Positions 1-43,426 of a DNA stretch of 43,426 bases are shown piece by piece (within the stretch, counting starts at the first letter, position 1; every line of letters begins with the position of its first letter). The notes below the pieces were generated by a model. That model was not told where the DNA came from, searched no databases, and saw only the letters and a list, made by a program, of their open reading frames with translations. The translations under genes were made by a program, and so were the position numbers. Origin of the DNA: a virus. The stretch is taken from positions 1 through 43,426 of IMG/VR virus record IMGVR_UViG_3300045741_000487. One strand, written 5' to 3'.

Positions 1-104
1 TAGGACTCCTTCACCTTCGCGTCGTTGAGCTGATCCTGCAGCCCGGTGGCGACGCTGGCGACCGCGGCGCCGGCTTGGGTGAGCGCTGCGCCAAGGCGCT
101 GCCG
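1..104. repeat. Terminal overlap, copy 1 (circular contig end)
   Basis: Bases 6-104 are identical to 43328-43426 (99 bp); bases 1-4 also match 43323-43326, with one mismatch at position 5 (A here, C at 43327). An exact 99-bp end overlap is what a k-mer assembler leaves when it closes a circle. The same reading frame continues across the join, so this is best read as an assembly overlap of a circular or circularly permuted genome, not as two physical terminal repeats. Confidence 0.9.
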
Positions 105-200
105 TTGCTCGCTCGAAGCGTCGCCTTGCGGAACAACGCGCGTCGGGTTGAAGCCGCCGCTCGACCCGGTCTGCAGCGGAATGGATGGGATGGTGGGCAT
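1..200 (-). CDS. T7 gp15-like internal virion protein, N-terminal part (continues at 43426)
   Basis: The gene starts with ATG at 200-198, directly abutting the stop of the upstream 211-residue gene (201), and stays open to the window edge. Codon phase at base 104 matches the phase at 43426, where the identical sequence goes on into the 41270-43426 reading frame. This piece supplies the first 32 unique residues (beginning MPTIPSIPLQTG) plus the stretch repeated at the other end. Joined, the protein has about 750 residues, close to T7 gp15 (747). The mismatch at base 5 would turn an Ala codon into Ser and is probably a contig-end error. The role as an ejected core protein is inferred from size, Ala/Gln-rich composition and gene order. 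Confidence 0.8.
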   Translation of the reverse strand, partial: MPTIPSIPLQTGSSGGFNPTRVVPQGDASSEQRQRLGAALTQAGAAVASVATGLQDQLNDAKVKES

Positions 201-836
201 CTAGCCTTCGCTCCTCGACCGGTAGTAGGCGGAACGCTCGGACTGCGCGGCCCACTGGCCGGCGACGAGGCCTGCACCGCTGATGAAGCCGCCGGCGCCG
301 GCAAGCGCTGGGCTCATCGAACGAGCCGATCCTCGCAGGTTGCCCGCACTGACCATGGCTGCGCGCGCCTGGTTGGACGCATCCACGGATCGCGTGCGCG
401 CCGCAGCGGCTGCGCGCGTCGCGTTTGAGTCGATGTTGATCATGTCGGCTTCCTTCGAGAACGAGATCGAAGCCGACACTTCGGCGGCGCTACCGACGCC
501 CACGGCGACGCCCCCGGCGGCCTGCCGCACGCGCTCCTGCCCTTTCAGCTGCCGGTATTGCAGGCCGACGCGTCCCATCTCGTCGGCACCGGCTCGCATG
601 GCCAACTGGGCGTCCTGCTCGGCCATGCGGGCGTTGGTGCTGGCGAGAGTCGCCTCGGTCTCCATCTCGAGCGCCTTCGATCGCGCCTCGTAGCGGCTCG
701 ACAGCACGCCGTAGTAGGAGGCCAGCGCCTGCTGCGTGATGCCAAACGCCATCGTCGCGTTCGCGAACGTCTGCCAGCCGGTGTATCCGCCGGAGCTAGG
801 CGGCGGTGCGTAGTCGACGTTGGGGACATTCACCAT
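201..836 (-). CDS. T7 gp14-like internal virion protein (ejectosome component)
   Basis: This 211-residue protein is the size of T7 gp14 (196). The start ATG (836-834) has a GGAGG Shine-Dalgarno about 8 bases upstream. After a short N-terminus (residues 1-25) comes a long Ala/Gln/Met/Glu-rich helical stretch (about 30-170) with repeated A-Q-x-A patterns, and a Gly/Ala-rich hydrophobic segment near 175-195. Small internal virion proteins of podophages that line the ejection channel have this composition. It lies between the nozzle gene and the gp15-sized and giant ejected proteins, the same order as T7 gp12-14-15-16. No enzymatic motif is visible; the call rests on composition and position. Confidence 0.65.
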   Translation of the reverse strand: MVNVPNVDYAPPPSSGGYTGWQTFANATMAFGITQQALASYYGVLSSRYEARSKALEMETEATLASTNARMAEQDAQLAMRAGADEMGRVGLQYRQLKGQERVRQAAGGVAVGVGSAAEVSASISFSKEADMINIDSNATRAAAAARTRSVDASNQARAAMVSAGNLRGSARSMSPALAGAGGFISGAGLVAGQWAAQSERSAYYRSRSEG

Positions 837-839
837 GGG

Positions 840-3800
840 TCATCCTCCGCTCGGCACTTCGATGGTCACGGCCAGCACGTCGAGGGGCAGTGGCAGATCC
901 TGACGGATCCAGACCTGCCCTTCCTGGTTCCAGTCGCCTGGCAGGTTCACCTGCTCGCGACCGGTGAATGCTTGCCCCACCGCCGGCCGTCGCGACGGTC
1001 GCAGCACGCCGGCGGCTGGCTCGAGGCTCGGATCTTCGGGCGCCGGACCAGATAGGAAGCGGCCCGATGCGTCGAGGCGCAGCCACAGCTGCGTCGGGTT
1101 CTTGGGCGTGCCAGTGCCGGCAGCGCTGGCCTGCAACGCGATCGGCAAGGTCTTGATGTCGGTGACGAACTGCAGGCCGAAGTGCGCGCGCGTGACGGCC
1201 GTCGTCGAGGTCCAAGTGCCGCCCGTGATGCGCGCCGTGCCGGCAACGCCGTCGGCGCTGTAGTGCACGGTGAGGCCATTGAAGCGATCGAGCCCGGTGA
1301 TCGTCTTCGTGGCCGGGCCGGAGTAGCTCATCCCGGAATCGACGTGGAACGCGTCGGCGTAGCTCGCGCGCTGGTGAGGTGCCGCTCGCTCGACGTAGAA
1401 CGCGTCGCCGGCGCCGAGGTCGCGCTTCGTCACTACGTAGAGGCGGTCCTCGTCGCCGTCCGGGATCGCGCAGACCGATTCGAACGAACCGTCCGTCACA
1501 TGCTGGTGCCACGCGCCAATCTGTTCCTCTGGCACGTAGGTGATCGCAAGCAACTTGCCAGACGCCGTGTTGTTCGCCATCGGGCGCGACACGAACCACA
1601 GCGTCGGCGTTGGGGCCTTCGCGTAGGTCTGCTGGCGGATCGAGAAGCCGTCGAACAGGTGGTAGGCGCGCAAGGACAGATCGCCGGTCAGATATCCCCA
1701 GACAGACTGGTCGAATGCCATCTCGCGAACGTGCTGGCCGCGCGACGAGACGAACACGATCGTGCCGTTGACGATGCTGGGAGCCACGCTGCTGGAACCG
1801 ATGTAGCTCTGTGGCCGCACGCTGATCGATTCCGGCGTGAGCGCGTCGTTGTTCTGCGGTGTCACGCGCAGTTCGACCGTGCTGCCGAGCAAGATCAAGT
1901 GCGTCAACGGAACGGCGTGCCGAATCGCAACAGCGCCGATATTCGCACCTGACGTGACGCGGAACAGGATGCGGTCGCTGGCGACCGTAGGCACCGAGTA
2001 GCTGAGGTCGGTGTCGGTGCCGCTGGCGCTGGCCCACACGTCAGCAGGTCGCAGAATCGACCCGCCAAGAATCAGGCGCTGCTCGAAGTAGGAGACGGTG
2101 CCAGGGAAGGATCCAGCCTTGGCGAACCACTGTCCGGTCGGCGCACCGCCAAGAGCGATCGCCGTCGTGCTGTCCTGCGTTGCAGCGAGCTGGAAGGAGT
2201 TGCCGCCGGAGTTGCCACCAGGCGCTGCGTTGAGCACGAAGTATGGCTTGCCCACCTCGATGCCGGTCGGCATCTCGACGGACGCGTCGAAGATCACCGG
2301 AGCCCCATTGCTCAGGCCGTGCCCTGGCCACACGACAGCGTCGTTGGCGAGGTCGAACGTGATCTGGCTGGACACGAGCAGCGACGTGTCGGGAACTGGT
2401 GCCGTGATCGAGGTGTCGGCGCGCAGGTTGCCCTCGTCGGAGAAGGATGGCGACTGCGTCTCGCCGATCAGGCCGAACAGCCCGAGCAGCTTGCGGTAGA
2501 CGCGGTAGCGAACGGCACCTGGCACCGCGCTCCACTGCAGTGGATTGCGCGCGCCGTCGACCAACAGGTTGTTGTAGACATCGACGACGTTTCCGGCACC
2601 GCTCTCGATCCCATCGGCATCGACCGAGGTGACGCAGTAGAAGTTGTGCGCGTCGACCGAGTTGCTCACCCGCACCGTGGCGTTGGGAGTCGCGCCGATC
2701 CCGGATGCGGTCACGCTTCTGCCGTCGGTATAGGTGCGAAGGTAGAGGTTGACCGTCGTCGGCGCCGACGAGTCGTGCACCGCGTAGAACCCGTCCGGGA
2801 TTCCTTTCGCAGCCAACCCAGCGACGAACAGCGGTTCACCATCCTGGAAGTTGTGCGGGGTCTCGGTCTGCAACTGCACCGGCGGGCCGACGTTCACCAC
2901 CTGATTGATGCCCATGCCGGCCCCTGGCTCGGGAGCAGGGCAGTTCAGGTCGTTGGGTGGCGCGACCGAGGTGCCGAACGTCACGTCGCGGAGCTCCCAC
3001 TTCGTTGCGCCGAGCCGTCGAAGCTCGGCCAGCGGCCGGTAGCGACTTGCGATCTTGACCACGTCGTTGCTCTGCGCAGTCTCGAACGCGAAGAGTTCGG
3101 CATCGGAGTAGTAGTGTGGCACCTCGTAGTAGGCGTTGCCGAACGCGATGACGCCCGAGGCACCAGCGCCGATGTCGATGATGGGACCAATCGGCGTCGC
3201 GGATACCTGGAAGTCGTCGGTGTTCTTGTTGCGCACGTAGTAGTTCGCGCCGAAGACGATCCCTACCGGAGCGGTCGTGCCGGAGAAGATGACAGGGTCG
3301 CCGTTGCCGTATCCGTGGGCGACGAGTTGCACGCGATTCGAGGTCGTGTCGAAGGTGACAGCGCCGCCGCTGCCTGGCACGCGGCACCAGTAGATGGTGT
3401 TGGTCGGCGGGCGTCCGAGGTAGTCCTCGGTCGACACGAACGTCGCGAGCCGCGAAGGATCGCCCCATGGGCGCTTCATGACGACCGCTGCGAACGGCCC
3501 TGGCGTGCCCATCGCGAGATCGCCCGGCTCGTAGGCATACTGCACTCGCATCGGCCCACTGCCCGAATGCGTGATGTCGATCGCGATGCCGGCGAGCGCG
3601 TCGGACCTCGACCTGGCCAGCTTGATGCGCTTCGGATCGCCGGTCGCGATCGCATAGTGCACCGTGCCTGGGAAAATTGGGTCATAGGGGCCGGACAACG
3701 CCGAGAAGTTCTGGCCAGCAACCGTCGGCACCAACGCCACCGAGCAGTTGAACGGAGCGCCGGTCAAGGCGATCGGCGTGCCGAAGCGCGTGAGACTGAT

Positions 3801-4646
3801 CTGGTAGAGAGTCCCCTTCGCGTAGACGTAGTAGACGCGGTTGGCCTCGATCTCTGCCGGAAGAGCGCCGGTCGTCGCGAACGTGACCGCGGCGCCATGC
3901 GTGAAGAAGCCGGTGCCGAGCGAGTAGTTGCCCGTGGTGAACGAGCCGGGAGATCCCAACGTGAAGTTGACCGGCGACAGCGTTGGCGTGGCCAGCAGCA
4001 CCACCGGGGCTCCCGTCGTGAACGCGTGGTTCGCGCCGAACACGACGGTGTCGCCCACAGAGTCGACGCCGGAGACTTCGTAGTAGCTGACCCCTGGTGG
4101 CGTGCCGCCCTGCCAGCCAGCGCCGAGCGTGATCTGCGTGGCCGTGTTCGCGGTGATGTAGCCCCAGCTGTTGCCGCATCGCAGCGTCATGCCGACGAGA
4201 CCGTTGACCGGGAAGGCAGCGCCACCGTCCGTCATCTGCGGCGCGCCGGCGGCTGTCGCCGTCGAGTTGCCGCTGGCCGTGAGCGTGTTGGATGCCGTGA
4301 CGAAGTCCGCGGGCTTCTGGTAGAGCAGCGGCTGGCCGTCGGAGTAGAAGCGGAAGTAGCCGATGTCGCGGCCGTCGACCGTCGACCTACCAGCCAGGAT
4401 CGCGAACGACTGCTCTTCGTTGAAGACGAACGAGAACAGCCGCGGCGTTGAGATGGCTGGTGACTTGACGTTGCCGACGAACTCGAAGCCACCGCGCCTC
4501 GAGACGCCGCCCGTCACTCGCACGACCGCGTTCCGCAGCAGCGCCACACCGCTCTTGCGCTTGGGATCGTCGTAGCGGTCCCACATGCCGAGCGACACCT
4601 CGCCGCCCGACAGTGACAGCTGCAGGTCGCGCTGGTGGCGGGTCAT
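840..4646 (-). CDS. Tail nozzle (T7 gp12-like tubular protein B), greatly enlarged
   Basis: The N-terminus (residues 8-60) has the typical podovirus nozzle signature: LSGGEVS, a polar segment, then a VTGGVSRRGGFEFV motif. The protein would form the hexameric nozzle below the gatekeeper. At 1268 residues it is much longer than T7 gp12 (794). The extra length comes from beta-rich insertions: copies of one module at about residues 244-306, 434-501, 581-638 and 761-840, and a fibronectin-III-like stretch at about 655-740 (VDADGIESG followed by W-x-A-V-P-G-A-x-x-Y-R-V-Y). The conserved nozzle core resumes after about 850. The start ATG overlaps the stop of the gatekeeper gene by 4 nt, as expected for two interface partners made together. 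Which face of the tail carries the insertions cannot be told from sequence. Confidence 0.85.
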   Translation of the reverse strand: MTRHQRDLQLSLSGGEVSLGMWDRYDDPKRKSGVALLRNAVVRVTGGVSRRGGFEFVGNVKSPAISTPRLFSFVFNEEQSFAILAGRSTVDGRDIGYFRFYSDGQPLLYQKPADFVTASNTLTASGNSTATAAGAPQMTDGGAAFPVNGLVGMTLRCGNSWGYITANTATQITLGAGWQGGTPPGVSYYEVSGVDSVGDTVVFGANHAFTTGAPVVLLATPTLSPVNFTLGSPGSFTTGNYSLGTGFFTHGAAVTFATTGALPAEIEANRVYYVYAKGTLYQISLTRFGTPIALTGAPFNCSVALVPTVAGQNFSALSGPYDPIFPGTVHYAIATGDPKRIKLARSRSDALAGIAIDITHSGSGPMRVQYAYEPGDLAMGTPGPFAAVVMKRPWGDPSRLATFVSTEDYLGRPPTNTIYWCRVPGSGGAVTFDTTSNRVQLVAHGYGNGDPVIFSGTTAPVGIVFGANYYVRNKNTDDFQVSATPIGPIIDIGAGASGVIAFGNAYYEVPHYYSDAELFAFETAQSNDVVKIASRYRPLAELRRLGATKWELRDVTFGTSVAPPNDLNCPAPEPGAGMGINQVVNVGPPVQLQTETPHNFQDGEPLFVAGLAAKGIPDGFYAVHDSSAPTTVNLYLRTYTDGRSVTASGIGATPNATVRVSNSVDAHNFYCVTSVDADGIESGAGNVVDVYNNLLVDGARNPLQWSAVPGAVRYRVYRKLLGLFGLIGETQSPSFSDEGNLRADTSITAPVPDTSLLVSSQITFDLANDAVVWPGHGLSNGAPVIFDASVEMPTGIEVGKPYFVLNAAPGGNSGGNSFQLAATQDSTTAIALGGAPTGQWFAKAGSFPGTVSYFEQRLILGGSILRPADVWASASGTDTDLSYSVPTVASDRILFRVTSGANIGAVAIRHAVPLTHLILLGSTVELRVTPQNNDALTPESISVRPQSYIGSSSVAPSIVNGTIVFVSSRGQHVREMAFDQSVWGYLTGDLSLRAYHLFDGFSIRQQTYAKAPTPTLWFVSRPMANNTASGKLLAITYVPEEQIGAWHQHVTDGSFESVCAIPDGDEDRLYVVTKRDLGAGDAFYVERAAPHQRASYADAFHVDSGMSYSGPATKTITGLDRFNGLTVHYSADGVAGTARITGGTWTSTTAVTRAHFGLQFVTDIKTLPIALQASAAGTGTPKNPTQLWLRLDASGRFLSGPAPEDPSLEPAAGVLRPSRRPAVGQAFTGREQVNLPGDWNQEGQVWIRQDLPLPLDVLAVTIEVPSGG

Positions 4647-7600
4647 CGGTTGGAGATGTGGTTCGGAACGTGCTGGATCTGGGGGCTGCGCTGGTTGGCG
4701 GCCAACGAACTCGCGGCGCCGAGGTAGGCGGCCATGTGACGGAGCAGGCGCTGCGACACCTGTTCGCCGGCGTCGCCGCGGATGATCGGGGCGGCGATCA
4801 GCGAACCGAGCTGCAGCGACAACGCCGAGCGGAACACCGACGGGAACTTGCCGGCGTCTCGGATGCGCGTGACGTAGCGCAGCGTGGCATCTTCCTGGTT
4901 GGTGAAGAGCAATCGCCTGCCGGAGTCGGTCTGCTCGATCTGGAACGGTGCGTCGGCTCGCCCCATCGCCTCGACCACGGGACGTTCATCGAACGCCGAC
5001 GGCGAGACCGACTGCGCCTGCTGGTAGTCGTTGTTGGGGTTCGGCGGCAGCACCGCGAACGAACACAGCGCGTCCGGCGGGATCAGGTAGCAGAACTTGT
5101 AGTGGTCGTAGAGCGGCGACGCCGGCGGCGTGGTCGCCGTCAGCACTCGCCGCGTCAGCGCGAAGTCCCACTGCCGCAGCGAGAGCAACGCGTCTCGAGC
5201 TTCGCCGAACAGAGACTGGCACACCTCTGCCTCGATCGAACCGTCGTCGAAGCTGGTCAGCGTGTTGGTCACGCCGATGTGCTTGAGCGCCGAGTTGCAG
5301 ATCGCAAGTTCGGCCTCGAGGTCGCGCTCGTCCTTGGTCATCTCGACCCACTGCGCGTAGATGCGGCGCTCGAGGATCGTCATGCCCTTGCCGGTGTGGT
5401 GTAGCACGTCGACACCAGCCATGCCGGGAAGCGAGGCGATGCGCGGCAAGTCGTCCTGCGAGATCCCGGTGCGCATGAACACGTCCTCGGCTGCCATCAG
5501 ATCCTTGGCCGCGTTCACCACGTCCGAGTATTGCCAAGGCGGATTCTCGCAGTGCGGGTCGATCCACTTGACCTCCTCGGCCGGGCCAGCGGTGAGACCG
5601 CGATCGAACAGTGCTTCCCGGACGGCCCGCTTGAACCGCGTGCCGTTCTCGTAGTAGCGGTTCGCGAGATCCTCGAACGACGAGTCGCCCTCGCCCTGCA
5701 GCCACACGATGCCGACGCACTCGGCCCCGACGCTTCCCTCAGCCGACCACGCGAGCACGGCCGCGTCCATCGTGTCGAGCAGGCGCTGGAAGATGTTGTT
5801 CGGATCGCCAGTCGGCGACCACGACATCATCGCGGCGCCATCGAAGTTCTCGATGCCAAGCGTCGGCGCCACGATCGGTGCCTCGCTGTGGCCTAGGTTG
5901 GTGCCACCGATCGCCAGCTGCACGATGTCGACCTGCTCGCCAAGTGCTTCGGCAAGGGCGACGCCCAGGCCGGTCGAGAACGTCATCTTCGGATCGCCCA
6001 GGCGAGACGGCCCCGTGAACGGTTGGTAGATGCCGCCCGTGATGCAGTAGTGGTTGGGATGGTTGAAGCCAGGCGGGAACGGATTCACCTTCGCTTCCTG
6101 GCGAAGGATCGTGGCAAGCACGTTGCCGCTCGAGGCGAACACCGACGTGCCGTCGATGCGGACGCCTTGGTAGGTCGAGGCGATGTAGGCGGCGGCCGTG
6201 TTGGCCTCGACGCTGTAGTAGCGCTGCCCCAGCCGGACCTTCGGCGTGACCGCACCATCGCCGTAGAAGCGCAGCACCTCGTTGGGCCAGATGGTGGGGA
6301 CGGTCGCGAGAATCGGCAGGCCGATGGATTCGCTTAGGCTGCCAGCCGCCATCTGGAATGGGCCAGACCATGTCGCCTTGCCCTCGAACGGGCACCACGG
6401 CAGGAACAACGCCCACTTCTTCCACGGGATCGCGTTGCCGTTGGCGTCGGTGGGTGGCGTGATCTCGTAGGTGTCGCCAGCGCCTGGCGCGTTCGTGAAC
6501 GCGGTGCCGAGTCGGAGGAATCCCTTCCCGCCGCTGTAGTAGGAGTCTGCCAGCGGCACAGTCTGGCCGGCGTTGGCGCCGGTGAGCGCGGTGATGTAGC
6601 AGCCCGTGTGCGAGCCGACGAACACCTCCTGCAGGGTGACGATCGACGACTTCGCTTCTGCGTCCGTGATGATCACCTCGGTGCCACCTGGAGTCGCCGA
6701 CACGTAGAACGCGAAGTAGGCGTCCTGGCGCACGATCTTCGCGCTGATGGTTGCTTGCGCGCTGAACGCCACGGCGGCTCCGTCCGGCGCCAGCGACAGC
6801 TGCACGTATTGCTGGTCGAGCACGGTCACGTAGTAGTCCGTGGTCGTGTTCAGTTCGGCCGGCAGCGTGCCAGTCAGCCGCACCTTCTCGTTGTTCGTCA
6901 GCGTGTGGGATGTCACTCCGGGAAGCGCGGCCAGGATCTTGTCGTTGACATCGTCCCAGCCCTGCACGGCGATCTCTTCGAGTTCTGTGGCGAGGCGAGT
7001 GACGTAGTAGGTGGCCGATGGCGTGATCGCCAACGGCAGGTGGAACTGGACCGCGACAATGCCGGCAAGCGCTCCGGTGATGTTCACCGGTGTGCCGCCT
7101 CGCGTCGTGCTGACCTTGATGTCGAGGCCAACCGAGTAGACGACGAAGTAGCCGATGTTGAGCGTGATCCCTGGGATCGCGCCGCCTCCGCCATCCGTGA
7201 ACACGACGGTGTCGTTCACGACGAATGGGTTCGCTCCGAGCAGCGTGACGATCTCGGTTGCCGGCGTCGTCGAGGTAACCAGCGCGATGCCGGCGCTCTT
7301 CGTGAATGCAACAGGCTCGCCGACGTAGACGGGCCGCGTCTTGATCGTGAAACGCGAGAAGGTCGGCGCTCCTGCAGCGTCGAGCACGGTGCGGATTGAT
7401 GCGCTGTGCGCGATCGTGTCGAGCAGCGACCCAACGTCGCAGAGACCTCCGCACATGTTCAGGAGCTTGAGTTCGCTCGCGCTACTCGCGGCACCGCCGG
7501 TGATCGGGAAGCTGAACACCTCGCCGAACTCGGGCGGCGGATACAAGGTCGGCGACACCGTGATCTGGTTGGTCGCAGCGGCCCATCCGGCCTGCACGGT

Positions 7601-8137
7601 GTGCTTCGATCCGGTGCGCTTGCGCGTGATGACCAAGCCGACCGGGTCGTATTGCCAGCGGACGCTGGTCTGCAGCACCGACGGCGTCGACCCAGGCATG
7701 ATCGTGCCGTCGCCGGGGAACGTGTAGGTCTCCCCGATCCCCAGGTTCATGTAGTTGCAGGTCGGGTTGTAGAAGGTCAGGAACCGGATCGCGTTGATGC
7801 ACAGCCCGCGCGTGTCGAACTGCTGCCACTTCCCTACCTCGCCACCGTCACTGAAGCGGCCAAGCCGCGGGCCGCCGGCGAACGTGCCAGGCATCGTGAA
7901 CAGCTCCTGGTAGCTGTCGGCCCCCGAGATCACGTTGCGCGGCGCCAACGGGCTGCGGATGCGCAGCGTCTTGTGCTCGTCCTCCCAGGTCGGCGCGTCG
8001 GCGACCGCGGTGGCGTTGCTCTGACCGATCACCAGAAGGAACTTGCGCTTCTTCGCCATGGCCGCTGCTGATTGGTTGGTGGCACCGAGGGTCACTGCGC
8101 CACCGGACGACGGGCCCGAAGAAGGTGGCGGCGCCAT
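4643..8137 (-). CDS. SGNH/SASA-type esterase fused to tail gatekeeper (T7 gp11-like tubular protein A)
   Basis: One uninterrupted 1164-residue frame with two identities. The C-terminal ~230 residues (from about 933) match podovirus gatekeepers: AICNSALKHIGV, TSFDDGS, a RDALLSLRQWDFA block and the C-terminal MAAYLGAASSLAANQRSP helix. The rest carries the blocks of a sialate/acetylxylan O-acetylesterase (SASA, CE6 type): GQSN with nucleophile Ser40, GGTN near 742-745, WLQGEGD near 811-817 and a catalytic D-x-x-H near 910-913. Block I is separated from the next block by about 600 residues holding beta modules (about 292-365, 405-467, 613-677). An in-frame ATG at 5341-5339 could give a stand-alone gatekeeper of 232 residues, but only a weak GTGGG precedes it. 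The enzyme would remove acetyl groups from host surface sugar; substrate unknown. Confidence 0.85.
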   Translation of the reverse strand: MAPPPSSGPSSGGAVTLGATNQSAAAMAKKRKFLLVIGQSNATAVADAPTWEDEHKTLRIRSPLAPRNVISGADSYQELFTMPGTFAGGPRLGRFSDGGEVGKWQQFDTRGLCINAIRFLTFYNPTCNYMNLGIGETYTFPGDGTIMPGSTPSVLQTSVRWQYDPVGLVITRKRTGSKHTVQAGWAAATNQITVSPTLYPPPEFGEVFSFPITGGAASSASELKLLNMCGGLCDVGSLLDTIAHSASIRTVLDAAGAPTFSRFTIKTRPVYVGEPVAFTKSAGIALVTSTTPATEIVTLLGANPFVVNDTVVFTDGGGGAIPGITLNIGYFVVYSVGLDIKVSTTRGGTPVNITGALAGIVAVQFHLPLAITPSATYYVTRLATELEEIAVQGWDDVNDKILAALPGVTSHTLTNNEKVRLTGTLPAELNTTTDYYVTVLDQQYVQLSLAPDGAAVAFSAQATISAKIVRQDAYFAFYVSATPGGTEVIITDAEAKSSIVTLQEVFVGSHTGCYITALTGANAGQTVPLADSYYSGGKGFLRLGTAFTNAPGAGDTYEITPPTDANGNAIPWKKWALFLPWCPFEGKATWSGPFQMAAGSLSESIGLPILATVPTIWPNEVLRFYGDGAVTPKVRLGQRYYSVEANTAAAYIASTYQGVRIDGTSVFASSGNVLATILRQEAKVNPFPPGFNHPNHYCITGGIYQPFTGPSRLGDPKMTFSTGLGVALAEALGEQVDIVQLAIGGTNLGHSEAPIVAPTLGIENFDGAAMMSWSPTGDPNNIFQRLLDTMDAAVLAWSAEGSVGAECVGIVWLQGEGDSSFEDLANRYYENGTRFKRAVREALFDRGLTAGPAEEVKWIDPHCENPPWQYSDVVNAAKDLMAAEDVFMRTGISQDDLPRIASLPGMAGVDVLHHTGKGMTILERRIYAQWVEMTKDERDLEAELAICNSALKHIGVTNTLTSFDDGSIEAEVCQSLFGEARDALLSLRQWDFALTRRVLTATTPPASPLYDHYKFCYLIPPDALCSFAVLPPNPNNDYQQAQSVSPSAFDERPVVEAMGRADAPFQIEQTDSGRRLLFTNQEDATLRYVTRIRDAGKFPSVFRSALSLQLGSLIAAPIIRGDAGEQVSQRLLRHMAAYLGAASSLAANQRSPQIQHVPNHISNR

Positions 8138-8141
8138 CAGT

Positions 8142-8468
8142 TCACGGTGGTGTCACTTCGATGGATGGCTGGGATCGACCGGGCTGCATGCCGATCGGAC
8201 CGGTGAGGTTGTGCTTTTCGCGATGCCCCTCGGTGGTCCACTCCGGGGCAGGGACGCCGGAGCCGCCGCTGGCACTCTTCGTCGACTTCAGCGTGCGCTT
8301 CGCTCGGGGCGGGGCGATCTCTTCGTTCGCGTCGACGAAGGGACCATCGGGAGTGATCGGGACGCAGGTCTCGACCACCTCCCCAGGTTGGCGCAAGCGC
8401 TCGTCGATGAAGCACGTGGAGGTGATGCGGACCAGCTGCGGCCGCGTCTCGGTCTTGGCGTTGGCCAT
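8142..8468 (-). CDS. Small structural-region protein, function unknown
   Basis: A 108-residue reading frame with ATG at 8468-8466 and a GGAG-type ribosome site (GGAGAAAC) just upstream. The first half (about residues 10-50) has an FIDERLRQPGEVVETCVP pattern like small phage head-tail module proteins of the 'x-G-E-V-V-x-V' type; the second half is Pro/Gly/Ser/Lys-rich and probably disordered. It lies between the decoration-type gene and the esterase/gatekeeper gene, with 4 bases to the next start. It is chosen over an overlapping frame (8137-8484) because that frame is Arg/His-rich and has no ribosome site. No function is assigned. Confidence 0.65.
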   Translation of the reverse strand: MANAKTETRPQLVRITSTCFIDERLRQPGEVVETCVPITPDGPFVDANEEIAPPRAKRTLKSTKSASGGSGVPAPEWTTEGHREKHNLTGPIGMQPGRSQPSIEVTPP

Positions 8469-8488
8469 CTGTTTCTCCGTTCACTCCG

Positions 8489-9058
8489 TCACACCGGCAT
8501 GCGCGATTGCACGAGGCGGTTGGTGTTGTCTCGGCTCGGGTCGACTACCAGCCGTGCGCGGAACGCGCCGGCGCTGAAGCCGGTGTTGCCGCCAACCGCG
8601 TGGTTCGGCACCGTCAGACACAAGCCGAACCACGGCAGTGCCCGCTGCAGGTAGATCTTGCTGTAGTTGTAGCCGGGGATGTCGATGACGAAATTGGCGC
8701 CGGCCACGTTGTAGCCCTGGGTCGCGAAGTCCGCCGCGGTCCAACCGATCAGCGGGATTGCCTGTGCCACCAACACGCCACCGCTCTGGCCGATGAACTG
8801 CGTGTTGCCGACGAGGTTCGACGCATCGCTGATGCACATGGCGAAGTTGGCAACAGCCACCGCGCCACCGCCGGCATCCACCAACGGCGTCACCGTTTCG
8901 ATCTGCAGGTAGACACGCCGACCCTCGCCTGGTTCCCAGGCAAAGGCTGAGTCCGTGCCAGCGTTCAGCTGCAGGTTGTTGGTGCTGAGCGAGATGAACT
9001 GCCCGGCGGTTGGAACGCTGACCGAGATCAGCGTGCCACCGTAGTTGTCGACGATCAT
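8489..9058 (-). CDS. Probable minor capsid or decoration protein
   Basis: The ATG at 9058-9056 (MIVDNYGGTLIS) is preceded by GGAG at 8 bases, so it is preferred over the longer in-frame start at 9106; the protein has 189 residues. It is predicted to be mostly beta strand with hydrophobic and Asn/Gly-rich turns, no Cys-x-x-Cys and no enzymatic motif. It sits directly after the cement-type protein and before the tail genes, a place used for head-decoration or head-completion proteins. I do not recognise the family with certainty; a structural role is inferred from position and composition. Confidence 0.6.
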   Translation of the reverse strand: MIVDNYGGTLISVSVPTAGQFISLSTNNLQLNAGTDSAFAWEPGEGRRVYLQIETVTPLVDAGGGAVAVANFAMCISDASNLVGNTQFIGQSGGVLVAQAIPLIGWTAADFATQGYNVAGANFVIDIPGYNYSKIYLQRALPWFGLCLTVPNHAVGGNTGFSAGAFRARLVVDPSRDNTNRLVQSRMPV

Positions 9059-9088
9059 GGGGATGTCTCCGTTGGAAGGGGTTGTTGT

Positions 9089-9119
9089 CGGGGCGCCCCC
9101 GACCACGCAGAGCGCCCCG
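9089..9119 (-). other. Stem-loop after the cement-protein gene
   Basis: CGGGGCGC (9089-9096) pairs perfectly with GCGCCCCG (9112-9119), an 8-bp GC stem with a 15-base loop, beginning just after the stop of the 292-residue gene. No U-run follows on the minus-strand RNA, so it is probably an mRNA-stabilising or processing hairpin and not a full terminator. Confidence 0.5.
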
Positions 9120-9124
9120 GCTCC

Positions 9125-10003
9125 TCAGATCACCATGCCCGAGGCGTAGAACTTCAGGCCGTCGCCCACCGCGTCGGGCAGGATGTCGACGGTGAAGGCG
9201 CCCGCGGTGATCGTCGCGGATGGGATGTAGCGCAGGTAGTAGTAGCGCTGCGCGTTCGCCGTGAGACCGCCGGATCCTGCGATGCCCGTCGCCGGCGTGG
9301 CGAGTGGCGAGGTGCCCAGTGGAGCGGTCAGGGTCTGGCCGGTCGGCAGAGCCTGGTAGGGCGTCATGCTGGGCAGCGGCATGATCGGAACCACCAGCCG
9401 CGCGCCGAGCACGAACAAGTCCTTCAACTGCGTTCCGGTGGTCGCGTGGACCGTCGGCAAGAAGTTCATCGTGGCACCGGTGAAGTCCGCGGTGATTTGG
9501 TCGACCGTCGTTCCTGCGATCGCGTTGGCAAGCGAAGCCGCGAACTTGAACGTGCTCGAGGTCTGTGGCACCGCGTAGTAGATGGTGTTCAGGTTCGTTC
9601 CCGAGCCACCACTTCCGGCGCTGAAGTAGAACGGCGTGCCCAACGGCAAGCCGTGGTTGGCGATGGTGACAACATCGGTTGCCGCTGGAACCGATAGGCC
9701 GGTGATCGTCAGCGTCTTGCCTGAGGTCGTCGCGTTGGTCAACAACGACGCCAAGATCGGCAGCGAGACCAGCTGGAGCTCCAGCGTGCTGGCGAACGTG
9801 CCCGAGGTGACCGCCGTGGTCACGTTGATGTTGAGGCGCAGGTTCTCGCCGGCGCCAATGTCGTTGAGCGTCCGCAGGTTCTGCGTGAAGCCGGACAGAT
9901 CGAGGGCGAGGGTGACGGATGCCGCGCCGAGGCCGCCGGGCGAAGCTCCCGCGTTGGGGACGACTTCTGCGGTGGCGAGGCGAAGGCCATTGTCGGTGAA
10001 CAT
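9125..10003 (-). CDS. Capsid cement protein, Bbp16-like, with inserted beta module
   Basis: The N-terminus (MFTDNGLRL, then A-S-V-x-L-x-L-D-L-S-G, then D-I-G-A-G-E-N-L-R-L-N-I-N-V) resembles Bbp16-type cement proteins that clamp capsomers in BPP-1-like phages. Those proteins are usually about half this length. Here residues about 104-178 hold an extra module (VTIANHGLPLGTPFYF, IYYAVPQTSSTFKFA) of the same kind seen repeatedly in the nozzle and the esterase-gatekeeper. The C-terminus has YYYLRYIPSATITAGAF, normal for the family. A CGGAG ribosome site lies 7 bases before the ATG. It is encoded directly after the major capsid gene, matching the BPP-1 order. Family membership is moderately sure; exact capsid site is inference. 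Confidence 0.65.
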   Translation of the reverse strand: MFTDNGLRLATAEVVPNAGASPGGLGAASVTLALDLSGFTQNLRTLNDIGAGENLRLNINVTTAVTSGTFASTLELQLVSLPILASLLTNATTSGKTLTITGLSVPAATDVVTIANHGLPLGTPFYFSAGSGGSGTNLNTIYYAVPQTSSTFKFAASLANAIAGTTVDQITADFTGATMNFLPTVHATTGTQLKDLFVLGARLVVPIMPLPSMTPYQALPTGQTLTAPLGTSPLATPATGIAGSGGLTANAQRYYYLRYIPSATITAGAFTVDILPDAVGDGLKFYASGMVI

Positions 10004-10020
10004 GTTGTGCTCCGGTATGT

Positions 10021-10047
10021 GTTGGTTGGTTGTTGGTTGGTTGGTTG
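10021..10047. repeat. GTTG/TTGG short tandem repeat
   Basis: The stretch is built of repeated GTTG units (CAAC/CCAA on the transcribed strand) interrupted once. It lies in the untranslated leader just upstream of the cement gene's ribosome site. Such an unstructured leader could help ribosome loading of a highly expressed capsid protein; that is inference. Confidence 0.6.
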
Positions 10048-10065
10048 CGGGGGAACCCAGCAGGC

Positions 10066-10085
10066 GCGCCGCCCGAAGGCGGCGC
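10066..10085 (-). other. UUCG-tetraloop hairpin after the major capsid gene
   Basis: On the minus-strand RNA an 8-bp GC stem is capped by a UUCG tetraloop, which is unusually stable. It begins 6 bases after the capsid stop codon. There is no U-tract, so intrinsic termination is unlikely; protection of the capsid mRNA 3' end or partial attenuation is more plausible. Confidence 0.55.
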
Positions 10086-10091
10086 CGCCGA

Positions 10092-11105
10092 TCACGTCAC
10101 CTGCCCCTCCGTGTTGACCAACGCGTCGCACTGGCGGATCGGAACCCCGAGGAAGCTCAGCATTGCCTGCGGCGTGCCGAACTGCGAGAGGGCTGGATTG
10201 AGCGCCAGCGCGGTGTTGCTCCTCTCCATCGCCGTCCGCATGAGCGCCGTGAACACGGTGCGGTTCATGTAGAAGACGCACCGGCCCATCGACATGTTCG
10301 GGATGCGCGCGATCGCCTGCGACATCAGGTGCAGGATGTTCGTGAGCGCCGTCGGCGCCAGCACGCCGGAGAGTGCTGCGAGCACCGTCGCCTGCAGGTT
10401 GCAGATGCGCACGGCGTAGCGCCAGTCCTTCACGACGAGGCCCGTCTTCCACTGGAAGCGCTCGGCGAGCACCTCCATGCGCAGGCCGGTGCCGCCGGCG
10501 TCGTAGCTGGTCTGACGGCCGAGATCCTCCTGGATCAGGCCTGCCTTGCTGCCCTTCGGGAACGGGCAGAACACCGTCTGGTCTGACCAACAGACGAGCC
10601 AGATGCTCGTGTTGATGGCACCGGCGCCGCCGCCGCCGTTGAGGATGTTGGTCGAGTTGCCGGCCGACAGCGAGCTGTAGCGCGGCGCGAGACCGAGGAA
10701 CTGCTTCGGGTCGGTGGCCGGGTTGCCATAGAAGAGGCCCGTGGCCATCGTCTGGTTCATGCCCTCGATGAACAGACGTGCCTCGCTGAGGCGGAACTCG
10801 GCAGTGTTGCCGTTGAGCATCGCCAGGTCGATGTCGACCTCGCTGCGCGCCTCGAGGATAGAGCAGCCCTCGTCGACCTGCGCGGTCGTCGCCTTGCTCG
10901 TCGGGATGCCCTGGTTCAAGGCGCGGTAGTAGACCGTCGGCAGACCGGTCGCGATGGTGACGCGGTGGCCCGTGGGCAGGTTGCCCTGCACGTAGGTCGC
11001 GTCGGTGAGGATCGCGTTGGTCTGGCTGAGCAGGTTCGCGATGATCGGAACGGTGCCGTCTGGGTCGACGCGCTTGCTCCAATCGATGAGGGTGAGGTTG
11101 GCCAT
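10092..11105 (-). CDS. Major capsid protein (HK97-fold, BPP-1-type)
   Basis: A 337-residue protein of the short major capsid family of BPP-1-like podophages. Recognisable stretches are the N-terminal MANLTLIDWSKRVDPDG, V-x-G-N-L-P-T-G-H-R-V-T-I-A-T-G-L-P, EARLFIEGMNQTMATGLFYG and the C-terminal LSFLGVPIRQCDALVNTE, which fit the N-arm, E-loop/spine and P-domain regions of that family. It builds the icosahedral shell together with the scaffold encoded immediately upstream and the cement protein encoded downstream. Start at ATG 11105-11103 with a GAGAGA ribosome site. The strong hairpin that follows the stop fits a heavily translated mRNA. Confidence 0.92.
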   Translation of the reverse strand: MANLTLIDWSKRVDPDGTVPIIANLLSQTNAILTDATYVQGNLPTGHRVTIATGLPTVYYRALNQGIPTSKATTAQVDEGCSILEARSEVDIDLAMLNGNTAEFRLSEARLFIEGMNQTMATGLFYGNPATDPKQFLGLAPRYSSLSAGNSTNILNGGGGAGAINTSIWLVCWSDQTVFCPFPKGSKAGLIQEDLGRQTSYDAGGTGLRMEVLAERFQWKTGLVVKDWRYAVRICNLQATVLAALSGVLAPTALTNILHLMSQAIARIPNMSMGRCVFYMNRTVFTALMRTAMERSNTALALNPALSQFGTPQAMLSFLGVPIRQCDALVNTEGQVT

Positions 11106-11131
11106 CTGTCTTCTCTCTCAGTTCTCTCGGG

Positions 11132-11809
11132 TCACACAGCCGCTGCGCTCTTCGGGTAGAGCTTGGCGGCGAGAGTGGAGTCATCCGGCGATTGATCGGC
11201 ACCCGACGAGGGGCCGCGCCGCGACGCCACGAAGCCGTCCGGTTGCATCAGCTGGCCGACCTTGTGCAGTGCCGCGAACAGCGCGGGGTGCTTCCCCGGC
11301 TGAAAGGGTGACTCCAAGAACTGCTGCAGCGCGCCTGAGGGGTCGAGCTTCTCGACCGCTTGCCGAACGGTTGCGCGGCTCTCATCGAGCTTCGCTCCGC
11401 CCAGCTCCTTGTGGTTCGCGATCTGGCTTTCCCAGTCGCTGACCATCGCGGCGAGGTGTTCCTGACCCATCCGGTGCGTCGTTGGCAGCAGTGTGTCGAT
11501 CAGCTTCTGCGCCCGATCCTGCGGCAGTCCGAGTTCGCGAGCGACCTTCTCGACCGAGTCGACCACTGGCTTGGCCAGCTGGTATCCCTCGGGGAGATCC
11601 TTGGGCACGGTGAACGCCGAGTAGCGTTCTGGTGCTCCGGTGGCATCCTTCGTCGGCGCCGGCTGTGCCGGCGGCGTCGTCGTGCCTGGTGTGGTCGTCG
11701 CTGGCGCAGATTGCGCTGGCGGGGTTGCCGCTGCAGGCGGTGTTCCTGCTGGCGGCGCTGGCGGCGTTCCTACCGGTGGTGCAACCGGCGGCGTTGCTGC
11801 TTCAGCCAT
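11132..11809 (-). CDS. Capsid assembly scaffolding protein
   Basis: A 225-residue protein. Residues 1-55 are a Pro/Ala/Thr-rich disordered segment with repeated GTPP units; residues 60-80 (ERYSAFTVPKDLPEGYQL) and the following helices (ELGLPQDRAQKLID, W-E-S-Q-I) are typical of scaffold proteins of this phage group, which are internal and acidic-helical and leave the shell before DNA packaging. The gene is directly upstream of the capsid gene, the standard place. Its start overlaps the end of the Bbp19-like gene by 8 nt, implying translational coupling. No protease domain is visible, so the scaffold is probably not self-cleaving. Confidence 0.82.
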   Translation of the reverse strand: MAEAATPPVAPPVGTPPAPPAGTPPAAATPPAQSAPATTTPGTTTPPAQPAPTKDATGAPERYSAFTVPKDLPEGYQLAKPVVDSVEKVARELGLPQDRAQKLIDTLLPTTHRMGQEHLAAMVSDWESQIANHKELGGAKLDESRATVRQAVEKLDPSGALQQFLESPFQPGKHPALFAALHKVGQLMQPDGFVASRRGPSSGADQSPDDSTLAAKLYPKSAAAV

Positions 11810-12179
11810 CGTCGTTCTCCGTGAGGAGGAGTTGCCAGTGCTCCAGCTTCAACTCCCCAGTCGCGAGCGCCCGAACCAGCACCAACAGCAGGCCGAACGC
11901 GCGAGCGCGCTGACCCTCGTTGAAGCAGAGTTGCCCGTGGTTCTGGTTGAACGACGGGTGCGGTGTCGCGTGAAGGATGTCGATGCTGGCCTCGCGAAGG
12001 GTGCGCCGCACATGGCTGCGTCCCCTCGGCCCTGACATGAGCCAGATCGCTTCCCTCGTCCGCGCCTCGAGATCGCGCGCCCGCATCTCCGCCAGGGTCG
12101 GCTGAGACTGGGTGCCGCGCAGCTCTCGTTCGGCCAGTTCAACTGGGTCGTGATCGCTCACGCCCAGGACCGTAGGCAC
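11802..12179 (-). CDS. Bbp19-like head-module protein
   Basis: A 125-residue frame. Residues 42-100 match the small Bbp19-type proteins of BPP-1-like phages: REAIWLMSGPRGRSHVRRTL (helix with G-R-R/H-x-V-R-R-x-L), then a loop and an FNEGQRARAFGLLL helix. Its molecular job is not known; it is conserved in the segment between portal and scaffold genes. The start is probably the GTG at 12179-12177 with a GGGA 9 bases upstream, but a second in-frame GTG (VSDHD) is possible. It overlaps the scaffold gene by 8 nt. Confidence 0.7.
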   Translation of the reverse strand: MPTVLGVSDHDPVELAERELRGTQSQPTLAEMRARDLEARTREAIWLMSGPRGRSHVRRTLREASIDILHATPHPSFNQNHGQLCFNEGQRARAFGLLLVLVRALATGELKLEHWQLLLTENDDG

Positions 12180-12239
12180 ACCAACAATTCCCGATTGCGG
12201 CGCTAGCTATTCATCGATCCGCAGATCCTTCGCGGCGGT

Positions 12240-12593
12240 TCATGGCCGCGGCGCCGGCGGCAGGTGCTCCGGCTGGGCGACGACCAGTTGCTGCGACGGG
12301 TCTTCCTTCGGCATCTCTGGCACCCAGTGCAGCTCGAGGTGCAGGCTCTTCGCCACCTGCTGCACGACGAACAGCAGGCCGGCGAAGACTCGCTGTGCGT
12401 GCACGTTGTTGGTGACGGTCAGCCGGGTCTCCGTCGGCGTGCAGACGACCATGACGCCGGTTTCGACCGGGCCGCAGACGGCCTCGAGCGCCTTCCGGCG
12501 GACCTCCCCATCGCGGTGCCGCAGGCCTGCGATGATGTCGGTCTCGGTCATGCCACGGCCAGGGTTGTCGCTTTCGCTGGTGAGGATGCGCAT
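12240..12593 (-). CDS. Hypothetical protein, head module
   Basis: The likely start is ATG 12593-12591 (MRILTSES), giving 117 residues; longer in-frame extensions are Arg/Pro-rich and run into the neighbouring gene. Residues 15-45 form a charged helix (DIIAGLRHRDGEVRRKALEAV); residues 50-65 form strands; the C-terminal 20 residues are Pro/Gln-rich and probably disordered. No known domain recognised. It lies in the same run of small genes between the holin candidate and the Bbp19-like gene. Confidence 0.55.
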   Translation of the reverse strand: MRILTSESDNPGRGMTETDIIAGLRHRDGEVRRKALEAVCGPVETGVMVVCTPTETRLTVTNNVHAQRVFAGLLFVVQQVAKSLHLELHWVPEMPKEDPSQQLVVAQPEHLPPAPRP

Positions 12594-12609
12594 GGCCGCG
12601 GATTCTACC

Positions 12610-12834
12610 TTACGCGAGGGCGAAGATCCCGATGCGCAGCACCTGCAGGGCGATGTCGCCGACGGCGCCGACGCGCTCGGAGGCTCGGCGGGCCATCTCG
12701 TGGCGTGTCTGCTCGTCGCGCGTCGAGGCGGCGGCACGCAGCAACGCCAGCACCGCCGGCGAAGTCGAGTTTCCGGCGCTCTCCTGCTGCGCGATAGCCG
12801 CGGCGGCTTCGACGATGGTCTCGTCGCTGATCAT
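12610..12834 (-). CDS. Small hypothetical helical protein after the lipoprotein
   Basis: A 74-residue, largely alpha-helical protein (MISDETIVEAAAAIAQQ..., ending RIGIFALA) whose ATG overlaps the stop of the lipoprotein gene by 4 nt (ATGA), so the two are translationally coupled. No transmembrane segment is clear; the C-terminal LQVLRIGIFALA is hydrophobic and could be a short membrane anchor. The function is unknown; the position suggests a link with the lysis-like cassette. Confidence 0.55.
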   Translation of the reverse strand: MISDETIVEAAAAIAQQESAGNSTSPAVLALLRAAASTRDEQTRHEMARRASERVGAVGDIALQVLRIGIFALA

Positions 12835-13286
12835 CGGTGGTGCTTCCTGAGCAGCTCGGCGACCGTGGTCGTGACCACCAACGCGAACACTGGCGACGTT
12901 GGGTCGATGTGGGCGAGTTCGTCGATCTCGAGGGATCCGTTGCGGTTCACGTCGAGCAAAGCGAACAGGTCGGGCGCGCGCTTCTGCAGTTCCGGGCCAA
13001 GGAACATCAACACCAAGGCCTGACCGTAGACGCGCACCAGATCGGCCACGATGGTTTGCACGCTGCGCTCGCTGCCGGCGGCCTTCTCGTCGGCGGTCAG
13101 CTTCGCATCCCAGGCCACGAGCAGTTCGGCGAGAGCGGGCGCCTCCTGCTTGTCGATGATGCCGTCGACGGTCGCGTCGCGCACCGCTGTCCAGCGATCA
13201 CGGTCGGCCTTCACGTCCTGCGGCGATGGGCCAGACGAGCAGGCAGCCACGCAGAGAAGGAATGCGGTTGCGGCGGAGGTCTTCAT
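12831..13286 (-). CDS. EF-hand lipoprotein
   Basis: 151 residues. The N-terminus MKTSAATAFLLCVAACSSG is a signal peptide ending in a lipobox (VAAC), with Cys16 as the lipidation site. The mature part is helical and charged, and residues about 114-126 read DVNRNGSLEIDEL, a canonical EF-hand calcium loop (Asp, Asn, Asn-Gly, Leu/Ile, Glu at the right spacing). Gram-negative export and lipidation are implied. It follows the holin-like gene by one base, the place where an outer-membrane spanin or other lysis lipoprotein would lie, but at 151 residues it is longer than typical Rz1 proteins and lacks their Pro-rich composition. A single EF-hand could act by dimerisation. Other possibilities: superinfection-exclusion lipoprotein or a captured host gene. 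Confidence 0.75.
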   Translation of the reverse strand: MKTSAATAFLLCVAACSSGPSPQDVKADRDRWTAVRDATVDGIIDKQEAPALAELLVAWDAKLTADEKAAGSERSVQTIVADLVRVYGQALVLMFLGPELQKRAPDLFALLDVNRNGSLEIDELAHIDPTSPVFALVVTTTVAELLRKHHR

Positions 13287-13287
13287 G

Positions 13288-13650
13288 TCACTTGTTCTTG
13301 TCCTCGAGGATCTGGCGCATCAGGGTCATCTGGGTCTCGCCCATCTTCTCGATGGTGCTGGCGTGCGCGTTGGCCAGTCGCTCGTGCATCTCTCGATCGG
13401 CCTCGCGCTCCCTGGCGCGCTCCTGGTCCCGCGCCAGGCGCTCTTCCCTCAGGAACCTGAGGAAGACGAGCACGGCCGCGAACATCAGCACGGCGCTACC
13501 GCCCCCGGCGAGATCCTTCCACGGGATCTGCCCTGGATCCTGCGGTGGCAGGAACGTGTAGACAGCGAAGCCGACGACGGACCCTACGGCCAACGTGACG
13601 ACGGTCGCGATCGGAGCGGCTGCTGAGGTGATGGAAAGCGCGGTCGACAT
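13288..13650 (-). CDS. Holin-like protein with two membrane segments and coiled coil
   Basis: 120 residues with two hydrophobic segments (about 12-34, APIATVVTLAVGSVVGFAVY; and about 50-65, GSAVLMFAAVLVFLRF) separated by a short polar loop containing PPQDPGQIPWKD, then a highly charged coiled coil (about 66-118, rich in R/E with heptad spacing). Two membrane passes and a charged tail fit class II holins; an inner-membrane spanin is less likely because spanins have one pass. The lipoprotein gene starts immediately after. No endolysin is adjacent. The holin call is inference from topology and neighbours. Confidence 0.55.
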   Translation of the reverse strand: MSTALSITSAAAPIATVVTLAVGSVVGFAVYTFLPPQDPGQIPWKDLAGGGSAVLMFAAVLVFLRFLREERLARDQERAREREADREMHERLANAHASTIEKMGETQMTLMRQILEDKNK

Positions 13651-13679
13651 CTGGAATACCCCGGATTCTTAGGAGCGCA

Positions 13680-15449
13680 TCACGCTGCGGATTCCTGTTC
13701 CTGCTGCTCTTGCATGTCGCTCAGCGCGTTGCCGCCGTCCGTCGGCGAGTTCGCCAAGTCGCGCTGAGCGGCGGCGGTTTGGCGGTTCAGCATCACCGCG
13801 TCGCGCTGCGCTTCGGCCTGTGCGCGAGCTTGTCGCACGGCCTGCACGTCTTCCTCGCGCACGAGCATCTCGCTTGGCACGCCGAGCTGGCGGCCGTAGA
13901 TGCGGGACCACTTGTCCCAGTTCACGTTGTCTAAAACGTCGGGTCGTCCGCCCTTGGCGATCGCGAGTGCGCCACCAACGAACCGGTCCACGCCGTTGGC
14001 GCCGGCAAGCCGCTGCGCCTGCGCCAGGATCGACACGAACTCGACCGACAGGCTCACGCCGGCGAGTTCCGGCGGCGGCGGCAGAAGCGCACCGACGCGC
14101 AGCATCTCGCGGAACGTGATGTCGATCATCGGCTGCAGCAGCTCGTTGTGCAGGCGCTCGAGTGTCGGCCCGAGCATCAGCAGCTTCTCCTCGTGGCGCT
14201 CCATCACCTCGGTGGCCGTCATGTTCGAGCCGGCGCCGGCCTGCGCCAGCATCAGAAACAGATCGGTGAAGAACGACTGCTGGATCCGTTGGCGAACGTC
14301 CTGGATGTCCATCAGCAGGTGGTCGAGTTTCAGGTTCACCTCGAACGCAGCGCGGATTCCGCTGTTGGGCGACACCTGGTCGAACGGCAGGAGCATTCCC
14401 GGCTCGTAGTAGGTGATGCCGCCAGGCAGTGCCTCGTTCTCGCGGTTGGCCAGATTCGATGGCACCTGCAACGGCGGCTTTGTCTGGTAGTCGATGCCCT
14501 GGCCCTTGCGCAGCTGCTCCTGCTGCAGCTGTCGCACATCGCCGAGCGATTCCATGCCAGGCGACGTGCCGTAGGTGTCGTCGCCGTCGACCGTCCAGCG
14601 CGGCGCCAGCACCGGGAAGTAGTCGAAGCCGCTCTCGCGCAGAATCTTCGTGTCATCGTCTCCAAGCTCGAAGTAGATCGACTTCCACGCCATGTCTCGA
14701 GCGAGCGGCGATCCGGGCCGGCGCTCGGTGTCGTCGCGCGGCTCGATGACGTGCAGGAGTTTCACCGGCTGTTCGAGGCTGTGGTCGTTCCATGCCTGCT
14801 GGACGGATCGGCTGCAGTTCGCCCAACCGAACTCGCGCACGACCTCGGCCACGCTCTTCTCGAACTCGCGGTAGACGGTGTTGACCTGCCCCTGCCAGTC
14901 CTGCTGCAGGCAATACTGGCCGCAGGTGACCGGGTAGTGGTGGATCACCTGGTTGAAGTCCGGGAGCACGACGCTCACGGCGGTGCCGAACGCTCCCATC
15001 TGCTCATACATCTGGTGCAGCACGCGGTAGGTGTTGCTCTTCGCGAACACCCTGTGCATGCGTTCGGCAGTGTCGTCCAACCACAGTTCGACCGCGTAGA
15101 AGCGGTTGAGGTCCGGGTCGGGTGTCGTCAGCTTGAACCATGGCCGCGCCGGCGATGTTGCGCCTGCCATCAGGCCGGCGCCGAGCACGCGTAGCGCGCG
15201 CGTTCCGCTGTTGTCGAGGATGCTGTTGTAGCGGTCGCGTCCACTGCGATTGCGGTCACCGACGAAGAATCGCCCACTGCGCGGCAGCAGGTGCCTCGAC
15301 ACGTCCGACCAGTGCGCGAAGAACGAGCTGCGCTCGGTCTTCATGGCGCCCAGGCGCTGCAGAGCCAGCTTGCGCTTGCCTTGCGGCGTCGAGATGTCGT
15401 GCACCTTCTTCGGCAGCATGTCGACGCCATAACTCTGGATAGCGGTCAC
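13680..15449 (-). CDS. Portal protein (head-tail connector, BPP-1-type)
   Basis: 589 residues, about the size of podophage portals of this type. Family stretches: SSFFAHWSDVSRHLLPRSGR near 41-60, GLMAGATSPARPWFKL near 91-107, NLKLDHLLMDIQDVRQRI near 366-384, and FFTDLFLMLAQ with the following MTATEVMERHEEKLLMLGP. These are typical of the head-tail connecting protein family. It forms the dodecameric ring through which DNA is packaged and to which the gatekeeper attaches. Start at GTG 15449-15447 with AGGG 7 bases upstream; an internal ATG (MLPKK) 10 codons later is an alternative. The C-terminus is Gln/Glu-rich and disordered. Confidence 0.92.
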   Translation of the reverse strand: MTAIQSYGVDMLPKKVHDISTPQGKRKLALQRLGAMKTERSSFFAHWSDVSRHLLPRSGRFFVGDRNRSGRDRYNSILDNSGTRALRVLGAGLMAGATSPARPWFKLTTPDPDLNRFYAVELWLDDTAERMHRVFAKSNTYRVLHQMYEQMGAFGTAVSVVLPDFNQVIHHYPVTCGQYCLQQDWQGQVNTVYREFEKSVAEVVREFGWANCSRSVQQAWNDHSLEQPVKLLHVIEPRDDTERRPGSPLARDMAWKSIYFELGDDDTKILRESGFDYFPVLAPRWTVDGDDTYGTSPGMESLGDVRQLQQEQLRKGQGIDYQTKPPLQVPSNLANRENEALPGGITYYEPGMLLPFDQVSPNSGIRAAFEVNLKLDHLLMDIQDVRQRIQQSFFTDLFLMLAQAGAGSNMTATEVMERHEEKLLMLGPTLERLHNELLQPMIDITFREMLRVGALLPPPPELAGVSLSVEFVSILAQAQRLAGANGVDRFVGGALAIAKGGRPDVLDNVNWDKWSRIYGRQLGVPSEMLVREEDVQAVRQARAQAEAQRDAVMLNRQTAAAQRDLANSPTDGGNALSDMQEQQEQESAA

Positions 15450-15452
15450 GGA

Positions 15453-15767
15453 TCACCCTAGCAGCGACGTGCTGCCGAGCTTGGGTCGCACCATCGCTCC
15501 GTTCGGACCAGTGAGGGATGTCGACGATGGGCCGGCCAGAGCGCTCTGCTGCTCCGACTGCAGCAGTCCCGCGGTGTCTGGCGATCGCTGACTCGCGCGC
15601 CTGGCCTCGAGGTCCGATTTGCGCATGTTCGCTGCAGCCGCGGCGGCCGCGTCGTTGCTGGCGAGTGTCTGATTGCGCATGGCCTGCTTCTGCTGGGCGC
15701 GCGCCTTCTCGCCCGCGTAGTATTGGATGCCGGCCGACACCAGGATTGCAGCGCCCGCGAAAGCCAT
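15453..15767 (-). CDS. Small portal-module protein with N-terminal hydrophobic segment
   Basis: 104 residues starting at ATG 15767-15765 (MAFAGAAILVSAGIQYYAG) with a strong AAGGAG ribosome site 6 bases upstream; its start overlaps the acetyltransferase stop by 1 nt (TGATG). The N-terminal 15 residues are hydrophobic, followed by an Ala/Gln-rich helix (about 20-60) and a Ser/Thr/Gly-rich tail. Similar small proteins occur between terminase and portal in BPP-1-like phages and may be minor virion components. The function is unknown. Confidence 0.65.
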   Translation of the reverse strand: MAFAGAAILVSAGIQYYAGEKARAQQKQAMRNQTLASNDAAAAAAANMRKSDLEARRASQRSPDTAGLLQSEQQSALAGPSSTSLTGPNGAMVRPKLGSTSLLG

Positions 15768-16234
15768 CAGATCTCCTTCATCAGCAGGTGGTCCTGCGAT
15801 CGGTAGCCCATCCGGCGCAGCACCAGCTCGAGCGCCGTGTTCTCCTTCGCGTGCCATTGCATGCAGCGGTATCCGCGGCCAGCGACGGCCTCCTCGGTGC
15901 GCCTGATCAGAGCCTTGCCGAGGCCGCCGCGCCGGCTGCTGGCCGTCACGAACAGCAGGTCGTTGGCACCATACGAGAGCGATCGGTAGTGCAGGTGGCT
16001 CAGCACCAGCAGGGTGACCGAGTAGCCAACCACGCGCTCGCCGTCGCGTGCCACCAGCGTCACCAGCAAGCCGTCGGCTTCCAACTGTTCAAAGCGGTCC
16101 CAGTCGGGGTCCAGGACCATCAGCGGCTTGTTGGTACAGACCTCTTCGTAGTGCTCGCGCAACAGCTCTCCGCACGCGCGGACCTCGGCGATTGGCGCCT
16201 CGACGATCGTCACCTGGTCGGTTGGTGCGAGCAC
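15767..16234 (-). CDS. GNAT-family N-acetyltransferase
   Basis: 155 residues. The GNAT core is visible: strand VVGYSVTLLVLSHLHYRSLS near 68-87, then LLFVTASSRRGGLGKALIRR near 93-112, which holds the acetyl-CoA pyrophosphate loop (R/Q-x-x-G-x-G/A), and the late block E-N-T-A-L-E-L-V-L-R-R-M-G-Y. It would transfer acetyl from acetyl-CoA to an amine; target unknown. GNAT genes at this position next to the portal recur in BPP-1-like podophages, which suggests a conserved role in assembly or in modifying a host protein. The start is probably GTG 16234-16232; ribosome site is poor, so the exact start is uncertain. Confidence 0.82.
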   Translation of the reverse strand: MLAPTDQVTIVEAPIAEVRACGELLREHYEEVCTNKPLMVLDPDWDRFEQLEADGLLVTLVARDGERVVGYSVTLLVLSHLHYRSLSYGANDLLFVTASSRRGGLGKALIRRTEEAVAGRGYRCMQWHAKENTALELVLRRMGYRSQDHLLMKEI

Positions 16235-16283
16235 CCCAGCATGGTGGTCATCGCCCCAATTCCCGATCCGGTCATCTACCTTT

Positions 16284-16571
16284 TCACCGATCTGGCTTCG
16301 GCGGCGGCGGCACCATCACATGCACCTGATGCACATCGTCTGGAATGGACCCAGGACCCTCGTGTCGGAACAACAACGGACTGAACAGCGGGCCGTCGAC
16401 GGTCGCTCGGTAGAGTTCGTCGTTCACCTTCAGAAGCAGAGAGCTAACGTGCCGAGAGACCAACGATTGCACGCTGGGCAGCGGGATGGCCATGGTGAGC
16501 CCGTCAGCTGGTCCGCCGACGAGCCCCACAACGATCAGGAGTGTTCCGACGGGGTGTTCTGGCGACAGCAT
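16284..16571 (-). CDS. Hypothetical protein following the large terminase
   Basis: A 95-residue frame from ATG 16571-16569 (MLSPEHPVGTLL), preceded by a GAGAGAG purine run; a longer start inside the terminase end (16607) is possible. The N-terminal third is hydrophobic (TLLIVVGLVGGPADGL), resembling small proteins with a G-G-P-A-D-G motif found in many phages, and the end is Pro-rich (PPPPKPDR). No function recognised. Confidence 0.5.
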   Translation of the reverse strand: MLSPEHPVGTLLIVVGLVGGPADGLTMAIPLPSVQSLVSRHVSSLLLKVNDELYRATVDGPLFSPLLFRHEGPGSIPDDVHQVHVMVPPPPKPDR

Positions 16572-16584
16572 GTGCGTGGCTCTC

Positions 16585-18144
16585 TCAGATGTTCTCGTAG
16601 GGATCATACTCGCGCTGCCGGCGATTGCCGCGCAGTAGTGCTCGAGCCACTCGGTGCTTGGGCGTGTCCATGAGAGCGAGCACGTAGGCCGATCCGTAGT
16701 CCGGCGATCGCCCGAGGTCGTCGATGATCTCCTTGCGTCCTTGCACCTCGATGCGCTGGCCGCGGATGGCGAACTTCGGCCCGCACAGGTCGGCGAGCAG
16801 CTCGCGGTTGTCTGGCAGCTCGATCCCCGTGTTTGCCTGCGGGTCGAGGGCCTCGCGCATGCGCCACCACAGGCAGCTTCGCAGGTTGTCGAAGCCGATC
16901 TTGCCCTTGGCCGGCGCGTTCACGGTCTGGGCTGTTGGTTCGCCGACGGTGACTCCGACAACCTGCAGGTGCAGAGCCATCAGATGCCCGTATGGATGCG
17001 CCCCAACGCCGAACAGGTCGAGGTGGATGACGGCCTCGTCGCGAAGCGCTGCGACGATGAAGCCGGCGACGGTGGCGCCGTCGAGGCAGTCGCGGCCTTT
17101 GTGCACCACCGGCTCGTCGAACCACCACCCATGCCGGCGAGCGATCACCGTGTTGTCCCTGCCCTTCAGCGCGATGTCGGCGCCCAGGCTGTCCATCGGT
17201 GGCAGCTTGCTCGGGCGCTTCCATCGCTTCATGGCCGCGAGCACCCAGGCCGTCGGAATCACTTGGAAGGGGTCGTCCTCGATGCCGGCGTCGAAGTCGC
17301 CATACAGCATGCGCGAGCGCATCGGCTCGGGCATGGCCTGCAGCACCGACATGTAGTTGGTGCCCGCGTAGTAGGGGTTGTCGACGACGCGCGCCGGGAT
17401 GAACGTGCGGCTCATCGGCCGCACGATCTTCTCCGCGGGGACCGTCGCCGCGTCGAAGCTGTAGTCGAAGTCACCGTTCTCGAGCACGACGAACGGCCGC
17501 TCGTCCGGCACCTCGTAGTCTTCGTTGTCGCCGATGGTCGTGAACCAGCGGATCTCTCCTGGCGCGGCCGGGTGCGGGTGCTTGCGGTCGAGCCAAGGCC
17601 CGAACATCTTGATGATCCACCGACCCTCGGGCGACATCGGCGGGTTGAAGGTCATCAGGACGCGCTTGCGCTGCGCGGGGTCGTCGCTGCGCAGCCAGCC
17701 GACGACGAACCGCGCCTGTGACTCGCGCACCTCGGTGGCCTCGTCGATGCCGATCAGGTCGTGCGGACGCCCCTGCCAGCGAGACTCGTCGCCTGGGTTG
17801 TCGAGGCCGCCGAACTCGATCAGCCGGCCGTCGTAGACCCACTCGCTACTCTGCGAGCTGTAGCCGTCGGTGCTGCCGAGGATCTGGCCGATGCGCTGCA
17901 CCAGGCCCTTGGTCTGCGCTTTCTCGCGCCGGAACAGCACGGTGCGCTGGTGCTCGGTCAGCGCGAGGCCGCAGATCAGATCGCTCTTGCCCCCGCCGGC
18001 GGCGCCTCCGTAGCCGATGATGTCGGCCGTGCTCGCGCGGGCCATTGCCTGCGGGCCAGGAAGGACGCGCCACGGGCGCGAGTCGGCGCCGAGCAGGCGC
18101 TCGATCTCGGCGCGTCCCTCAGCGCTCAGCTGGCCGATGTCCAT
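16585..18144 (-). CDS. terL: Terminase large subunit (packaging ATPase-nuclease)
   Basis: 519 residues from ATG 18144-18142 (MDIGQLSAEG), which overlaps the small-terminase candidate by 26 nt; the longer upstream frame is Arg-rich and overlaps more. The ATPase domain has a Walker A-like GYGGAAGGGKSD near 44-55, Walker B DLIGIDEATEV near 128-138 and the coupling motif MTFNPP. The RNase H-like nuclease domain shows the acidic strand SLGADIALKGRDNTVIARR and a later VIHLDLFGVG (D pair), then D-Y-G-S-A-Y-V-L-A near the end. It cuts and pumps DNA into the prohead through the portal. Circular permutation of the assembly fits headful cutting, although the pac site is not visible. Confidence 0.93.
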   Translation of the reverse strand: MDIGQLSAEGRAEIERLLGADSRPWRVLPGPQAMARASTADIIGYGGAAGGGKSDLICGLALTEHQRTVLFRREKAQTKGLVQRIGQILGSTDGYSSQSSEWVYDGRLIEFGGLDNPGDESRWQGRPHDLIGIDEATEVRESQARFVVGWLRSDDPAQRKRVLMTFNPPMSPEGRWIIKMFGPWLDRKHPHPAAPGEIRWFTTIGDNEDYEVPDERPFVVLENGDFDYSFDAATVPAEKIVRPMSRTFIPARVVDNPYYAGTNYMSVLQAMPEPMRSRMLYGDFDAGIEDDPFQVIPTAWVLAAMKRWKRPSKLPPMDSLGADIALKGRDNTVIARRHGWWFDEPVVHKGRDCLDGATVAGFIVAALRDEAVIHLDLFGVGAHPYGHLMALHLQVVGVTVGEPTAQTVNAPAKGKIGFDNLRSCLWWRMREALDPQANTGIELPDNRELLADLCGPKFAIRGQRIEVQGRKEIIDDLGRSPDYGSAYVLALMDTPKHRVARALLRGNRRQREYDPYENI

Positions 18145-18535
18145 TCCCGTTGTGCCGTGGTGATGTCTGCGCCTTGGCCGCCTCGAGCGCCGCGGCGCGG
18201 GCGCTTTCCATGGCCATGATCGACGCCACGCCACGCTCGATCTGTTCGGTGGTCAGCCCGTCTGGGTTGCGCTCGTTGGCGCCCATCAGCTCGAGCACCT
18301 GCTTCGCCGGCATCACGAGATGCTCGAGCACCAGCCTCGCCGCCGTCTTGTCGCCGCCTTCCGCGTCCTCGAGCAGCTTCCTGGTCACGCGCCACAGCGC
18401 TGCTCGCAGGTCGATCCCCTCGGCGCGAGCGAACTCATCCGCGAGCGGGTAGAGGTCTGGCCGCCCCGGCTTGCGGCCTGGGCCGCCCTTGTTGCCGGCC
18501 GTGAACTTGCCTCCATGGTCGCGCTTGTCGCTCAC
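18119..18535 (-). CDS. Probable terminase small subunit
   Basis: 138 residues. The N-terminus has GGKFTAGNKGGPGRKPGRP, a basic Gly-rich element common in phage DNA-binding and small-terminase-type proteins (DUF5681-like). The middle (about 30-85) is helical (DEFARAEGIDLRAALWRV, A-R-L-V-L-E-H-L-V-M-P). The gene immediately precedes and overlaps the large terminase, the usual location for the pac-recognition subunit. The identity is by position and composition, since no HTH is obvious. Confidence 0.6.
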   Translation of the reverse strand: MSDKRDHGGKFTAGNKGGPGRKPGRPDLYPLADEFARAEGIDLRAALWRVTRKLLEDAEGGDKTAARLVLEHLVMPAKQVLELMGANERNPDGLTTEQIERGVASIMAMESARAAALEAAKAQTSPRHNGNGHRPAER

Positions 18536-18837
18536 AACACCTCAACCTCGGCGTCTTCCGCCCGCAACCGGTCGATCTCCTGCTGCAGGCGCTCGATGGT
18601 CTTCCGGCGAACGTCGCGGTTGAGAACAAAGTGCAGCAGGCGCAACTCCACCTTCAGAGCGGCACACGCCCGCAGCATGCGTTCCTTGCGCTCCTGCAGT
18701 TCCGCCGGAATGGCCGCCGGGTTTTCGAGAATGCTCACGAACACATCGATCCCGCGCACGATCTCGGCGGTGTGCACATACCCGCCGCTCGCCAGCGGCA
18801 CCATGCATCCGAGCGTGTCACCCATCGGTGTCATCAT
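18532..18837 (-). CDS. Hypothetical coiled-coil protein upstream of terminase
   Basis: 101 residues beginning ATG 18837-18835 with AGGTG about 5 bases upstream; its stop overlaps the next start (ATGA). Residues 45-98 form a charged coiled coil (RKERMLRACAALKVEL and RKTIERLQQEIDRLRAED). The function is unknown; it could belong to the DNA-recognition part of the packaging module. Confidence 0.6.
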   Translation of the reverse strand: MMTPMGDTLGCMVPLASGGYVHTAEIVRGIDVFVSILENPAAIPAELQERKERMLRACAALKVELRLLHFVLNRDVRRKTIERLQQEIDRLRAEDAEVEVL

Positions 18838-18840
18838 AGC

Positions 18841-19062
18841 TCACCTGTAGTCACCGTAGACCATGTGCCGTCGCATGACCCACCGCACGTTCGGGTCGTC
18901 AAGACGCGGTATGCGCAGTTGGAGCGGAGGAGTCCAGCCGAACCGCCCTGCCGCGCGGACCTCGGCCTCGGTCCTCGTCGCGGCATCGAAGCGCAGCCCG
19001 TGCTTGCGGAAGAACCTCGTGAGGCCGTCCAGCTTGGCGGGCGAAGAAGCCGCAACCATCAA
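18841..19062 (-). CDS. Small basic protein, first gene of the late cluster
   Basis: 73 residues (MMVAASSPAKLDGL...), basic, with FFRKHGLRFDAATRTEAEVR (helical) and a C-terminal RIPRLDDPNVRWVMRRHMVYGDYR. The stop is 3 bases before the next gene. This frame is preferred to the overlapping 18834-19055 frame, which is Arg/Ser-rich. As the first minus-strand gene after the divergent intergenic region it probably defines the start of the late transcript. The function is unknown. Confidence 0.55.
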   Translation of the reverse strand: MMVAASSPAKLDGLTRFFRKHGLRFDAATRTEAEVRAAGRFGWTPPLQLRIPRLDDPNVRWVMRRHMVYGDYR

Positions 19063-19233
19063 GATCGCAGGACGGCGTCCGACTCGGGTATCCTAGCGCG
19101 CGTCCTCGCGAAGGCGTTGCACGGTCTCACCGTGCCCCGGACCGAAGGGCCCGACCGCAAGAGGGTCGTTGCGCGAAGTCCCGCGGCAGCACCCCCTTGA
19201 GCCGGAACAAAGTGGCGCTGCAAACTCCTTCCG
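19063..19233. promoter_or_regulatory. Divergent intergenic region, candidate late promoter
   Basis: 171 bases between the first late gene (minus) and the PD-(D/E)XK-type gene (plus). A perfect 7-bp inverted repeat with a 3-base loop (GCACGGT/ACCGTGC, 19119-19135) lies about 60 bases upstream of the late start. On the minus strand a TAGGAT hexamer at 19090-19095, 28 bases before the ATG, could be a -10-like element; no convincing -35 is seen at 17 bases. This would be the natural target of the sigma-like protein encoded just upstream. The assignment is inference. Confidence 0.4.
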
Positions 19234-19950
19234 ATGTTCCGACTCGAACGCGAGATGACCCCGATCGCTGCCGCCTGGATGGCGGAACGCGGACTCACCG
19301 TTCGACGCGAGTTCGAGACCCCCTGGGGTATCTGCGACCTGCTCGGGGTCCAGTTTGACGAGGAAAAGGTCCGGCACCGACTTGCACGCGGGCAACGTGA
19401 AGCCATCGGTCCTCCGGAACGAGTTCGGTTGCTGCACCGGATCCCGGAAGAAAGAGCGATCACACTGGAGCGACTCGCCAAGCTCATGGGCCACGAGCTT
19501 GCTCGCGACCTCTTGAGCGCCGACCTGACCCTGCTGCTCGACCGCAAGTTCGTCGTGAGTCCGCGCGCTGGTCAGTATCGGCGCATCAACGGATGGGACC
19601 CGATCAGCAAGTCCATCGTCGCTGTTGAGCTAAAGCTCGCTCGGGTAGTGGATGCGCTTGCTCAGGCTCGGACCAACCGGCTAGTTGCCGACGAATCCTA
19701 CGTGGGGCTCCCAGCGGAAACTGCCGACCGGGTGCTGCAAGGACACCATCGCGCAATGTTCGAAGAGCACGGCGTGGGACTTCTTCGGATCACTCAGACT
19801 TCGTGCAGCATCGCGCTCGCGGCAACGCCCCAGCCTCACAGACAGGATCAAGCTCTTCGAACTCACTGCCTTGAGCGATTCTGGCGGCAGCTTGTCTCTA
19901 CAGGCACGACATCATCAACTGCTTCGCAACCTTTGCAGTCTCGCGGTTAG
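19234..19950 (+). CDS. PD-(D/E)XK nuclease-fold protein on the opposite strand
   Basis: 238 residues, one of only two plus-strand genes. Near the N-terminus WGICDLLGV holds Asp35, and SIVAVELKLARV holds Glu132 and Lys134; together they match the D...E-x-K core of PD-(D/E)XK nucleases such as VRR-NUC/restriction-like proteins. After it comes ADESYVGLPAETADRVLQGH and HGVGLLRIT, which in related sequences form the end of the fold. Residues 150-185 are well formed but the last ~45 residues look irregular and overlap a minus-strand frame (19898-20056), so a late frameshift is possible. CTCCTTCCG lies upstream and lacks a clear ribosome site. It might protect against other phages or cut host DNA; this is not shown. 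Confidence 0.7.
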   Translation: MFRLEREMTPIAAAWMAERGLTVRREFETPWGICDLLGVQFDEEKVRHRLARGQREAIGPPERVRLLHRIPEERAITLERLAKLMGHELARDLLSADLTLLLDRKFVVSPRAGQYRRINGWDPISKSIVAVELKLARVVDALAQARTNRLVADESYVGLPAETADRVLQGHHRAMFEEHGVGLLRITQTSCSIALAATPQPHRQDQALRTHCLERFWRQLVSTGTTSSTASQPLQSRG

Positions 19951-20056
19951 CCGGCTTTTCTTCATCGCCTAGCAGCGGCATCTTGCTTCCGGCGACAAAA
20001 GCCGCCGACAAATCCTGATACAGGGCCACGGCGCGACCATCAGGGCGGCGGCCCAC
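19898..20056 (-). CDS. Small ORF, possible frameshifted C-terminus of the 57-residue CxxC protein
   Basis: A 52-residue frame starting at GTG 20056-20054 that reads like a genuine protein end: ALYQDLSAAFVAGSKMPLLG followed by DEEKPANRETAKVAKQLMM. It has no good ribosome site of its own, but it overlaps the preceding 57-residue frame in the -1 phase. A single-base error or a programmed -1 shift would join them to about 80 residues. The end overlaps the convergent plus-strand gene by 53 nt. Confidence 0.4.
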   Translation of the reverse strand: MGRRPDGRAVALYQDLSAAFVAGSKMPLLGDEEKPANRETAKVAKQLMMSCL

Positions 20057-20142
20057 GCGGTTTGCTCATCGCAGCATGGCGGCGCCCCGCCGCAGAATTG
20101 GCACGCACCGAATGGGCGCGCATCGCGCGGGATCGGGATCAC
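19969..20142 (-). CDS. Small Cys-rich (CxxC) protein coupled to the sigma-like gene
   Basis: A 57-residue frame whose GTG (20142-20140) overlaps the stop of the sigma-like gene by 4 nt (GTGA), the junction used throughout this operon. The first 25 residues, VIPIPRDARPFGACQFCGG and then PPCC, contain a zinc-knuckle-like CxxC...CC. After about residue 30 the composition becomes unlikely (many Cys/Arg/Trp), while the -1 frame becomes good, so the true product may be frame-shifted. The function is unknown; it may bind zinc. Confidence 0.45.
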   Translation of the reverse strand: MIPIPRDARPFGACQFCGGAPPCCDEQTAWAAALMVAPWPCIRICRRLLSPEARCRC

Positions 20143-20774
20143 GCCGGCTCCTTACGCCGGCGCCGGCTGATGGGCTGGTGGCATGTGCGGCAGCGCGGCC
20201 GGCGGTAGTCCGCTGCCAGGCACTTGTCACACCTGGCTCGCCGCTTCGACCACTCGCCCAGGGACAGGGTGAACTGCTCACTGCAGACGCTGCACACCTT
20301 GGTCCGAACCACTGCTCGAGATCGGTTGCTGCAAGCAAACCCGCAGAACCGACGTGGTCGGGCCGTGCGCACGCCCCAGAAGTATTCTTTGCAGTAGTCG
20401 CACTGGAAGAACTGCTCCTTGCGGATCTGCCCCCACTTCTGGACCAGACGGATTCTGCCTGTGGGAACGACCTCTACCGATTCTGGTGGCGCGGCCACGT
20501 CGAGAACCAGTGGAACCTGCTTCTCGAACGGGATCTTGCCCTGGCCACGCCACGGGGCGCGCACCGCATCGCGCATGGCGCCAACGACGCGGTGTTGCGC
20601 GTAGGCTCGGAACTTGATGCCGCGACTTGGGTCGAACTGACCAAGGCACCGGTGCAGTGCGAGCAGCCCGACCTGCACCAGGTCGTCGGTGTCGACCGCG
20701 CGCGGACGCTTCACTCGACGCGCGAGCATCCGCACCCAGCCAACGTGATCGCCGAATTGCTCGGGGGAGTTCAC
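20139..20774 (-). CDS. Sigma-70 region 2 fused to tandem zinc-binding motifs (phage sigma-like factor)
   Basis: 211 residues from GTG 20774-20772 (GTGA overlap with the upstream stop; AGGA 9 bases upstream). Residues 25-75 read as sigma-70 region 2: DTDDLVQVGLLALHRCLGQF (helix binding the beta' coiled coil), DPSRGIKFRAYAQHRV (region 2.3-2.4) and VGAMRDAVR. Regions 3 and 4 are absent. Instead there are CxxC-x15-CxxxC (Cys125, 128, 144, 148; treble-clef-like FFQCDYCKEYF...RRFCGFAC), CxxC-x17-CxxC (161, 164, 182, 185) and a last CxxC (195, 198) before a basic tail RRRRKEP. It would bind core RNA polymerase through region 2, with the zinc part replacing -35 contacts or acting as an anti-host device. 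It lies directly before the late genes. Region 2 identity is strong; role is inferred. Confidence 0.8.
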   Translation of the reverse strand: MNSPEQFGDHVGWVRMLARRVKRPRAVDTDDLVQVGLLALHRCLGQFDPSRGIKFRAYAQHRVVGAMRDAVRAPWRGQGKIPFEKQVPLVLDVAAPPESVEVVPTGRIRLVQKWGQIRKEQFFQCDYCKEYFWGVRTARPRRFCGFACSNRSRAVVRTKVCSVCSEQFTLSLGEWSKRRARCDKCLAADYRRPRCRTCHQPISRRRRKEPA

Positions 20775-21202
20775 TTCGGATCGTCCTTCCCATCCAACGC
20801 ATCCCGCAGCTTCTCGAACGCCGCGCGACTCAGCTTGACACACGGAACCGGCGGGTCGCCCCAGGTGCCGGCTTCCCACTCGACGCACTTGAGCGCGTTC
20901 TCGGCTGCGTCGCGCAGGATGACGCTGCGCTCGCGGATTCCGTCGAGGATCTCGATTTCGGACTCGAACTCGCAGCGCCGGCATCTCTTGGGCTCGCCTT
21001 CCGCATCCAGGCAGTGCGATCCGTCGATGTCCGCGACGTTGCCCATCGTGTAGCGGCAGTCCCACTCGGTGCGCCACTTGCGCAGTCGGTGGTTGTCGGC
21101 GCGCAGCCGCTCGATCTCGTCGGCGGCTTCGTCGCAACTCGACAGTCCACAATCACGCGCCATCGCGTGCAGTTTGTTGATGAGCTTAGATTGGTTGTTC
21201 AC
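20771..21202 (-). CDS. Hypothetical Cys-containing coiled-coil protein
   Basis: 143 residues from GTG 21202-21200 (VNNQSKLINKLHAMARD), overlapping the upstream stop by 4 nt (GTGA). An N-terminal helix and coiled coil (about 5-45, with EAADEIERLRADNHRLRKW) is followed by a segment with C-R-R-C and other Cys residues (about 60-80) and a C-terminal helix. It may bind a metal ion. It is cotranscribed with the sigma-like gene. The function is unknown. Confidence 0.65.
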   Translation of the reverse strand: MNNQSKLINKLHAMARDCGLSSCDEAADEIERLRADNHRLRKWRTEWDCRYTMGNVADIDGSHCLDAEGEPKRCRRCEFESEIEILDGIRERSVILRDAAENALKCVEWEAGTWGDPPVPCVKLSRAAFEKLRDALDGKDDPK

Positions 21203-21384
21203 TTGCGCTGCTTCGTCTTCTTGGGTTTGGGAATGGCCAACAGCTTTCGCGGGATGCGCACCGCTGCATGTTTCCGCAGCGAGCAATGCCCGCACGTCAC
21301 CCAAGCCACCAAGTAGATCGACTTCTTATATGGGTAGAAGAACACGTCGTCGGTGACGTGGATCAGCTCGGAGGGACTGGTCAC
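21199..21384 (-). CDS. Small basic CxxC protein
   Basis: 61 residues with GTG start 21384-21382 (GTGA overlap with the upstream stop). It contains a T-C-G-H-C-S motif near residue 31 and a Lys-rich end (PKPKKTKQRK), suggesting a nucleic-acid or polymerase contact. No family recognised. It is part of the run of short coupled genes that ends in the sigma-like gene. Confidence 0.55.
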   Translation of the reverse strand: MTSPSELIHVTDDVFFYPYKKSIYLVAWVTCGHCSLRKHAAVRIPRKLLAIPKPKKTKQRK

Positions 21385-21665
21385 GCGAGCGCCTCCCGCA
21401 GCGACTCCAGCGCCGCGATGAACCGCTTCTCGACCGGGTCCTTGAAATACCCGCCCTTGATGTCGGCTAGGAACATGCTCCCCGAGAGCAGCATTTCGAG
21501 CGCCGCCTTGCGGAGTGCCTTCGTGGCGTCAAATAGCAGCGGTTCTCCGGCCGTCTGCGTGCGGGGAACGTACATCACGCCTGGGTTGGTCGAGGCCGTC
21601 ACCAGTCCCTTGCTGTTCAGGTCGATGTCGGTAGCTCCGGTCGCCGTTTTCATCGGGTCGATCAT
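21381..21665 (-). CDS. Hypothetical protein
   Basis: 94 residues from ATG 21665-21663 (MIDPMKTATGATDIDL), with GGAG 7 bases upstream and an ATGA overlap with the upstream stop. The longer in-frame extension is Arg-rich and rejected. It has a C-terminal helical part (DPVEKRFIAALESLREALA). No motif was recognised. Confidence 0.6.
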   Translation of the reverse strand: MIDPMKTATGATDIDLNSKGLVTASTNPGVMYVPRTQTAGEPLLFDATKALRKAALEMLLSGSMFLADIKGGYFKDPVEKRFIAALESLREALA

Positions 21666-21910
21666 GGTTTGTCTCCTTGTGTCGTTGCTGGCCGCAGCAC
21701 CTCGCCGGTCTCGATCCAGGCGATGGCGTCGCAGTCGGGTTTCCCGTCGCACGCGAACCATCCGTTCCATGGCATGCCGATGCCTCCGCAGACCGGGCAT
21801 GCGGTCTTGTCCTTATCGTAGTTGTAGCGCACGCCGTCGACCTTGCGGTAGTCGCCGCGCGGCGAGTTCTCGATCGGGAATGGGACGCCGGAGGGGAACA
21901 CGTCTTTCAC
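21662..21910 (-). CDS. Small zinc-ribbon protein
   Basis: 82 residues from GTG 21910-21908, overlapping the exported-protein gene's stop by 4 nt (GTGA). Residues 36-62 hold T-A-C-P-V-C-G-G and, after 13 residues, F-A-C-D-G-K-P-D-C, the two Cys pairs of a zinc ribbon like those in phage and bacterial ssDNA-binding or topoisomerase-like ribbons. Partner or function unknown. Confidence 0.6.
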   Translation of the reverse strand: MKDVFPSGVPFPIENSPRGDYRKVDGVRYNYDKDKTACPVCGGIGMPWNGWFACDGKPDCDAIAWIETGEVLRPATTQGDKP

Positions 21911-23877
21911 TGCGGAACTCCCGGCGGCAGCCAAGCCGCCTGATAGGTCGCGGTCGCGTCGGCGATCATCTGCGTCCAGATCGCTCGCGCGGTCGCGTTG
22001 GTCGCGTCGTGGCGCAGCACGACGGCGGGTGCGAGCGGGCTGCCGAAGAGCCAGAAGATGTTGTCTGGCACGTTCCTGCCGTCCACCGCGACGCCGCTGT
22101 AGCACTGCCAGTGATGCGTGGTCGCGTTCTCGTAGAACGTCGTCGAGACGAGATGCTGCGCCTGCACGTAGGCTTTCTCTCGCATCGCCGCGACGCCGAA
22201 CACCTCGCCGGCCAAGTCGAGCCCGTAGGCTGCGACGGCGCATTGCCACGGCATCGTCCACGCGCCCGTGCCCTGCCGAGGATCGTCAACGCGCACGTCC
22301 CACCAGACTGCCGACGCGAAGGTCGCGGTGAACGCGTCCCAGCGCGCGAAGAACCTGGCCTTCACGCGCTCGGCCAGCGCTCGGTCCTCGAGCTCTCGCC
22401 ACAGGTGGACGCACGCGATCGCCTCCCAGCCGACAGCCCTCGCCGCGAACCACCACGACGTGCTGAGTCCGGGCGCGACGGTCCACTGCGCGAGGTAGAT
22501 GGTCGCCTGCGATCGCAACTCTTCCTGCAACGCTGGCGAGCCCGTCAACCTCGCCGCGCACGCGAGCGTGTTCATCAGCCAGTGTTCCACGTCCGGCCCC
22601 CACCATCCGTTCAGTTGCGTCTCGCTGGCGTTCGTCGTCTTGCCGAGACGGTCAGGCGAGACGCTGGAACTCGGGTGCGGCCGACCGTCCCACAGGATCA
22701 AGCGCGGGTTGGTGTGCCGCGCCAGGTCGAGAATGCTGCCGTCAACCTCGCGGTGGTGGTTCGGGCGGTTGCTGTATTTCAGAGCGCCGAGGTAGCGGAT
22801 CAGCTCGACGCCGGCCGAGTTCGGCACGCAGATCTCGCCGCCCACGAACACCTGGTCGCCGGTCTGCGCTCCCGTGATCCCGCTGGCCGGCGCCGGCCCG
22901 ACCGTCCCCGGCTGCCATGAGTGGAGTGCCGCGACGCTCGCCGGCAGGACGCCGCGCGCCCACGCGACGCTGTCGAAGTTCGCCGGCACGAGCGGGTTCC
23001 CGTTCGGCAGCAGGTTCAAGACGCCCGACCCGCCGATCGCATACTGTGCGTCAGCTATCAGGCTTGCATTCTGCGTCGGGTCGCTGAAGTGCCGGAGCCA
23101 TACGAGGGTGAGCGGGACGGTCCTGGCCTGCCCGTCGCCGAAGGTGGTGCCGGAGGGGACGAGCACGCCGGGCTGAGCCTGCCCCAAGGGGAGCACGATC
23201 GCGTCGCCGAAGCTCAGCGTGATCCCCGCCGGCAGCGTCTCGGTCACCTGCGGGACCAGCGGGTTGCTCGCCGTGACCGTCGCCTCGGCGTGGCACCAAG
23301 GCTGGTCTGGATACCACGTCGTCCAGAGGTCCACGACCATCATCTGCGTTCCGCGCACGCGCGAGCGCCAGTGAGCCGTCCATCCCGCGCCGTCAATCTG
23401 CGCCGACAGCAGCGGCAGCGCGGTGCCGTTCGCCATCGGCATGCCGCCGAACCATGCCCATCCTTCCTGCGGGATCTGCGGGACCGGCTGCGCGCACGGC
23501 GTGAGCGTGCCGAGGTCGATCGACGTGCGCTGGCCGGCAGCGAGCGAGCACCAAATGTCGCAGGCCCACGTCTCCAGGCCGGTCTTGCGGCCGACGACGT
23601 ATTGCCACTCGATGTCGCCGTTGCGGCCACCGCCAGTCACCGCGTGCCCTTGCACGGTGACCGGCGCTTCACTGAGTCGCCAGCCGCTCTGGGCCGGTGG
23701 AAGGAAATCCACGGTCACGCGATGCCAGCCGACAAACGCGTTCGTCGACGTGTTCGCGAGTTGGACGACGACCGAGGGCGTCGCGGTCGTCGGCGTTCCA
23801 GTGACGTGCGGAGTCTGCGCGTGGATCGGTGCGCACATCGAGCAGATGAGCGGGAGTAGGTATCTCAACGTGGTCAT
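21907..23877 (-). CDS. Exported large protein (Sec signal peptide), putative carbohydrate-active
   Basis: 656 residues from ATG 23877-23875, with a very strong GGAGGAG ribosome site 5 bases upstream and ATGA overlap with the winged-helix gene. Residues 1-19 (MTTLRYLLPLICSMCAPIHA) form a Sec signal peptide with an A-x-A-type cleavage site. Residues about 25-330 look like beta domains; about 380-656 are Trp/Ala-rich helices (NGWWGPDVEHWLMNTL, STSWWFAARAVGWEAIACVH), the look of an alpha/alpha-barrel (six-hairpin) glycosidase or lyase. It is not in the virion gene block, so it is probably secreted during infection. A polysaccharide lyase/hydrolase is my best guess; no catalytic residues can be named, and a host-surface or lysis role is open. 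Confidence 0.75.
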   Translation of the reverse strand: MTTLRYLLPLICSMCAPIHAQTPHVTGTPTTATPSVVVQLANTSTNAFVGWHRVTVDFLPPAQSGWRLSEAPVTVQGHAVTGGGRNGDIEWQYVVGRKTGLETWACDIWCSLAAGQRTSIDLGTLTPCAQPVPQIPQEGWAWFGGMPMANGTALPLLSAQIDGAGWTAHWRSRVRGTQMMVVDLWTTWYPDQPWCHAEATVTASNPLVPQVTETLPAGITLSFGDAIVLPLGQAQPGVLVPSGTTFGDGQARTVPLTLVWLRHFSDPTQNASLIADAQYAIGGSGVLNLLPNGNPLVPANFDSVAWARGVLPASVAALHSWQPGTVGPAPASGITGAQTGDQVFVGGEICVPNSAGVELIRYLGALKYSNRPNHHREVDGSILDLARHTNPRLILWDGRPHPSSSVSPDRLGKTTNASETQLNGWWGPDVEHWLMNTLACAARLTGSPALQEELRSQATIYLAQWTVAPGLSTSWWFAARAVGWEAIACVHLWRELEDRALAERVKARFFARWDAFTATFASAVWWDVRVDDPRQGTGAWTMPWQCAVAAYGLDLAGEVFGVAAMREKAYVQAQHLVSTTFYENATTHHWQCYSGVAVDGRNVPDNIFWLFGSPLAPAVVLRHDATNATARAIWTQMIADATATYQAAWLPPGVPQ

Positions 23878-24311
23878 GGGGCTCCTCCTGCGGTTGGGTG
23901 ACGGAGAACACTGCGACCGGCATCGGTGATCTGGCACACGTCGGCCTGCCGGCCAGTGCGGCCCACTACGCGGGTGGCGCCGGTCGGCTCGATGAAGCCC
24001 AAGCTGCGCAGCTCGCTGCAGCGTGGCCAGATCCGCGGGTGGCTGATGGCATCGCCGGCCTCCTCGTCGGTCAGATCCTGCTGCAGATACAGCTGGAGAA
24101 CTTGGAACCGCAGCGACCCGGCGAGCACCTGCATCGACCGCGCGGCCGCCTTGCTGGTCTCCGGCCCGCTGTCGGGAACTGGCGCAGCTGCCACCAGGCG
24201 ATCCATCTCGGCGTCGAGCCTCGAGACCACCTCGTCGACGCTGCCGCATGCCTGCGCGACCTTCTTCGCCGCCAGCAGGCCGGTGATGATCCATCGCCGC
24301 GTCTGGTTCAT
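23874..24311 (-). CDS. Winged-helix DNA-binding protein (operon regulator)
   Basis: 145 residues, first gene after the terminator. Residues 45-140 carry a phage winged-helix pattern: S-G-P-E-T-S-K-A-A-A, then LQLYLQQDLTDEEAGDAI, then the recognition-helix region WPRCSELRSLGFIEPTG and a wing VGRTGRQADVCQITDAGRSVL typical of MarR-like and phage replication-type wHTH domains. The promoter-side bases contain overlapping palindromes (24333-24353), so autoregulation is plausible. Its stop is coupled to the exported-protein gene. Confidence 0.7.
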   Translation of the reverse strand: MNQTRRWIITGLLAAKKVAQACGSVDEVVSRLDAEMDRLVAAAPVPDSGPETSKAAARSMQVLAGSLRFQVLQLYLQQDLTDEEAGDAISHPRIWPRCSELRSLGFIEPTGATRVVGRTGRQADVCQITDAGRSVLRHPTAGGAP

Positions 24312-24332
24312 GTGGTGCCGAATGGTAGCCGT

Positions 24333-24353
24333 TAACGACCGTTAGAACACGGT
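24333..24353. promoter_or_regulatory. Overlapping palindromes, candidate operator
   Basis: TAACG-N2-CGTTA (24333-24344) overlaps ACCGT-N6-ACGGT (24338-24353), and the half-site recurs three times with the core CGTTA/CGGTTA. The site lies 22 bases upstream of the winged-helix start, where a regulator would block or assist RNA polymerase. Which protein binds is not known. Confidence 0.45.
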
Positions 24354-24438
24354 TATCGAGAAGGGCGTGGCGGTCCGAAAACGGCCGATACCACCCCGAG
24401 CCGCAACGAACCGCAGCGGTTCGCGTGCGCTTCGCACG

Positions 24439-24473
24439 AAAAAGCCCTCACGACCCCGCCAGGCCGTGAGGGC
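24439..24473 (-). terminator. Rho-independent terminator of the recombination operon
   Basis: GCCCTCACG (24444-24452) pairs with CGTGAGGGC (24465-24473), a perfect 9-bp stem with a 12-base loop. On the minus-strand RNA it is followed by five U (24443-24439). It sits 77 bases after the stop of the RecT-like gene and isolates it from the winged-helix operon. Confidence 0.85.
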
Positions 24474-24549
24474 AACCATGCGTCCTATCGTTCAGGGGCA
24501 AAGAGCGCGTGCCGTCCACCGCCCGGTGACCGGCACGAGAAGGGGGATC

Positions 24550-25443
24550 CTACGTCTCGTCGCCGGGTTCGCGCGCCGGCGTTTCGCTGCGCGCCGCGGC
24601 CATCACGTCGAGCTTCTCGGCGAGCTTCTCGAGGTTCTCGAGCGGCAGATCGCTGAGCCTGGTCTTCTCCGTGTGCTCGATCGCCAGCTGCTTGAGCAGG
24701 CCGAACAGGTCGTCACGCCCGAGGCCGAGCGCCCTGAGCATGTCGGCGCACTCGCGCGCCTTGGTCTCGATCGCAGCGTTCTCGTCGGACACCACCGCTC
24801 CGGTCGCGGCCGCCACACGCTGCGCTGCGGTCCCGGTCGTCGTCGCCGGAGTCACGGTCACTTCCGCATCCCGCATGATCTCCTCGACCTCGTCGGTCTC
24901 GTAGCAACCGAACATCACCTCCGCGGCGAACGATCGGCCGACGCTGGTGATCGCGCGCGCCGCCAGCATGGTCTGCGGATACAGCTTCCACGGGCCGCTC
25001 TTGTTCCACAGCCCGGCCGTGATCGCTCGGGCCTTGTCCCAGGTTTCGGGCGCGGACTCGGAGCCGTCCGGCGCGATCAGCTGCAGCGTGACTCGCTCCT
25101 GCGTCTTCTCGAGCCACTTGAGCTGGTAGCCGGCAGCCTTCAAGCGCGCGACCCAGAACGAGTAGTCGGCGGTGGGCCGTCCCTCGACGACGTGGAACGC
25201 GCGCAGGCTCGCCATCGGCCCGATGCCCAATTCGTGGCCGGCCATCACGGTGGCGACGATCTTGCCTGGATTGCCCACCATGCCCTTCGGGATCGCCCCC
25301 TCGGCGTTCTGGATCATCTCGGCGAACTGCATCACCTCGGCGACCGTGCGGAACTCGATCTTCAGAGGACGCACGGACACGACGGCCGGCGGAGACGCGG
25401 TGGGGATCGCGGGATTCTGGATGCGTGGGAGTGTGTTGGTCAT
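24550..25443 (-). CDS. RecT-like single-strand annealing protein
   Basis: 297 residues from ATG 25443-25441 (MTNTLPRIQN), ATGA overlap with the exonuclease gene. It carries the conserved run of phage RecT-type recombinases: AEGAIPKGMVGNPGKIVATV, AGHELGIGPMASLRAFHVVE, ADYSFWVARLKAAGY, then KARAITAGLWNKSGPWKLY and QTMLAARAITSVGR with CYETDEVEEI. It coats single-stranded DNA and anneals complementary strands; it works with the YqaJ exonuclease immediately upstream. The C-terminal ~90 residues are charged and helical, possibly a partner-binding tail. The family call is strong. Confidence 0.82.
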   Translation of the reverse strand: MTNTLPRIQNPAIPTASPPAVVSVRPLKIEFRTVAEVMQFAEMIQNAEGAIPKGMVGNPGKIVATVMAGHELGIGPMASLRAFHVVEGRPTADYSFWVARLKAAGYQLKWLEKTQERVTLQLIAPDGSESAPETWDKARAITAGLWNKSGPWKLYPQTMLAARAITSVGRSFAAEVMFGCYETDEVEEIMRDAEVTVTPATTTGTAAQRVAAATGAVVSDENAAIETKARECADMLRALGLGRDDLFGLLKQLAIEHTEKTRLSDLPLENLEKLAEKLDVMAAARSETPAREPGDET

Positions 25444-26360
25444 GGCTTGTTCAGTTCCTTCCAGTGCTTCGTGGTTCGGACTTGTCGATACTTCATGGGC
25501 TTGACGACGTGCTCGGCCTTCTCGATCAGCTTGCACGTCACGAGGGGGTCGCCGCCAGGGCCGATGGCGCACTCGGCGTCGCCGAGCTTCGCGCGGATGG
25601 CGAATGCGTTCGCCTTCGCGCGCGCCTCGAGGTCGCGCTCTTCCGCCCTGATCCGGTCTCGCTCGACCAGCATTCGCACCAGCTCTTCGTCGGCCGGGAT
25701 GCTCTTGCCACGCGCGATCAGGTGCAGGCGCTTGATGTCCTCGAGGTCGACCGCCGGCGGAGGGATCTCGGGAAGCACATGCTCGGCCCAGAACGCGTCA
25801 ACGTGGGAGCGGATCGAAGCGGCCAAGCGGGCCGAGTATTGCACTCGAAGCACCGGCAGGTCGCAATGCGCGACGATCTCTGCCGGCGTGAGCCCGAGCA
25901 GGTCGCGCATGTCGTAGGGCCAGAGCAGGACCGGGTAGTCGATCTCGTCGCACCCTAGGATGTCCGCATACCAGGTTCCCTGCACGACGTAGTGCAGCGG
26001 CACTTGGTCGGTGTCGGCACCGCCCCAATCGCCGGCGAACACGGTGGACTTGGCCTCGACGACCCGGCGCCAGCCTCGAACGTTAGCGATCGCGTCGACC
26101 GATGCGCGGCGGTAGCCGTCGAGCACCGTCGGCAGCGTCTCCATGGTCGAGCCTGCTGGCAGCTGCTCTCGGTATGCGGCAAGGATGTGCGGCTCGAAGC
26201 GCGTGCCAGCGCGCGTCGCCGGCGTGTCGACGGTGTCGCGCTGGCCGAGCACCTTCTCGCGCCACACGTCCAGGCGCGTGCGGAACGGGCTGATCCCGAG
26301 CACCGCTGCCACGTCGCTTCCTCCGATGGTCCGAGCCTTGTCGATCTGGATGGCGCTCAT
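25440..26360 (-). CDS. YqaJ-family exonuclease (lambda Exo-type)
   Basis: 306 residues. The N-terminal IGGSDVAAVLGISPFRTRLD with VWREKVLG is the YqaJ signature; RAGTRFEPHILAAYRE and VDAIA...VVEAKST (PD-(D/E)XK catalytic Asp, Glu, Lys) follow at about residues 50-105; a Q-G-T-W-Y-A motif near 128 is also typical. The enzyme degrades one strand of duplex ends so that the RecT-like partner can load. The C-terminal third is a helical, charged extension. Start ATG 26360 overlaps the upstream stop by 4 nt. Confidence 0.85.
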   Translation of the reverse strand: MSAIQIDKARTIGGSDVAAVLGISPFRTRLDVWREKVLGQRDTVDTPATRAGTRFEPHILAAYREQLPAGSTMETLPTVLDGYRRASVDAIANVRGWRRVVEAKSTVFAGDWGGADTDQVPLHYVVQGTWYADILGCDEIDYPVLLWPYDMRDLLGLTPAEIVAHCDLPVLRVQYSARLAASIRSHVDAFWAEHVLPEIPPPAVDLEDIKRLHLIARGKSIPADEELVRMLVERDRIRAEERDLEARAKANAFAIRAKLGDAECAIGPGGDPLVTCKLIEKAEHVVKPMKYRQVRTTKHWKELNKP

Positions 26361-26842
26361 GCTTCAGTCTCCATCTGCTCGCGCAGCTCGCGCAGTTCGG
26401 CCTCGGCCGCCTCGGCGCGAGTGCGTTGCTGGTCGAGTTCCTCGGTGAGCCGAGCGATCTCCTGCAGCAGACGATCGGACTCGGCAACCAGTGTGGTGAC
26501 GACGCGCTCTGTTGCCACGACGGTAGGCACGATCTTAACGGGCCGCAGGTGCGGGAAGTTGGCGACGTGCCCATGGTCTCGGAACGTCACCGCCACGAAC
26601 AGCACGGCCTTGCCCAGCAGCACGAACCATCCACCGGGCCAATCGATGTAGGCGTCCGGCTGTTCGTATCCGAGGTCGCGCAGCCTCGCTGCGACGGCGT
26701 TGTTCGCAGGCGAGCAGTTCTGCCACGGGCGCCATCGGTCCATGCGCGAGACGATCTGCGCCCAGTGGTGGTGCCGCATCGCGGCGTGCGCGTCGTTGAG
26801 TTCTTCGGACCGAGCTTCTGGATTGTCGAGGCGAGCGTTCAT
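26357..26842 (-). CDS. Hypothetical protein with C-terminal coiled coil
   Basis: 161 residues from ATG 26842-26840 (MNARLDNPEARSEELN), AGGA 9 bases upstream. The first 100 residues include ARLRDLGYEQPDAYIDWPGG and WFVLLGKAVLFVAVTF (strand-like); residues 110-160 form a coiled coil (ESDRLLQEIARLTEELDQQ). The longer in-frame extension to 26989 is rejected because it is Arg/His-rich. Early-operon accessory protein; function unknown. Confidence 0.6.
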   Translation of the reverse strand: MNARLDNPEARSEELNDAHAAMRHHHWAQIVSRMDRWRPWQNCSPANNAVAARLRDLGYEQPDAYIDWPGGWFVLLGKAVLFVAVTFRDHGHVANFPHLRPVKIVPTVVATERVVTTLVAESDRLLQEIARLTEELDQQRTRAEAAEAELRELREQMETEA

Positions 26843-26955
26843 GAGTGTCCGTCCTTTACTCCGAGGATGGCCGTGATGGACTCCAACCACTGACCGGGGA
26901 TCACCCGATCGATGGCGGCGAGGTGCTTCTTGATCCGGTCGATGTCGAGGATCAT
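26839..26955 (-). CDS. Very small ORF (38 residues)
   Basis: ATG 26955-26953 to TGA 26839, in phase with ATGA overlaps on both sides, which argues for real translation. The sequence MILDIDRIKKHLAAIDRVIP and the remainder form an amphipathic helix plus tail. The ribosome site is weak (AGG about 10 bases upstream). The function is unknown. Confidence 0.4.
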   Translation of the reverse strand: MILDIDRIKKHLAAIDRVIPGQWLESITAILGVKDGHS

Positions 26956-27041
26956 TGAGCCGACCTAGCCCACAGGAAGTAGATCGCAATGCAGACTACC
27001 GAGCCGAGGATCTCGGCATGCTCGGGGCGGCGCTTACTCAC
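26952..27041 (-). CDS. Very small membrane ORF (29 residues)
   Basis: GTG 27041-27039 with GGAG 6 bases upstream, ending TGA at 26952; the start overlaps the upstream stop by 8 nt. The product has a charged N-terminus (SKRRPEHAE) and a hydrophobic segment ILGSVVCIAIYFLWA, a single membrane pass. Small membrane proteins in phage early operons can act in exclusion or toxicity; no role is assigned. Confidence 0.5.
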   Translation of the reverse strand: MSKRRPEHAEILGSVVCIAIYFLWARSAQ

Positions 27042-27246
27042 AGCTTCTCCTCAACGCTGCACCTCCCGCCGACTGCTTCGCTTCGATCTCAGCGGCACGC
27101 TGCTCTGCTTCCTTGGCGGTCTCCTCGTAGAGCTTGATCGACTCCACCGAGATGCCTCGGGTGGCCCGCGCATGCTTCGCGAAGGAGCGAGCGTCACGAG
27201 CACGGGCGCGCCAGTAGGCGACGGTCTCGGTCGGGTGGAGATTCAC
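27034..27246 (-). CDS. Small helical protein of the early operon
   Basis: 70 residues from GTG 27246-27244 (VNLHPTETVAYWRARARDAR), GTGA overlap with the upstream stop. Strongly helical and charged (YEETAKEAEQRAAEIEAKQ). No family recognised. Confidence 0.55.
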   Translation of the reverse strand: MNLHPTETVAYWRARARDARSFAKHARATRGISVESIKLYEETAKEAEQRAAEIEAKQSAGGAALRRSCE

Positions 27247-27884
27247 AAGGCACCGCCTTGCTGCAGCACGAGTGAGTGCAGCCACTGCGTGGCCTTCGCC
27301 ACGAGTTCATCGATGCGCTTCCGGTTCTGCTCGATGACCACTCTCGAGTGTTGCCGAAGGAAGTCGTTGTGTGGCTCGCGCCGCAGGCAGCCGGCGAGGA
27401 ATGCGGCCACCGAAGCGCGCTGCGAGTAGGGAGACCACCGCGGCCGGCGGGCCCGGCAGGCGGAGCGGGCGCCGGCGGCCAGCGCGCGCAGGTCGGGCGA
27501 CAGATTCTCAATCGCGTCCTCGAGGTTCGGCCCGGCGACCTGCTCTTCGTAGTGCTCGCAGCCGCGCTCGCAGAAGTCCACGTTCTCGTCGTGCTCGGTG
27601 CAACGCAGCTCGGGGATCTCGTGCAGCGCCGCTCGCGCACCGAGCCGGTAGGCGTGGCGCTTCGCATCGTCGTTCGTTTCGCGAGCTACCACCGCCAGCA
27701 GCTGGCTCCGCGCGCGCTGGTGCCTCTGGTGCAGGGAGCCAGTGGTCGACTCCGCCTCGGTGTAGTGCCACGTCGCGCGCTCCGCGATCCGCTGGGTCGC
27801 CGCTGAGCAGCGGGGCGTGGCGGCCGTGCAGCCGTCGTGGTCGCCAAAGCAGTGCGGGCACTCCGTCGTCTTCTTCGTCGTCAT
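27243..27884 (-). CDS. First gene of the early operon, Cys/His-containing protein
   Basis: 213 residues from ATG 27884-27882. The start has a zinc-knuckle-like ECPHCFGDHDGC, and residues about 93-110 carry further Cys/His (RCTEHDENVDFCERGCEHYE). The rest is helical and Arg-rich. It is the first gene transcribed divergently from the HTH regulator and so the best candidate for an immediate-early product. No function recognised. Confidence 0.6.
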   Translation of the reverse strand: MTTKKTTECPHCFGDHDGCTAATPRCSAATQRIAERATWHYTEAESTTGSLHQRHQRARSQLLAVVARETNDDAKRHAYRLGARAALHEIPELRCTEHDENVDFCERGCEHYEEQVAGPNLEDAIENLSPDLRALAAGARSACRARRPRWSPYSQRASVAAFLAGCLRREPHNDFLRQHSRVVIEQNRKRIDELVAKATQWLHSLVLQQGGAL

Positions 27885-28050
27885 CGTTCGCGTCCTTGTT
27901 GTTCGCCAGGTGAGAAGCGCGAGGCAGCAGGGCGAACGTTCTGCCCGACCCAGGAGCTACCCGAGCCGTTGCCTCGCGTGATGAAGTAGACACATCCTGG
28001 CCGATCCTATCAAGCCAAGGGTGTAGATTCTTTCGGCCATCTCCGGCACC
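27885..28050. promoter_or_regulatory. Divergent control region between HTH gene and early operon
   Basis: 166 bases between two divergent genes. Promoter-like hexamers are weak: TAGATT (28024-28029) for the plus strand; TAGGAT (28003-28008, read on the minus strand) and TTGGCT for the other direction. No long palindrome stands out. The layout itself, a small Cro/CI-type gene facing an operon, implies that the regulator's sites lie here. Confidence 0.4.
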
Positions 28051-28323
28051 ATGCTGAACATGCCCACCACTGAGACCTTCACCGACCTGACCAACGTCTG
28101 CGCGCCGGGAGTGTCCTGGGGCGAGGTCGCGAAGCTGACCGGCACCAGTCCGCGCACGATCTGGCGCCTGCGGCACGGTTTGCTGGTGCGCCCAACCCGC
28201 GGCACGCTGCAAAGCATCGCCGTAGGCTACGGTTGCCCGCTGGCTCGGGTCGAGGCCGCGGTGGCCGTCAGCCGCCAGCAGCAGGTCGCCGCTCGGAAGC
28301 GCCGGCGGACGGCGCGGGTCTGA
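28051..28323 (+). CDS. Cro/CI-type HTH regulator
   Basis: 90 residues, plus strand. Residues 22-45 contain VSWGEVAKLTGTSPRTIWRL, the helix-turn-helix of the Cro/CI (XRE-like) family, and continue RHGLLVRPTRGTLQSIAVGY with C-P-L-A-R-V-E-A-A-V-A, the usual third and fourth helices. The C-terminus is basic (ARKRRRTARV). There are two possible starts (28051 and 28060) and no clear ribosome site, so a leaderless or weakly translated message is possible. It is expected to repress the divergent early operon. The end overlaps the convergent Dcm-like gene by 56 bp. Confidence 0.75.
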   Translation: MLNMPTTETFTDLTNVCAPGVSWGEVAKLTGTSPRTIWRLRHGLLVRPTRGTLQSIAVGYGCPLARVEAAVAVSRQQQVAARKRRRTARV

Positions 28324-28912
28324 CCACGCTCCTGGCGATCTCAAGCAGCACGTCGCGAAACTCAGGCGGAGTCGCTGCCGCTGCCTTCTTGCCAACTCGG
28401 GGGCGGTCGCTATGCGCGAAGGTCCGGTTGCTGCACCACGACACGAGCGCCTTGCTTAGTTGGTCCGGTCCGCTTCCCCACCGCAGGCGCGGCGGCGGCC
28501 ATATACCGTGCGCGTAGAGCCACGTCGCCTTTTTGGCTGGGTGCCCGTAGCGACCCTGCTCGACGTGACAAGTCCAGCCTCCGCATGGTGTGCGCAGCCA
28601 GCCACCGTGGCGCTCTGGTCCGGGGATGCCGAACTTGATCCACGCATCCGAGTAGGCGGGATGCTCGAGAACGCCGCCCCATCGCCGAACGCTCGCCAGC
28701 GCCGACGCGAAGCAACCGCCGTCCTCGCCCTTTTTGTGCCCCCATCGAGCTTCGACCAGCCCAGCTAGCCGGCACCATCGCGTGCAGGGTGGGTGCGCCA
28801 CGACCGGGTGCGGCCCATGGTAGAGCCTCGCGTCGCGCTTCTCGTCCCACAGGTCGACGCCTTCCAGGCCGGCATAGCAGCCCTTCGGATCAACGAACAG
28901 GGCGGCGATCAC
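28268..28912 (-). CDS. Conserved phage protein, Dcm-like (possible DNA methyltransferase relative)
   Basis: 214 residues from GTG 28912-28910 (VIAALFVDPKGCYAG), GTGA overlap with RusA. Conserved blocks known from many phages: HPVVAHPPCTRWCRLAG (reminiscent of a cytosine methylase motif IV, PPC), FASALASVRRWGGVLEHPAY (like motif VI, GGVLEHP), and GHPAKKATWLYAHG. Motif I and the target-recognition region are not evident, so enzymatic activity is unproven. It may modify phage DNA or be a degenerate relative. The 3' end overlaps the plus-strand HTH gene, so the two transcripts would be antisense to each other there. Confidence 0.7.
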   Translation of the reverse strand: MIAALFVDPKGCYAGLEGVDLWDEKRDARLYHGPHPVVAHPPCTRWCRLAGLVEARWGHKKGEDGGCFASALASVRRWGGVLEHPAYSDAWIKFGIPGPERHGGWLRTPCGGWTCHVEQGRYGHPAKKATWLYAHGIWPPPRLRWGSGPDQLSKALVSWCSNRTFAHSDRPRVGKKAAAATPPEFRDVLLEIARSVVRPAPSAGASERRPAAGG

Positions 28913-29283
28913 TGCCGGCTCCCGTCCACCACGTCCACCCAGCAACGGACATGCGGATCCTCGCTGCGCTCGCCCATACGACCGCTGACCGCCACGAACA
29001 GCTTGTCGTCGATCGACCACGCGCGCGCCACGCCGTCTATTCCCGACTTCATGCGAGCCAGCAAGTTGTCGAGGTCGAACGCACCGCGCATCGGCGGAAC
29101 GAACAGCATCGTCATCTCCAGCTCGCCGATCGGGATCTGCCGGCAGCCCTGCTCGAGCATCGCGATGAAGCACGCGTCGCGGTAGGACTTCAGGGCCTTG
29201 TGCAGGCGGGACCAGTGCAGGCCGCGAGTCCGGTTGGGGCCAAGGACGGCAGGAGGCCACTCCAGGCGAAACTCGGCGATCAT
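28909..29283 (-). CDS. rusA: RusA-family Holliday junction resolvase
   Basis: 124 residues. The family pattern is clear: an N-terminal W-P-P-A-V-L-G-P-N-R-T-R strand, HW(S)RLHKALKSYR, the conserved FDLDNLLARMKSGIDGVARA (catalytic Asp pair D-L-D-N and D-G-V), and SIDDKLFV. RusA dimers cut Holliday junctions and resolve branched replication or recombination intermediates before packaging. ATGA overlap with the replication gene. Confidence 0.9.
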   Translation of the reverse strand: MIAEFRLEWPPAVLGPNRTRGLHWSRLHKALKSYRDACFIAMLEQGCRQIPIGELEMTMLFVPPMRGAFDLDNLLARMKSGIDGVARAWSIDDKLFVAVSGRMGERSEDPHVRCWVDVVDGSRQ

Positions 29284-30053
29284 CGCTTGCTCAGCTCCTT
29301 GCAGGCTTCGTCGGGATTGTCGACCCAGTGCGCGAACAGCCCTGCAGGCTTCGCGCCGCGGGATGCCGCCTTCTTCGCGAGCTGCAGGAGATCAGCAGGA
29401 GTGATGCCGACTGCGTGGATCCGAGCAACGGCTCGGGTCAGGTCGAGGTCTCGCGATCGAGCGTTGCGTCGGTAGCTCGTCGCTCTGAGCGCTGTGAACA
29501 GCTCGGCCGCCCCTGTGATCGGTCCGGGCCGATCGTCACGCTCTCCCTGATCAGACGCCCTCCTGCAGGACGAATGCTCCCTGGTCCCACGGGAAGGACA
29601 CAGAGGGACTGCATCTGCCTCTGCTTCTGCATCTGCCTCTGCTTCTGAGGGAGAAGTCGCGTTAGCGCCCGTTACTTCGTTAGCCGTAACACCAGCTCGA
29701 CGACGTTCTCGGTGGCGCCGGACGCGCTCCGCCGTATCGATCTGCTGTCGCGTGCGCACGTCGCGGTAGTTCGCGTGGTTCAGGACCAGCCACCCGCCCG
29801 GCACAGCCTCGATCCTTTCGCCGGTGGTGCCATCCCGGCTCTCCGGGTCGGGGCCCAGGAAGCACGTCAACGCCGCCTGGCACTGCTCAGGCGAGACGTT
29901 CGAAGCGCGCGCCAGCCCGCTCACAGACGCCTGGACCACGCCATCCTGATCGGCCATGGCCAGTAGGGTGACCCACACGCAGCGGATCTCGGCTGACTCC
30001 TTCCAGATCGACGAGTAGATGATCGTGCTGTGCAGCTTGGTGAACCCGGTCAT
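29280..30053 (-). CDS. Replication initiation protein (winged-helix phage replisome organiser)
   Basis: 257 residues. The N-terminus (MTGFTKLHSTIIYSSIW, R-C-V-W-V-T-L-L-A-M-A-D-Q-D-G, then SGLARASNVSPEQCQAALTC) is the winged-helix start of phage replication organisers (DnaD-/O-like). A linker (about 140-165) carries SEAEADAEAEADA, produced by an 18-bp tandem duplication, then a helical C-terminal domain (LTRAVARIHAVGITPADLLQ) that probably contacts the host helicase or loader. The repeat-rich 30054-30245 segment lies directly upstream of the start, so it could be the site it binds. No helicase gene is encoded, so the host machinery is needed. Confidence 0.75.
   Translation of the reverse strand: MTGFTKLHSTIIYSSIWKESAEIRCVWVTLLAMADQDGVVQASVSGLARASNVSPEQCQAALTCFLGPDPESRDGTTGERIEAVPGGWLVLNHANYRDVRTRQQIDTAERVRRHRERRRAGVTANEVTGANATSPSEAEADAEAEADAVPLCPSRGTREHSSCRRASDQGERDDRPGPITGAAELFTALRATSYRRNARSRDLDLTRAVARIHAVGITPADLLQLAKKAASRGAKPAGLFAHWVDNPDEACKELSKR
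29611..29646. repeat. 18-bp perfect tandem duplication in the replication gene
   Basis: GCATCTGCCTCTGCTTCT occurs twice in a row (29611-29628 and 29629-29646). It encodes an EAEADA repeat in the linker of the replication protein and could vary in copy number. Confidence 0.75.
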
Positions 30054-30245
30054 GGGGCGCTACGTGTAACGGTCGGCAACGCGGATTCAACCCCGTTTTC
30101 ACCCGGCCTGCATGCCGTTCTCATCCGTCCGATCCGTCCGATCCGTCCCCGGACGGTTTGGACGGAAGGGGCACCTCGCGGGTTGCGTGCGTGCACCACG
30201 TGTGCACGTGCACGCCGAAAACGTGCATTCGCACGGAGGGGCACC
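30054..30245. other. Candidate replication origin with iterons and palindromes
   Basis: 192 bases with no convincing gene. Three tandem 9-bp units ATCCGTCCG (30123-30149, last base altered) run into an inverted pair of the same core (GGACGG at 30151-30156 and GGACGGA at 30160-30166). Beyond are three GTGCAC palindromes (30191, 30202, 30208), an inverted repeat CGTGC-ATTC-GCACG (30222-30235) and an 11-bp direct repeat AGGGGCACCTC (30167 and 30237). It lies just upstream of the replication initiator gene, the classic site of an iteron origin. An AT-rich unwinding element is not obvious, so certainty is moderate. Confidence 0.55.
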
Positions 30246-30515
30246 TCAGTTCGCCCCACGGGGGTCGTCGCGGCTCGGCAACTGCTTGGCGTCTGGCCGC
30301 GCTGGCTCTGGCGCCCTGAGACGATCGACCAACGCCCGCGCCCTTGTCACCTCGGGCGGGATCGCCACGCCACAGCCGCGCAGGGCCTTCGCCGGCAGCA
30401 CCGCGAGCATCTCCAGTAGGTGCCCGGGGATCGGCCTCCCGCTGTCTCGGAACGCTGCGGCAGAGCGCAACAGTGCTTCAGCTCGCCGCCTCTGGTTGTC
30501 GTCGTAGGACTTCAC
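30246..30515 (-). CDS. Hypothetical protein
   Basis: 89 residues from GTG 30515-30513 (VKSYDDNQRRRAEALLRS), GTGA overlap with the upstream gene. Helical first half (AAAFRDSGRPIPGHLLEMLA) and Pro/Arg-rich second half. The longer in-frame version to 30644 is not supported. It may be a DNA-associated early protein; no family recognised. Confidence 0.55.
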   Translation of the reverse strand: MKSYDDNQRRRAEALLRSAAAFRDSGRPIPGHLLEMLAVLPAKALRGCGVAIPPEVTRARALVDRLRAPEPARPDAKQLPSRDDPRGAN

Positions 30516-30946
30516 GGCGCCGTCATGTCCATGCGGTCGGCCACCATCGCTGAGCCCAGCTGGTGCCCGGCATCGAGCAGCTGCTGCCGCACCCATTCCC
30601 CCTCGTTGTAGGCTCCGGGTCGCGACCACTCGACGTTGATGCACAGGCTCTTGGCGTTATCGGGCCTCTGAAATCGTCTCCCGTCCCACCGGAGCTTGTG
30701 CAGTTCGAGGCCGATCCACGCAAAGCTGCGCTCGGCAGCATCGAAGCGATGCACGTTCAGTTGGTATAGAAAGGTCTCGCCGCTGCTCCTGAGACCAACC
30801 GTCCACGCGTTCTCCTCAATGTCGCGCACCATCCGATCCCGCAACATCTGCTCGGTCAGCAGGCGAGTCTTCAATCGGGCAATCTCGGCGCGCAGGCCGC
30901 GGATCGTGCCTCGCGCCCGACGGTGCTGGGCCTTCTTGTTCACCAT
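30512..30946 (-). CDS. Hypothetical coiled-coil protein
   Basis: 144 residues from ATG 30946-30944 (or the adjacent GTG 30943, which would overlap the upstream stop as GTGA). A basic coiled coil (residues 8-45, RARGTIRGLRAEIARLKTRL) is followed by a beta-rich part (SSGETFLYQLNVHRFDAAER, FAWIGLELHKLRWDG) that resembles no family known to me. The function is unknown. Confidence 0.55.
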   Translation of the reverse strand: MVNKKAQHRRARGTIRGLRAEIARLKTRLLTEQMLRDRMVRDIEENAWTVGLRSSGETFLYQLNVHRFDAAERSFAWIGLELHKLRWDGRRFQRPDNAKSLCINVEWSRPGAYNEGEWVRQQLLDAGHQLGSAMVADRMDMTAP

Positions 30947-31149
30947 GGGATAACCCCAACCCAGCGCGCCCTTGGCATGCTGTGTCCCTCCTGGCCGTCC
31001 AGGTCGGTGAGGTGGTGCGCGAACAACACCGAAGCGCTCGCAGCGCCTCGTTCATGGCATCGGCGCCGCCGCTCTCGAGGCCGCGCCGTTTCGCTGCTCC
31101 CTTGTTCAGGTGGAGCGTCAGAGTGCACCGGGTTGGGGAGGTGTGTCAT
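30940..31149 (-). CDS. Doubtful small ORF
   Basis: 69 residues from ATG 31149-31147, ending in a TGA that overlaps the next start, the pattern seen at true junctions here. The composition (many Pro, His, Arg) is not convincing, and a strong hairpin lies 6 bases before the start. Kept as possible only. Confidence 0.35.
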   Translation of the reverse strand: MTHLPNPVHSDAPPEQGSSETARPRERRRRCHERGAASASVLFAHHLTDLDGQEGHSMPRARWVGVIPW

Positions 31150-31155
31150 GCTACT

Positions 31156-31173
31156 CGCGCGGGAAACCGCGCG
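31156..31173 (-). other. Perfect 7-bp GC hairpin between genes
   Basis: CGCGCGG (31156-31162) and CCGCGCG (31167-31173) flank a 4-base loop. It lies between the stop of the HTH gene (31204) and the doubtful 69-residue ORF. No U-run follows, so it may attenuate, block ribosome entry, or stabilise the upstream mRNA end. Confidence 0.45.
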
Positions 31174-31203
31174 CCCCCATGGGATCGCCGGCGGCCGAAC
31201 GTG

Positions 31204-31587
31204 TCAAGAGTTGGCTAGCGCAGCCTGGTGGTGGACAACCGGCGCGCGGCGGCGAAGCCAATCCTCGCAGGCTGCGATGGCCAGCGTCTGGCGACGCGAC
31301 GTGATGGGGATGTCGCGCATCACGTTCGCGCACTCGCGCATGATCTCGGCTGCATCCTCGAGCAGCTGCGCCGGCAGCGTCCTGGCGATCGGCTGCTGCG
31401 ATCCGCGATCGGGCGGGGCTGGCGCGCGCCGGCGCTCGACCTGTCGCGGATACCGCCGCACCGGGCGCCGAAGCGCGTCCTCGAGATCCATCCCTGACCG
31501 CAATCGGCTCTTCACCGTGCCGACATCGAGGCTATGGCGCCGGCAGAGTTCCGCCAGCGAGATCTCGCGGCCCCGGTATGTGACCAT
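31204..31587 (-). CDS. Small HTH DNA-binding protein
   Basis: 127 residues from ATG 31587-31585 (MVTYRGREISLAELC). Residues 6-35 (ISLAELCRRHSLDVGTVKSR with LRSGMDLEDAL) form a helix-turn-helix closely similar to sigma region 4.2-type and to a common phage HTH. The C-terminal part is Pro/Arg-rich then helical (LLEDAAEIMRECANVMRDIP). A longer in-frame extension to 31686 overlaps the end of the giant gene and is rejected. It could regulate early genes or provide a separate DNA-binding module to the sigma-like protein; the latter is speculation. Confidence 0.6.
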   Translation of the reverse strand: MVTYRGREISLAELCRRHSLDVGTVKSRLRSGMDLEDALRRPVRRYPRQVERRRAPAPPDRGSQQPIARTLPAQLLEDAAEIMRECANVMRDIPITSRRQTLAIAACEDWLRRRAPVVHHQAALANS

Positions 31588-31625
31588 CCGAGCGTGCACG
31601 TCGGCGCGCGATGCTACTGGCCGGT

Positions 31626-34600
31626 CTACCGCAACACCAGGCGGGCCGGGCCTGCCAGCGGCACACCGGTGACCATCGTGAACCACGCCGCGATGACGCG
31701 CCAGTCGGCGTTGGTGGTCTGGTCGCCCATCGCCGCCTTGCCGATCTCAAGGAGCCCGCGGTAGAAGTCTCTCGCCATCGTGGCGCCTGGCGCCTCGAGC
31801 ACGCGCGTGCCGTCGCTCTGTGCCAAAGCGAGCAACAGCGGCCCGGCGAACGGCACAAGCCCTACCGCGTTGCGTGCCAGGTTGCCGCCAAATCCCATCG
31901 CTAGGTCGTCGATCTTCGAGTCGTCGTGGTCGCGGTCATCGATGCCGCCGCGGAACAAGGTCTTCACCGCATACTCGAGCACCGCCGGCAGCAGCAGCGC
32001 CCAGCCGAACGCGGACGCGCGCGACTGCGAGCCCATGATCTGGTTGAGCACCAGGTTGCTGTAGTTGCCGAACTGCGTCCACAGCGACACGAACGGATGC
32101 GTGATCGAGAATGGCGCCATGCTCTCGGCGTTCGCGGCGCCCTGCGCCAGTCGCACAGCCTGGTCGGCGCGCTCAACGGACTCGGCCTCGGACAGGTTGG
32201 CGTCCTGTGACTCGTGATACGAGCCGAGCCACGTCGCCTTGTCGGCGAACATCTGGAACACGCGCTGAGGGAAGAACGCCCATCGCGCCATCGCTTGCCG
32301 CGCGCCCGAGATGGTCGCGGCTACCGGACCCTTCGATGCACGCGAGATTTCCTGCTGCAGCCGCATCACCTGGTCGTCCCACCGCTGTTGCATCGCCGGC
32401 GATCGGTCTGTGATGAACGTGGTGGTGATGTGCGGGCTCCACAGCACCTCTCGCGACGCCGCGCGCAGGTGCTTCCCCGCGACGTAGTTTCGCGCGTTGC
32501 TGACGCCGCCCGCCTGCAGCATTGAGTTCGCCAAGTTGAACCCTAGGTATGCCAGGCTCGCAGCGCTCCGCATCACGCGAACGGCGCTGTCCAACACGGG
32601 CCATTGCGTCGGCAGGCTGGTTCGCTGCAGCGCCGCGTTCTGCATCGTCGGGACGATCACGCGCGTTAGCAGTTCCCGATCGTATTCGTTCAGCAGATCC
32701 TCAAAGCGCACCGATCCTCCGCCCTCGGTCTCGAGCCGGCCGCGGAGGATCTTGTGCATGTCGTTGAGCACCGGTTCCAAATGGATGAACCGAAGCTCTT
32801 CGTCGACGTTGCTGACCATGGAGCCAACATCGAGCTGCAGCGGCGGCCGGTAGCTGTCGGATCGGTTCAGCGTGAATCCCTTCTTCGTGCCGACACTGTA
32901 TTGGAAGTCGTCGGCGGTCGACGTGAACTCGGCGTCGGCAGAGCTGTAGCGCTGCAAGAACTTCTTCGGCGCCAATCGGCGGTCGGCGCGCTTGGGCGTG
33001 TAGCCGCCCTCGAGCACGCCGAACGGCGTCTGCACGGCGCGCTTCTCGATGGTCTTGAACTCGTAGCCGAAGCGCAGCTTGTGCGTCGCCTGCGCGAGCG
33101 GCAGAAGCCCCTCGAACGTCCCCCACCAGTCGGTCAGGAACTTGTTGTCGGCCTCGGTCAGAATCTTCTCGGCGTAGAACCAGCGAACTGCAGCATCCCA
33201 GCGCGAAGTGTCGAGTTGCTTAGTGCCGTCCTTGCCCTCGACCATCTCGCCCCAGCCGCGGCCGACGAGGTTGGCTTCCAGGTTCGACAACGTGCCCGCG
33301 TTGAGCATGGCGCCGAGGATCTCGCGCACGCCGTTGAACGTGAACTTCTGCCCATTGCCGCGTAGGTCGGGAACGTCGATGCGCGTGTGCCATGCTGCAC
33401 CATGCCGCTGCTGCGCCTCGCGGATGGTCTCGGCGAGCCGCGCGACGAGCGGCGCCTTGGCCGCCCGGTAGCGCTCCAGAGCGCGATTCATGGGCAGCAC
33501 GAGGTATCGCTGGAACGCGCCACCAGCCTTGCCGCCGTCGATGTAGCGGGCCGCGTGCTCCCAGATCTTGAGGCTCGACAGCACGCCCCATCCCTCGAGC
33601 ACGACCGTCTTGAGCAGTCCCGGAGTGTGATCTGCTGGCGGCCTGGCGGTGTTCGAGCGAGCTGGTGCGGATGCCAGCTGGCTGGCGAGTTCGCCGAGCG
33701 CCTGGCGTGTCGCGATCTTCGAGGCCTCGCTGCTGAGCTGGCGCTCGTCGGCGGCAGCATCCCACAACTGCTCGCCGACCTGCCGCAGCTCTCGGAACTC
33801 CGCGACGGTGAGGTGGCGCCAGTCGAGCAGCTTCCCGGTGGCGATGGTTGGCGTGCTGGCGAGATGCGCTGGCTTGGCCCGGGCGAGCAGGGGCTTCAGC
33901 CGCTCCCACTCGACCGGATGCTCTGTCGCGACACGTTCGAGCGCCTTGTTCGCCAGCGCCACGCGCTGTTCGCTCTCGAAACCTGGGTGCAATTGGTAGG
34001 CCGCCGCGAGCGCCTGCGCCGCGTAGGCGAGGTCGATGTCGCGCGTCTTGGCGATCGCTGCGTCGGTGCCGTCGAAGGATCGGAGCAGGCGCACGCCAAC
34101 GCCGACCTCCTTGCGCACCTTCTCTGCCTGCGAAGCCATCTGCTCGAGCATCAGCTGGCGACGCTTCCACTGGATTGCCGCGACGCGGTCGCCTTTCTGC
34201 ACCGCCTTCTGCGCTGCGAGGCTGGCGCGCTTCACGCCCTCGAGCATGCCGCTGGCCGACAGGTCGCCGACGGCGCGCCCCTCGAGCGCTCGGCGGGCCG
34301 CTTCCTTGGCTACGGCCATCGTCACACGCACCGGCTCCATCGACTTGTCGAGCGCTCGCAGCTCGGCGGCGACGAACCGCTGGCGGGCCTCGTTGTGCAA
34401 CGCATCTTCGGCGGCCGCGCGCCGCTGGCGTGGGTCGGCAAGCTCGGGATGCTCTTGCAGCATGCGCGCATCGAGCGCCTCGTCGACGGCGGTGTCGATC
34501 GGCTTTGCGGTCAGCATCGCCTGCAGCAGATCGCGGCTGGTGGGGAAGCCGAACATGCCGGCAACCGTGTCTACCGGCAGTCCGTCTGCCGCCAGGAACT

Positions 34601-37600
34601 TGCGCAGCGCCGCCATCTGCTTCTCCGGCGGCAGCGTCGCCAGAGACTTCGTGGACTCGTCGGGCAGCAGTTCGGTGCCAAGCAGATCTTGCTCGACCAC
34701 ACCAGGGGCAAGGATCGACGCCACCTCGTCGCGGCTGAGCTTGTGGACGCCTTCCGCCTTGTGCACTTGCCCGTCGGCCTCGACCTCGCCGGTCTGCAAC
34801 CAGCGCATCGCGCGGTGCACCGGTTCCTTGCGGACCTCCTGCTCGACCTCCGGGCGCATCTTCTCGCGCACGGCCTTGGCTTCGCGCCGGCCGGCCACGT
34901 CGGCCTTCGCCAGTTCGCGGCCGAGCCACTTCATCACGCGCAGGCTCGACGCGTCCATCTTGGCGACGGCCGCTTCGTCCGCCTCCTGATGCAGGCGCTG
35001 GTGTTCCGCCCACGCGGCGTTGTCCATGCCGGATTCCTCCTGCGTCAGGAACGCTGGGACCGCGCCGCGTGTCGCCTGCGCTGCCTGCACGGCCTGCTCG
35101 CTGGCGACCATGCGATCCATCACCGCTCGGATCTCTGGCGTCAGCCGCTTGGCGGCAGTCGAGAGCATCAGTCGGCTGTAGACGCGGCGCAGGAACGCGG
35201 ACAGGCGAGCGAACAAGCGGGCGAGACCGGGTTCTGGAGCGCGCCCCTCGAACAGGTGCGCCTCCCAGGACTCGGCGAACATCTCGTGCGCCTTGCGCTT
35301 CTCGGCCAGCGTCTTCGTCTTCCACGATTCCGGCGTCTCGCCGGCCCACGAGAGGAACGTGTTGAAGTCGTCGACGAACTTCGGATGCGCCTTCTGCTCC
35401 CACAAGCGCTCGTAGATCGTGAGGAACGCGTGGGCGAGTTCGTGGCTGAACGTCGAGAAGTTGGCGTCCTTGTTGAGGATCACCCGCATCGTCCGCGGGT
35501 CGAACGCGCCGCGGATGATCTCGTCTTCGGTCTGGCCGAAGAACTGCTGCGCGTCCCTGATTAGGGCGTCGCGCTCGGCGGCTGCGGCTCGCTGCCGCTG
35601 CTCGGCTTCGTCGAGGGCGCCGGCGTAGGCTCGGGCGGCTTCGGCGGCGATGTCGGTGGACGACGGACCGACATGATCAGCGCTCCGTGGTTGAGCGGGT
35701 GATCCGGCGGCAACGGGTGATTCCTCGGAAGCCTTCGTGCTGGCATAGTGTTCTCCGCGACTGCGGAATGCGGAGTGCAAGTCTACCACGCCCACGGCGA
35801 AGCGCTCTTCGAGAAGCGGTTCGATGGCATCCGCCAGCTGCTGCGCGGTCATGCCGGCCATCTTCGGGTCGACGCCGATCAGCATCGTGTTGCCGTAGGT
35901 GGAGTGCCCGACGGCAGCGTGCTTTCCCTCGAGGCCCGTGATCGGCCACAGCACCTTCGTGTAGAGGTCGTCGATCTCCTGCGTCGTGAATCCTTCCGGC
36001 AGATCGATACGCACCGCGGCGCCGGCCTCGAGGCCGGGCCCTGCCTGCAGGGACATGACGAACATGCCTTCCTGGTGCAACGCGGCGCCGAGGCTGTCGG
36101 CCACGGCGACGGCCTTGCTGGCATCGTTCAGCAGGACCGAGATCGAGGCCTCTGGCGTCCCCAACCACGCGCCGCGCTGCGGCACCAGCATGCCCTCGAC
36201 GCCGTGTTGCCGGAGCACCATCGGGACGACGCGCGACAGCACGTCCTGAGTCGCTGCCGACCTATCTTCGGGCGTCAGCAGTTCCCATCGCTTCATCAGC
36301 TCGGGGTTGGTGTTCGGCTTCGCCTCGACCATCACCCTCGCCGCCGGCGACGCGAAGCGGTTGGTCTCCTGCTTCATCTGCGAGCGGCCGAGGCCCGCGT
36401 AACTGTCGCCCTCCGGCGTCTTCGGCGACTGCTTCTTCCACGGCAACTCGCCGAATCCACCGAAGGCCTTGGCGATTTCCTCGCGAGCCTGCTGCTGCGT
36501 GATGTCGCCGGCGGTGTAGCGACCCCAGATCTGGTTGGCCTTTGCCGGCAGATCGCCTTGCAGCGCCTTGTCGGCTTGTGCTTGCGCTTCTTCTTCGGTG
36601 ATCTCGCCGATGTCGAGCTTGTTGTAGATCTGCTCGAGACGCTTCTGCGTCTGCGCTCCGGTGCGTTTCTCTGCGGGCTCGAACATCCGACGCACCTGCT
36701 CCCAGGTGATCGATTGCACCTCACGCGGCAGCAGCCCGTATTGCCTCCCGACGCGAGCGTAGGCCTCGGCCATGATCGGGTAGAAGCCGAGCAGTCCTGT
36801 GGCGCGGCTGGTCGTGCCACCCTTGCCGCCCCAGACCTGCGTGACCAGATCGTCTGACGACGAAACCGGCAGCAGATAGCCGGCGGCGACGGCGTGCGTG
36901 TCGAGAGTGATGTGGCCGCGGCGCGAGTTCGGCGCGAACAAGTTGTCGTAGAACGACCGCACCTTGTGCTCGGCACCAAGCTGTTGGTAGACGTTCGCGA
37001 CGCTGCCGTCGTTGAGGATCGACACAGCCTTCGCGATGGTCGGGAAGCTGCTCCACTGCATGCGGGTCGGGTCTTTCCCGAACGTGCCACCTTCGGGCGT
37101 CCACTGCGAGAGGTCGGCTCGGTTGTGCGCCTGGTCGAAGACGCGGATCCAGTAGGCCGCTACGATCGGGTCGTTCAGCACCTCTCCCAAGGACTTGCCT
37201 TCGACAGCTGCGCGCAGCTGCTTTGTCCGACCCTCCCACTCCTTCGGTGCCTTGATGCGACCAAAGCGACGGTTGGCGCGCTCGGTCATCGCGGCGTCCC
37301 ACTTGTAGTCGCGCATCGCCGTCACTGCGTCGAGGATGCGCTCCGCCATCGACAAGTTGACGAACCAGTTTCGCTGCGGACTCAATACCGCGATCACCGC
37401 GGCGGCCTGCATCGTGCTGATCCCGTAGCGTTGCGACCAATGCTCGACGACGCGACGGCCGCCGTCATACCAGAGCCGCGAGCGGGCTCGATCCTCCGGC
37501 GACATCTGGTTGACGAGCCATTCCAAGTTGTCGGCAACGTGCTTCACGTAGGTCTCGATGACCTGCTCGTCGGTGGCGCCTTCTGGAACGCGCAGGAACG

Positions 37601-40600
37601 GCAGCTCCCGCAGGGCGCTCGCGTTCTTGGCCACCGCCGTCTTGTCCTTCATCATCACGGACAGGTCAGTGCTGAGCACGTTGGTGCGCGGATCCTCGGT
37701 GGCCTTCTCGCCACCGGGAAGACGCGTCGACACTTGCTGATTGAACGTCGGCGTCGCGCTGGCCGTGCGGCCAAGAACGGACCACGAGTCGCGCACCGTG
37801 CCGCTCGTGAACACCACGTCGTATGGCTGGACGCCAACGGAACTCAGGAACCCGCCGAGGTTGAGGATCGCGGATCGCGTCAGTCCGGTCGCGTCAGTGC
37901 CGCTGGCGACGATGAACGCGCCCGATGCATTCGCAACACTCAGCGCCCGATAGAGCGCGTCCATGCGTCCGGCGACGCGCAGTTCGTTGACCTGCTCCTG
38001 GGTCACCGGCACGAACGCAACGGGCCGCATCTGCGTGTCGAGCAGCATGATCCCGGAGTCCTCGCCGGCGACCTTCTTCGCCATCGCCAGGGCGCCGTCG
38101 GGTCCGGTGATCTTGACTTGCTCGAGCTGGCCGTGCTCGAGGAGCACGCGCTCGACCACTGGCACCGTCTTGGTCGGCGCGTCCTGTTTCAGGTCGGTCC
38201 ACCCGCTGCTCAGGGTGTCCTGCGCGTCCGCCATCTCCCACCTGACCCCATCGCCGAGGCCGCCGCCAAGGGCCATGAATCCCCGCCACGTGATGCCTGA
38301 TCCGCGGAACGCCTCGGCTGCCCGAGTGTTCATTGAGCGATCCGCTCCGCTTAGCGTCTCCTTGCCGCTCGGGTGGTTGTGCGCCAGCCAGATGTTCGCA
38401 GCACCCTTCACGCGGAAGGCTTCTCCAATCAGCGTGGGCAGGTATAGCGGGGCCTCTGAGACAGCCCCCTTGAAGCCGCCGACGATCGCCAGCGGTTTGC
38501 CGTTGCGGTCTGTCACCAGCCCGTCGACGCGCTCGACGGCGCCGCGCCGCAAGTGTGCTAGGGCTGCGGCGGCTTCGGCTGCGTTGGTGACGTTACCAGC
38601 TCCGATCTCTCGCCGTTGCGTTTCGACGAGGGTGGTGCGGGTGGCGTAGACGCCGGCCACGTCGTCGCGGACTCCCCATCGACTACGCGATCGCGGGGCG
38701 GCACGCCCACGCTTTCCTCGGGCGGTTTCCACTGGAGCAGTCGAAGCAGTGGCAGTGTCCCGCTGTGCTGGTTGAACATTGGCACCGGTAGTGTCCTGCT
38801 CCCGCGTCGCCGTGTCCACTGCCGGCGCCGGAGTTGTCCACTTCTGCCTGAAGTGCTCGACCACCTCACGCAGCCATGGCAACTTGTGACGGTCGGCGGT
38901 GTCCAGTAGCGCGTCCGCTCCTTCAAGGTTCCCCTGGATAAGCGCCTGCACATGCGGGTTCAGCCACCCCGCCATCACGGGTTCGGTCGACGACAGCTTG
39001 GCCATGCCGTCCTTGGCTGCCTGCAGCGCGCGCTGGTCGGCCTGCGGCGTGTCTTCGTGCGCTGTCTGGTGGAACGTCTGGTCCTGGCCGGCGGCGTCGC
39101 GCAGTGCGCGCATGACCTGTTCTTCGGCGGCGACGCGGTTCTCGACCGGCGCTGCGTCGAAGGCCTCGATGGCCTTGGTCACGCTCTCTGGAGCCCCCTC
39201 GACGCCACGCACGGCGTCGACCACGTTGGCCACGTTATGAATCGCTTGGTCGTTCTCGTCGTAGCGGTCGATGACTTGGCCGATCTGCGTCGAGGCTCTC
39301 GACTGCGTAAGCACGGCGTCGCCAGAAGCGGTCGTTCCGTGCAGCGCGGTCAGCGGAAACGCGGCCTGGAACTGCTCGGGAGTCATGCCGAGCTGCACCC
39401 GGTTGGCCTCGATGAACGCAGGCCACAGGCTCGCCTGCGCGCGAGCATCTTCAGCGCGCCGGTATGGCATCAGTCCCGTCGCCTGCAGCTGCGCTGTCAG
39501 GTGGTCCTCGATGGCGCGCAGCTGCCGGCGGTTCACGGTGAGATCTTCCGCTTGCTGCTCGATCGCAGGCTCACCCATCTTGTTCAGGATCTCTTCGGTG
39601 CGGTCGGCGTCATGCTCGCTCAGCGCGTCTTTGTCTCCCCACCTGGCCAATGGCATGAACGCGCCATCGGCGAAGCCGGACAGCTTCGTCTGGAACGTCC
39701 CCGATGGCATCACGATGTCGCCAGCCTGCGCAGCCTGGCGCCGCACCTCGTCGCTCATGCCTGGGATCACACGGTCGAGAGACTCGAACAACGATCCGCG
39801 TTGCTCGCCTTCGGCATGGCCTTCGGTTGGCTTGCCGCCCTGCTTCAGCATCTCCTCGACTTGCGACGCGTCCAGGTAGACGTTGACCAGATCGGTAGCT
39901 GCATCGGCGTTGTTGGCGAACTCCTCGAGCGCTGCCGGGTTCTCGAGGCCGATCTTCGACATGGCGACAGCCTGCGCCTTGCGCCGCGCGAACTCGCCGG
40001 CTCGCCTTGCCCAGGCGACACGCCCCATCTCGTAGTTCGCGTGCATCGCCGAACCGGGGATGCCGATCAGCGACACGCCCTGCGCGGTCTTGATCGCGAT
40101 CTGCGCGAGTCGATCTCCGATGCCATCCCACTCTCCGGTCGCGGCGCCTTCGGAGATGATCTGAGACACCTCCTGCAACACCTCGGTTCCGACCTCGCCG
40201 GCGACGCCCTTCACGTAGCCCCAGGCGGCGCGCGCCGCGGCTTTGCCAATGGTCGGCGACGCAGCCTCGTCCAGCACGCGGGCGAACAACTCCTTGCCGA
40301 TCGTCTTGCGGATCGGCTCGGCGAGGAACTCGGCGCCGACGTATTCGAGAGCGGTGTTCACGATGCCGACAGCCAAGCCAAAGGACGCTGCGTCGAGCTT
40401 CGGCACGCCCTTCTCGAGCAGGTCGGCGTATTGGTTGCCGGTCTCCATCATCAAACCCTGCGTCAACCCGACACTCAGCGAGCCGAAGGCGAACGCTCCG
40501 GGGACGGTGAGCCCCATGCCTGGGCCAGTCTCCCAGGTCGCGGCAGTGGCGACGCCGGCCGCGGCAAGGCCAGCAGCCAGTGCGTCCTGCATCTGTGCGC

Positions 40601-41273
40601 CAACCTCCCACGTATTGGCGATGATGCCCTCGCTCGGTGGCAACTGCTTCAGCTGGTTGTCGATCTCGACGAGGCGCTTGACGTTGGGAGTCTGATCTTC
40701 AAGCCCCTCGCCGCCGAACAGCATGCTGGTAGCGACGCGCCCGCGCTCGACCTGGAGGCGCCCAGTCTGGTAGCCGTAGGCCGCCCGCATATACCAGGAC
40801 AGGTTGTCGAAGTCGTCGGTCGCCTTGCGGGCAAAGATGGGATCCTCGAGCTGCCGACGCAGGATCGGATCCGCCGACAGCATCGCATTCTGGATGGCGA
40901 CCCGGCGTTGATTCTCGCGAACCACGTCGATGTTCCGCTCGGCGAGCAGCGGGTCGATGCCGAGCTCGCTGGCGATCTGGCCGGCTCTGCGGGCGAGTTC
41001 CGGGTCGGCCTTCGCCGCAACCTCGAAGGTCTGCATCATCACCTGATCGGCGAGCTGCAGACGACGCTTGATGCCAGCGGCGACCGCTTCGGCTGGAGTC
41101 GGCTCCTGCGGCTGCGGCGGCTGCGTCGGCGCAATAGGCTGCGGCTCCTGCGGCGGAGTTGGCGTGTCGCCGCCCGTCGCCGCCGGCACCTGTTGGTCTG
41201 GCTGCTCGACCTGATCTGTCTGTGTCCCCGCCGGGATCAGCGGAACGTCGCCACCGGGAACCAAGTCGATCAC
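31626..41273 (-). CDS. Giant polyvalent ejected virion protein with JAB and zincin domains (T7 gp16 position)
   Basis: 3215 residues, about 22% of the genome. The N-terminal ~60 residues are Pro/Gln-rich; about 60-860 are helical. About 870-1010 is a RadC/JAB-type domain with the metal motif L-A-H-N-H-P-S-G near 963-968 followed by SGADRSMN. About 1260-1540 is a HhH-GPD-like phage domain (M-Q-A-A-A-V-I-A-V-L-S-P-Q-R-N-W; LDTHAVA). About 1640-1850 is a polyvalent-protein module, and near 1944-1948 a zincin F-S-H-E-L-A-H-A. The C-terminal ~200 residues have amphipathic and hydrophobic segments (ALLLPAVLEYAVKTLF, GLVPFAGPLLLALAQ), suited to a membrane channel. It follows gp14- and gp15-like genes, hence the ejected role. 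It probably enters the host with the DNA. Its enzymatic targets are unknown. Confidence 0.85.
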   Translation of the reverse strand: MIDLVPGGDVPLIPAGTQTDQVEQPDQQVPAATGGDTPTPPQEPQPIAPTQPPQPQEPTPAEAVAAGIKRRLQLADQVMMQTFEVAAKADPELARRAGQIASELGIDPLLAERNIDVVRENQRRVAIQNAMLSADPILRRQLEDPIFARKATDDFDNLSWYMRAAYGYQTGRLQVERGRVATSMLFGGEGLEDQTPNVKRLVEIDNQLKQLPPSEGIIANTWEVGAQMQDALAAGLAAAGVATAATWETGPGMGLTVPGAFAFGSLSVGLTQGLMMETGNQYADLLEKGVPKLDAASFGLAVGIVNTALEYVGAEFLAEPIRKTIGKELFARVLDEAASPTIGKAAARAAWGYVKGVAGEVGTEVLQEVSQIISEGAATGEWDGIGDRLAQIAIKTAQGVSLIGIPGSAMHANYEMGRVAWARRAGEFARRKAQAVAMSKIGLENPAALEEFANNADAATDLVNVYLDASQVEEMLKQGGKPTEGHAEGEQRGSLFESLDRVIPGMSDEVRRQAAQAGDIVMPSGTFQTKLSGFADGAFMPLARWGDKDALSEHDADRTEEILNKMGEPAIEQQAEDLTVNRRQLRAIEDHLTAQLQATGLMPYRRAEDARAQASLWPAFIEANRVQLGMTPEQFQAAFPLTALHGTTASGDAVLTQSRASTQIGQVIDRYDENDQAIHNVANVVDAVRGVEGAPESVTKAIEAFDAAPVENRVAAEEQVMRALRDAAGQDQTFHQTAHEDTPQADQRALQAAKDGMAKLSSTEPVMAGWLNPHVQALIQGNLEGADALLDTADRHKLPWLREVVEHFRQKWTTPAPAVDTATREQDTTGANVQPAQRDTATASTAPVETARGKRGRAAPRSRSRWGVRDDVAGVYATRTTLVETQRREIGAGNVTNAAEAAAALAHLRRGAVERVDGLVTDRNGKPLAIVGGFKGAVSEAPLYLPTLIGEAFRVKGAANIWLAHNHPSGKETLSGADRSMNTRAAEAFRGSGITWRGFMALGGGLGDGVRWEMADAQDTLSSGWTDLKQDAPTKTVPVVERVLLEHGQLEQVKITGPDGALAMAKKVAGEDSGIMLLDTQMRPVAFVPVTQEQVNELRVAGRMDALYRALSVANASGAFIVASGTDATGLTRSAILNLGGFLSSVGVQPYDVVFTSGTVRDSWSVLGRTASATPTFNQQVSTRLPGGEKATEDPRTNVLSTDLSVMMKDKTAVAKNASALRELPFLRVPEGATDEQVIETYVKHVADNLEWLVNQMSPEDRARSRLWYDGGRRVVEHWSQRYGISTMQAAAVIAVLSPQRNWFVNLSMAERILDAVTAMRDYKWDAAMTERANRRFGRIKAPKEWEGRTKQLRAAVEGKSLGEVLNDPIVAAYWIRVFDQAHNRADLSQWTPEGGTFGKDPTRMQWSSFPTIAKAVSILNDGSVANVYQQLGAEHKVRSFYDNLFAPNSRRGHITLDTHAVAAGYLLPVSSSDDLVTQVWGGKGGTTSRATGLLGFYPIMAEAYARVGRQYGLLPREVQSITWEQVRRMFEPAEKRTGAQTQKRLEQIYNKLDIGEITEEEAQAQADKALQGDLPAKANQIWGRYTAGDITQQQAREEIAKAFGGFGELPWKKQSPKTPEGDSYAGLGRSQMKQETNRFASPAARVMVEAKPNTNPELMKRWELLTPEDRSAATQDVLSRVVPMVLRQHGVEGMLVPQRGAWLGTPEASISVLLNDASKAVAVADSLGAALHQEGMFVMSLQAGPGLEAGAAVRIDLPEGFTTQEIDDLYTKVLWPITGLEGKHAAVGHSTYGNTMLIGVDPKMAGMTAQQLADAIEPLLEERFAVGVVDLHSAFRSRGEHYASTKASEESPVAAGSPAQPRSADHVGPSSTDIAAEAARAYAGALDEAEQRQRAAAAERDALIRDAQQFFGQTEDEIIRGAFDPRTMRVILNKDANFSTFSHELAHAFLTIYERLWEQKAHPKFVDDFNTFLSWAGETPESWKTKTLAEKRKAHEMFAESWEAHLFEGRAPEPGLARLFARLSAFLRRVYSRLMLSTAAKRLTPEIRAVMDRMVASEQAVQAAQATRGAVPAFLTQEESGMDNAAWAEHQRLHQEADEAAVAKMDASSLRVMKWLGRELAKADVAGRREAKAVREKMRPEVEQEVRKEPVHRAMRWLQTGEVEADGQVHKAEGVHKLSRDEVASILAPGVVEQDLLGTELLPDESTKSLATLPPEKQMAALRKFLAADGLPVDTVAGMFGFPTSRDLLQAMLTAKPIDTAVDEALDARMLQEHPELADPRQRRAAAEDALHNEARQRFVAAELRALDKSMEPVRVTMAVAKEAARRALEGRAVGDLSASGMLEGVKRASLAAQKAVQKGDRVAAIQWKRRQLMLEQMASQAEKVRKEVGVGVRLLRSFDGTDAAIAKTRDIDLAYAAQALAAAYQLHPGFESEQRVALANKALERVATEHPVEWERLKPLLARAKPAHLASTPTIATGKLLDWRHLTVAEFRELRQVGEQLWDAAADERQLSSEASKIATRQALGELASQLASAPARSNTARPPADHTPGLLKTVVLEGWGVLSSLKIWEHAARYIDGGKAGGAFQRYLVLPMNRALERYRAAKAPLVARLAETIREAQQRHGAAWHTRIDVPDLRGNGQKFTFNGVREILGAMLNAGTLSNLEANLVGRGWGEMVEGKDGTKQLDTSRWDAAVRWFYAEKILTEADNKFLTDWWGTFEGLLPLAQATHKLRFGYEFKTIEKRAVQTPFGVLEGGYTPKRADRRLAPKKFLQRYSSADAEFTSTADDFQYSVGTKKGFTLNRSDSYRPPLQLDVGSMVSNVDEELRFIHLEPVLNDMHKILRGRLETEGGGSVRFEDLLNEYDRELLTRVIVPTMQNAALQRTSLPTQWPVLDSAVRVMRSAASLAYLGFNLANSMLQAGGVSNARNYVAGKHLRAASREVLWSPHITTTFITDRSPAMQQRWDDQVMRLQQEISRASKGPVAATISGARQAMARWAFFPQRVFQMFADKATWLGSYHESQDANLSEAESVERADQAVRLAQGAANAESMAPFSITHPFVSLWTQFGNYSNLVLNQIMGSQSRASAFGWALLLPAVLEYAVKTLFRGGIDDRDHDDSKIDDLAMGFGGNLARNAVGLVPFAGPLLLALAQSDGTRVLEAPGATMARDFYRGLLEIGKAAMGDQTTNADWRVIAAWFTMVTGVPLAGPARLVLR

Positions 41274-43426
41274 TTGTTACCGCTCCCCATTTGGGCTTTG
41301 GCCGCGGCCTCGGCTTCGGCCTGGGCCATGGCCTTAGCCTTAGCCCTGGCCTTGGCTTCCTCCTTGTCCTTGTATTTCTGGAGCCATTCCGTCGCCAACT
41401 CCTGGGCGGTCGGCATTCTGTGCAGCTCGCTATTCAGGTAGGTCCTCTCAATCTCTTGCCGCACGCCCTCTTTGTTCTCGCTTCCGGCGCCGATGGCATG
41501 CAGGAATACCTTCTGCGGCTTACCCTGCTTGTCCAAGGCCATCACGTAGGCGCTGTTCTCCTCGTCGTCTTCGACTTCCGCGGTCATGGGGTTGTCCTTG
41601 TGCAGAGCGATCACAGACTTCTGCTGATCGAATGGCCAATGCGGGACGTAGACCTTGTCAAGCAAGGCATCGTCTATGAGCTTCTGCACTTCATCCGGCG
41701 ACGCCTTGCGCTTGCCGGCGAGCTTCGTCCGCTCGTAGATTTCCACGAGCTTCTGCACGTTCTTCTGGAAGTTGAACCACTCGTAAGACTCGGTCGGGAT
41801 CGGTGTTCCCGTTTGCCCGCCGACCACGACGCGCGGCAGGATTCCGAAGCTACGCCCGGCTTCCTTGATGACCTCGTCGACACTCAGGATCTGCGTCTGC
41901 TCCTTGGTCTCTCGCAATTGCGCGCGCGCGTGCTGCGCCTCGGCCCAGCTCCAGTCCTGGTCGTCGAGGCGGCCGCGGAACAGGAACCGCAGTTGCACCG
42001 CCGACATGTCGGCGAGCTTTCCCGAGTCGCGCAGCGCGTCGATCTCGAACATGGCCTTCTGGTCGGTCACGATCGCGTGATGCCGAGCGAAGGCGATCAG
42101 CTCCGGTTCCTTGCCGAGCACTCGCGCGGTGATCTGCAAGTCCTTCGGCATCTGGTCGGGTGTCATCAGCGGGTGCTGTGACAGCCACGTCCGCGCCTCG
42201 GTCAAGACCAGGTCGCCAGATCGAGCCCGCTCCTCAAGGCGTTCCCGCTCGCTGGACTGGATCTCAGCCCGAGCGATCGCGCGGCGCTTCGCGTCGATCT
42301 TTTCGGCATCAAACCGGCGATCCACTTCGGCAAGCGCATCGTGCACCCGCTCTTGTTGCTCGCGTTCCTGGCGAATGAAGTAGTCCTCGGGCTCTTCCTT
42401 CTTCGGATCGAAGGGATCATCGGGGGGCTTCTGCGTCAACTCTCTGGCGAGGCGCACGCCGTCATCCTCGGCCGATGCCTGGCGTGTCAATGCGTCGACA
42501 TGCGCGTAGGCCTCCGGGGTCATCTCGTTGCGGTCGAGGTGCTTGACGTAGTCGAGCGCTTCGCTGGTGCGGTCGGCCTTCACCAGGGAGTCGACCACGC
42601 CAATGTGGATTGCGGTCGTCTGTTCCAGAACGAGTTCGGCGCGGCGTGGATCGTCAGCCGGATACCCGGACAGATTGGCCACCCGGTTGGCTTCGGCAAT
42701 CGCCGTGTTCTTGTGCAGCTCGAAGTCGTTGGCACGCTTCGCCGGCGCTGGCTGCGGCTCCTGTCCTTGCGGCGGATTCTGCCCCTCCGTTCCGACGGGC
42801 ATCGAGTGGGGAGACACCACGTTCCCCGCGAGTTCATCGTTCCAAGTGTGCGCCGAGAACAGGTCGGCAGGGATTGTCAGTGCTCCGGTGCCCCTGGAGC
42901 CAACGCTGCCCTTGGGCTGCTGCTGCGTCATCTCCGCCTGAGCACGCAACTGCGCGCCGGCGGCCAGCTCGGTGGCCGCCTGCTCTTGGCCGGCCGGCGC
43001 CTGCGTCATGCGCGCGCTGACCGCCTCGCGCACGGACTGGGCGGCCATCGCCTTCGCCTGGCCGAGCGAGTAGCCGCGCATCTGTTCGGCCTCGTGGCCG
43101 TAGACGCGGCTTGTCACGCCTACCATGTAGCGGTCGGTGGCGGTGCGGAACATGCCACGCTGCACGTCGTTGTCGAATCCCTTGGCCAGCTCTTCTCGCC
43201 GGGTGGCGATCGCGTCGATTGCCTTCTTGCGGCTGTCGCCGATCGCATCCTTGCCGACCTGGTTCAGGTATCCCGTCGATGGATCCTCGAGCTGTTGCAA
43301 CGTGAACTCGCCGAGCGTGGTGTAGGCCTCCTTCACCTTCGCGTCGTTGAGCTGATCCTGCAGCCCGGTGGCGACGCTGGCGACCGCGGCGCCGGCTTGG
43401 GTGAGCGCTGCGCCAAGGCGCTGCCG
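41270..43426 (-). CDS. T7 gp15-like internal virion protein, C-terminal part (N-terminus at 1-200)
   Basis: Continuation of the frame that starts at 200; joined length is about 750 residues. The frame is open to the window edge. Ala/Gln/Glu-rich helical composition throughout, with VGKDAIGDSRKKAIDAIATR, GQAKAMAAQSVREAVSARM, and a Lys/Ala/Glu repeat end (KDKEEAKARAKAKAMAQAEA). The ATGA overlap with the giant gene couples the two. T7 gp15 (747 residues) is the size match; together with the 211-residue and giant proteins it would form the ejection conduit. No enzyme motif is seen. Confidence 0.75.
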   Translation of the reverse strand, partial: RQRLGAALTQAGAAVASVATGLQDQLNDAKVKEAYTTLGEFTLQQLEDPSTGYLNQVGKDAIGDSRKKAIDAIATRREELAKGFDNDVQRGMFRTATDRYMVGVTSRVYGHEAEQMRGYSLGQAKAMAAQSVREAVSARMTQAPAGQEQAATELAAGAQLRAQAEMTQQQPKGSVGSRGTGALTIPADLFSAHTWNDELAGNVVSPHSMPVGTEGQNPPQGQEPQPAPAKRANDFELHKNTAIAEANRVANLSGYPADDPRRAELVLEQTTAIHIGVVDSLVKADRTSEALDYVKHLDRNEMTPEAYAHVDALTRQASAEDDGVRLARELTQKPPDDPFDPKKEEPEDYFIRQEREQQERVHDALAEVDRRFDAEKIDAKRRAIARAEIQSSERERLEERARSGDLVLTEARTWLSQHPLMTPDQMPKDLQITARVLGKEPELIAFARHHAIVTDQKAMFEIDALRDSGKLADMSAVQLRFLFRGRLDDQDWSWAEAQHARAQLRETKEQTQILSVDEVIKEAGRSFGILPRVVVGGQTGTPIPTESYEWFNFQKNVQKLVEIYERTKLAGKRKASPDEVQKLIDDALLDKVYVPHWPFDQQKSVIALHKDNPMTAEVEDDEENSAYVMALDKQGKPQKVFLHAIGAGSENKEGVRQEIERTYLNSELHRMPTAQELATEWLQKYKDKEEAKARAKAKAMAQAEAEAAAKAQMGSGNK
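43323..43426. repeat. Terminal overlap, copy 2
   Basis: Same sequence as 1-104 (see there). This copy has C at 43327, which keeps an Ala codon in frame in the internal virion protein gene; the other copy's base is at the extreme contig end and is less trustworthy. Confidence 0.9.

Follow-up and report, generated by a model that had tools for sequence, protein, structure and literature searches.

Accessory Beta-Domains of Phage Virions

Ig-like domains are promiscuous accessory beta-domains of phage head, tail and fibre proteins (lambda gpV, the T5 tail tube, T4 Hoc), and weak carbohydrate binding has been proposed for them; the module described here is likewise an accessory beta-domain found in several kinds of virion protein, but its best matches indicate a different fold. 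For beta-domains that face outward on phage tails or capsids, surface binding has been proposed in general terms (PMC8718954, PMC7602432). The T1 tail tube (9l0f) has a domain, called Ig-like by its authors, whose residues 16–94 extend outward from the tube (PMC11945409). The beta-barrel of endosialidases (PF12195; K1F 1v0e, phi92 4hiz) resembles our module in motif register (HGLKVGDAVNF in phi92) and may be similar in fold. In K1F, three sites bind polysialic acid; the barrel is one of them, and also a hotspot of host discrimination (PMC12632334). That barrel lies within a sialidase and has a shown sugar-binding role, whereas the modules of this locus lie in shell and tail proteins and their ligand is putative.

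Tail nozzles with E1_FCCH domains (PF16190), from Vibrio phage MZH0603, Pelagibacter phages and Xanthomonas phage CP2, carry the same module by transitive profile search, in the same host protein and partly at the same insertion site, with several copies per nozzle in ctRVW222 and ctype202. The copies studied here differ in belonging mostly to another subtype, below the Pfam cut-off, and in occurring also in a capsid cement protein and in an esterase arm. That cement protein is similar to Bbp16 of BPP-1 and gp42 of Carin1 in its jelly-roll core, its place after the major capsid protein and its C-terminal extension; it differs by an insertion of ~105 residues that holds the module and by a second insertion (aa ~210–250).

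Virion Genes of the Locus

The window, by which we mean the whole 43.4-kb virus record that was analysed (IMG/VR record IMGVR_UViG_3300045741_000487, positions 1 to 43,426), is assigned by its genes to a short-tailed, BPP-1/Carin1-like phage. Gene order follows those two phages: GP7-type major capsid protein, cement, small proteins, gatekeeper, nozzle and a gp14-like internal virion protein. The nozzle, esterase-gatekeeper and cement genes all lie on the minus strand, with coordinates as in the original prediction.

840..4646, minus strand: tail nozzle protein, 1268 aa (phrog_376, 2e-123; Carin1 nozzle 8ck1_A, 5e-61)
4643..8137, minus strand: predicted SGNH/SASA-type esterase fused in frame to a gatekeeper (connector) domain (PF03629, 29.2 bits against a cut-off of 24.8; C-terminus phrog_394, 7e-32, and 8ck1_E, 8e-12)
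4646..5320, minus strand: gatekeeper/connector domain of that protein, aa 940–1164 (phrog_394; BPP-1 Bbp14, Carin1 gp37)
9125..10003, minus strand: capsid cement protein, 292 aa, of BPP-1 Bbp16/Carin1 gp42 type (alignment to BPP-1, Carin1, ctEw122 and DC33 cements, including C-terminal KFYASG; directly after the GP7-type major capsid protein)
10092..11105, minus strand: major capsid protein, given for context (PF20911 GP7, 5e-115)

One Module in Three Virion Proteins

The original prediction held that nozzle, esterase-gatekeeper and cement share one beta-module, and profile searches bear this out; the outcome it named as refuting, a profile that misses copies in some of the three proteins, did not occur. 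In pairwise phmmer comparisons only some window copies find each other (noz2 and noz4 at 4e-5, noz1 and est1 at 0.004), so a profile was built from outside sequences, seeded with one nozzle domain of Vibrio phage MZH0603 (Pfam E1_FCCH, 1e-14) and iterated over fetched phage loci only. Its strictest form comprised 32 modules, with the window and every cement sequence excluded (the cements of the related locus L012 among them). Searched against six-frame translations of the window, it recovered the nozzle at 2e-17, the esterase-gatekeeper at 4.8e-7 and the cement at 1.3e-5; the next-best frame reached E 2.2 and 20 shuffled windows gave at most 5.5 bits, so that exactly three window proteins carry the module and no fourth was found by this search. 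The copies are listed below; paired E-values refer first to an external profile without window sequence and then to the 32-module profile, which also lacked cements.

3960..4073, minus strand: split copy noz0, first half, nozzle aa 192–229 (profile score of the joined halves)
3555..3686, minus strand: split copy noz0, second half, nozzle aa 321–364 (profile score of the joined halves)
3729..3947, minus strand: noz1, nozzle aa 234–306, inside noz0 (0.06; 0.23; profile 15.8 bits, 0/200 shuffles)
3141..3359, minus strand: noz2, nozzle aa 430–502, the clearest copy (9e-13; 1e-10)
2667..2912, minus strand: noz3, nozzle aa 579–660, marginal (8.6 bits, 0/200 shuffles; 7.6 bits, 1/2000 shuffles)
2121..2363, minus strand: noz4, nozzle aa 762–842 (3e-4; 0.0023; z 13.9 to noz2)
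7043..7285, minus strand: est1, esterase-gatekeeper aa 285–365, in the long insertion between GQSN and GGTN (0.002; 0.0014; 19.9 bits, 0/200 shuffles)
6731..6955, minus strand: est2, esterase-gatekeeper aa 395–469 (0.012; 0.014)
6104..6322, minus strand: est3, esterase-gatekeeper aa 606–678, doubtful (9.6 bits with one profile, absent with a second)
9449..9766, minus strand: insertion in the cement, aa ~80–185 (ordinary cements of ~144 aa align straight across)
9458..9697, minus strand: cem, cement aa 103–182 (3e-10; 1.3e-5)

Six copies are clear at the sequence level: noz1, noz2, noz4, est1, est2 and cem. Modules are ~65–80 residues long and keep a conserved register of HG..xG..V.F followed by YYV / F.(L/V)S.T motifs; outside this fold-forming motif they vary freely. 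Direct sequence searches of the window copies against Pfam and PDB gave no significant match, and one module alignment was too diverse for scans of sequence collections. Convergence of beta-rich, low-complexity sequence from separate origins would account for the fact that several window pairs score no better than shuffles, and small Thr/Ser/Gly-rich beta-domains do yield chance matches; set against the profile E-values, the shuffle controls and the common register of the motifs, however, such an origin is highly improbable. We therefore take the shared module to be real and well supported by these searches.

Nozzle Copies and a Nested Module

Homology to the nozzle family over its N- and C-terminal core identifies the 1268-residue protein as a T7-type tail nozzle. 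The core is common with BPP-1 Bbp13, and ~590 extra residues lie in the middle of the protein, where other nozzles bear other inserts. At least four copies had been claimed for this protein, and three are clear (noz1, noz2 and noz4), to which the split noz0 can be added. Rejoined without noz1, the two halves of noz0 score 24.4 bits with a cement-type module profile, a value reached by 0/300 shuffles, compared with 14.8 for the uncut stretch; noz1 inside noz0 thus reads as one module inserted into another. We did not accept noz3 as a firm copy, its score being marginal (1/2000 shuffles reaches it). Among the subtypes it most resembles the E1_FCCH one seen in related nozzles, its best pair scores being with nozzle modules of ctype202, ctRVW222 and L077.

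Another beta-rich insert, not clearly of module type, occupies nozzle aa ~109–191 (4074–4322, minus strand). Different inserts are found at this site in other nozzles (ctEw122, MZH0603), which marks it as an insertion hot spot.

The Esterase-Gatekeeper

The C-terminal part of this protein is a gatekeeper/connector (tail tubular protein A) by the phrog_394 and 8ck1_E matches given above. Its N-terminal part is a predicted SGNH/SASA esterase, with PF03629 above its cut-off and the catalytic motifs GQSN at residue 38, GGTN at 744, GEGD at 815 and DVLHHTG at 910; est1 and est2 consequently lie within the ~700-residue stretch between the first two motifs. About three copies had been expected here. 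Two are clear, and the third, est3, was rejected as a firm copy, being missed by the second profile (its 9.6-bit score was reached by 1/200 shuffles in one test and 0/300 in another). A nested arrangement like that of the nozzle, with a split est0 around est1, was also considered and rejected, its joined halves scoring near chance. No relative of the esterase part was found in viral contigs or phage records. The gatekeepers of ctRVW222 and ctype202 carry other, unrelated N-terminal extensions.

The Cement Protein and Its Insertion

Sequence, the fold of Bbp16/gp42 and gene position after the GP7 major capsid protein identify the cement as a BPP-1-type jelly-roll protein. Its single module, as originally predicted, was recovered by a profile devoid of cements. 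Mixed alignments of cements and modules misplaced short cements onto the module and were left out of folding, and the AF2 model, made from an alignment of cements only, is of low confidence (pLDDT 54, pTM 0.61). Its core aligns with the Carin1 cement 8cjz_A (Z 8.9, 125/129 residues), the insertion being skipped. In the alignments the insertion is a clean one, entering between two beta-strands of the core in a protein that otherwise has no module. Going by the published strand order of Bbp16 (PMC3863775), it would sit in the loop that joins strands E and F of the outward-facing sheet. Whole-model Foldseek matches to picornavirus capsids were rejected as a sign of kinship, since the jelly roll alone explains them.

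The module is present in 4 of 88 cement-like frames, those of the window and of three tandem L012 genes, and 84 are without it; many of these are closely alike, so they do not count as 84 independent cases. Most frames (85 of the 88) are 144–178 residues long, including the third L012 gene, which bears a module and is cut by the contig end; the other three exceed 300 residues. The L012 genes (L012:5045-7379) are consecutive and overlapping, 44–50% identical pairwise, with one module each. A search for related loci with the cement alone found no relatives.

Fold and Family Relations

AF2 folding of esterase residues 257–520 gave a confident model at est2 only (pLDDT 70–94). The alignment used contained other modules, so the est2 model is not fully independent of the assumption of homology. 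It matches the FCCH half-domain of UBA6/UBA1 (UBA6 212–293) with Z 9.4 and rmsd 2.1 over 79 residues, which makes est2, with other modules in its alignment, the one copy placed in the FCCH fold by its own model. Next, at Z 6.4–7.9, come tail-tube or head-to-tail structures from T1, FCWL1, phiXacJX1 and Mystique. The phi92 endosialidase scores Z 5.7, and matches around that level are not telling, as unrelated EF-Tu barrels reach Z 5.8. For the module region of the low-confidence cement model the matches are weak (Z 4.0–4.3, to UBA6, the T1 and Mystique tail tubes and K1F endosialidase), and at the Z 4.0 of K1F unrelated EF-Tu barrels score alike.

Family searches gave little at the level of gathering cut-offs. 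E1_FCCH (PF16190, cut-off 29.5 bits) matched no window protein at E <= 10 and only one of 19 modules of the window copies' subtype (0.084). No window copy exceeded the cut-off of the endosialidase beta-barrel (PF12195, 35 bits), for which 4 of the 19 modules gave subthreshold matches (best 0.0011; L005 18.9 bits). Ig-like, Big and Fn3 Pfam families had no match at E <= 10 in the three proteins. Modelling supports, for the module, an accessory domain like FCCH or the endosialidase beta-barrel rather than a new fold. The T1 domain described as Ig-like (9l0f residues 14–97) is matched by the FCCH-like est2 model at Z 7.9, in a stretch that coincides with the outward-projecting residues 16–94, and may possibly have been misnamed.

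Occurrence and Origin of the Copies

Other phages carry the module widely in their virion proteins. It is present in nozzles from Vibrio, Pelagibacter, Xanthomonas and uncultured phages, one Vibrio phage nozzle among them being annotated as chitin-binding. It was also found in the gatekeeper of the relative L097 (phrog_394 2e-30; E1_FCCH over its cut-off), an SU10-type adaptor (L095), a head protein (L096, phrog_240), the major tail protein of a siphophage (PS-1), a tip attachment protein and cyanophage fibres. In BFVD, the top matches by fold are to phage proteins, and several of these bear tail or fibre names.

The original prediction saw in the module a mobile unit spreading by recombination within the genome. 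Its presence in shell and tail proteins alike is supported, as is the clean cement insertion, but recent spread within this genome is not supported by comparison of the copies. Better-aligned pairs are 46–56% identical at the DNA level, and blastn among the copies gave no match better than E 0.16 and hence no DNA-level duplication. In a poorly resolved module tree, cem groups with the L012 cement modules (99/99), two subtypes are split at 98/96, and noz2 falls closer to modules from other phages than it does to its own sisters.

A recent duplication of a single module in the window genome would explain at least six copies in three of its proteins, and of all the modules compared the cement copy scores closest to noz0 (57, next 53). 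Such copying has a precedent in L097, where the modules of gatekeeper and nozzle show 73% DNA identity across 168 nt (E 2e-22), with one pair as tree sisters; this is direct evidence of copying between tail genes within one genome. For the window, however, the lack of DNA similarity, the grouping of cem and noz2 with modules of other phages and the different subtypes inside one nozzle make recent duplication improbable. The two subtypes and the module within a module point to several old insertions. The simplest reading of the tree is that the cement gained its module once, before the split from the L012 lineage, and that those of the nozzle are of earlier date or of other origin.

Proposed Role of the Modules

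We consider it rather likely that these FCCH-like or endosialidase-type barrels, inserted into surface loops several times, long ago and from different sources, act as low-affinity, multivalent binders of the host, probably of its glycans. The insertions would have entered the jelly-roll cement at a single loop, the nozzle at two or three sites, and the esterase within its long insertion. Because virion copy numbers (by analogy with related phages, hundreds of cements, six nozzles and twelve gatekeepers) would multiply the module, projecting modules could together offer the host a surface of many weak binding sites, with glycans as the most likely ligand. The esterase, predicted in the same virion protein as est1 and est2, would trim or deacetylate these glycans, and the modules of nozzle and capsid would meanwhile keep the particle attached to the cell. 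The module is thus probably a putative surface-exposed 'velcro' for the host. This explanation builds on the established homology of the copies, the clean cement insertion and the wide occurrence in virion proteins of other phages, together with a fold assignment that modelling supports. Putative glycan binding is suggested by the K1F barrel site, the chitin-binding annotation of a module-bearing nozzle, the esterase that accompanies the modules and what has been proposed in general for beta-domains facing outward. The outward T1 tail-tube domain and the endosialidase fold matches fit a putative decoration or adhesin unit, as originally proposed.

FCCH in E1 enzymes is not known to bind sugars, so the FCCH fold does not by itself imply glycan binding. 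A structural role, in which modules strengthen contacts between subunits (as do YSD1 domain 2 and the Ig domains of the lambda tail) or serve as spacers that bind nothing, is favoured by the standing of FCCH as a structural half-domain in E1, by the extra contacts made by added domains in other tail tubes (PMC8718954) and by the free variation of the copies outside the fold-forming motif. We regard such a role as less likely than binding, since 84 of the 88 cements are without the module, which is therefore not needed for capsid stability, and the T1 domain of the same fold projects outward.

Relation to Earlier Work

The domain kind and its promiscuity were already known; new are the insertion into the cement, the sharing of the module by three virion proteins within a single genome and the copy nested in another. 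In the literature searched we found no earlier description of the module in a capsid cement protein and no paper on FCCH domains in phages, an absence that is not proof. As a tentative generalization, which we hold to be possible but would not yet bet on, FCCH/endosialidase-barrel modules may, like the Ig-like domains, constitute a promiscuous class of phage surface domain, the second of its kind, exchanged between proteins of head and tail (nozzle, gatekeeper, adaptor, tail tube, fibre, cement) as a multivalent glycan 'velcro' and even nesting; some published 'Ig-like' domains (T1 tail tube) would belong to it, and the FCCH of eukaryotic ubiquitin E1 would be a cellular relative in the same superfamily. 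The shared module offers a defined, searchable domain for a pattern so far ascribed to Ig-like folds, one accessory module on both capsid and tail of the same virion. It would also mean renaming some 'Ig-like' domains of tail tubes and would set the ubiquitin E1 FCCH in a phage context. A cement family mostly without the module and sometimes with it is a natural experiment on whether capsid modules aid adsorption.

Other Features of the Record

Two further reading frames of the window were noted.

31626-41273, minus strand: largest reading frame of the genome, single, 3215 aa, at the place of BPP-1 bbp10
8489-9106, minus strand: 205-aa product (weak match to a cement profile, E 0.0045)

The external-profile search of the window found no module copy in the 3215-residue frame. 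By its weak profile match, the 205-residue product is perhaps a second cement-like protein, without a module. A frame open from 255 to 1 runs on in frame from 43426 to 41270 on the minus strand, giving 803 codons without a stop, and this uninterrupted frame across the record ends suggests that the window may be a circularly closed, complete genome.

Follow-up and report, generated by a model that had tools for sequence, protein, structure and literature searches.

An SGNH/CE6-type esterase domain fused to the gatekeeper of a BPP-1-like podovirus as a possible glycan-gripping collar at the tail neck

The fibres and spikes of podoviruses are normally separate proteins, docked between the gatekeeper and the nozzle. 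What role, then, might an esterase-type domain have within the gatekeeper chain itself? This question is raised by the IMG/VR record IMGVR_UViG_3300045741_000487, the entire 43,426 nt of which constitute the stretch analyzed here (the window), and whose ends carry a 104-nt repeat at 99%, so that the record probably represents a whole genome, either circular or permuted. An ORF at 4643..8137 (minus strand, as are all features below) encodes 1164 aa without an internal stop and is coding-like by codon position (GC1/2/3 of 0.60/0.49/0.87). It lies in the tail cassette directly before the PHROG 376 nozzle gene, with a 4-nt overlap between the two at the gatekeeper stop. Both halves of the fusion, esterase and gatekeeper, recur in 18 IMG/VR records, counting the window; hence, the fusion is real and not an assembly artefact. 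Among GenBank phage records at 80% coverage none had both halves, and searches with the whole 1164-aa protein returned no match in viral contigs and no fused relative in genome contigs. Likewise, we recognised no description of a gatekeeper-esterase fusion in the PMC literature, as covered by titles and the starts of abstracts.

The original prediction had read a full podovirus gatekeeper (residues ~933-1164) at the end of a frame that also carries a SASA/CE6-type esterase with all blocks of the Ser/Asp-His catalytic set, and each element of this architecture is borne out. PHROG 394 (tail protein) matches residues 943-1162 (4652..5311; profile positions 4-186 of 190, E 7.4e-32), in the same frame as a match to the SASA profile PF03629. 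A structure search with residues 941-1161 recovered connectors, including that of the Cobetia phage Carin1 (8ck1_E; VIA Z 20.8, rmsd 4.4, 199 residues aligned; Foldseek E 2.4e-13), with the adaptor fold also being shared by T7 gp11 and KP32 TTPA (5mu4). Unlike the window protein, these are chains of roughly 180-220 residues without a fused esterase domain. PMC5440376 reports activity of KP32 TTPA on capsule saccharide. PMC6702177 describes T7 gp11 as a dodecameric ring that sits between portal and nozzle, with the fibres docked between adaptor and nozzle; by analogy, the window phage would carry twelve copies of the fused domain. The gene order around the gatekeeper is shared with BPP-1, as is the gatekeeper family (32.6% identity to bbp14; 55% for the portal). 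However, bbp14 is only 223 aa, without an N-terminal domain, and in BPP-1, unlike the window, the fibre genes stand apart as bbp9 and Mtd.

The N-terminal part retains the motifs GQS, QGExD and DxxH, the catalytic set of the CE6/SASA family. Block I, GQSN, with the nucleophile Ser40, spans residues 38-41 (8015..8026) at the end of the predicted strand 31-39; block III, QGEGD, spans 814-818 (5684..5698) and block V, DVLHH (Asp910, His913), spans 910-914 (5396..5410). PF03629 matches residues 732-844 with 29.2 bits (E 8.7e-7), above its curated cut-off of 24.8 bits, below which several homologous fusions score. The structure prediction that had been proposed as a check matched the two halves to connector and CE6/NanS folds respectively, from an AlphaFold2 model that is weak overall (mean pLDDT 51.6, pTM 0.46) and of low confidence at the DVLHH motif (pLDDT below 50 at residues 895-912). 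Here, the SGNH alpha/beta fold was recovered through 2apj (VIA Z 17.7, rmsd 2.7 over 189 residues), 1zmb (Z 16.4) and NanS 3pt5 (Z 15.0), CE6/SASA esterases that have no gatekeeper fusion, and the Pan3 tailspike 9vyh scored Z 18.3, a likeness of fold only. By analogy with such enzymes, the window esterase would remove O-acetyl groups.

A feature absent from the original prediction is that GQSN is parted from the remaining SGNH/CE6 core (residues 720-935; 5333..5980) by an insertion of ~680 residues within the fold (42-720; 5978..8014), modeled mostly at pLDDT below 50. The insertion holds copies of an ~85-aa beta-type module common to two other proteins of the window. A profile built on five seeds recovers copy 1, itself a seed, at residues 280-369 (7031..7300; i-E 7e-31) and weaker copies across 406-507 (6617..6922; i-E 9.4e-5 and 2.8e-3). 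The other seeds are the three clear copies in the 1268-aa nozzle (840..4646; PHROG 376, E 2e-123) and the one in a 292-aa protein encoded after the major capsid protein (9125..10003). The nozzle is itself enlarged, with ~540 residues at the place of ~60 in BPP-1 bbp13. At four further loci the match to the window query is confined to the insert part (L018, L023, L037 and, at residues 259-354, L236), and these we interpret as copies of the module within genes nearby. No stand-alone esterase gene was found near an unfused gatekeeper in the limited stretch searched around each match.

The relatives bear directly on what the domain is kept for. In the 17 fusions with both motifs readable, Ser and His are both kept in seven and both lost in nine, with the Ser alone lost in the remaining one (Fisher test of co-loss p 0.0004, relatedness among the fusions being ignored). 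The tree places the window and 13 others in one clade (support 100/99), and the loss of the catalytic residues falls in a sister clade, a pattern that suggests one nested loss. The fusions without the catalytic Ser and His still keep the esterase-type domain. That the domain survives this loss favours glycan binding as its role, with deacetylation optional, and points to a domain that chiefly holds on to the host surface. A deacetylase, as proposed, fits the intact motifs of the window; however, it cannot be the general reason for keeping the fusion, because 9/17 have lost both residues. Binding, rather than catalysis, is the likelier function shared by all members.

We therefore lean, by somewhat more than an even chance, towards a BPP-1-like gatekeeper that bears a ring-mounted esterase collar, which grips glycan and deacetylates it where the catalytic residues are intact. 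Each functional step of this scheme is one that we infer. In such a podovirus, an SGNH (SASA/CE6-type) domain, cut by insertions of the module type, is fused to the N-terminus of the gatekeeper, the ring of which (12-fold in T7) would display a collar of esterase domains and adhesion modules around the neck of the tail. Such a collar would grip glycan on the host surface and, in members with the catalytic residues intact, such as the window, might strip its O-acetyl groups during adsorption. In the window, adsorption may depend chiefly on the collar, perhaps together with the enlarged nozzle, while elsewhere the collar would work beside a fibre. The alternatives considered below are not mutually exclusive with this reading or with each other, and the probabilities we attach to them need not sum to one.

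The foremost of these, which we regard as unlikely but deserving of attention, is that the esterase domain acts as an accessory enzyme and that the real receptor-binding protein is separate, be it the enlarged nozzle with its insertion, an unrecognised gene, or a 656-aa protein (21907..23877) that is possibly a separate surface enzyme. In the original prediction, no separate fibre gene was visible in the window, and tblastn at E 1e-2 agrees, giving no match there to Mtd, bbp9, the fibre of the phage ctRVW222 or the fibre-like proteins of the fused relatives G009, G010 and G043. Where BPP-1 has bbp9 and mtd, the window instead has an HNH gene directly after a giant 3215-aa ejection-type gene (together 31204..41273). 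This speaks against the accessory role in the window itself. On the other hand, G009 encodes a fibre-like protein after the portal, separate from its fusion (PF22237, E 6.4e-16), and inspection by eye points to such proteins in G010 and G043 as well. Hence, the suggestion that the fusion replaces the fibre fits the window, with no recognisable fibre, but does not generalize. As for the 656-aa protein, its residues 29-656 align with the PL26 exo-rhamnogalacturonan lyase 5xqg_C (VIA Z 11.5, rmsd 4.7, 503 aligned), and it has relatives in five other fused genomes (G009, G010, G043, G054 and G063); it could serve adsorption. Yet complement C4 and like unrelated toroids tie with PL26 at the same Z of 11.5, and Foldseek gave no match at E 0.001 (best 2.4e-3; PL26 2.2e-2), so that a carbohydrate-enzyme-like fold class alone is indicated; Pfam gave no match either. 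Its N-terminal signal-peptide-like stretch is a reading by eye, its status as a virion protein is putative, and 9 of the 11 records searched from the 19 loci of its family lack a gatekeeper match, although some may be fragments.

It is improbable, in our estimate, that the frame yields two products, with an internal start or proteolysis releasing a separate gatekeeper of ~232 residues and leaving the esterase free or sparsely mounted. The in-frame ATG at 5341 (M933) does lie just before the gatekeeper domain, near the point where unfused relatives start. The letters before it, GTGGGTCGAG, amount to no more than a weak Shine-Dalgarno-like stretch, with the purine-rich GTGGG five bases upstream; since the starts at 8137, 8059 and 4646 have no clearly better one, the choice of start is not decided by this signal. 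However, the ATG is not conserved: in none of 15 other fused genes examined does an ATG lie in the 12 codons ahead of the gatekeeper start, although several have GTG or TTG codons, and one of the relatives (L202) lacks any kind of start codon within 35 codons. Moreover, the model predicts that the last esterase helix (916-933) runs straight into the gatekeeper helix (937-954) with no long linker, and the relatives keep the fusion as one frame.

We hold it to be quite improbable that the domain persists as a structural or docking part, such as a neck ornament or an element of assembly or of contact with the capsid, and not for host binding. The persistence of the domain in a whole clade devoid of the catalytic residues would fit this, as would the geometry of the T7 adaptor. 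In T7, PMC6702177 places the loop between adaptor helices 1 and 2 in contact with the nozzle, and the gatekeeper N-terminus may therefore face the portal and capsid, where space for a large domain could be tight, a point that also counts against the collar. Against the structural reading, the same modules recur in the nozzle and the post-capsid protein, and 118 of the 123 loci with a gatekeeper do without any such added part, though 80 of these 123 come from a survey biased to unfused proteins. In that first gatekeeper survey all 80 loci were unfused; we set it aside, since of its two search patterns one takes in the start methionine of unfused proteins, a bias from which the portal and capsid searches are free. 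The capsid protein is at least 73% like that of the window in six of 80 loci (the next being at 66%), of which five are fused and the sixth ends before the gene. A capsid-protein search of genome contigs gave 17 loci, all bacterial genomes by title and 15 of them from Pseudomonadota, with a gatekeeper match in 16, every one unfused. Finally, a chimera or lost stop codon, conceivable for a metagenomic record, is ruled out in practice by the recurrence of the fusion, with both halves in one frame in 13 of 16 loci of one set of relatives, from different IMG/VR records, and in more cases elsewhere.

Returning to the collar, esterase or esterase-like domains on short tails have been tied to adsorption in Moo19 (gp82), B2 (gp48/gp49), G7C and DEV (gp53), according to PMC11654681 and PMC10925440; the latter reports no LPS hydrolase activity detected in DEV virions, despite the esterase-like domain on the gp53 fibre. 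In these phages and Pan3 the esterase proteins are separate tail-docked spikes or fibres, whereas the domain of the window is part of the gatekeeper chain and so no such spike, although it may work like one. If a host-surface domain is indeed built into the gatekeeper, its copy number would be fixed, it could link attachment to the host straight to the component that retains the genome, and it could escape receptor-binding-protein predictors that seek separate fibre genes. The clade with lost catalytic residues is also a natural experiment that sets binding against catalysis in phage esterases.

Further afield, the gatekeepers of ctRVW222 (MW202478; 652 aa) and L236 (IMG/VR 3300037488_000075; 722 aa) also have extra N-terminal domains, as in the window, but no esterase, so that the N-terminus of the gatekeeper may serve quite generally as a mounting point. 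Tentatively, and with slightly less than even confidence, we extend this to the proposal that short-tailed phages have repeatedly fixed host-surface modules on it (SGNH esterase, pseudo-esterase, repeats and a possible beta-helix), so that the adsorption device would be a permanent ring-mounted collar rather than docked fibres, with one lineage having turned the enzyme into a pure binder. In ctRVW222 the additions are, by eye, TTFT-type repeats. In L236, neither Pfam nor PHROG matches anything outside the gatekeeper, and the PDB sequences give nothing better than E 0.7; by eye, the added domain has the look of a beta-helix.

The fusion of an esterase-type domain to the podovirus gatekeeper is real and recurrent. 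In the window it occupies a single open frame of 1164 codons on the minus strand (4643-8137; third-position GC 0.87), whose ~220 C-terminal residues match PHROG 394, the podovirus gatekeeper family (residues 943-1162, E 7.4e-32, profile search), while residues 732-844 match the SASA family (PF03629) with a score exceeding the curated cut-off. Both the fusion and the intact set of esterase catalytic blocks had been proposed from the sequence, and all three SGNH blocks are indeed readable: GQSN at 38-41, QGEGD at 814-818 and DVLHH at 910-914. The esterase fold is interrupted by an insertion running from GQSN to residue 720. Copies of a ~85-residue module lie in this insertion, three in the nozzle protein (840-4646), whose gene overlaps the fused gene by 4 nt, and one in the post-capsid protein (9125-10003); proteins with this module also occur in relatives. 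A model built on five seed copies, drawn from the three window proteins, finds matches in the related IMG/VR records G009, G010 (IMGVR_UViG_3300037506_000169), G043, G054 and G063, none of which contributed seeds.

Structure prediction agrees with this division of the chain. The AlphaFold2 model of the fused protein, from a 38-row alignment, has a mean pLDDT of 51.6 and a pTM of 0.46, its confident parts being the esterase core and the gatekeeper, with residues 42-720 mostly without a model. In VIA-align, the gatekeeper half falls on the Carin1 connector (8ck1_E; Z 20.8, rmsd 4.4, 199 residues) and the other half on CE6/NanS-type esterases (2apj, Z 17.7; 1zmb, Z 16.4; NanS 3pt5, Z 15.0), with further matches to the Pan3 tailspike (9vyh; Z 18.3, 233 residues, rmsd 3.7) and an N4 tail chain (9yf5_LA; Z 14.3). 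The predicted terminal helix of the esterase (916-933) runs into a gatekeeper helix (937-954), the two lying three residues apart. Since the loop joining helices 1 and 2 of the T7 adaptor contacts the nozzle (PMC6702177), the gatekeeper N-terminus may, by analogy, face the portal side.

The distribution of the fusion emerges from several searches. The portal search gave 80 loci, with a gatekeeper match in 24 of the 38 of their records searched: four fused (G001, G009, G010, G022), 17 unfused and three with frames cut by the contig end (G027, G032, G036). Three of the fused proteins, aligned and used as a query, retrieved 16 loci, 13 with both halves in one frame and three stopping before the gatekeeper. 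In the capsid search, six of 80 loci formed a distinct group at least 73% identical to the window capsid protein (next 66%); five of these are fused, and in the sixth the contig stops ahead of the gene. A search with a 656-residue window protein (see below) added two fused records, G054 (capsid protein 42% identical) and G063 (68%). Of 83 loci in another set, a gatekeeper was present in 69, of which 65 were unfused, three were esterase fusions already counted and one was a different fusion (L236, IMGVR_UViG_3300037488_000075). Altogether, both halves are present in 18 records, counting the window, and some of these are near copies (L199/L202 and L204/L206, 95% each; L200/L201, 89%). The G010 gene is located at a contig start; G043 has an N-terminal piece at one contig end and a 679-residue frame with esterase core and gatekeeper at the other, which we infer to be one gene; and in G022 the gatekeeper frame starts within the esterase core, with a stretch resembling the window esterase immediately upstream in a different frame, where the contig ends. 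Among the matches listed for the GenBank phage set, none reached 80% query coverage for the window protein (0/89), the G010 protein (0/55) or the partial G022 protein (0/108).

Catalytic residues could be scored in 17 records where both motifs are readable. Ser and His are kept in seven (window, G009, G010, G043, G054, G063, L209), both are lost in nine (L199-L204 and L206-L208) and Ser alone is lost in L198. Outside these, G022 retains His with the Ser position not visible, and the incomplete records L210, L211 and L212 lack Ser. In a gatekeeper tree of all 18 fusions, both fusions to other domains and 32 of the 63 unfused rows, the Ser-less rows form a single nested clade (support 96/91), from which the His-retaining L198 splits off first (99/97); this looks like one loss with long retention of the domain, rather than many independent losses. 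The window, on a long branch (1.01), and 13 further fusions form one clade (100/99), L209 pairs with G063 (97/84), and G022 and G054 lack a resolved placement; the esterase fusion may have had a single origin. Other cargo occurs on the same terminus outside the main esterase clade: the 652-residue gatekeeper of phage ctRVW222 includes TTFT-type repeats (read by eye) in its N-terminal part, its tail fibre being annotated separately, and that of L236 (4208-6376) has a 515-residue N-terminal part, beta-helix-like by eye and without a family match.

Each half belongs to an established family, and in the literature searched we recognised no description of the two joined as a single polypeptide. On our best reading, the gatekeeper ring would carry an esterase-type domain at the tail neck for adsorption; going by its motifs the window domain would be catalytically competent, and the sister-clade domain without catalytic residues would act as a pure binder.

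The original prediction further held that no separate fibre or spike gene is visible in the window and that the esterase might replace it. The window record (43,426 bases) has a 104-nt direct end repeat (1-104 and 43323-43426, 99% identical) within a coding frame crossing its ends (41270-43426 and 1-200), and because of this repeat is probably a complete, circular or permuted genome. It shares the gene arrangement of Bordetella phage BPP-1 (terminase, GNAT, portal, protease, capsid protein, gatekeeper, nozzle, internal proteins, giant protein), with portals 55% identical. In BPP-1, bbp9 and the receptor-binding Mtd follow the giant gene; the window has an HNH gene in that place, and G009, G010 and G043 have a related gene there. 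A tblastn search of the closed circle (E 1e-2), which would miss a novel fibre type, gave no window match when queried with Mtd, bbp9, the fibre of ctRVW222 and the fibre-like proteins from three relatives. No fibre is recognisable in the window, but the lack of one is not general among fused relatives: past its portal G009 encodes a 300-residue protein matching PF22237 (6.4e-16), with weak matches to tail fibre PHROGs as well. Proteins of G010 (670 residues) and G043 (407) resemble fibres by eye, without a meaningful match to any family.

The window also encodes a 656-residue protein at 21907-23877 (-), which deserves serious consideration as a possible surface enzyme in its own right. Its model (pLDDT 79.8, pTM 0.85) aligns with a PL26 lyase (503 residues, Z 11.5); since other toroids including complement C4 score equally and the best Foldseek E is 2.4e-3, this indicates a fold class, the (alpha/alpha)-toroid of carbohydrate enzymes, not a family. 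Its start is signal-peptide-like by eye. The family comprises 19 viral-contig loci, with relatives in five further fused genomes (G009, G010, G043, G054, G063); a gatekeeper match is absent in nine of the 11 records searched, some of which may be fragments. With no recognisable fibre in the window, a fibre-like gene in G009 and this candidate, the esterase could stand in for the fibre in the window, but not as a general rule.

The internal ATG at 5341, proposed as a possible separate gatekeeper start, is preceded by at most a weak Shine-Dalgarno-like stretch and is not conserved. An ATG lies within 12 codons ahead of the gatekeeper start in none of 15 other fused genes and within 35 codons in five, and L202 lacks any type of start codon over that distance; this comparison is not final because several fused genes carry GTG or TTG close to the junction.

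Some further genes merit mention. Small genes past the window portal resemble lysis genes by eye, and the giant 3215-residue protein (31626-41273) combines LPD22, a RadC-like JAB and DUF7178 in its N-terminal half with a C-terminal half that matches PHROG 9880. L233 (G039) encodes a 564-residue lipoprotein-like protein past its portal (355-2049), the site of fibre-like genes in other fused relatives, which weakly resembles the G009 member of the 656-residue family (24% over 254 residues, E 2.5e-4) and has no match with that family's profile. Finally, G010 (as L189, 14565-16916, -) has an ORF with a Cas12f1-like TNB domain (PF07282, E 3.6e-10), whose 3' end contains a CRISPR-like array (about 14613-15097) of six well-matched ~36-nt repeats and one degenerate copy spaced 65-82 nt apart; together these may form a compact Cas12/TnpB-like CRISPR unit carried by the phage.

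Follow-up and report, generated by a model that had tools for sequence, protein, structure and literature searches.

We identified a 211-residue phage protein in which a sigma-70 region 2 of the FliA/WhiG type is followed by a basic tail with ten paired cysteines, and in which regions 3 and 4 are absent. The protein is encoded in the window, i.e., the whole stretch of DNA that was analyzed. This 43,426-base sequence is a single IMG/VR virus record with a linear classification, and the architecture of the protein is known from this one metagenomic contig alone. We propose that it may be an orphan minimal phage sigma factor resembling T4 gp55, with the zinc-type tail serving as an accessory upstream contact, a reading whose prospects we judge to be evenly balanced. 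The evidence for the two parts of the protein, for the gene and its surroundings, and for and against this proposal is given below, and the features are collected in Table 1.

Table 1. Positions of the sigma-like gene, its parts and neighboring features in the window.
Feature	Position	Strand	Details and basis
Sigma region 2/zinc-motif gene	complement(20139..20774)	minus	211 aa; GTG start at 20774; stop 20139-20141
Sigma-70 region 2 (2.1-2.4), FliA/WhiG type; residues 1-76	20547..20774	minus	Pfam, TIGR02479, predicted fold
Low-confidence linker; residues 77-124	20403..20546	minus	AF2 model; alignment with and reading of FliA proteins
Zinc-type module 1, CX2C-X15-FCGX2C; residues 125-148	20331..20402	minus	Sequence; weak PHC1 match
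Zinc-type module 2, CX2C-X17-CX2C; residues 161-185	20220..20294	minus	Sequence; AF2
Last CxxC (195/198) and basic tail RRRRK; residues 195-211	20142..20192	minus	Sequence
Preceding gene, 143 aa, eight Cys	20771..21202	minus	Weak coiled-coil match; gene call
Opposite-strand gene, 717 bp, 238 aa	19234-19950	plus	Between early and late blocks
Intergenic region	19060..19233	both sides	Upstream of late cluster (minus) and opposite-strand gene (plus); candidate divergent promoter region
Late cluster start	16585..18535	minus	Candidate small terminase and large terminase
Candidate small terminase	18119-18535	minus	Inferred from position and sequence
Large terminase	16585-18144	minus	phrog_979, Terminase_6N

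A FliA/WhiG-type region 2 without regions 3 and 4

The Pfam Sigma70_r2 model matched residues 9-76 of the protein (E=1.4e-14, 54.1 bits against a curated cut-off of 24), and the NCBIfam model FliA_WhiG (TIGR02479) matched residues 10-73 (E=2.8e-13). A reading made earlier from the letters of the DNA and their translations, hereafter the sequence-only reading, had placed region 2 at residues 25-75; the domain was indeed present, but the Pfam match showed it to be larger than claimed. The PHROG sigma families agreed with a FliA/WhiG type of region 2, FliA structures ranked first when the 211-residue protein was used in a PDB sequence search, and the closest cellular sequences to region 2 were FliA-type proteins, with ~50% identity over 60 residues. 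The whole-protein FliA_WhiG score was 50.1 bits, below the cut-off of 189.6 that a complete FliA/WhiG protein exceeds. The protein is therefore a member of the sigma-70 family by its region 2 and is not a complete FliA-type factor.

Across 21 cellular and viral region 2 sequences, D31, Q34, G36, F55, Y58 and A59 vary little or not at all, and the protein keeps all six; the region 2.3/2.4 residues F55, Y58, A59, R62 and G65 were also retained. AlphaFold2 (AF2), supplied with an alignment of 21 region 2 rows, predicted the three-helix fold of region 2 with pLDDT near 95 for residues 11-70. The sequence-only reading had named the lack of a structural match to region 2 as a result that would count against it, and a match was present: P. 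aeruginosa sigma-28 (9wsm_F) ranked at the top when solved structures were compared with the model, with Z 10.9 and 1.7 A across 74 residues, although, because the alignment contained region 2 rows of other sigma factors, the fold is support for the assignment rather than independent proof. When AF2 was given the single sequence, the N-terminal half was modeled poorly, with generic helical matches.

The expected absence of regions 3 and 4 was borne out. Alignment of the protein with FliA proteins showed that it is without the FliA region 3.0 motif (W-PRSVR), a purpose-built FliA region 4 profile, which at E<1e-3 recovers 51 of the 80 proteins nearest in region 2, found nothing in it at E<=10 with filters off, and the Pfam region 4 models had no match anywhere in the window. 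Region 2 is followed by a linker, in which residues 81-120 had pLDDT block means of 32-41 in the AF2 model.

A basic tail with five cysteine pairs

The cysteines of the protein are located at residues 43, 125, 128, 144, 148, 161, 164, 182, 185, 195 and 198. Ten of these lie in the tail (residues 125-198) and form five CxxC or CxxxC pairs, arranged as CxxC-x15-CxxxC, CxxC-x17-CxxC and a final CxxC. When this tail was shuffled 100,000 times, five pairs came up once. The last 20 residues of the protein include 8 K/R, and the whole protein has a pI of 10.6 and a charge of +24.8. The patterned cysteines and basic end that the sequence-only reading described are thus as it described them. The motifs are predicted to bind zinc, and a charge of about +25 suits nucleic-acid contact. 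Since ten cysteines make two four-cysteine sites with one pair left over, the pairing of the residues is uncertain.

The best PDB sequence match for module 1 was the FCS finger of PHC1 (2l8e_A), a weak one (phmmer, E=0.061). The published consensus for these zf-FCS/MYM-type treble-clef fingers is CX2CX14-30FCSX2C (PMC4047054), which module 1 (CX2CX15FCGX2C) fits except that Gly replaces Ser. However, Pfam zf-FCS (PF06467) gave no match to the tail at E<=10, and for this reason we do not claim membership of that family. Fingers of the FCS type are reported to have proteins as targets, or else RNA and DNA, to which they bind with no sequence specificity (PMC4047054), and therefore the motif alone does not specify the target of the tail. 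Module 2 was predicted with moderate confidence to form a beta-hairpin followed by helices (AF2 pLDDT block means of 72-87 for residues 161-190). The tail gave no confident match to any known zinc family; fold searches barely covered it, and their lack of a match in this part carries no weight.

The gene and its genomic context

The sequence-only reading gave the coordinates of the gene correctly, with no strand; it lies on the minus strand, and the plus strand has no such open reading frame at 20139-20774. The gene assignment is based on the open reading frame and its translation, a coding-potential gene call and third-position GC. It was called by a simple codon model trained on clearer genes of the same phage, its frame is open along the whole length, and its third-position GC is 0.72-0.87 across all four quarters and hence high in both halves. 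The open frame and the high third-position GC in both halves indicate that the gene looks coding in one frame and is not an obvious artefact.

The contig belongs to a podovirus resembling Rauchvirus (BPP-1). Its portal and large terminase share 53-59% identity with their counterparts in Bordetella phage BPP-1 (Rauchvirus), in Limnohabitans phage DC33 and in marine records. The 39-kb record of phage DC33 (PQ492659.1) has a tailed-phage-type portal and terminase and a taxonomy line that says Inoviridae, a label that is probably a wrong assignment. No integrase was recognised in the window by the searches run.

The early block extends from ~31491 to 20139 and encodes RusA, RecE-like, RecT-like and DnaD-like (weak) proteins. 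The sigma-like gene is the last of this same-strand RecE/RecT/RusA early operon. The stop of the preceding 143-residue gene overlaps its GTG start by 4 nt (GTGA), suggesting that the two genes are probably translated together. The product of that gene, which matched no known domain or family, is a possible partner of the sigma-like protein. Inside the early block, on the opposite strand, is a gene for a repressor-like helix-turn-helix protein of 90 residues (28051-28323, plus strand).

The sequence-only reading was right in placing the sigma-like gene at the end of an operon but not in placing it directly before the late cluster, because ~1.1 kb including an opposite-strand gene separates it from the late/terminase cluster. 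The 238-residue product of the intervening gene gave no family match above noise. A D...VELK-like stretch in it hints at a PD-(D/E)XK nuclease, and the third-position GC of its gene is lower (0.66), pointing to a possible late acquisition. The late genes are encoded on the minus strand, starting near 19060 and running downwards; should the ends of the contig join, they continue from 43336 to 31626. Also on the minus strand, a gene at 31626-41273 encodes a giant protein of 3215 residues with LPD22, RadC-like JAB and DUF7178 matches, a large polyvalent protein that is possibly injected, and a leader at 10004-10091 with tandem CCAA repeats (CAACCAACCAACCAACAACCAACCAAC) separates the major head gene from the gene that follows. 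Apart from the sigma-like protein, no RNA-polymerase-directed protein was recognised in the window.

No consensus promoter was found in the intergenic region upstream of the late cluster, no sigma-70 consensus promoter was found in 18500-21500, including the stretch before the late genes, and no repeated promoter motif was found upstream of the late genes. A search at the end of the sigma-like gene found no terminator. With neither a terminator there nor a sigma-70 promoter before the late genes, early-operon transcription may read through into the late genes. The motif TAGGAT, which falls in three gaps among its four minus-strand sites, was dropped as a promoter candidate because it was picked post hoc and one of its occurrences overlaps a stop codon.

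Search for relatives

The combination of region 2 with a zinc-motif tail and without region 4 was found nowhere else in the collections searched, i.e., IMG/VR, GTDB, INPHARED and PLSDB, which may omit records very near to this one. Peptide scans of IMG/VR and GTDB with the 211-residue protein returned no relative of the same architecture, and neither did tblastn against PLSDB. The 66 INPHARED records found by tblastn matched region 2 or the tail, never both; 10 of the 11 that were opened have further C-terminal sequence with no cysteine pairs after region 2. A region-2-based scan of GTDB gave 51 loci, all of which lack CxxC downstream of region 2, and no second copy of the architecture came from region-2-based scans of IMG/VR or from a tail-based scan. 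A DNA pattern combining region 2, CxxC and CxxxC occurred once in the window and not at all in IMG/VR. Furthermore, no relative of this architecture was found in 399 genomes of one order (tail query) or 398 genomes of one phylum (whole protein). Those low-E tail matches in the 399-genome sample that were opened proved to be unrelated proteins or spurious frames, none with region 2, and were rejected. Every one of these scans depends on visible similarity or on short words, exact or semi-degenerate, and could miss a diverged relative; the synthetic variant fragments that were used served only to set degenerate scan patterns and are not evidence.

Among the 80 region-2-nearest proteins, one other, from IMGVR_UViG_3300023179_000001, has CxxC pairs after region 2. 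Region 2 was found in none of 78 portal- or terminase-related records, many of which are fragments.

Proposed function and alternatives

What region 2 is known to do makes it plausible that the protein redirects host RNA polymerase. According to our preferred model, the FliA/WhiG-type region 2 would dock on the host core enzyme at its beta' clamp helices and read or melt a -10-like element, while the basic zinc-motif tail would replace regions 3 and 4 as the upstream contact, touching the beta flap, a phage partner, nascent RNA or DNA. As the product of the last gene of the early operon, the protein would then turn host polymerase onto the late genes. We infer the core binding, promoter recognition, tail contacts and late-gene targeting in this scheme from several observations. 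Region 2 is strong by three profile libraries and by predicted fold, with its signature residues kept; the tail has ten paired cysteines and a predicted fold for module 2; the charge of the whole protein suits nucleic-acid contact; the protein is the sole polymerase-directed candidate and closes a recombination operon upstream of the terminase; and region-2-only sigma proteins work elsewhere, e.g., T4 gp55 (PMC7892883, PMC2988020) and RsoA (PMC8103513).

Other observations argue against a minimal sigma factor. The protein is an orphan and thus offers no evidence of selection on either half, and the absence of region 2 from the 78 related records suggests that relatives manage late transcription without one. 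Both gp55 and RsoA work with separate partners, and there is no region 4 partner in the window. Late genes with no repeated promoter motif, and an opposite-strand gene between them and the sigma-like gene, also fit the model poorly. The sequence-only reading is supported in part: both sequence and predicted fold back the fusion of region 2 to zinc motifs without regions 3 and 4. Its idea that the zinc motifs take the place of region 4 and read the -35 element or bind an activator lacks direct support, as no homologue, promoter motif or confident zinc-family match of the tail was found. That the protein represents a new class of promoter-specificity factor, with region 2 as a -10 reader and a zinc-finger upstream anchor in place of regions 3 and 4, is doubtful in our estimation. 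If the protein does work alone, the -35/flap half of sigma would be replaceable by a different fold, and the protein would offer a minimal system for asking which sigma parts are needed as well as a compact means of redirecting the RNA polymerase of bacteria. In a BPP-1-like phage with relatives that have no recognised sigma region 2, it would furthermore be a candidate switch for the late genes.

Sigma binds the clamp through its region 2 (PMC7892883), and the same features could belong to a host shut-off decoy, in which region 2 fills the beta' clamp and displaces host sigma while the tail grips nucleic acid, with no promoter recognition at all; the missing regions 3 and 4 and the lack of an identifiable cognate promoter agree with this. 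However, the -10 reading and melting residues F55, Y58, A59, R62 and G65 are kept, which a pure decoy does not need, and a position at the operon end and ahead of the late genes suits an activator more than a factor for immediate-early shut-off, making a decoy rather unlikely.

A division of labor has precedents in RsoA, which needs SigO, and in gp55, which works with gp33 (PMC8103513, PMC2988020). The protein might similarly be half of a two-part sigma, in which a separate host or phage partner makes the -35/flap contact and is bound by the zinc tail. Contacts between proteins can be made by fingers of the FCS type (PMC4047054), and the coupled, cysteine-rich 143-residue neighbor could be the partner. 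On the other hand, that neighbor has no known domain and the window contains no region 4 domain, and we consider such a two-part factor unlikely.

It is also conceivable that a horizontally captured FliA fragment and a zinc-motif sequence were joined recently by chance in a functionless, decaying gene, as orphan status in every collection searched and absence from related phages might suggest. Nevertheless, this seems quite improbable given the open frame, the phage-like third-position GC in both halves, the coupled start, the intact signature residues of region 2 and the regular series of five cysteine pairs. Finally, it is very hard to credit that the protein is not a transcription factor and that region 2 is a single-stranded DNA-binding element acting with HNH-type zinc fingers in replication, recombination or DNA entry: the operon neighbors RecE, RecT and RusA are recombination genes, and the best phage match of the tail by tblastn is a zinc-finger protein of ChaoS9 (E=0.1), annotated as an HNH endonuclease in one record of that phage, but the 211-residue protein matched no HNH or nuclease family, and sigma region 2 is not known to serve in proteins other than RNA polymerase factors.

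Comparison with known systems

The protein resembles the group 3 FliA/WhiG (sigma-28) factors in the sequence and fold of region 2. Those factors have the region 3.0 motif and region 4, whereas the protein described here has a cysteine-rich tail instead. The phage sigma of IMGVR_UViG_3300023179_000001, encoded at positions 3980-4669 of a 104-kb contig between the large terminase, which it adjoins, and a structural gene, similarly combines a FliA-like region 2 (40% over residues 11-72) with C-terminal CxxC...CxxC. However, its match to the 211-residue protein is limited to region 2, it keeps region 4 (E=2.1e-5), and it has two CxxC pairs compared with the five CxxC/CxxxC pairs here; no second copy of it was found in the scan made, and it is thus a singleton.

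RsoA, the separate region 2 subunit of the two-subunit SigO-RsoA sigma of B. subtilis (PMC8103513), likewise carries region 2 without region 4 on one polypeptide. It differs in that our protein has a zinc-motif tail and no region 4 partner in the window. Established work shows that sigma uses region 2 both to touch the beta' clamp helices and to read the -10 element, and T4 gp55 does so with region 2 as its only sigma domain (PMC7892883, PMC2988020). Both gp55 and the 211-residue protein are phage proteins with region 2 as their sole sigma homology and with a late-gene role, which for the latter is proposed. The region 2 of gp55 is highly diverged, whereas that of the 211-residue protein is close to cellular FliA. 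Neither a gp55-type helix-loop-helix nor a C-terminal sliding-clamp-binding motif was seen by eye in the 211-residue protein, and the reported parts of gp55 include no zinc tail. We do not claim that the protein is a gp55, but it plausibly works like one.
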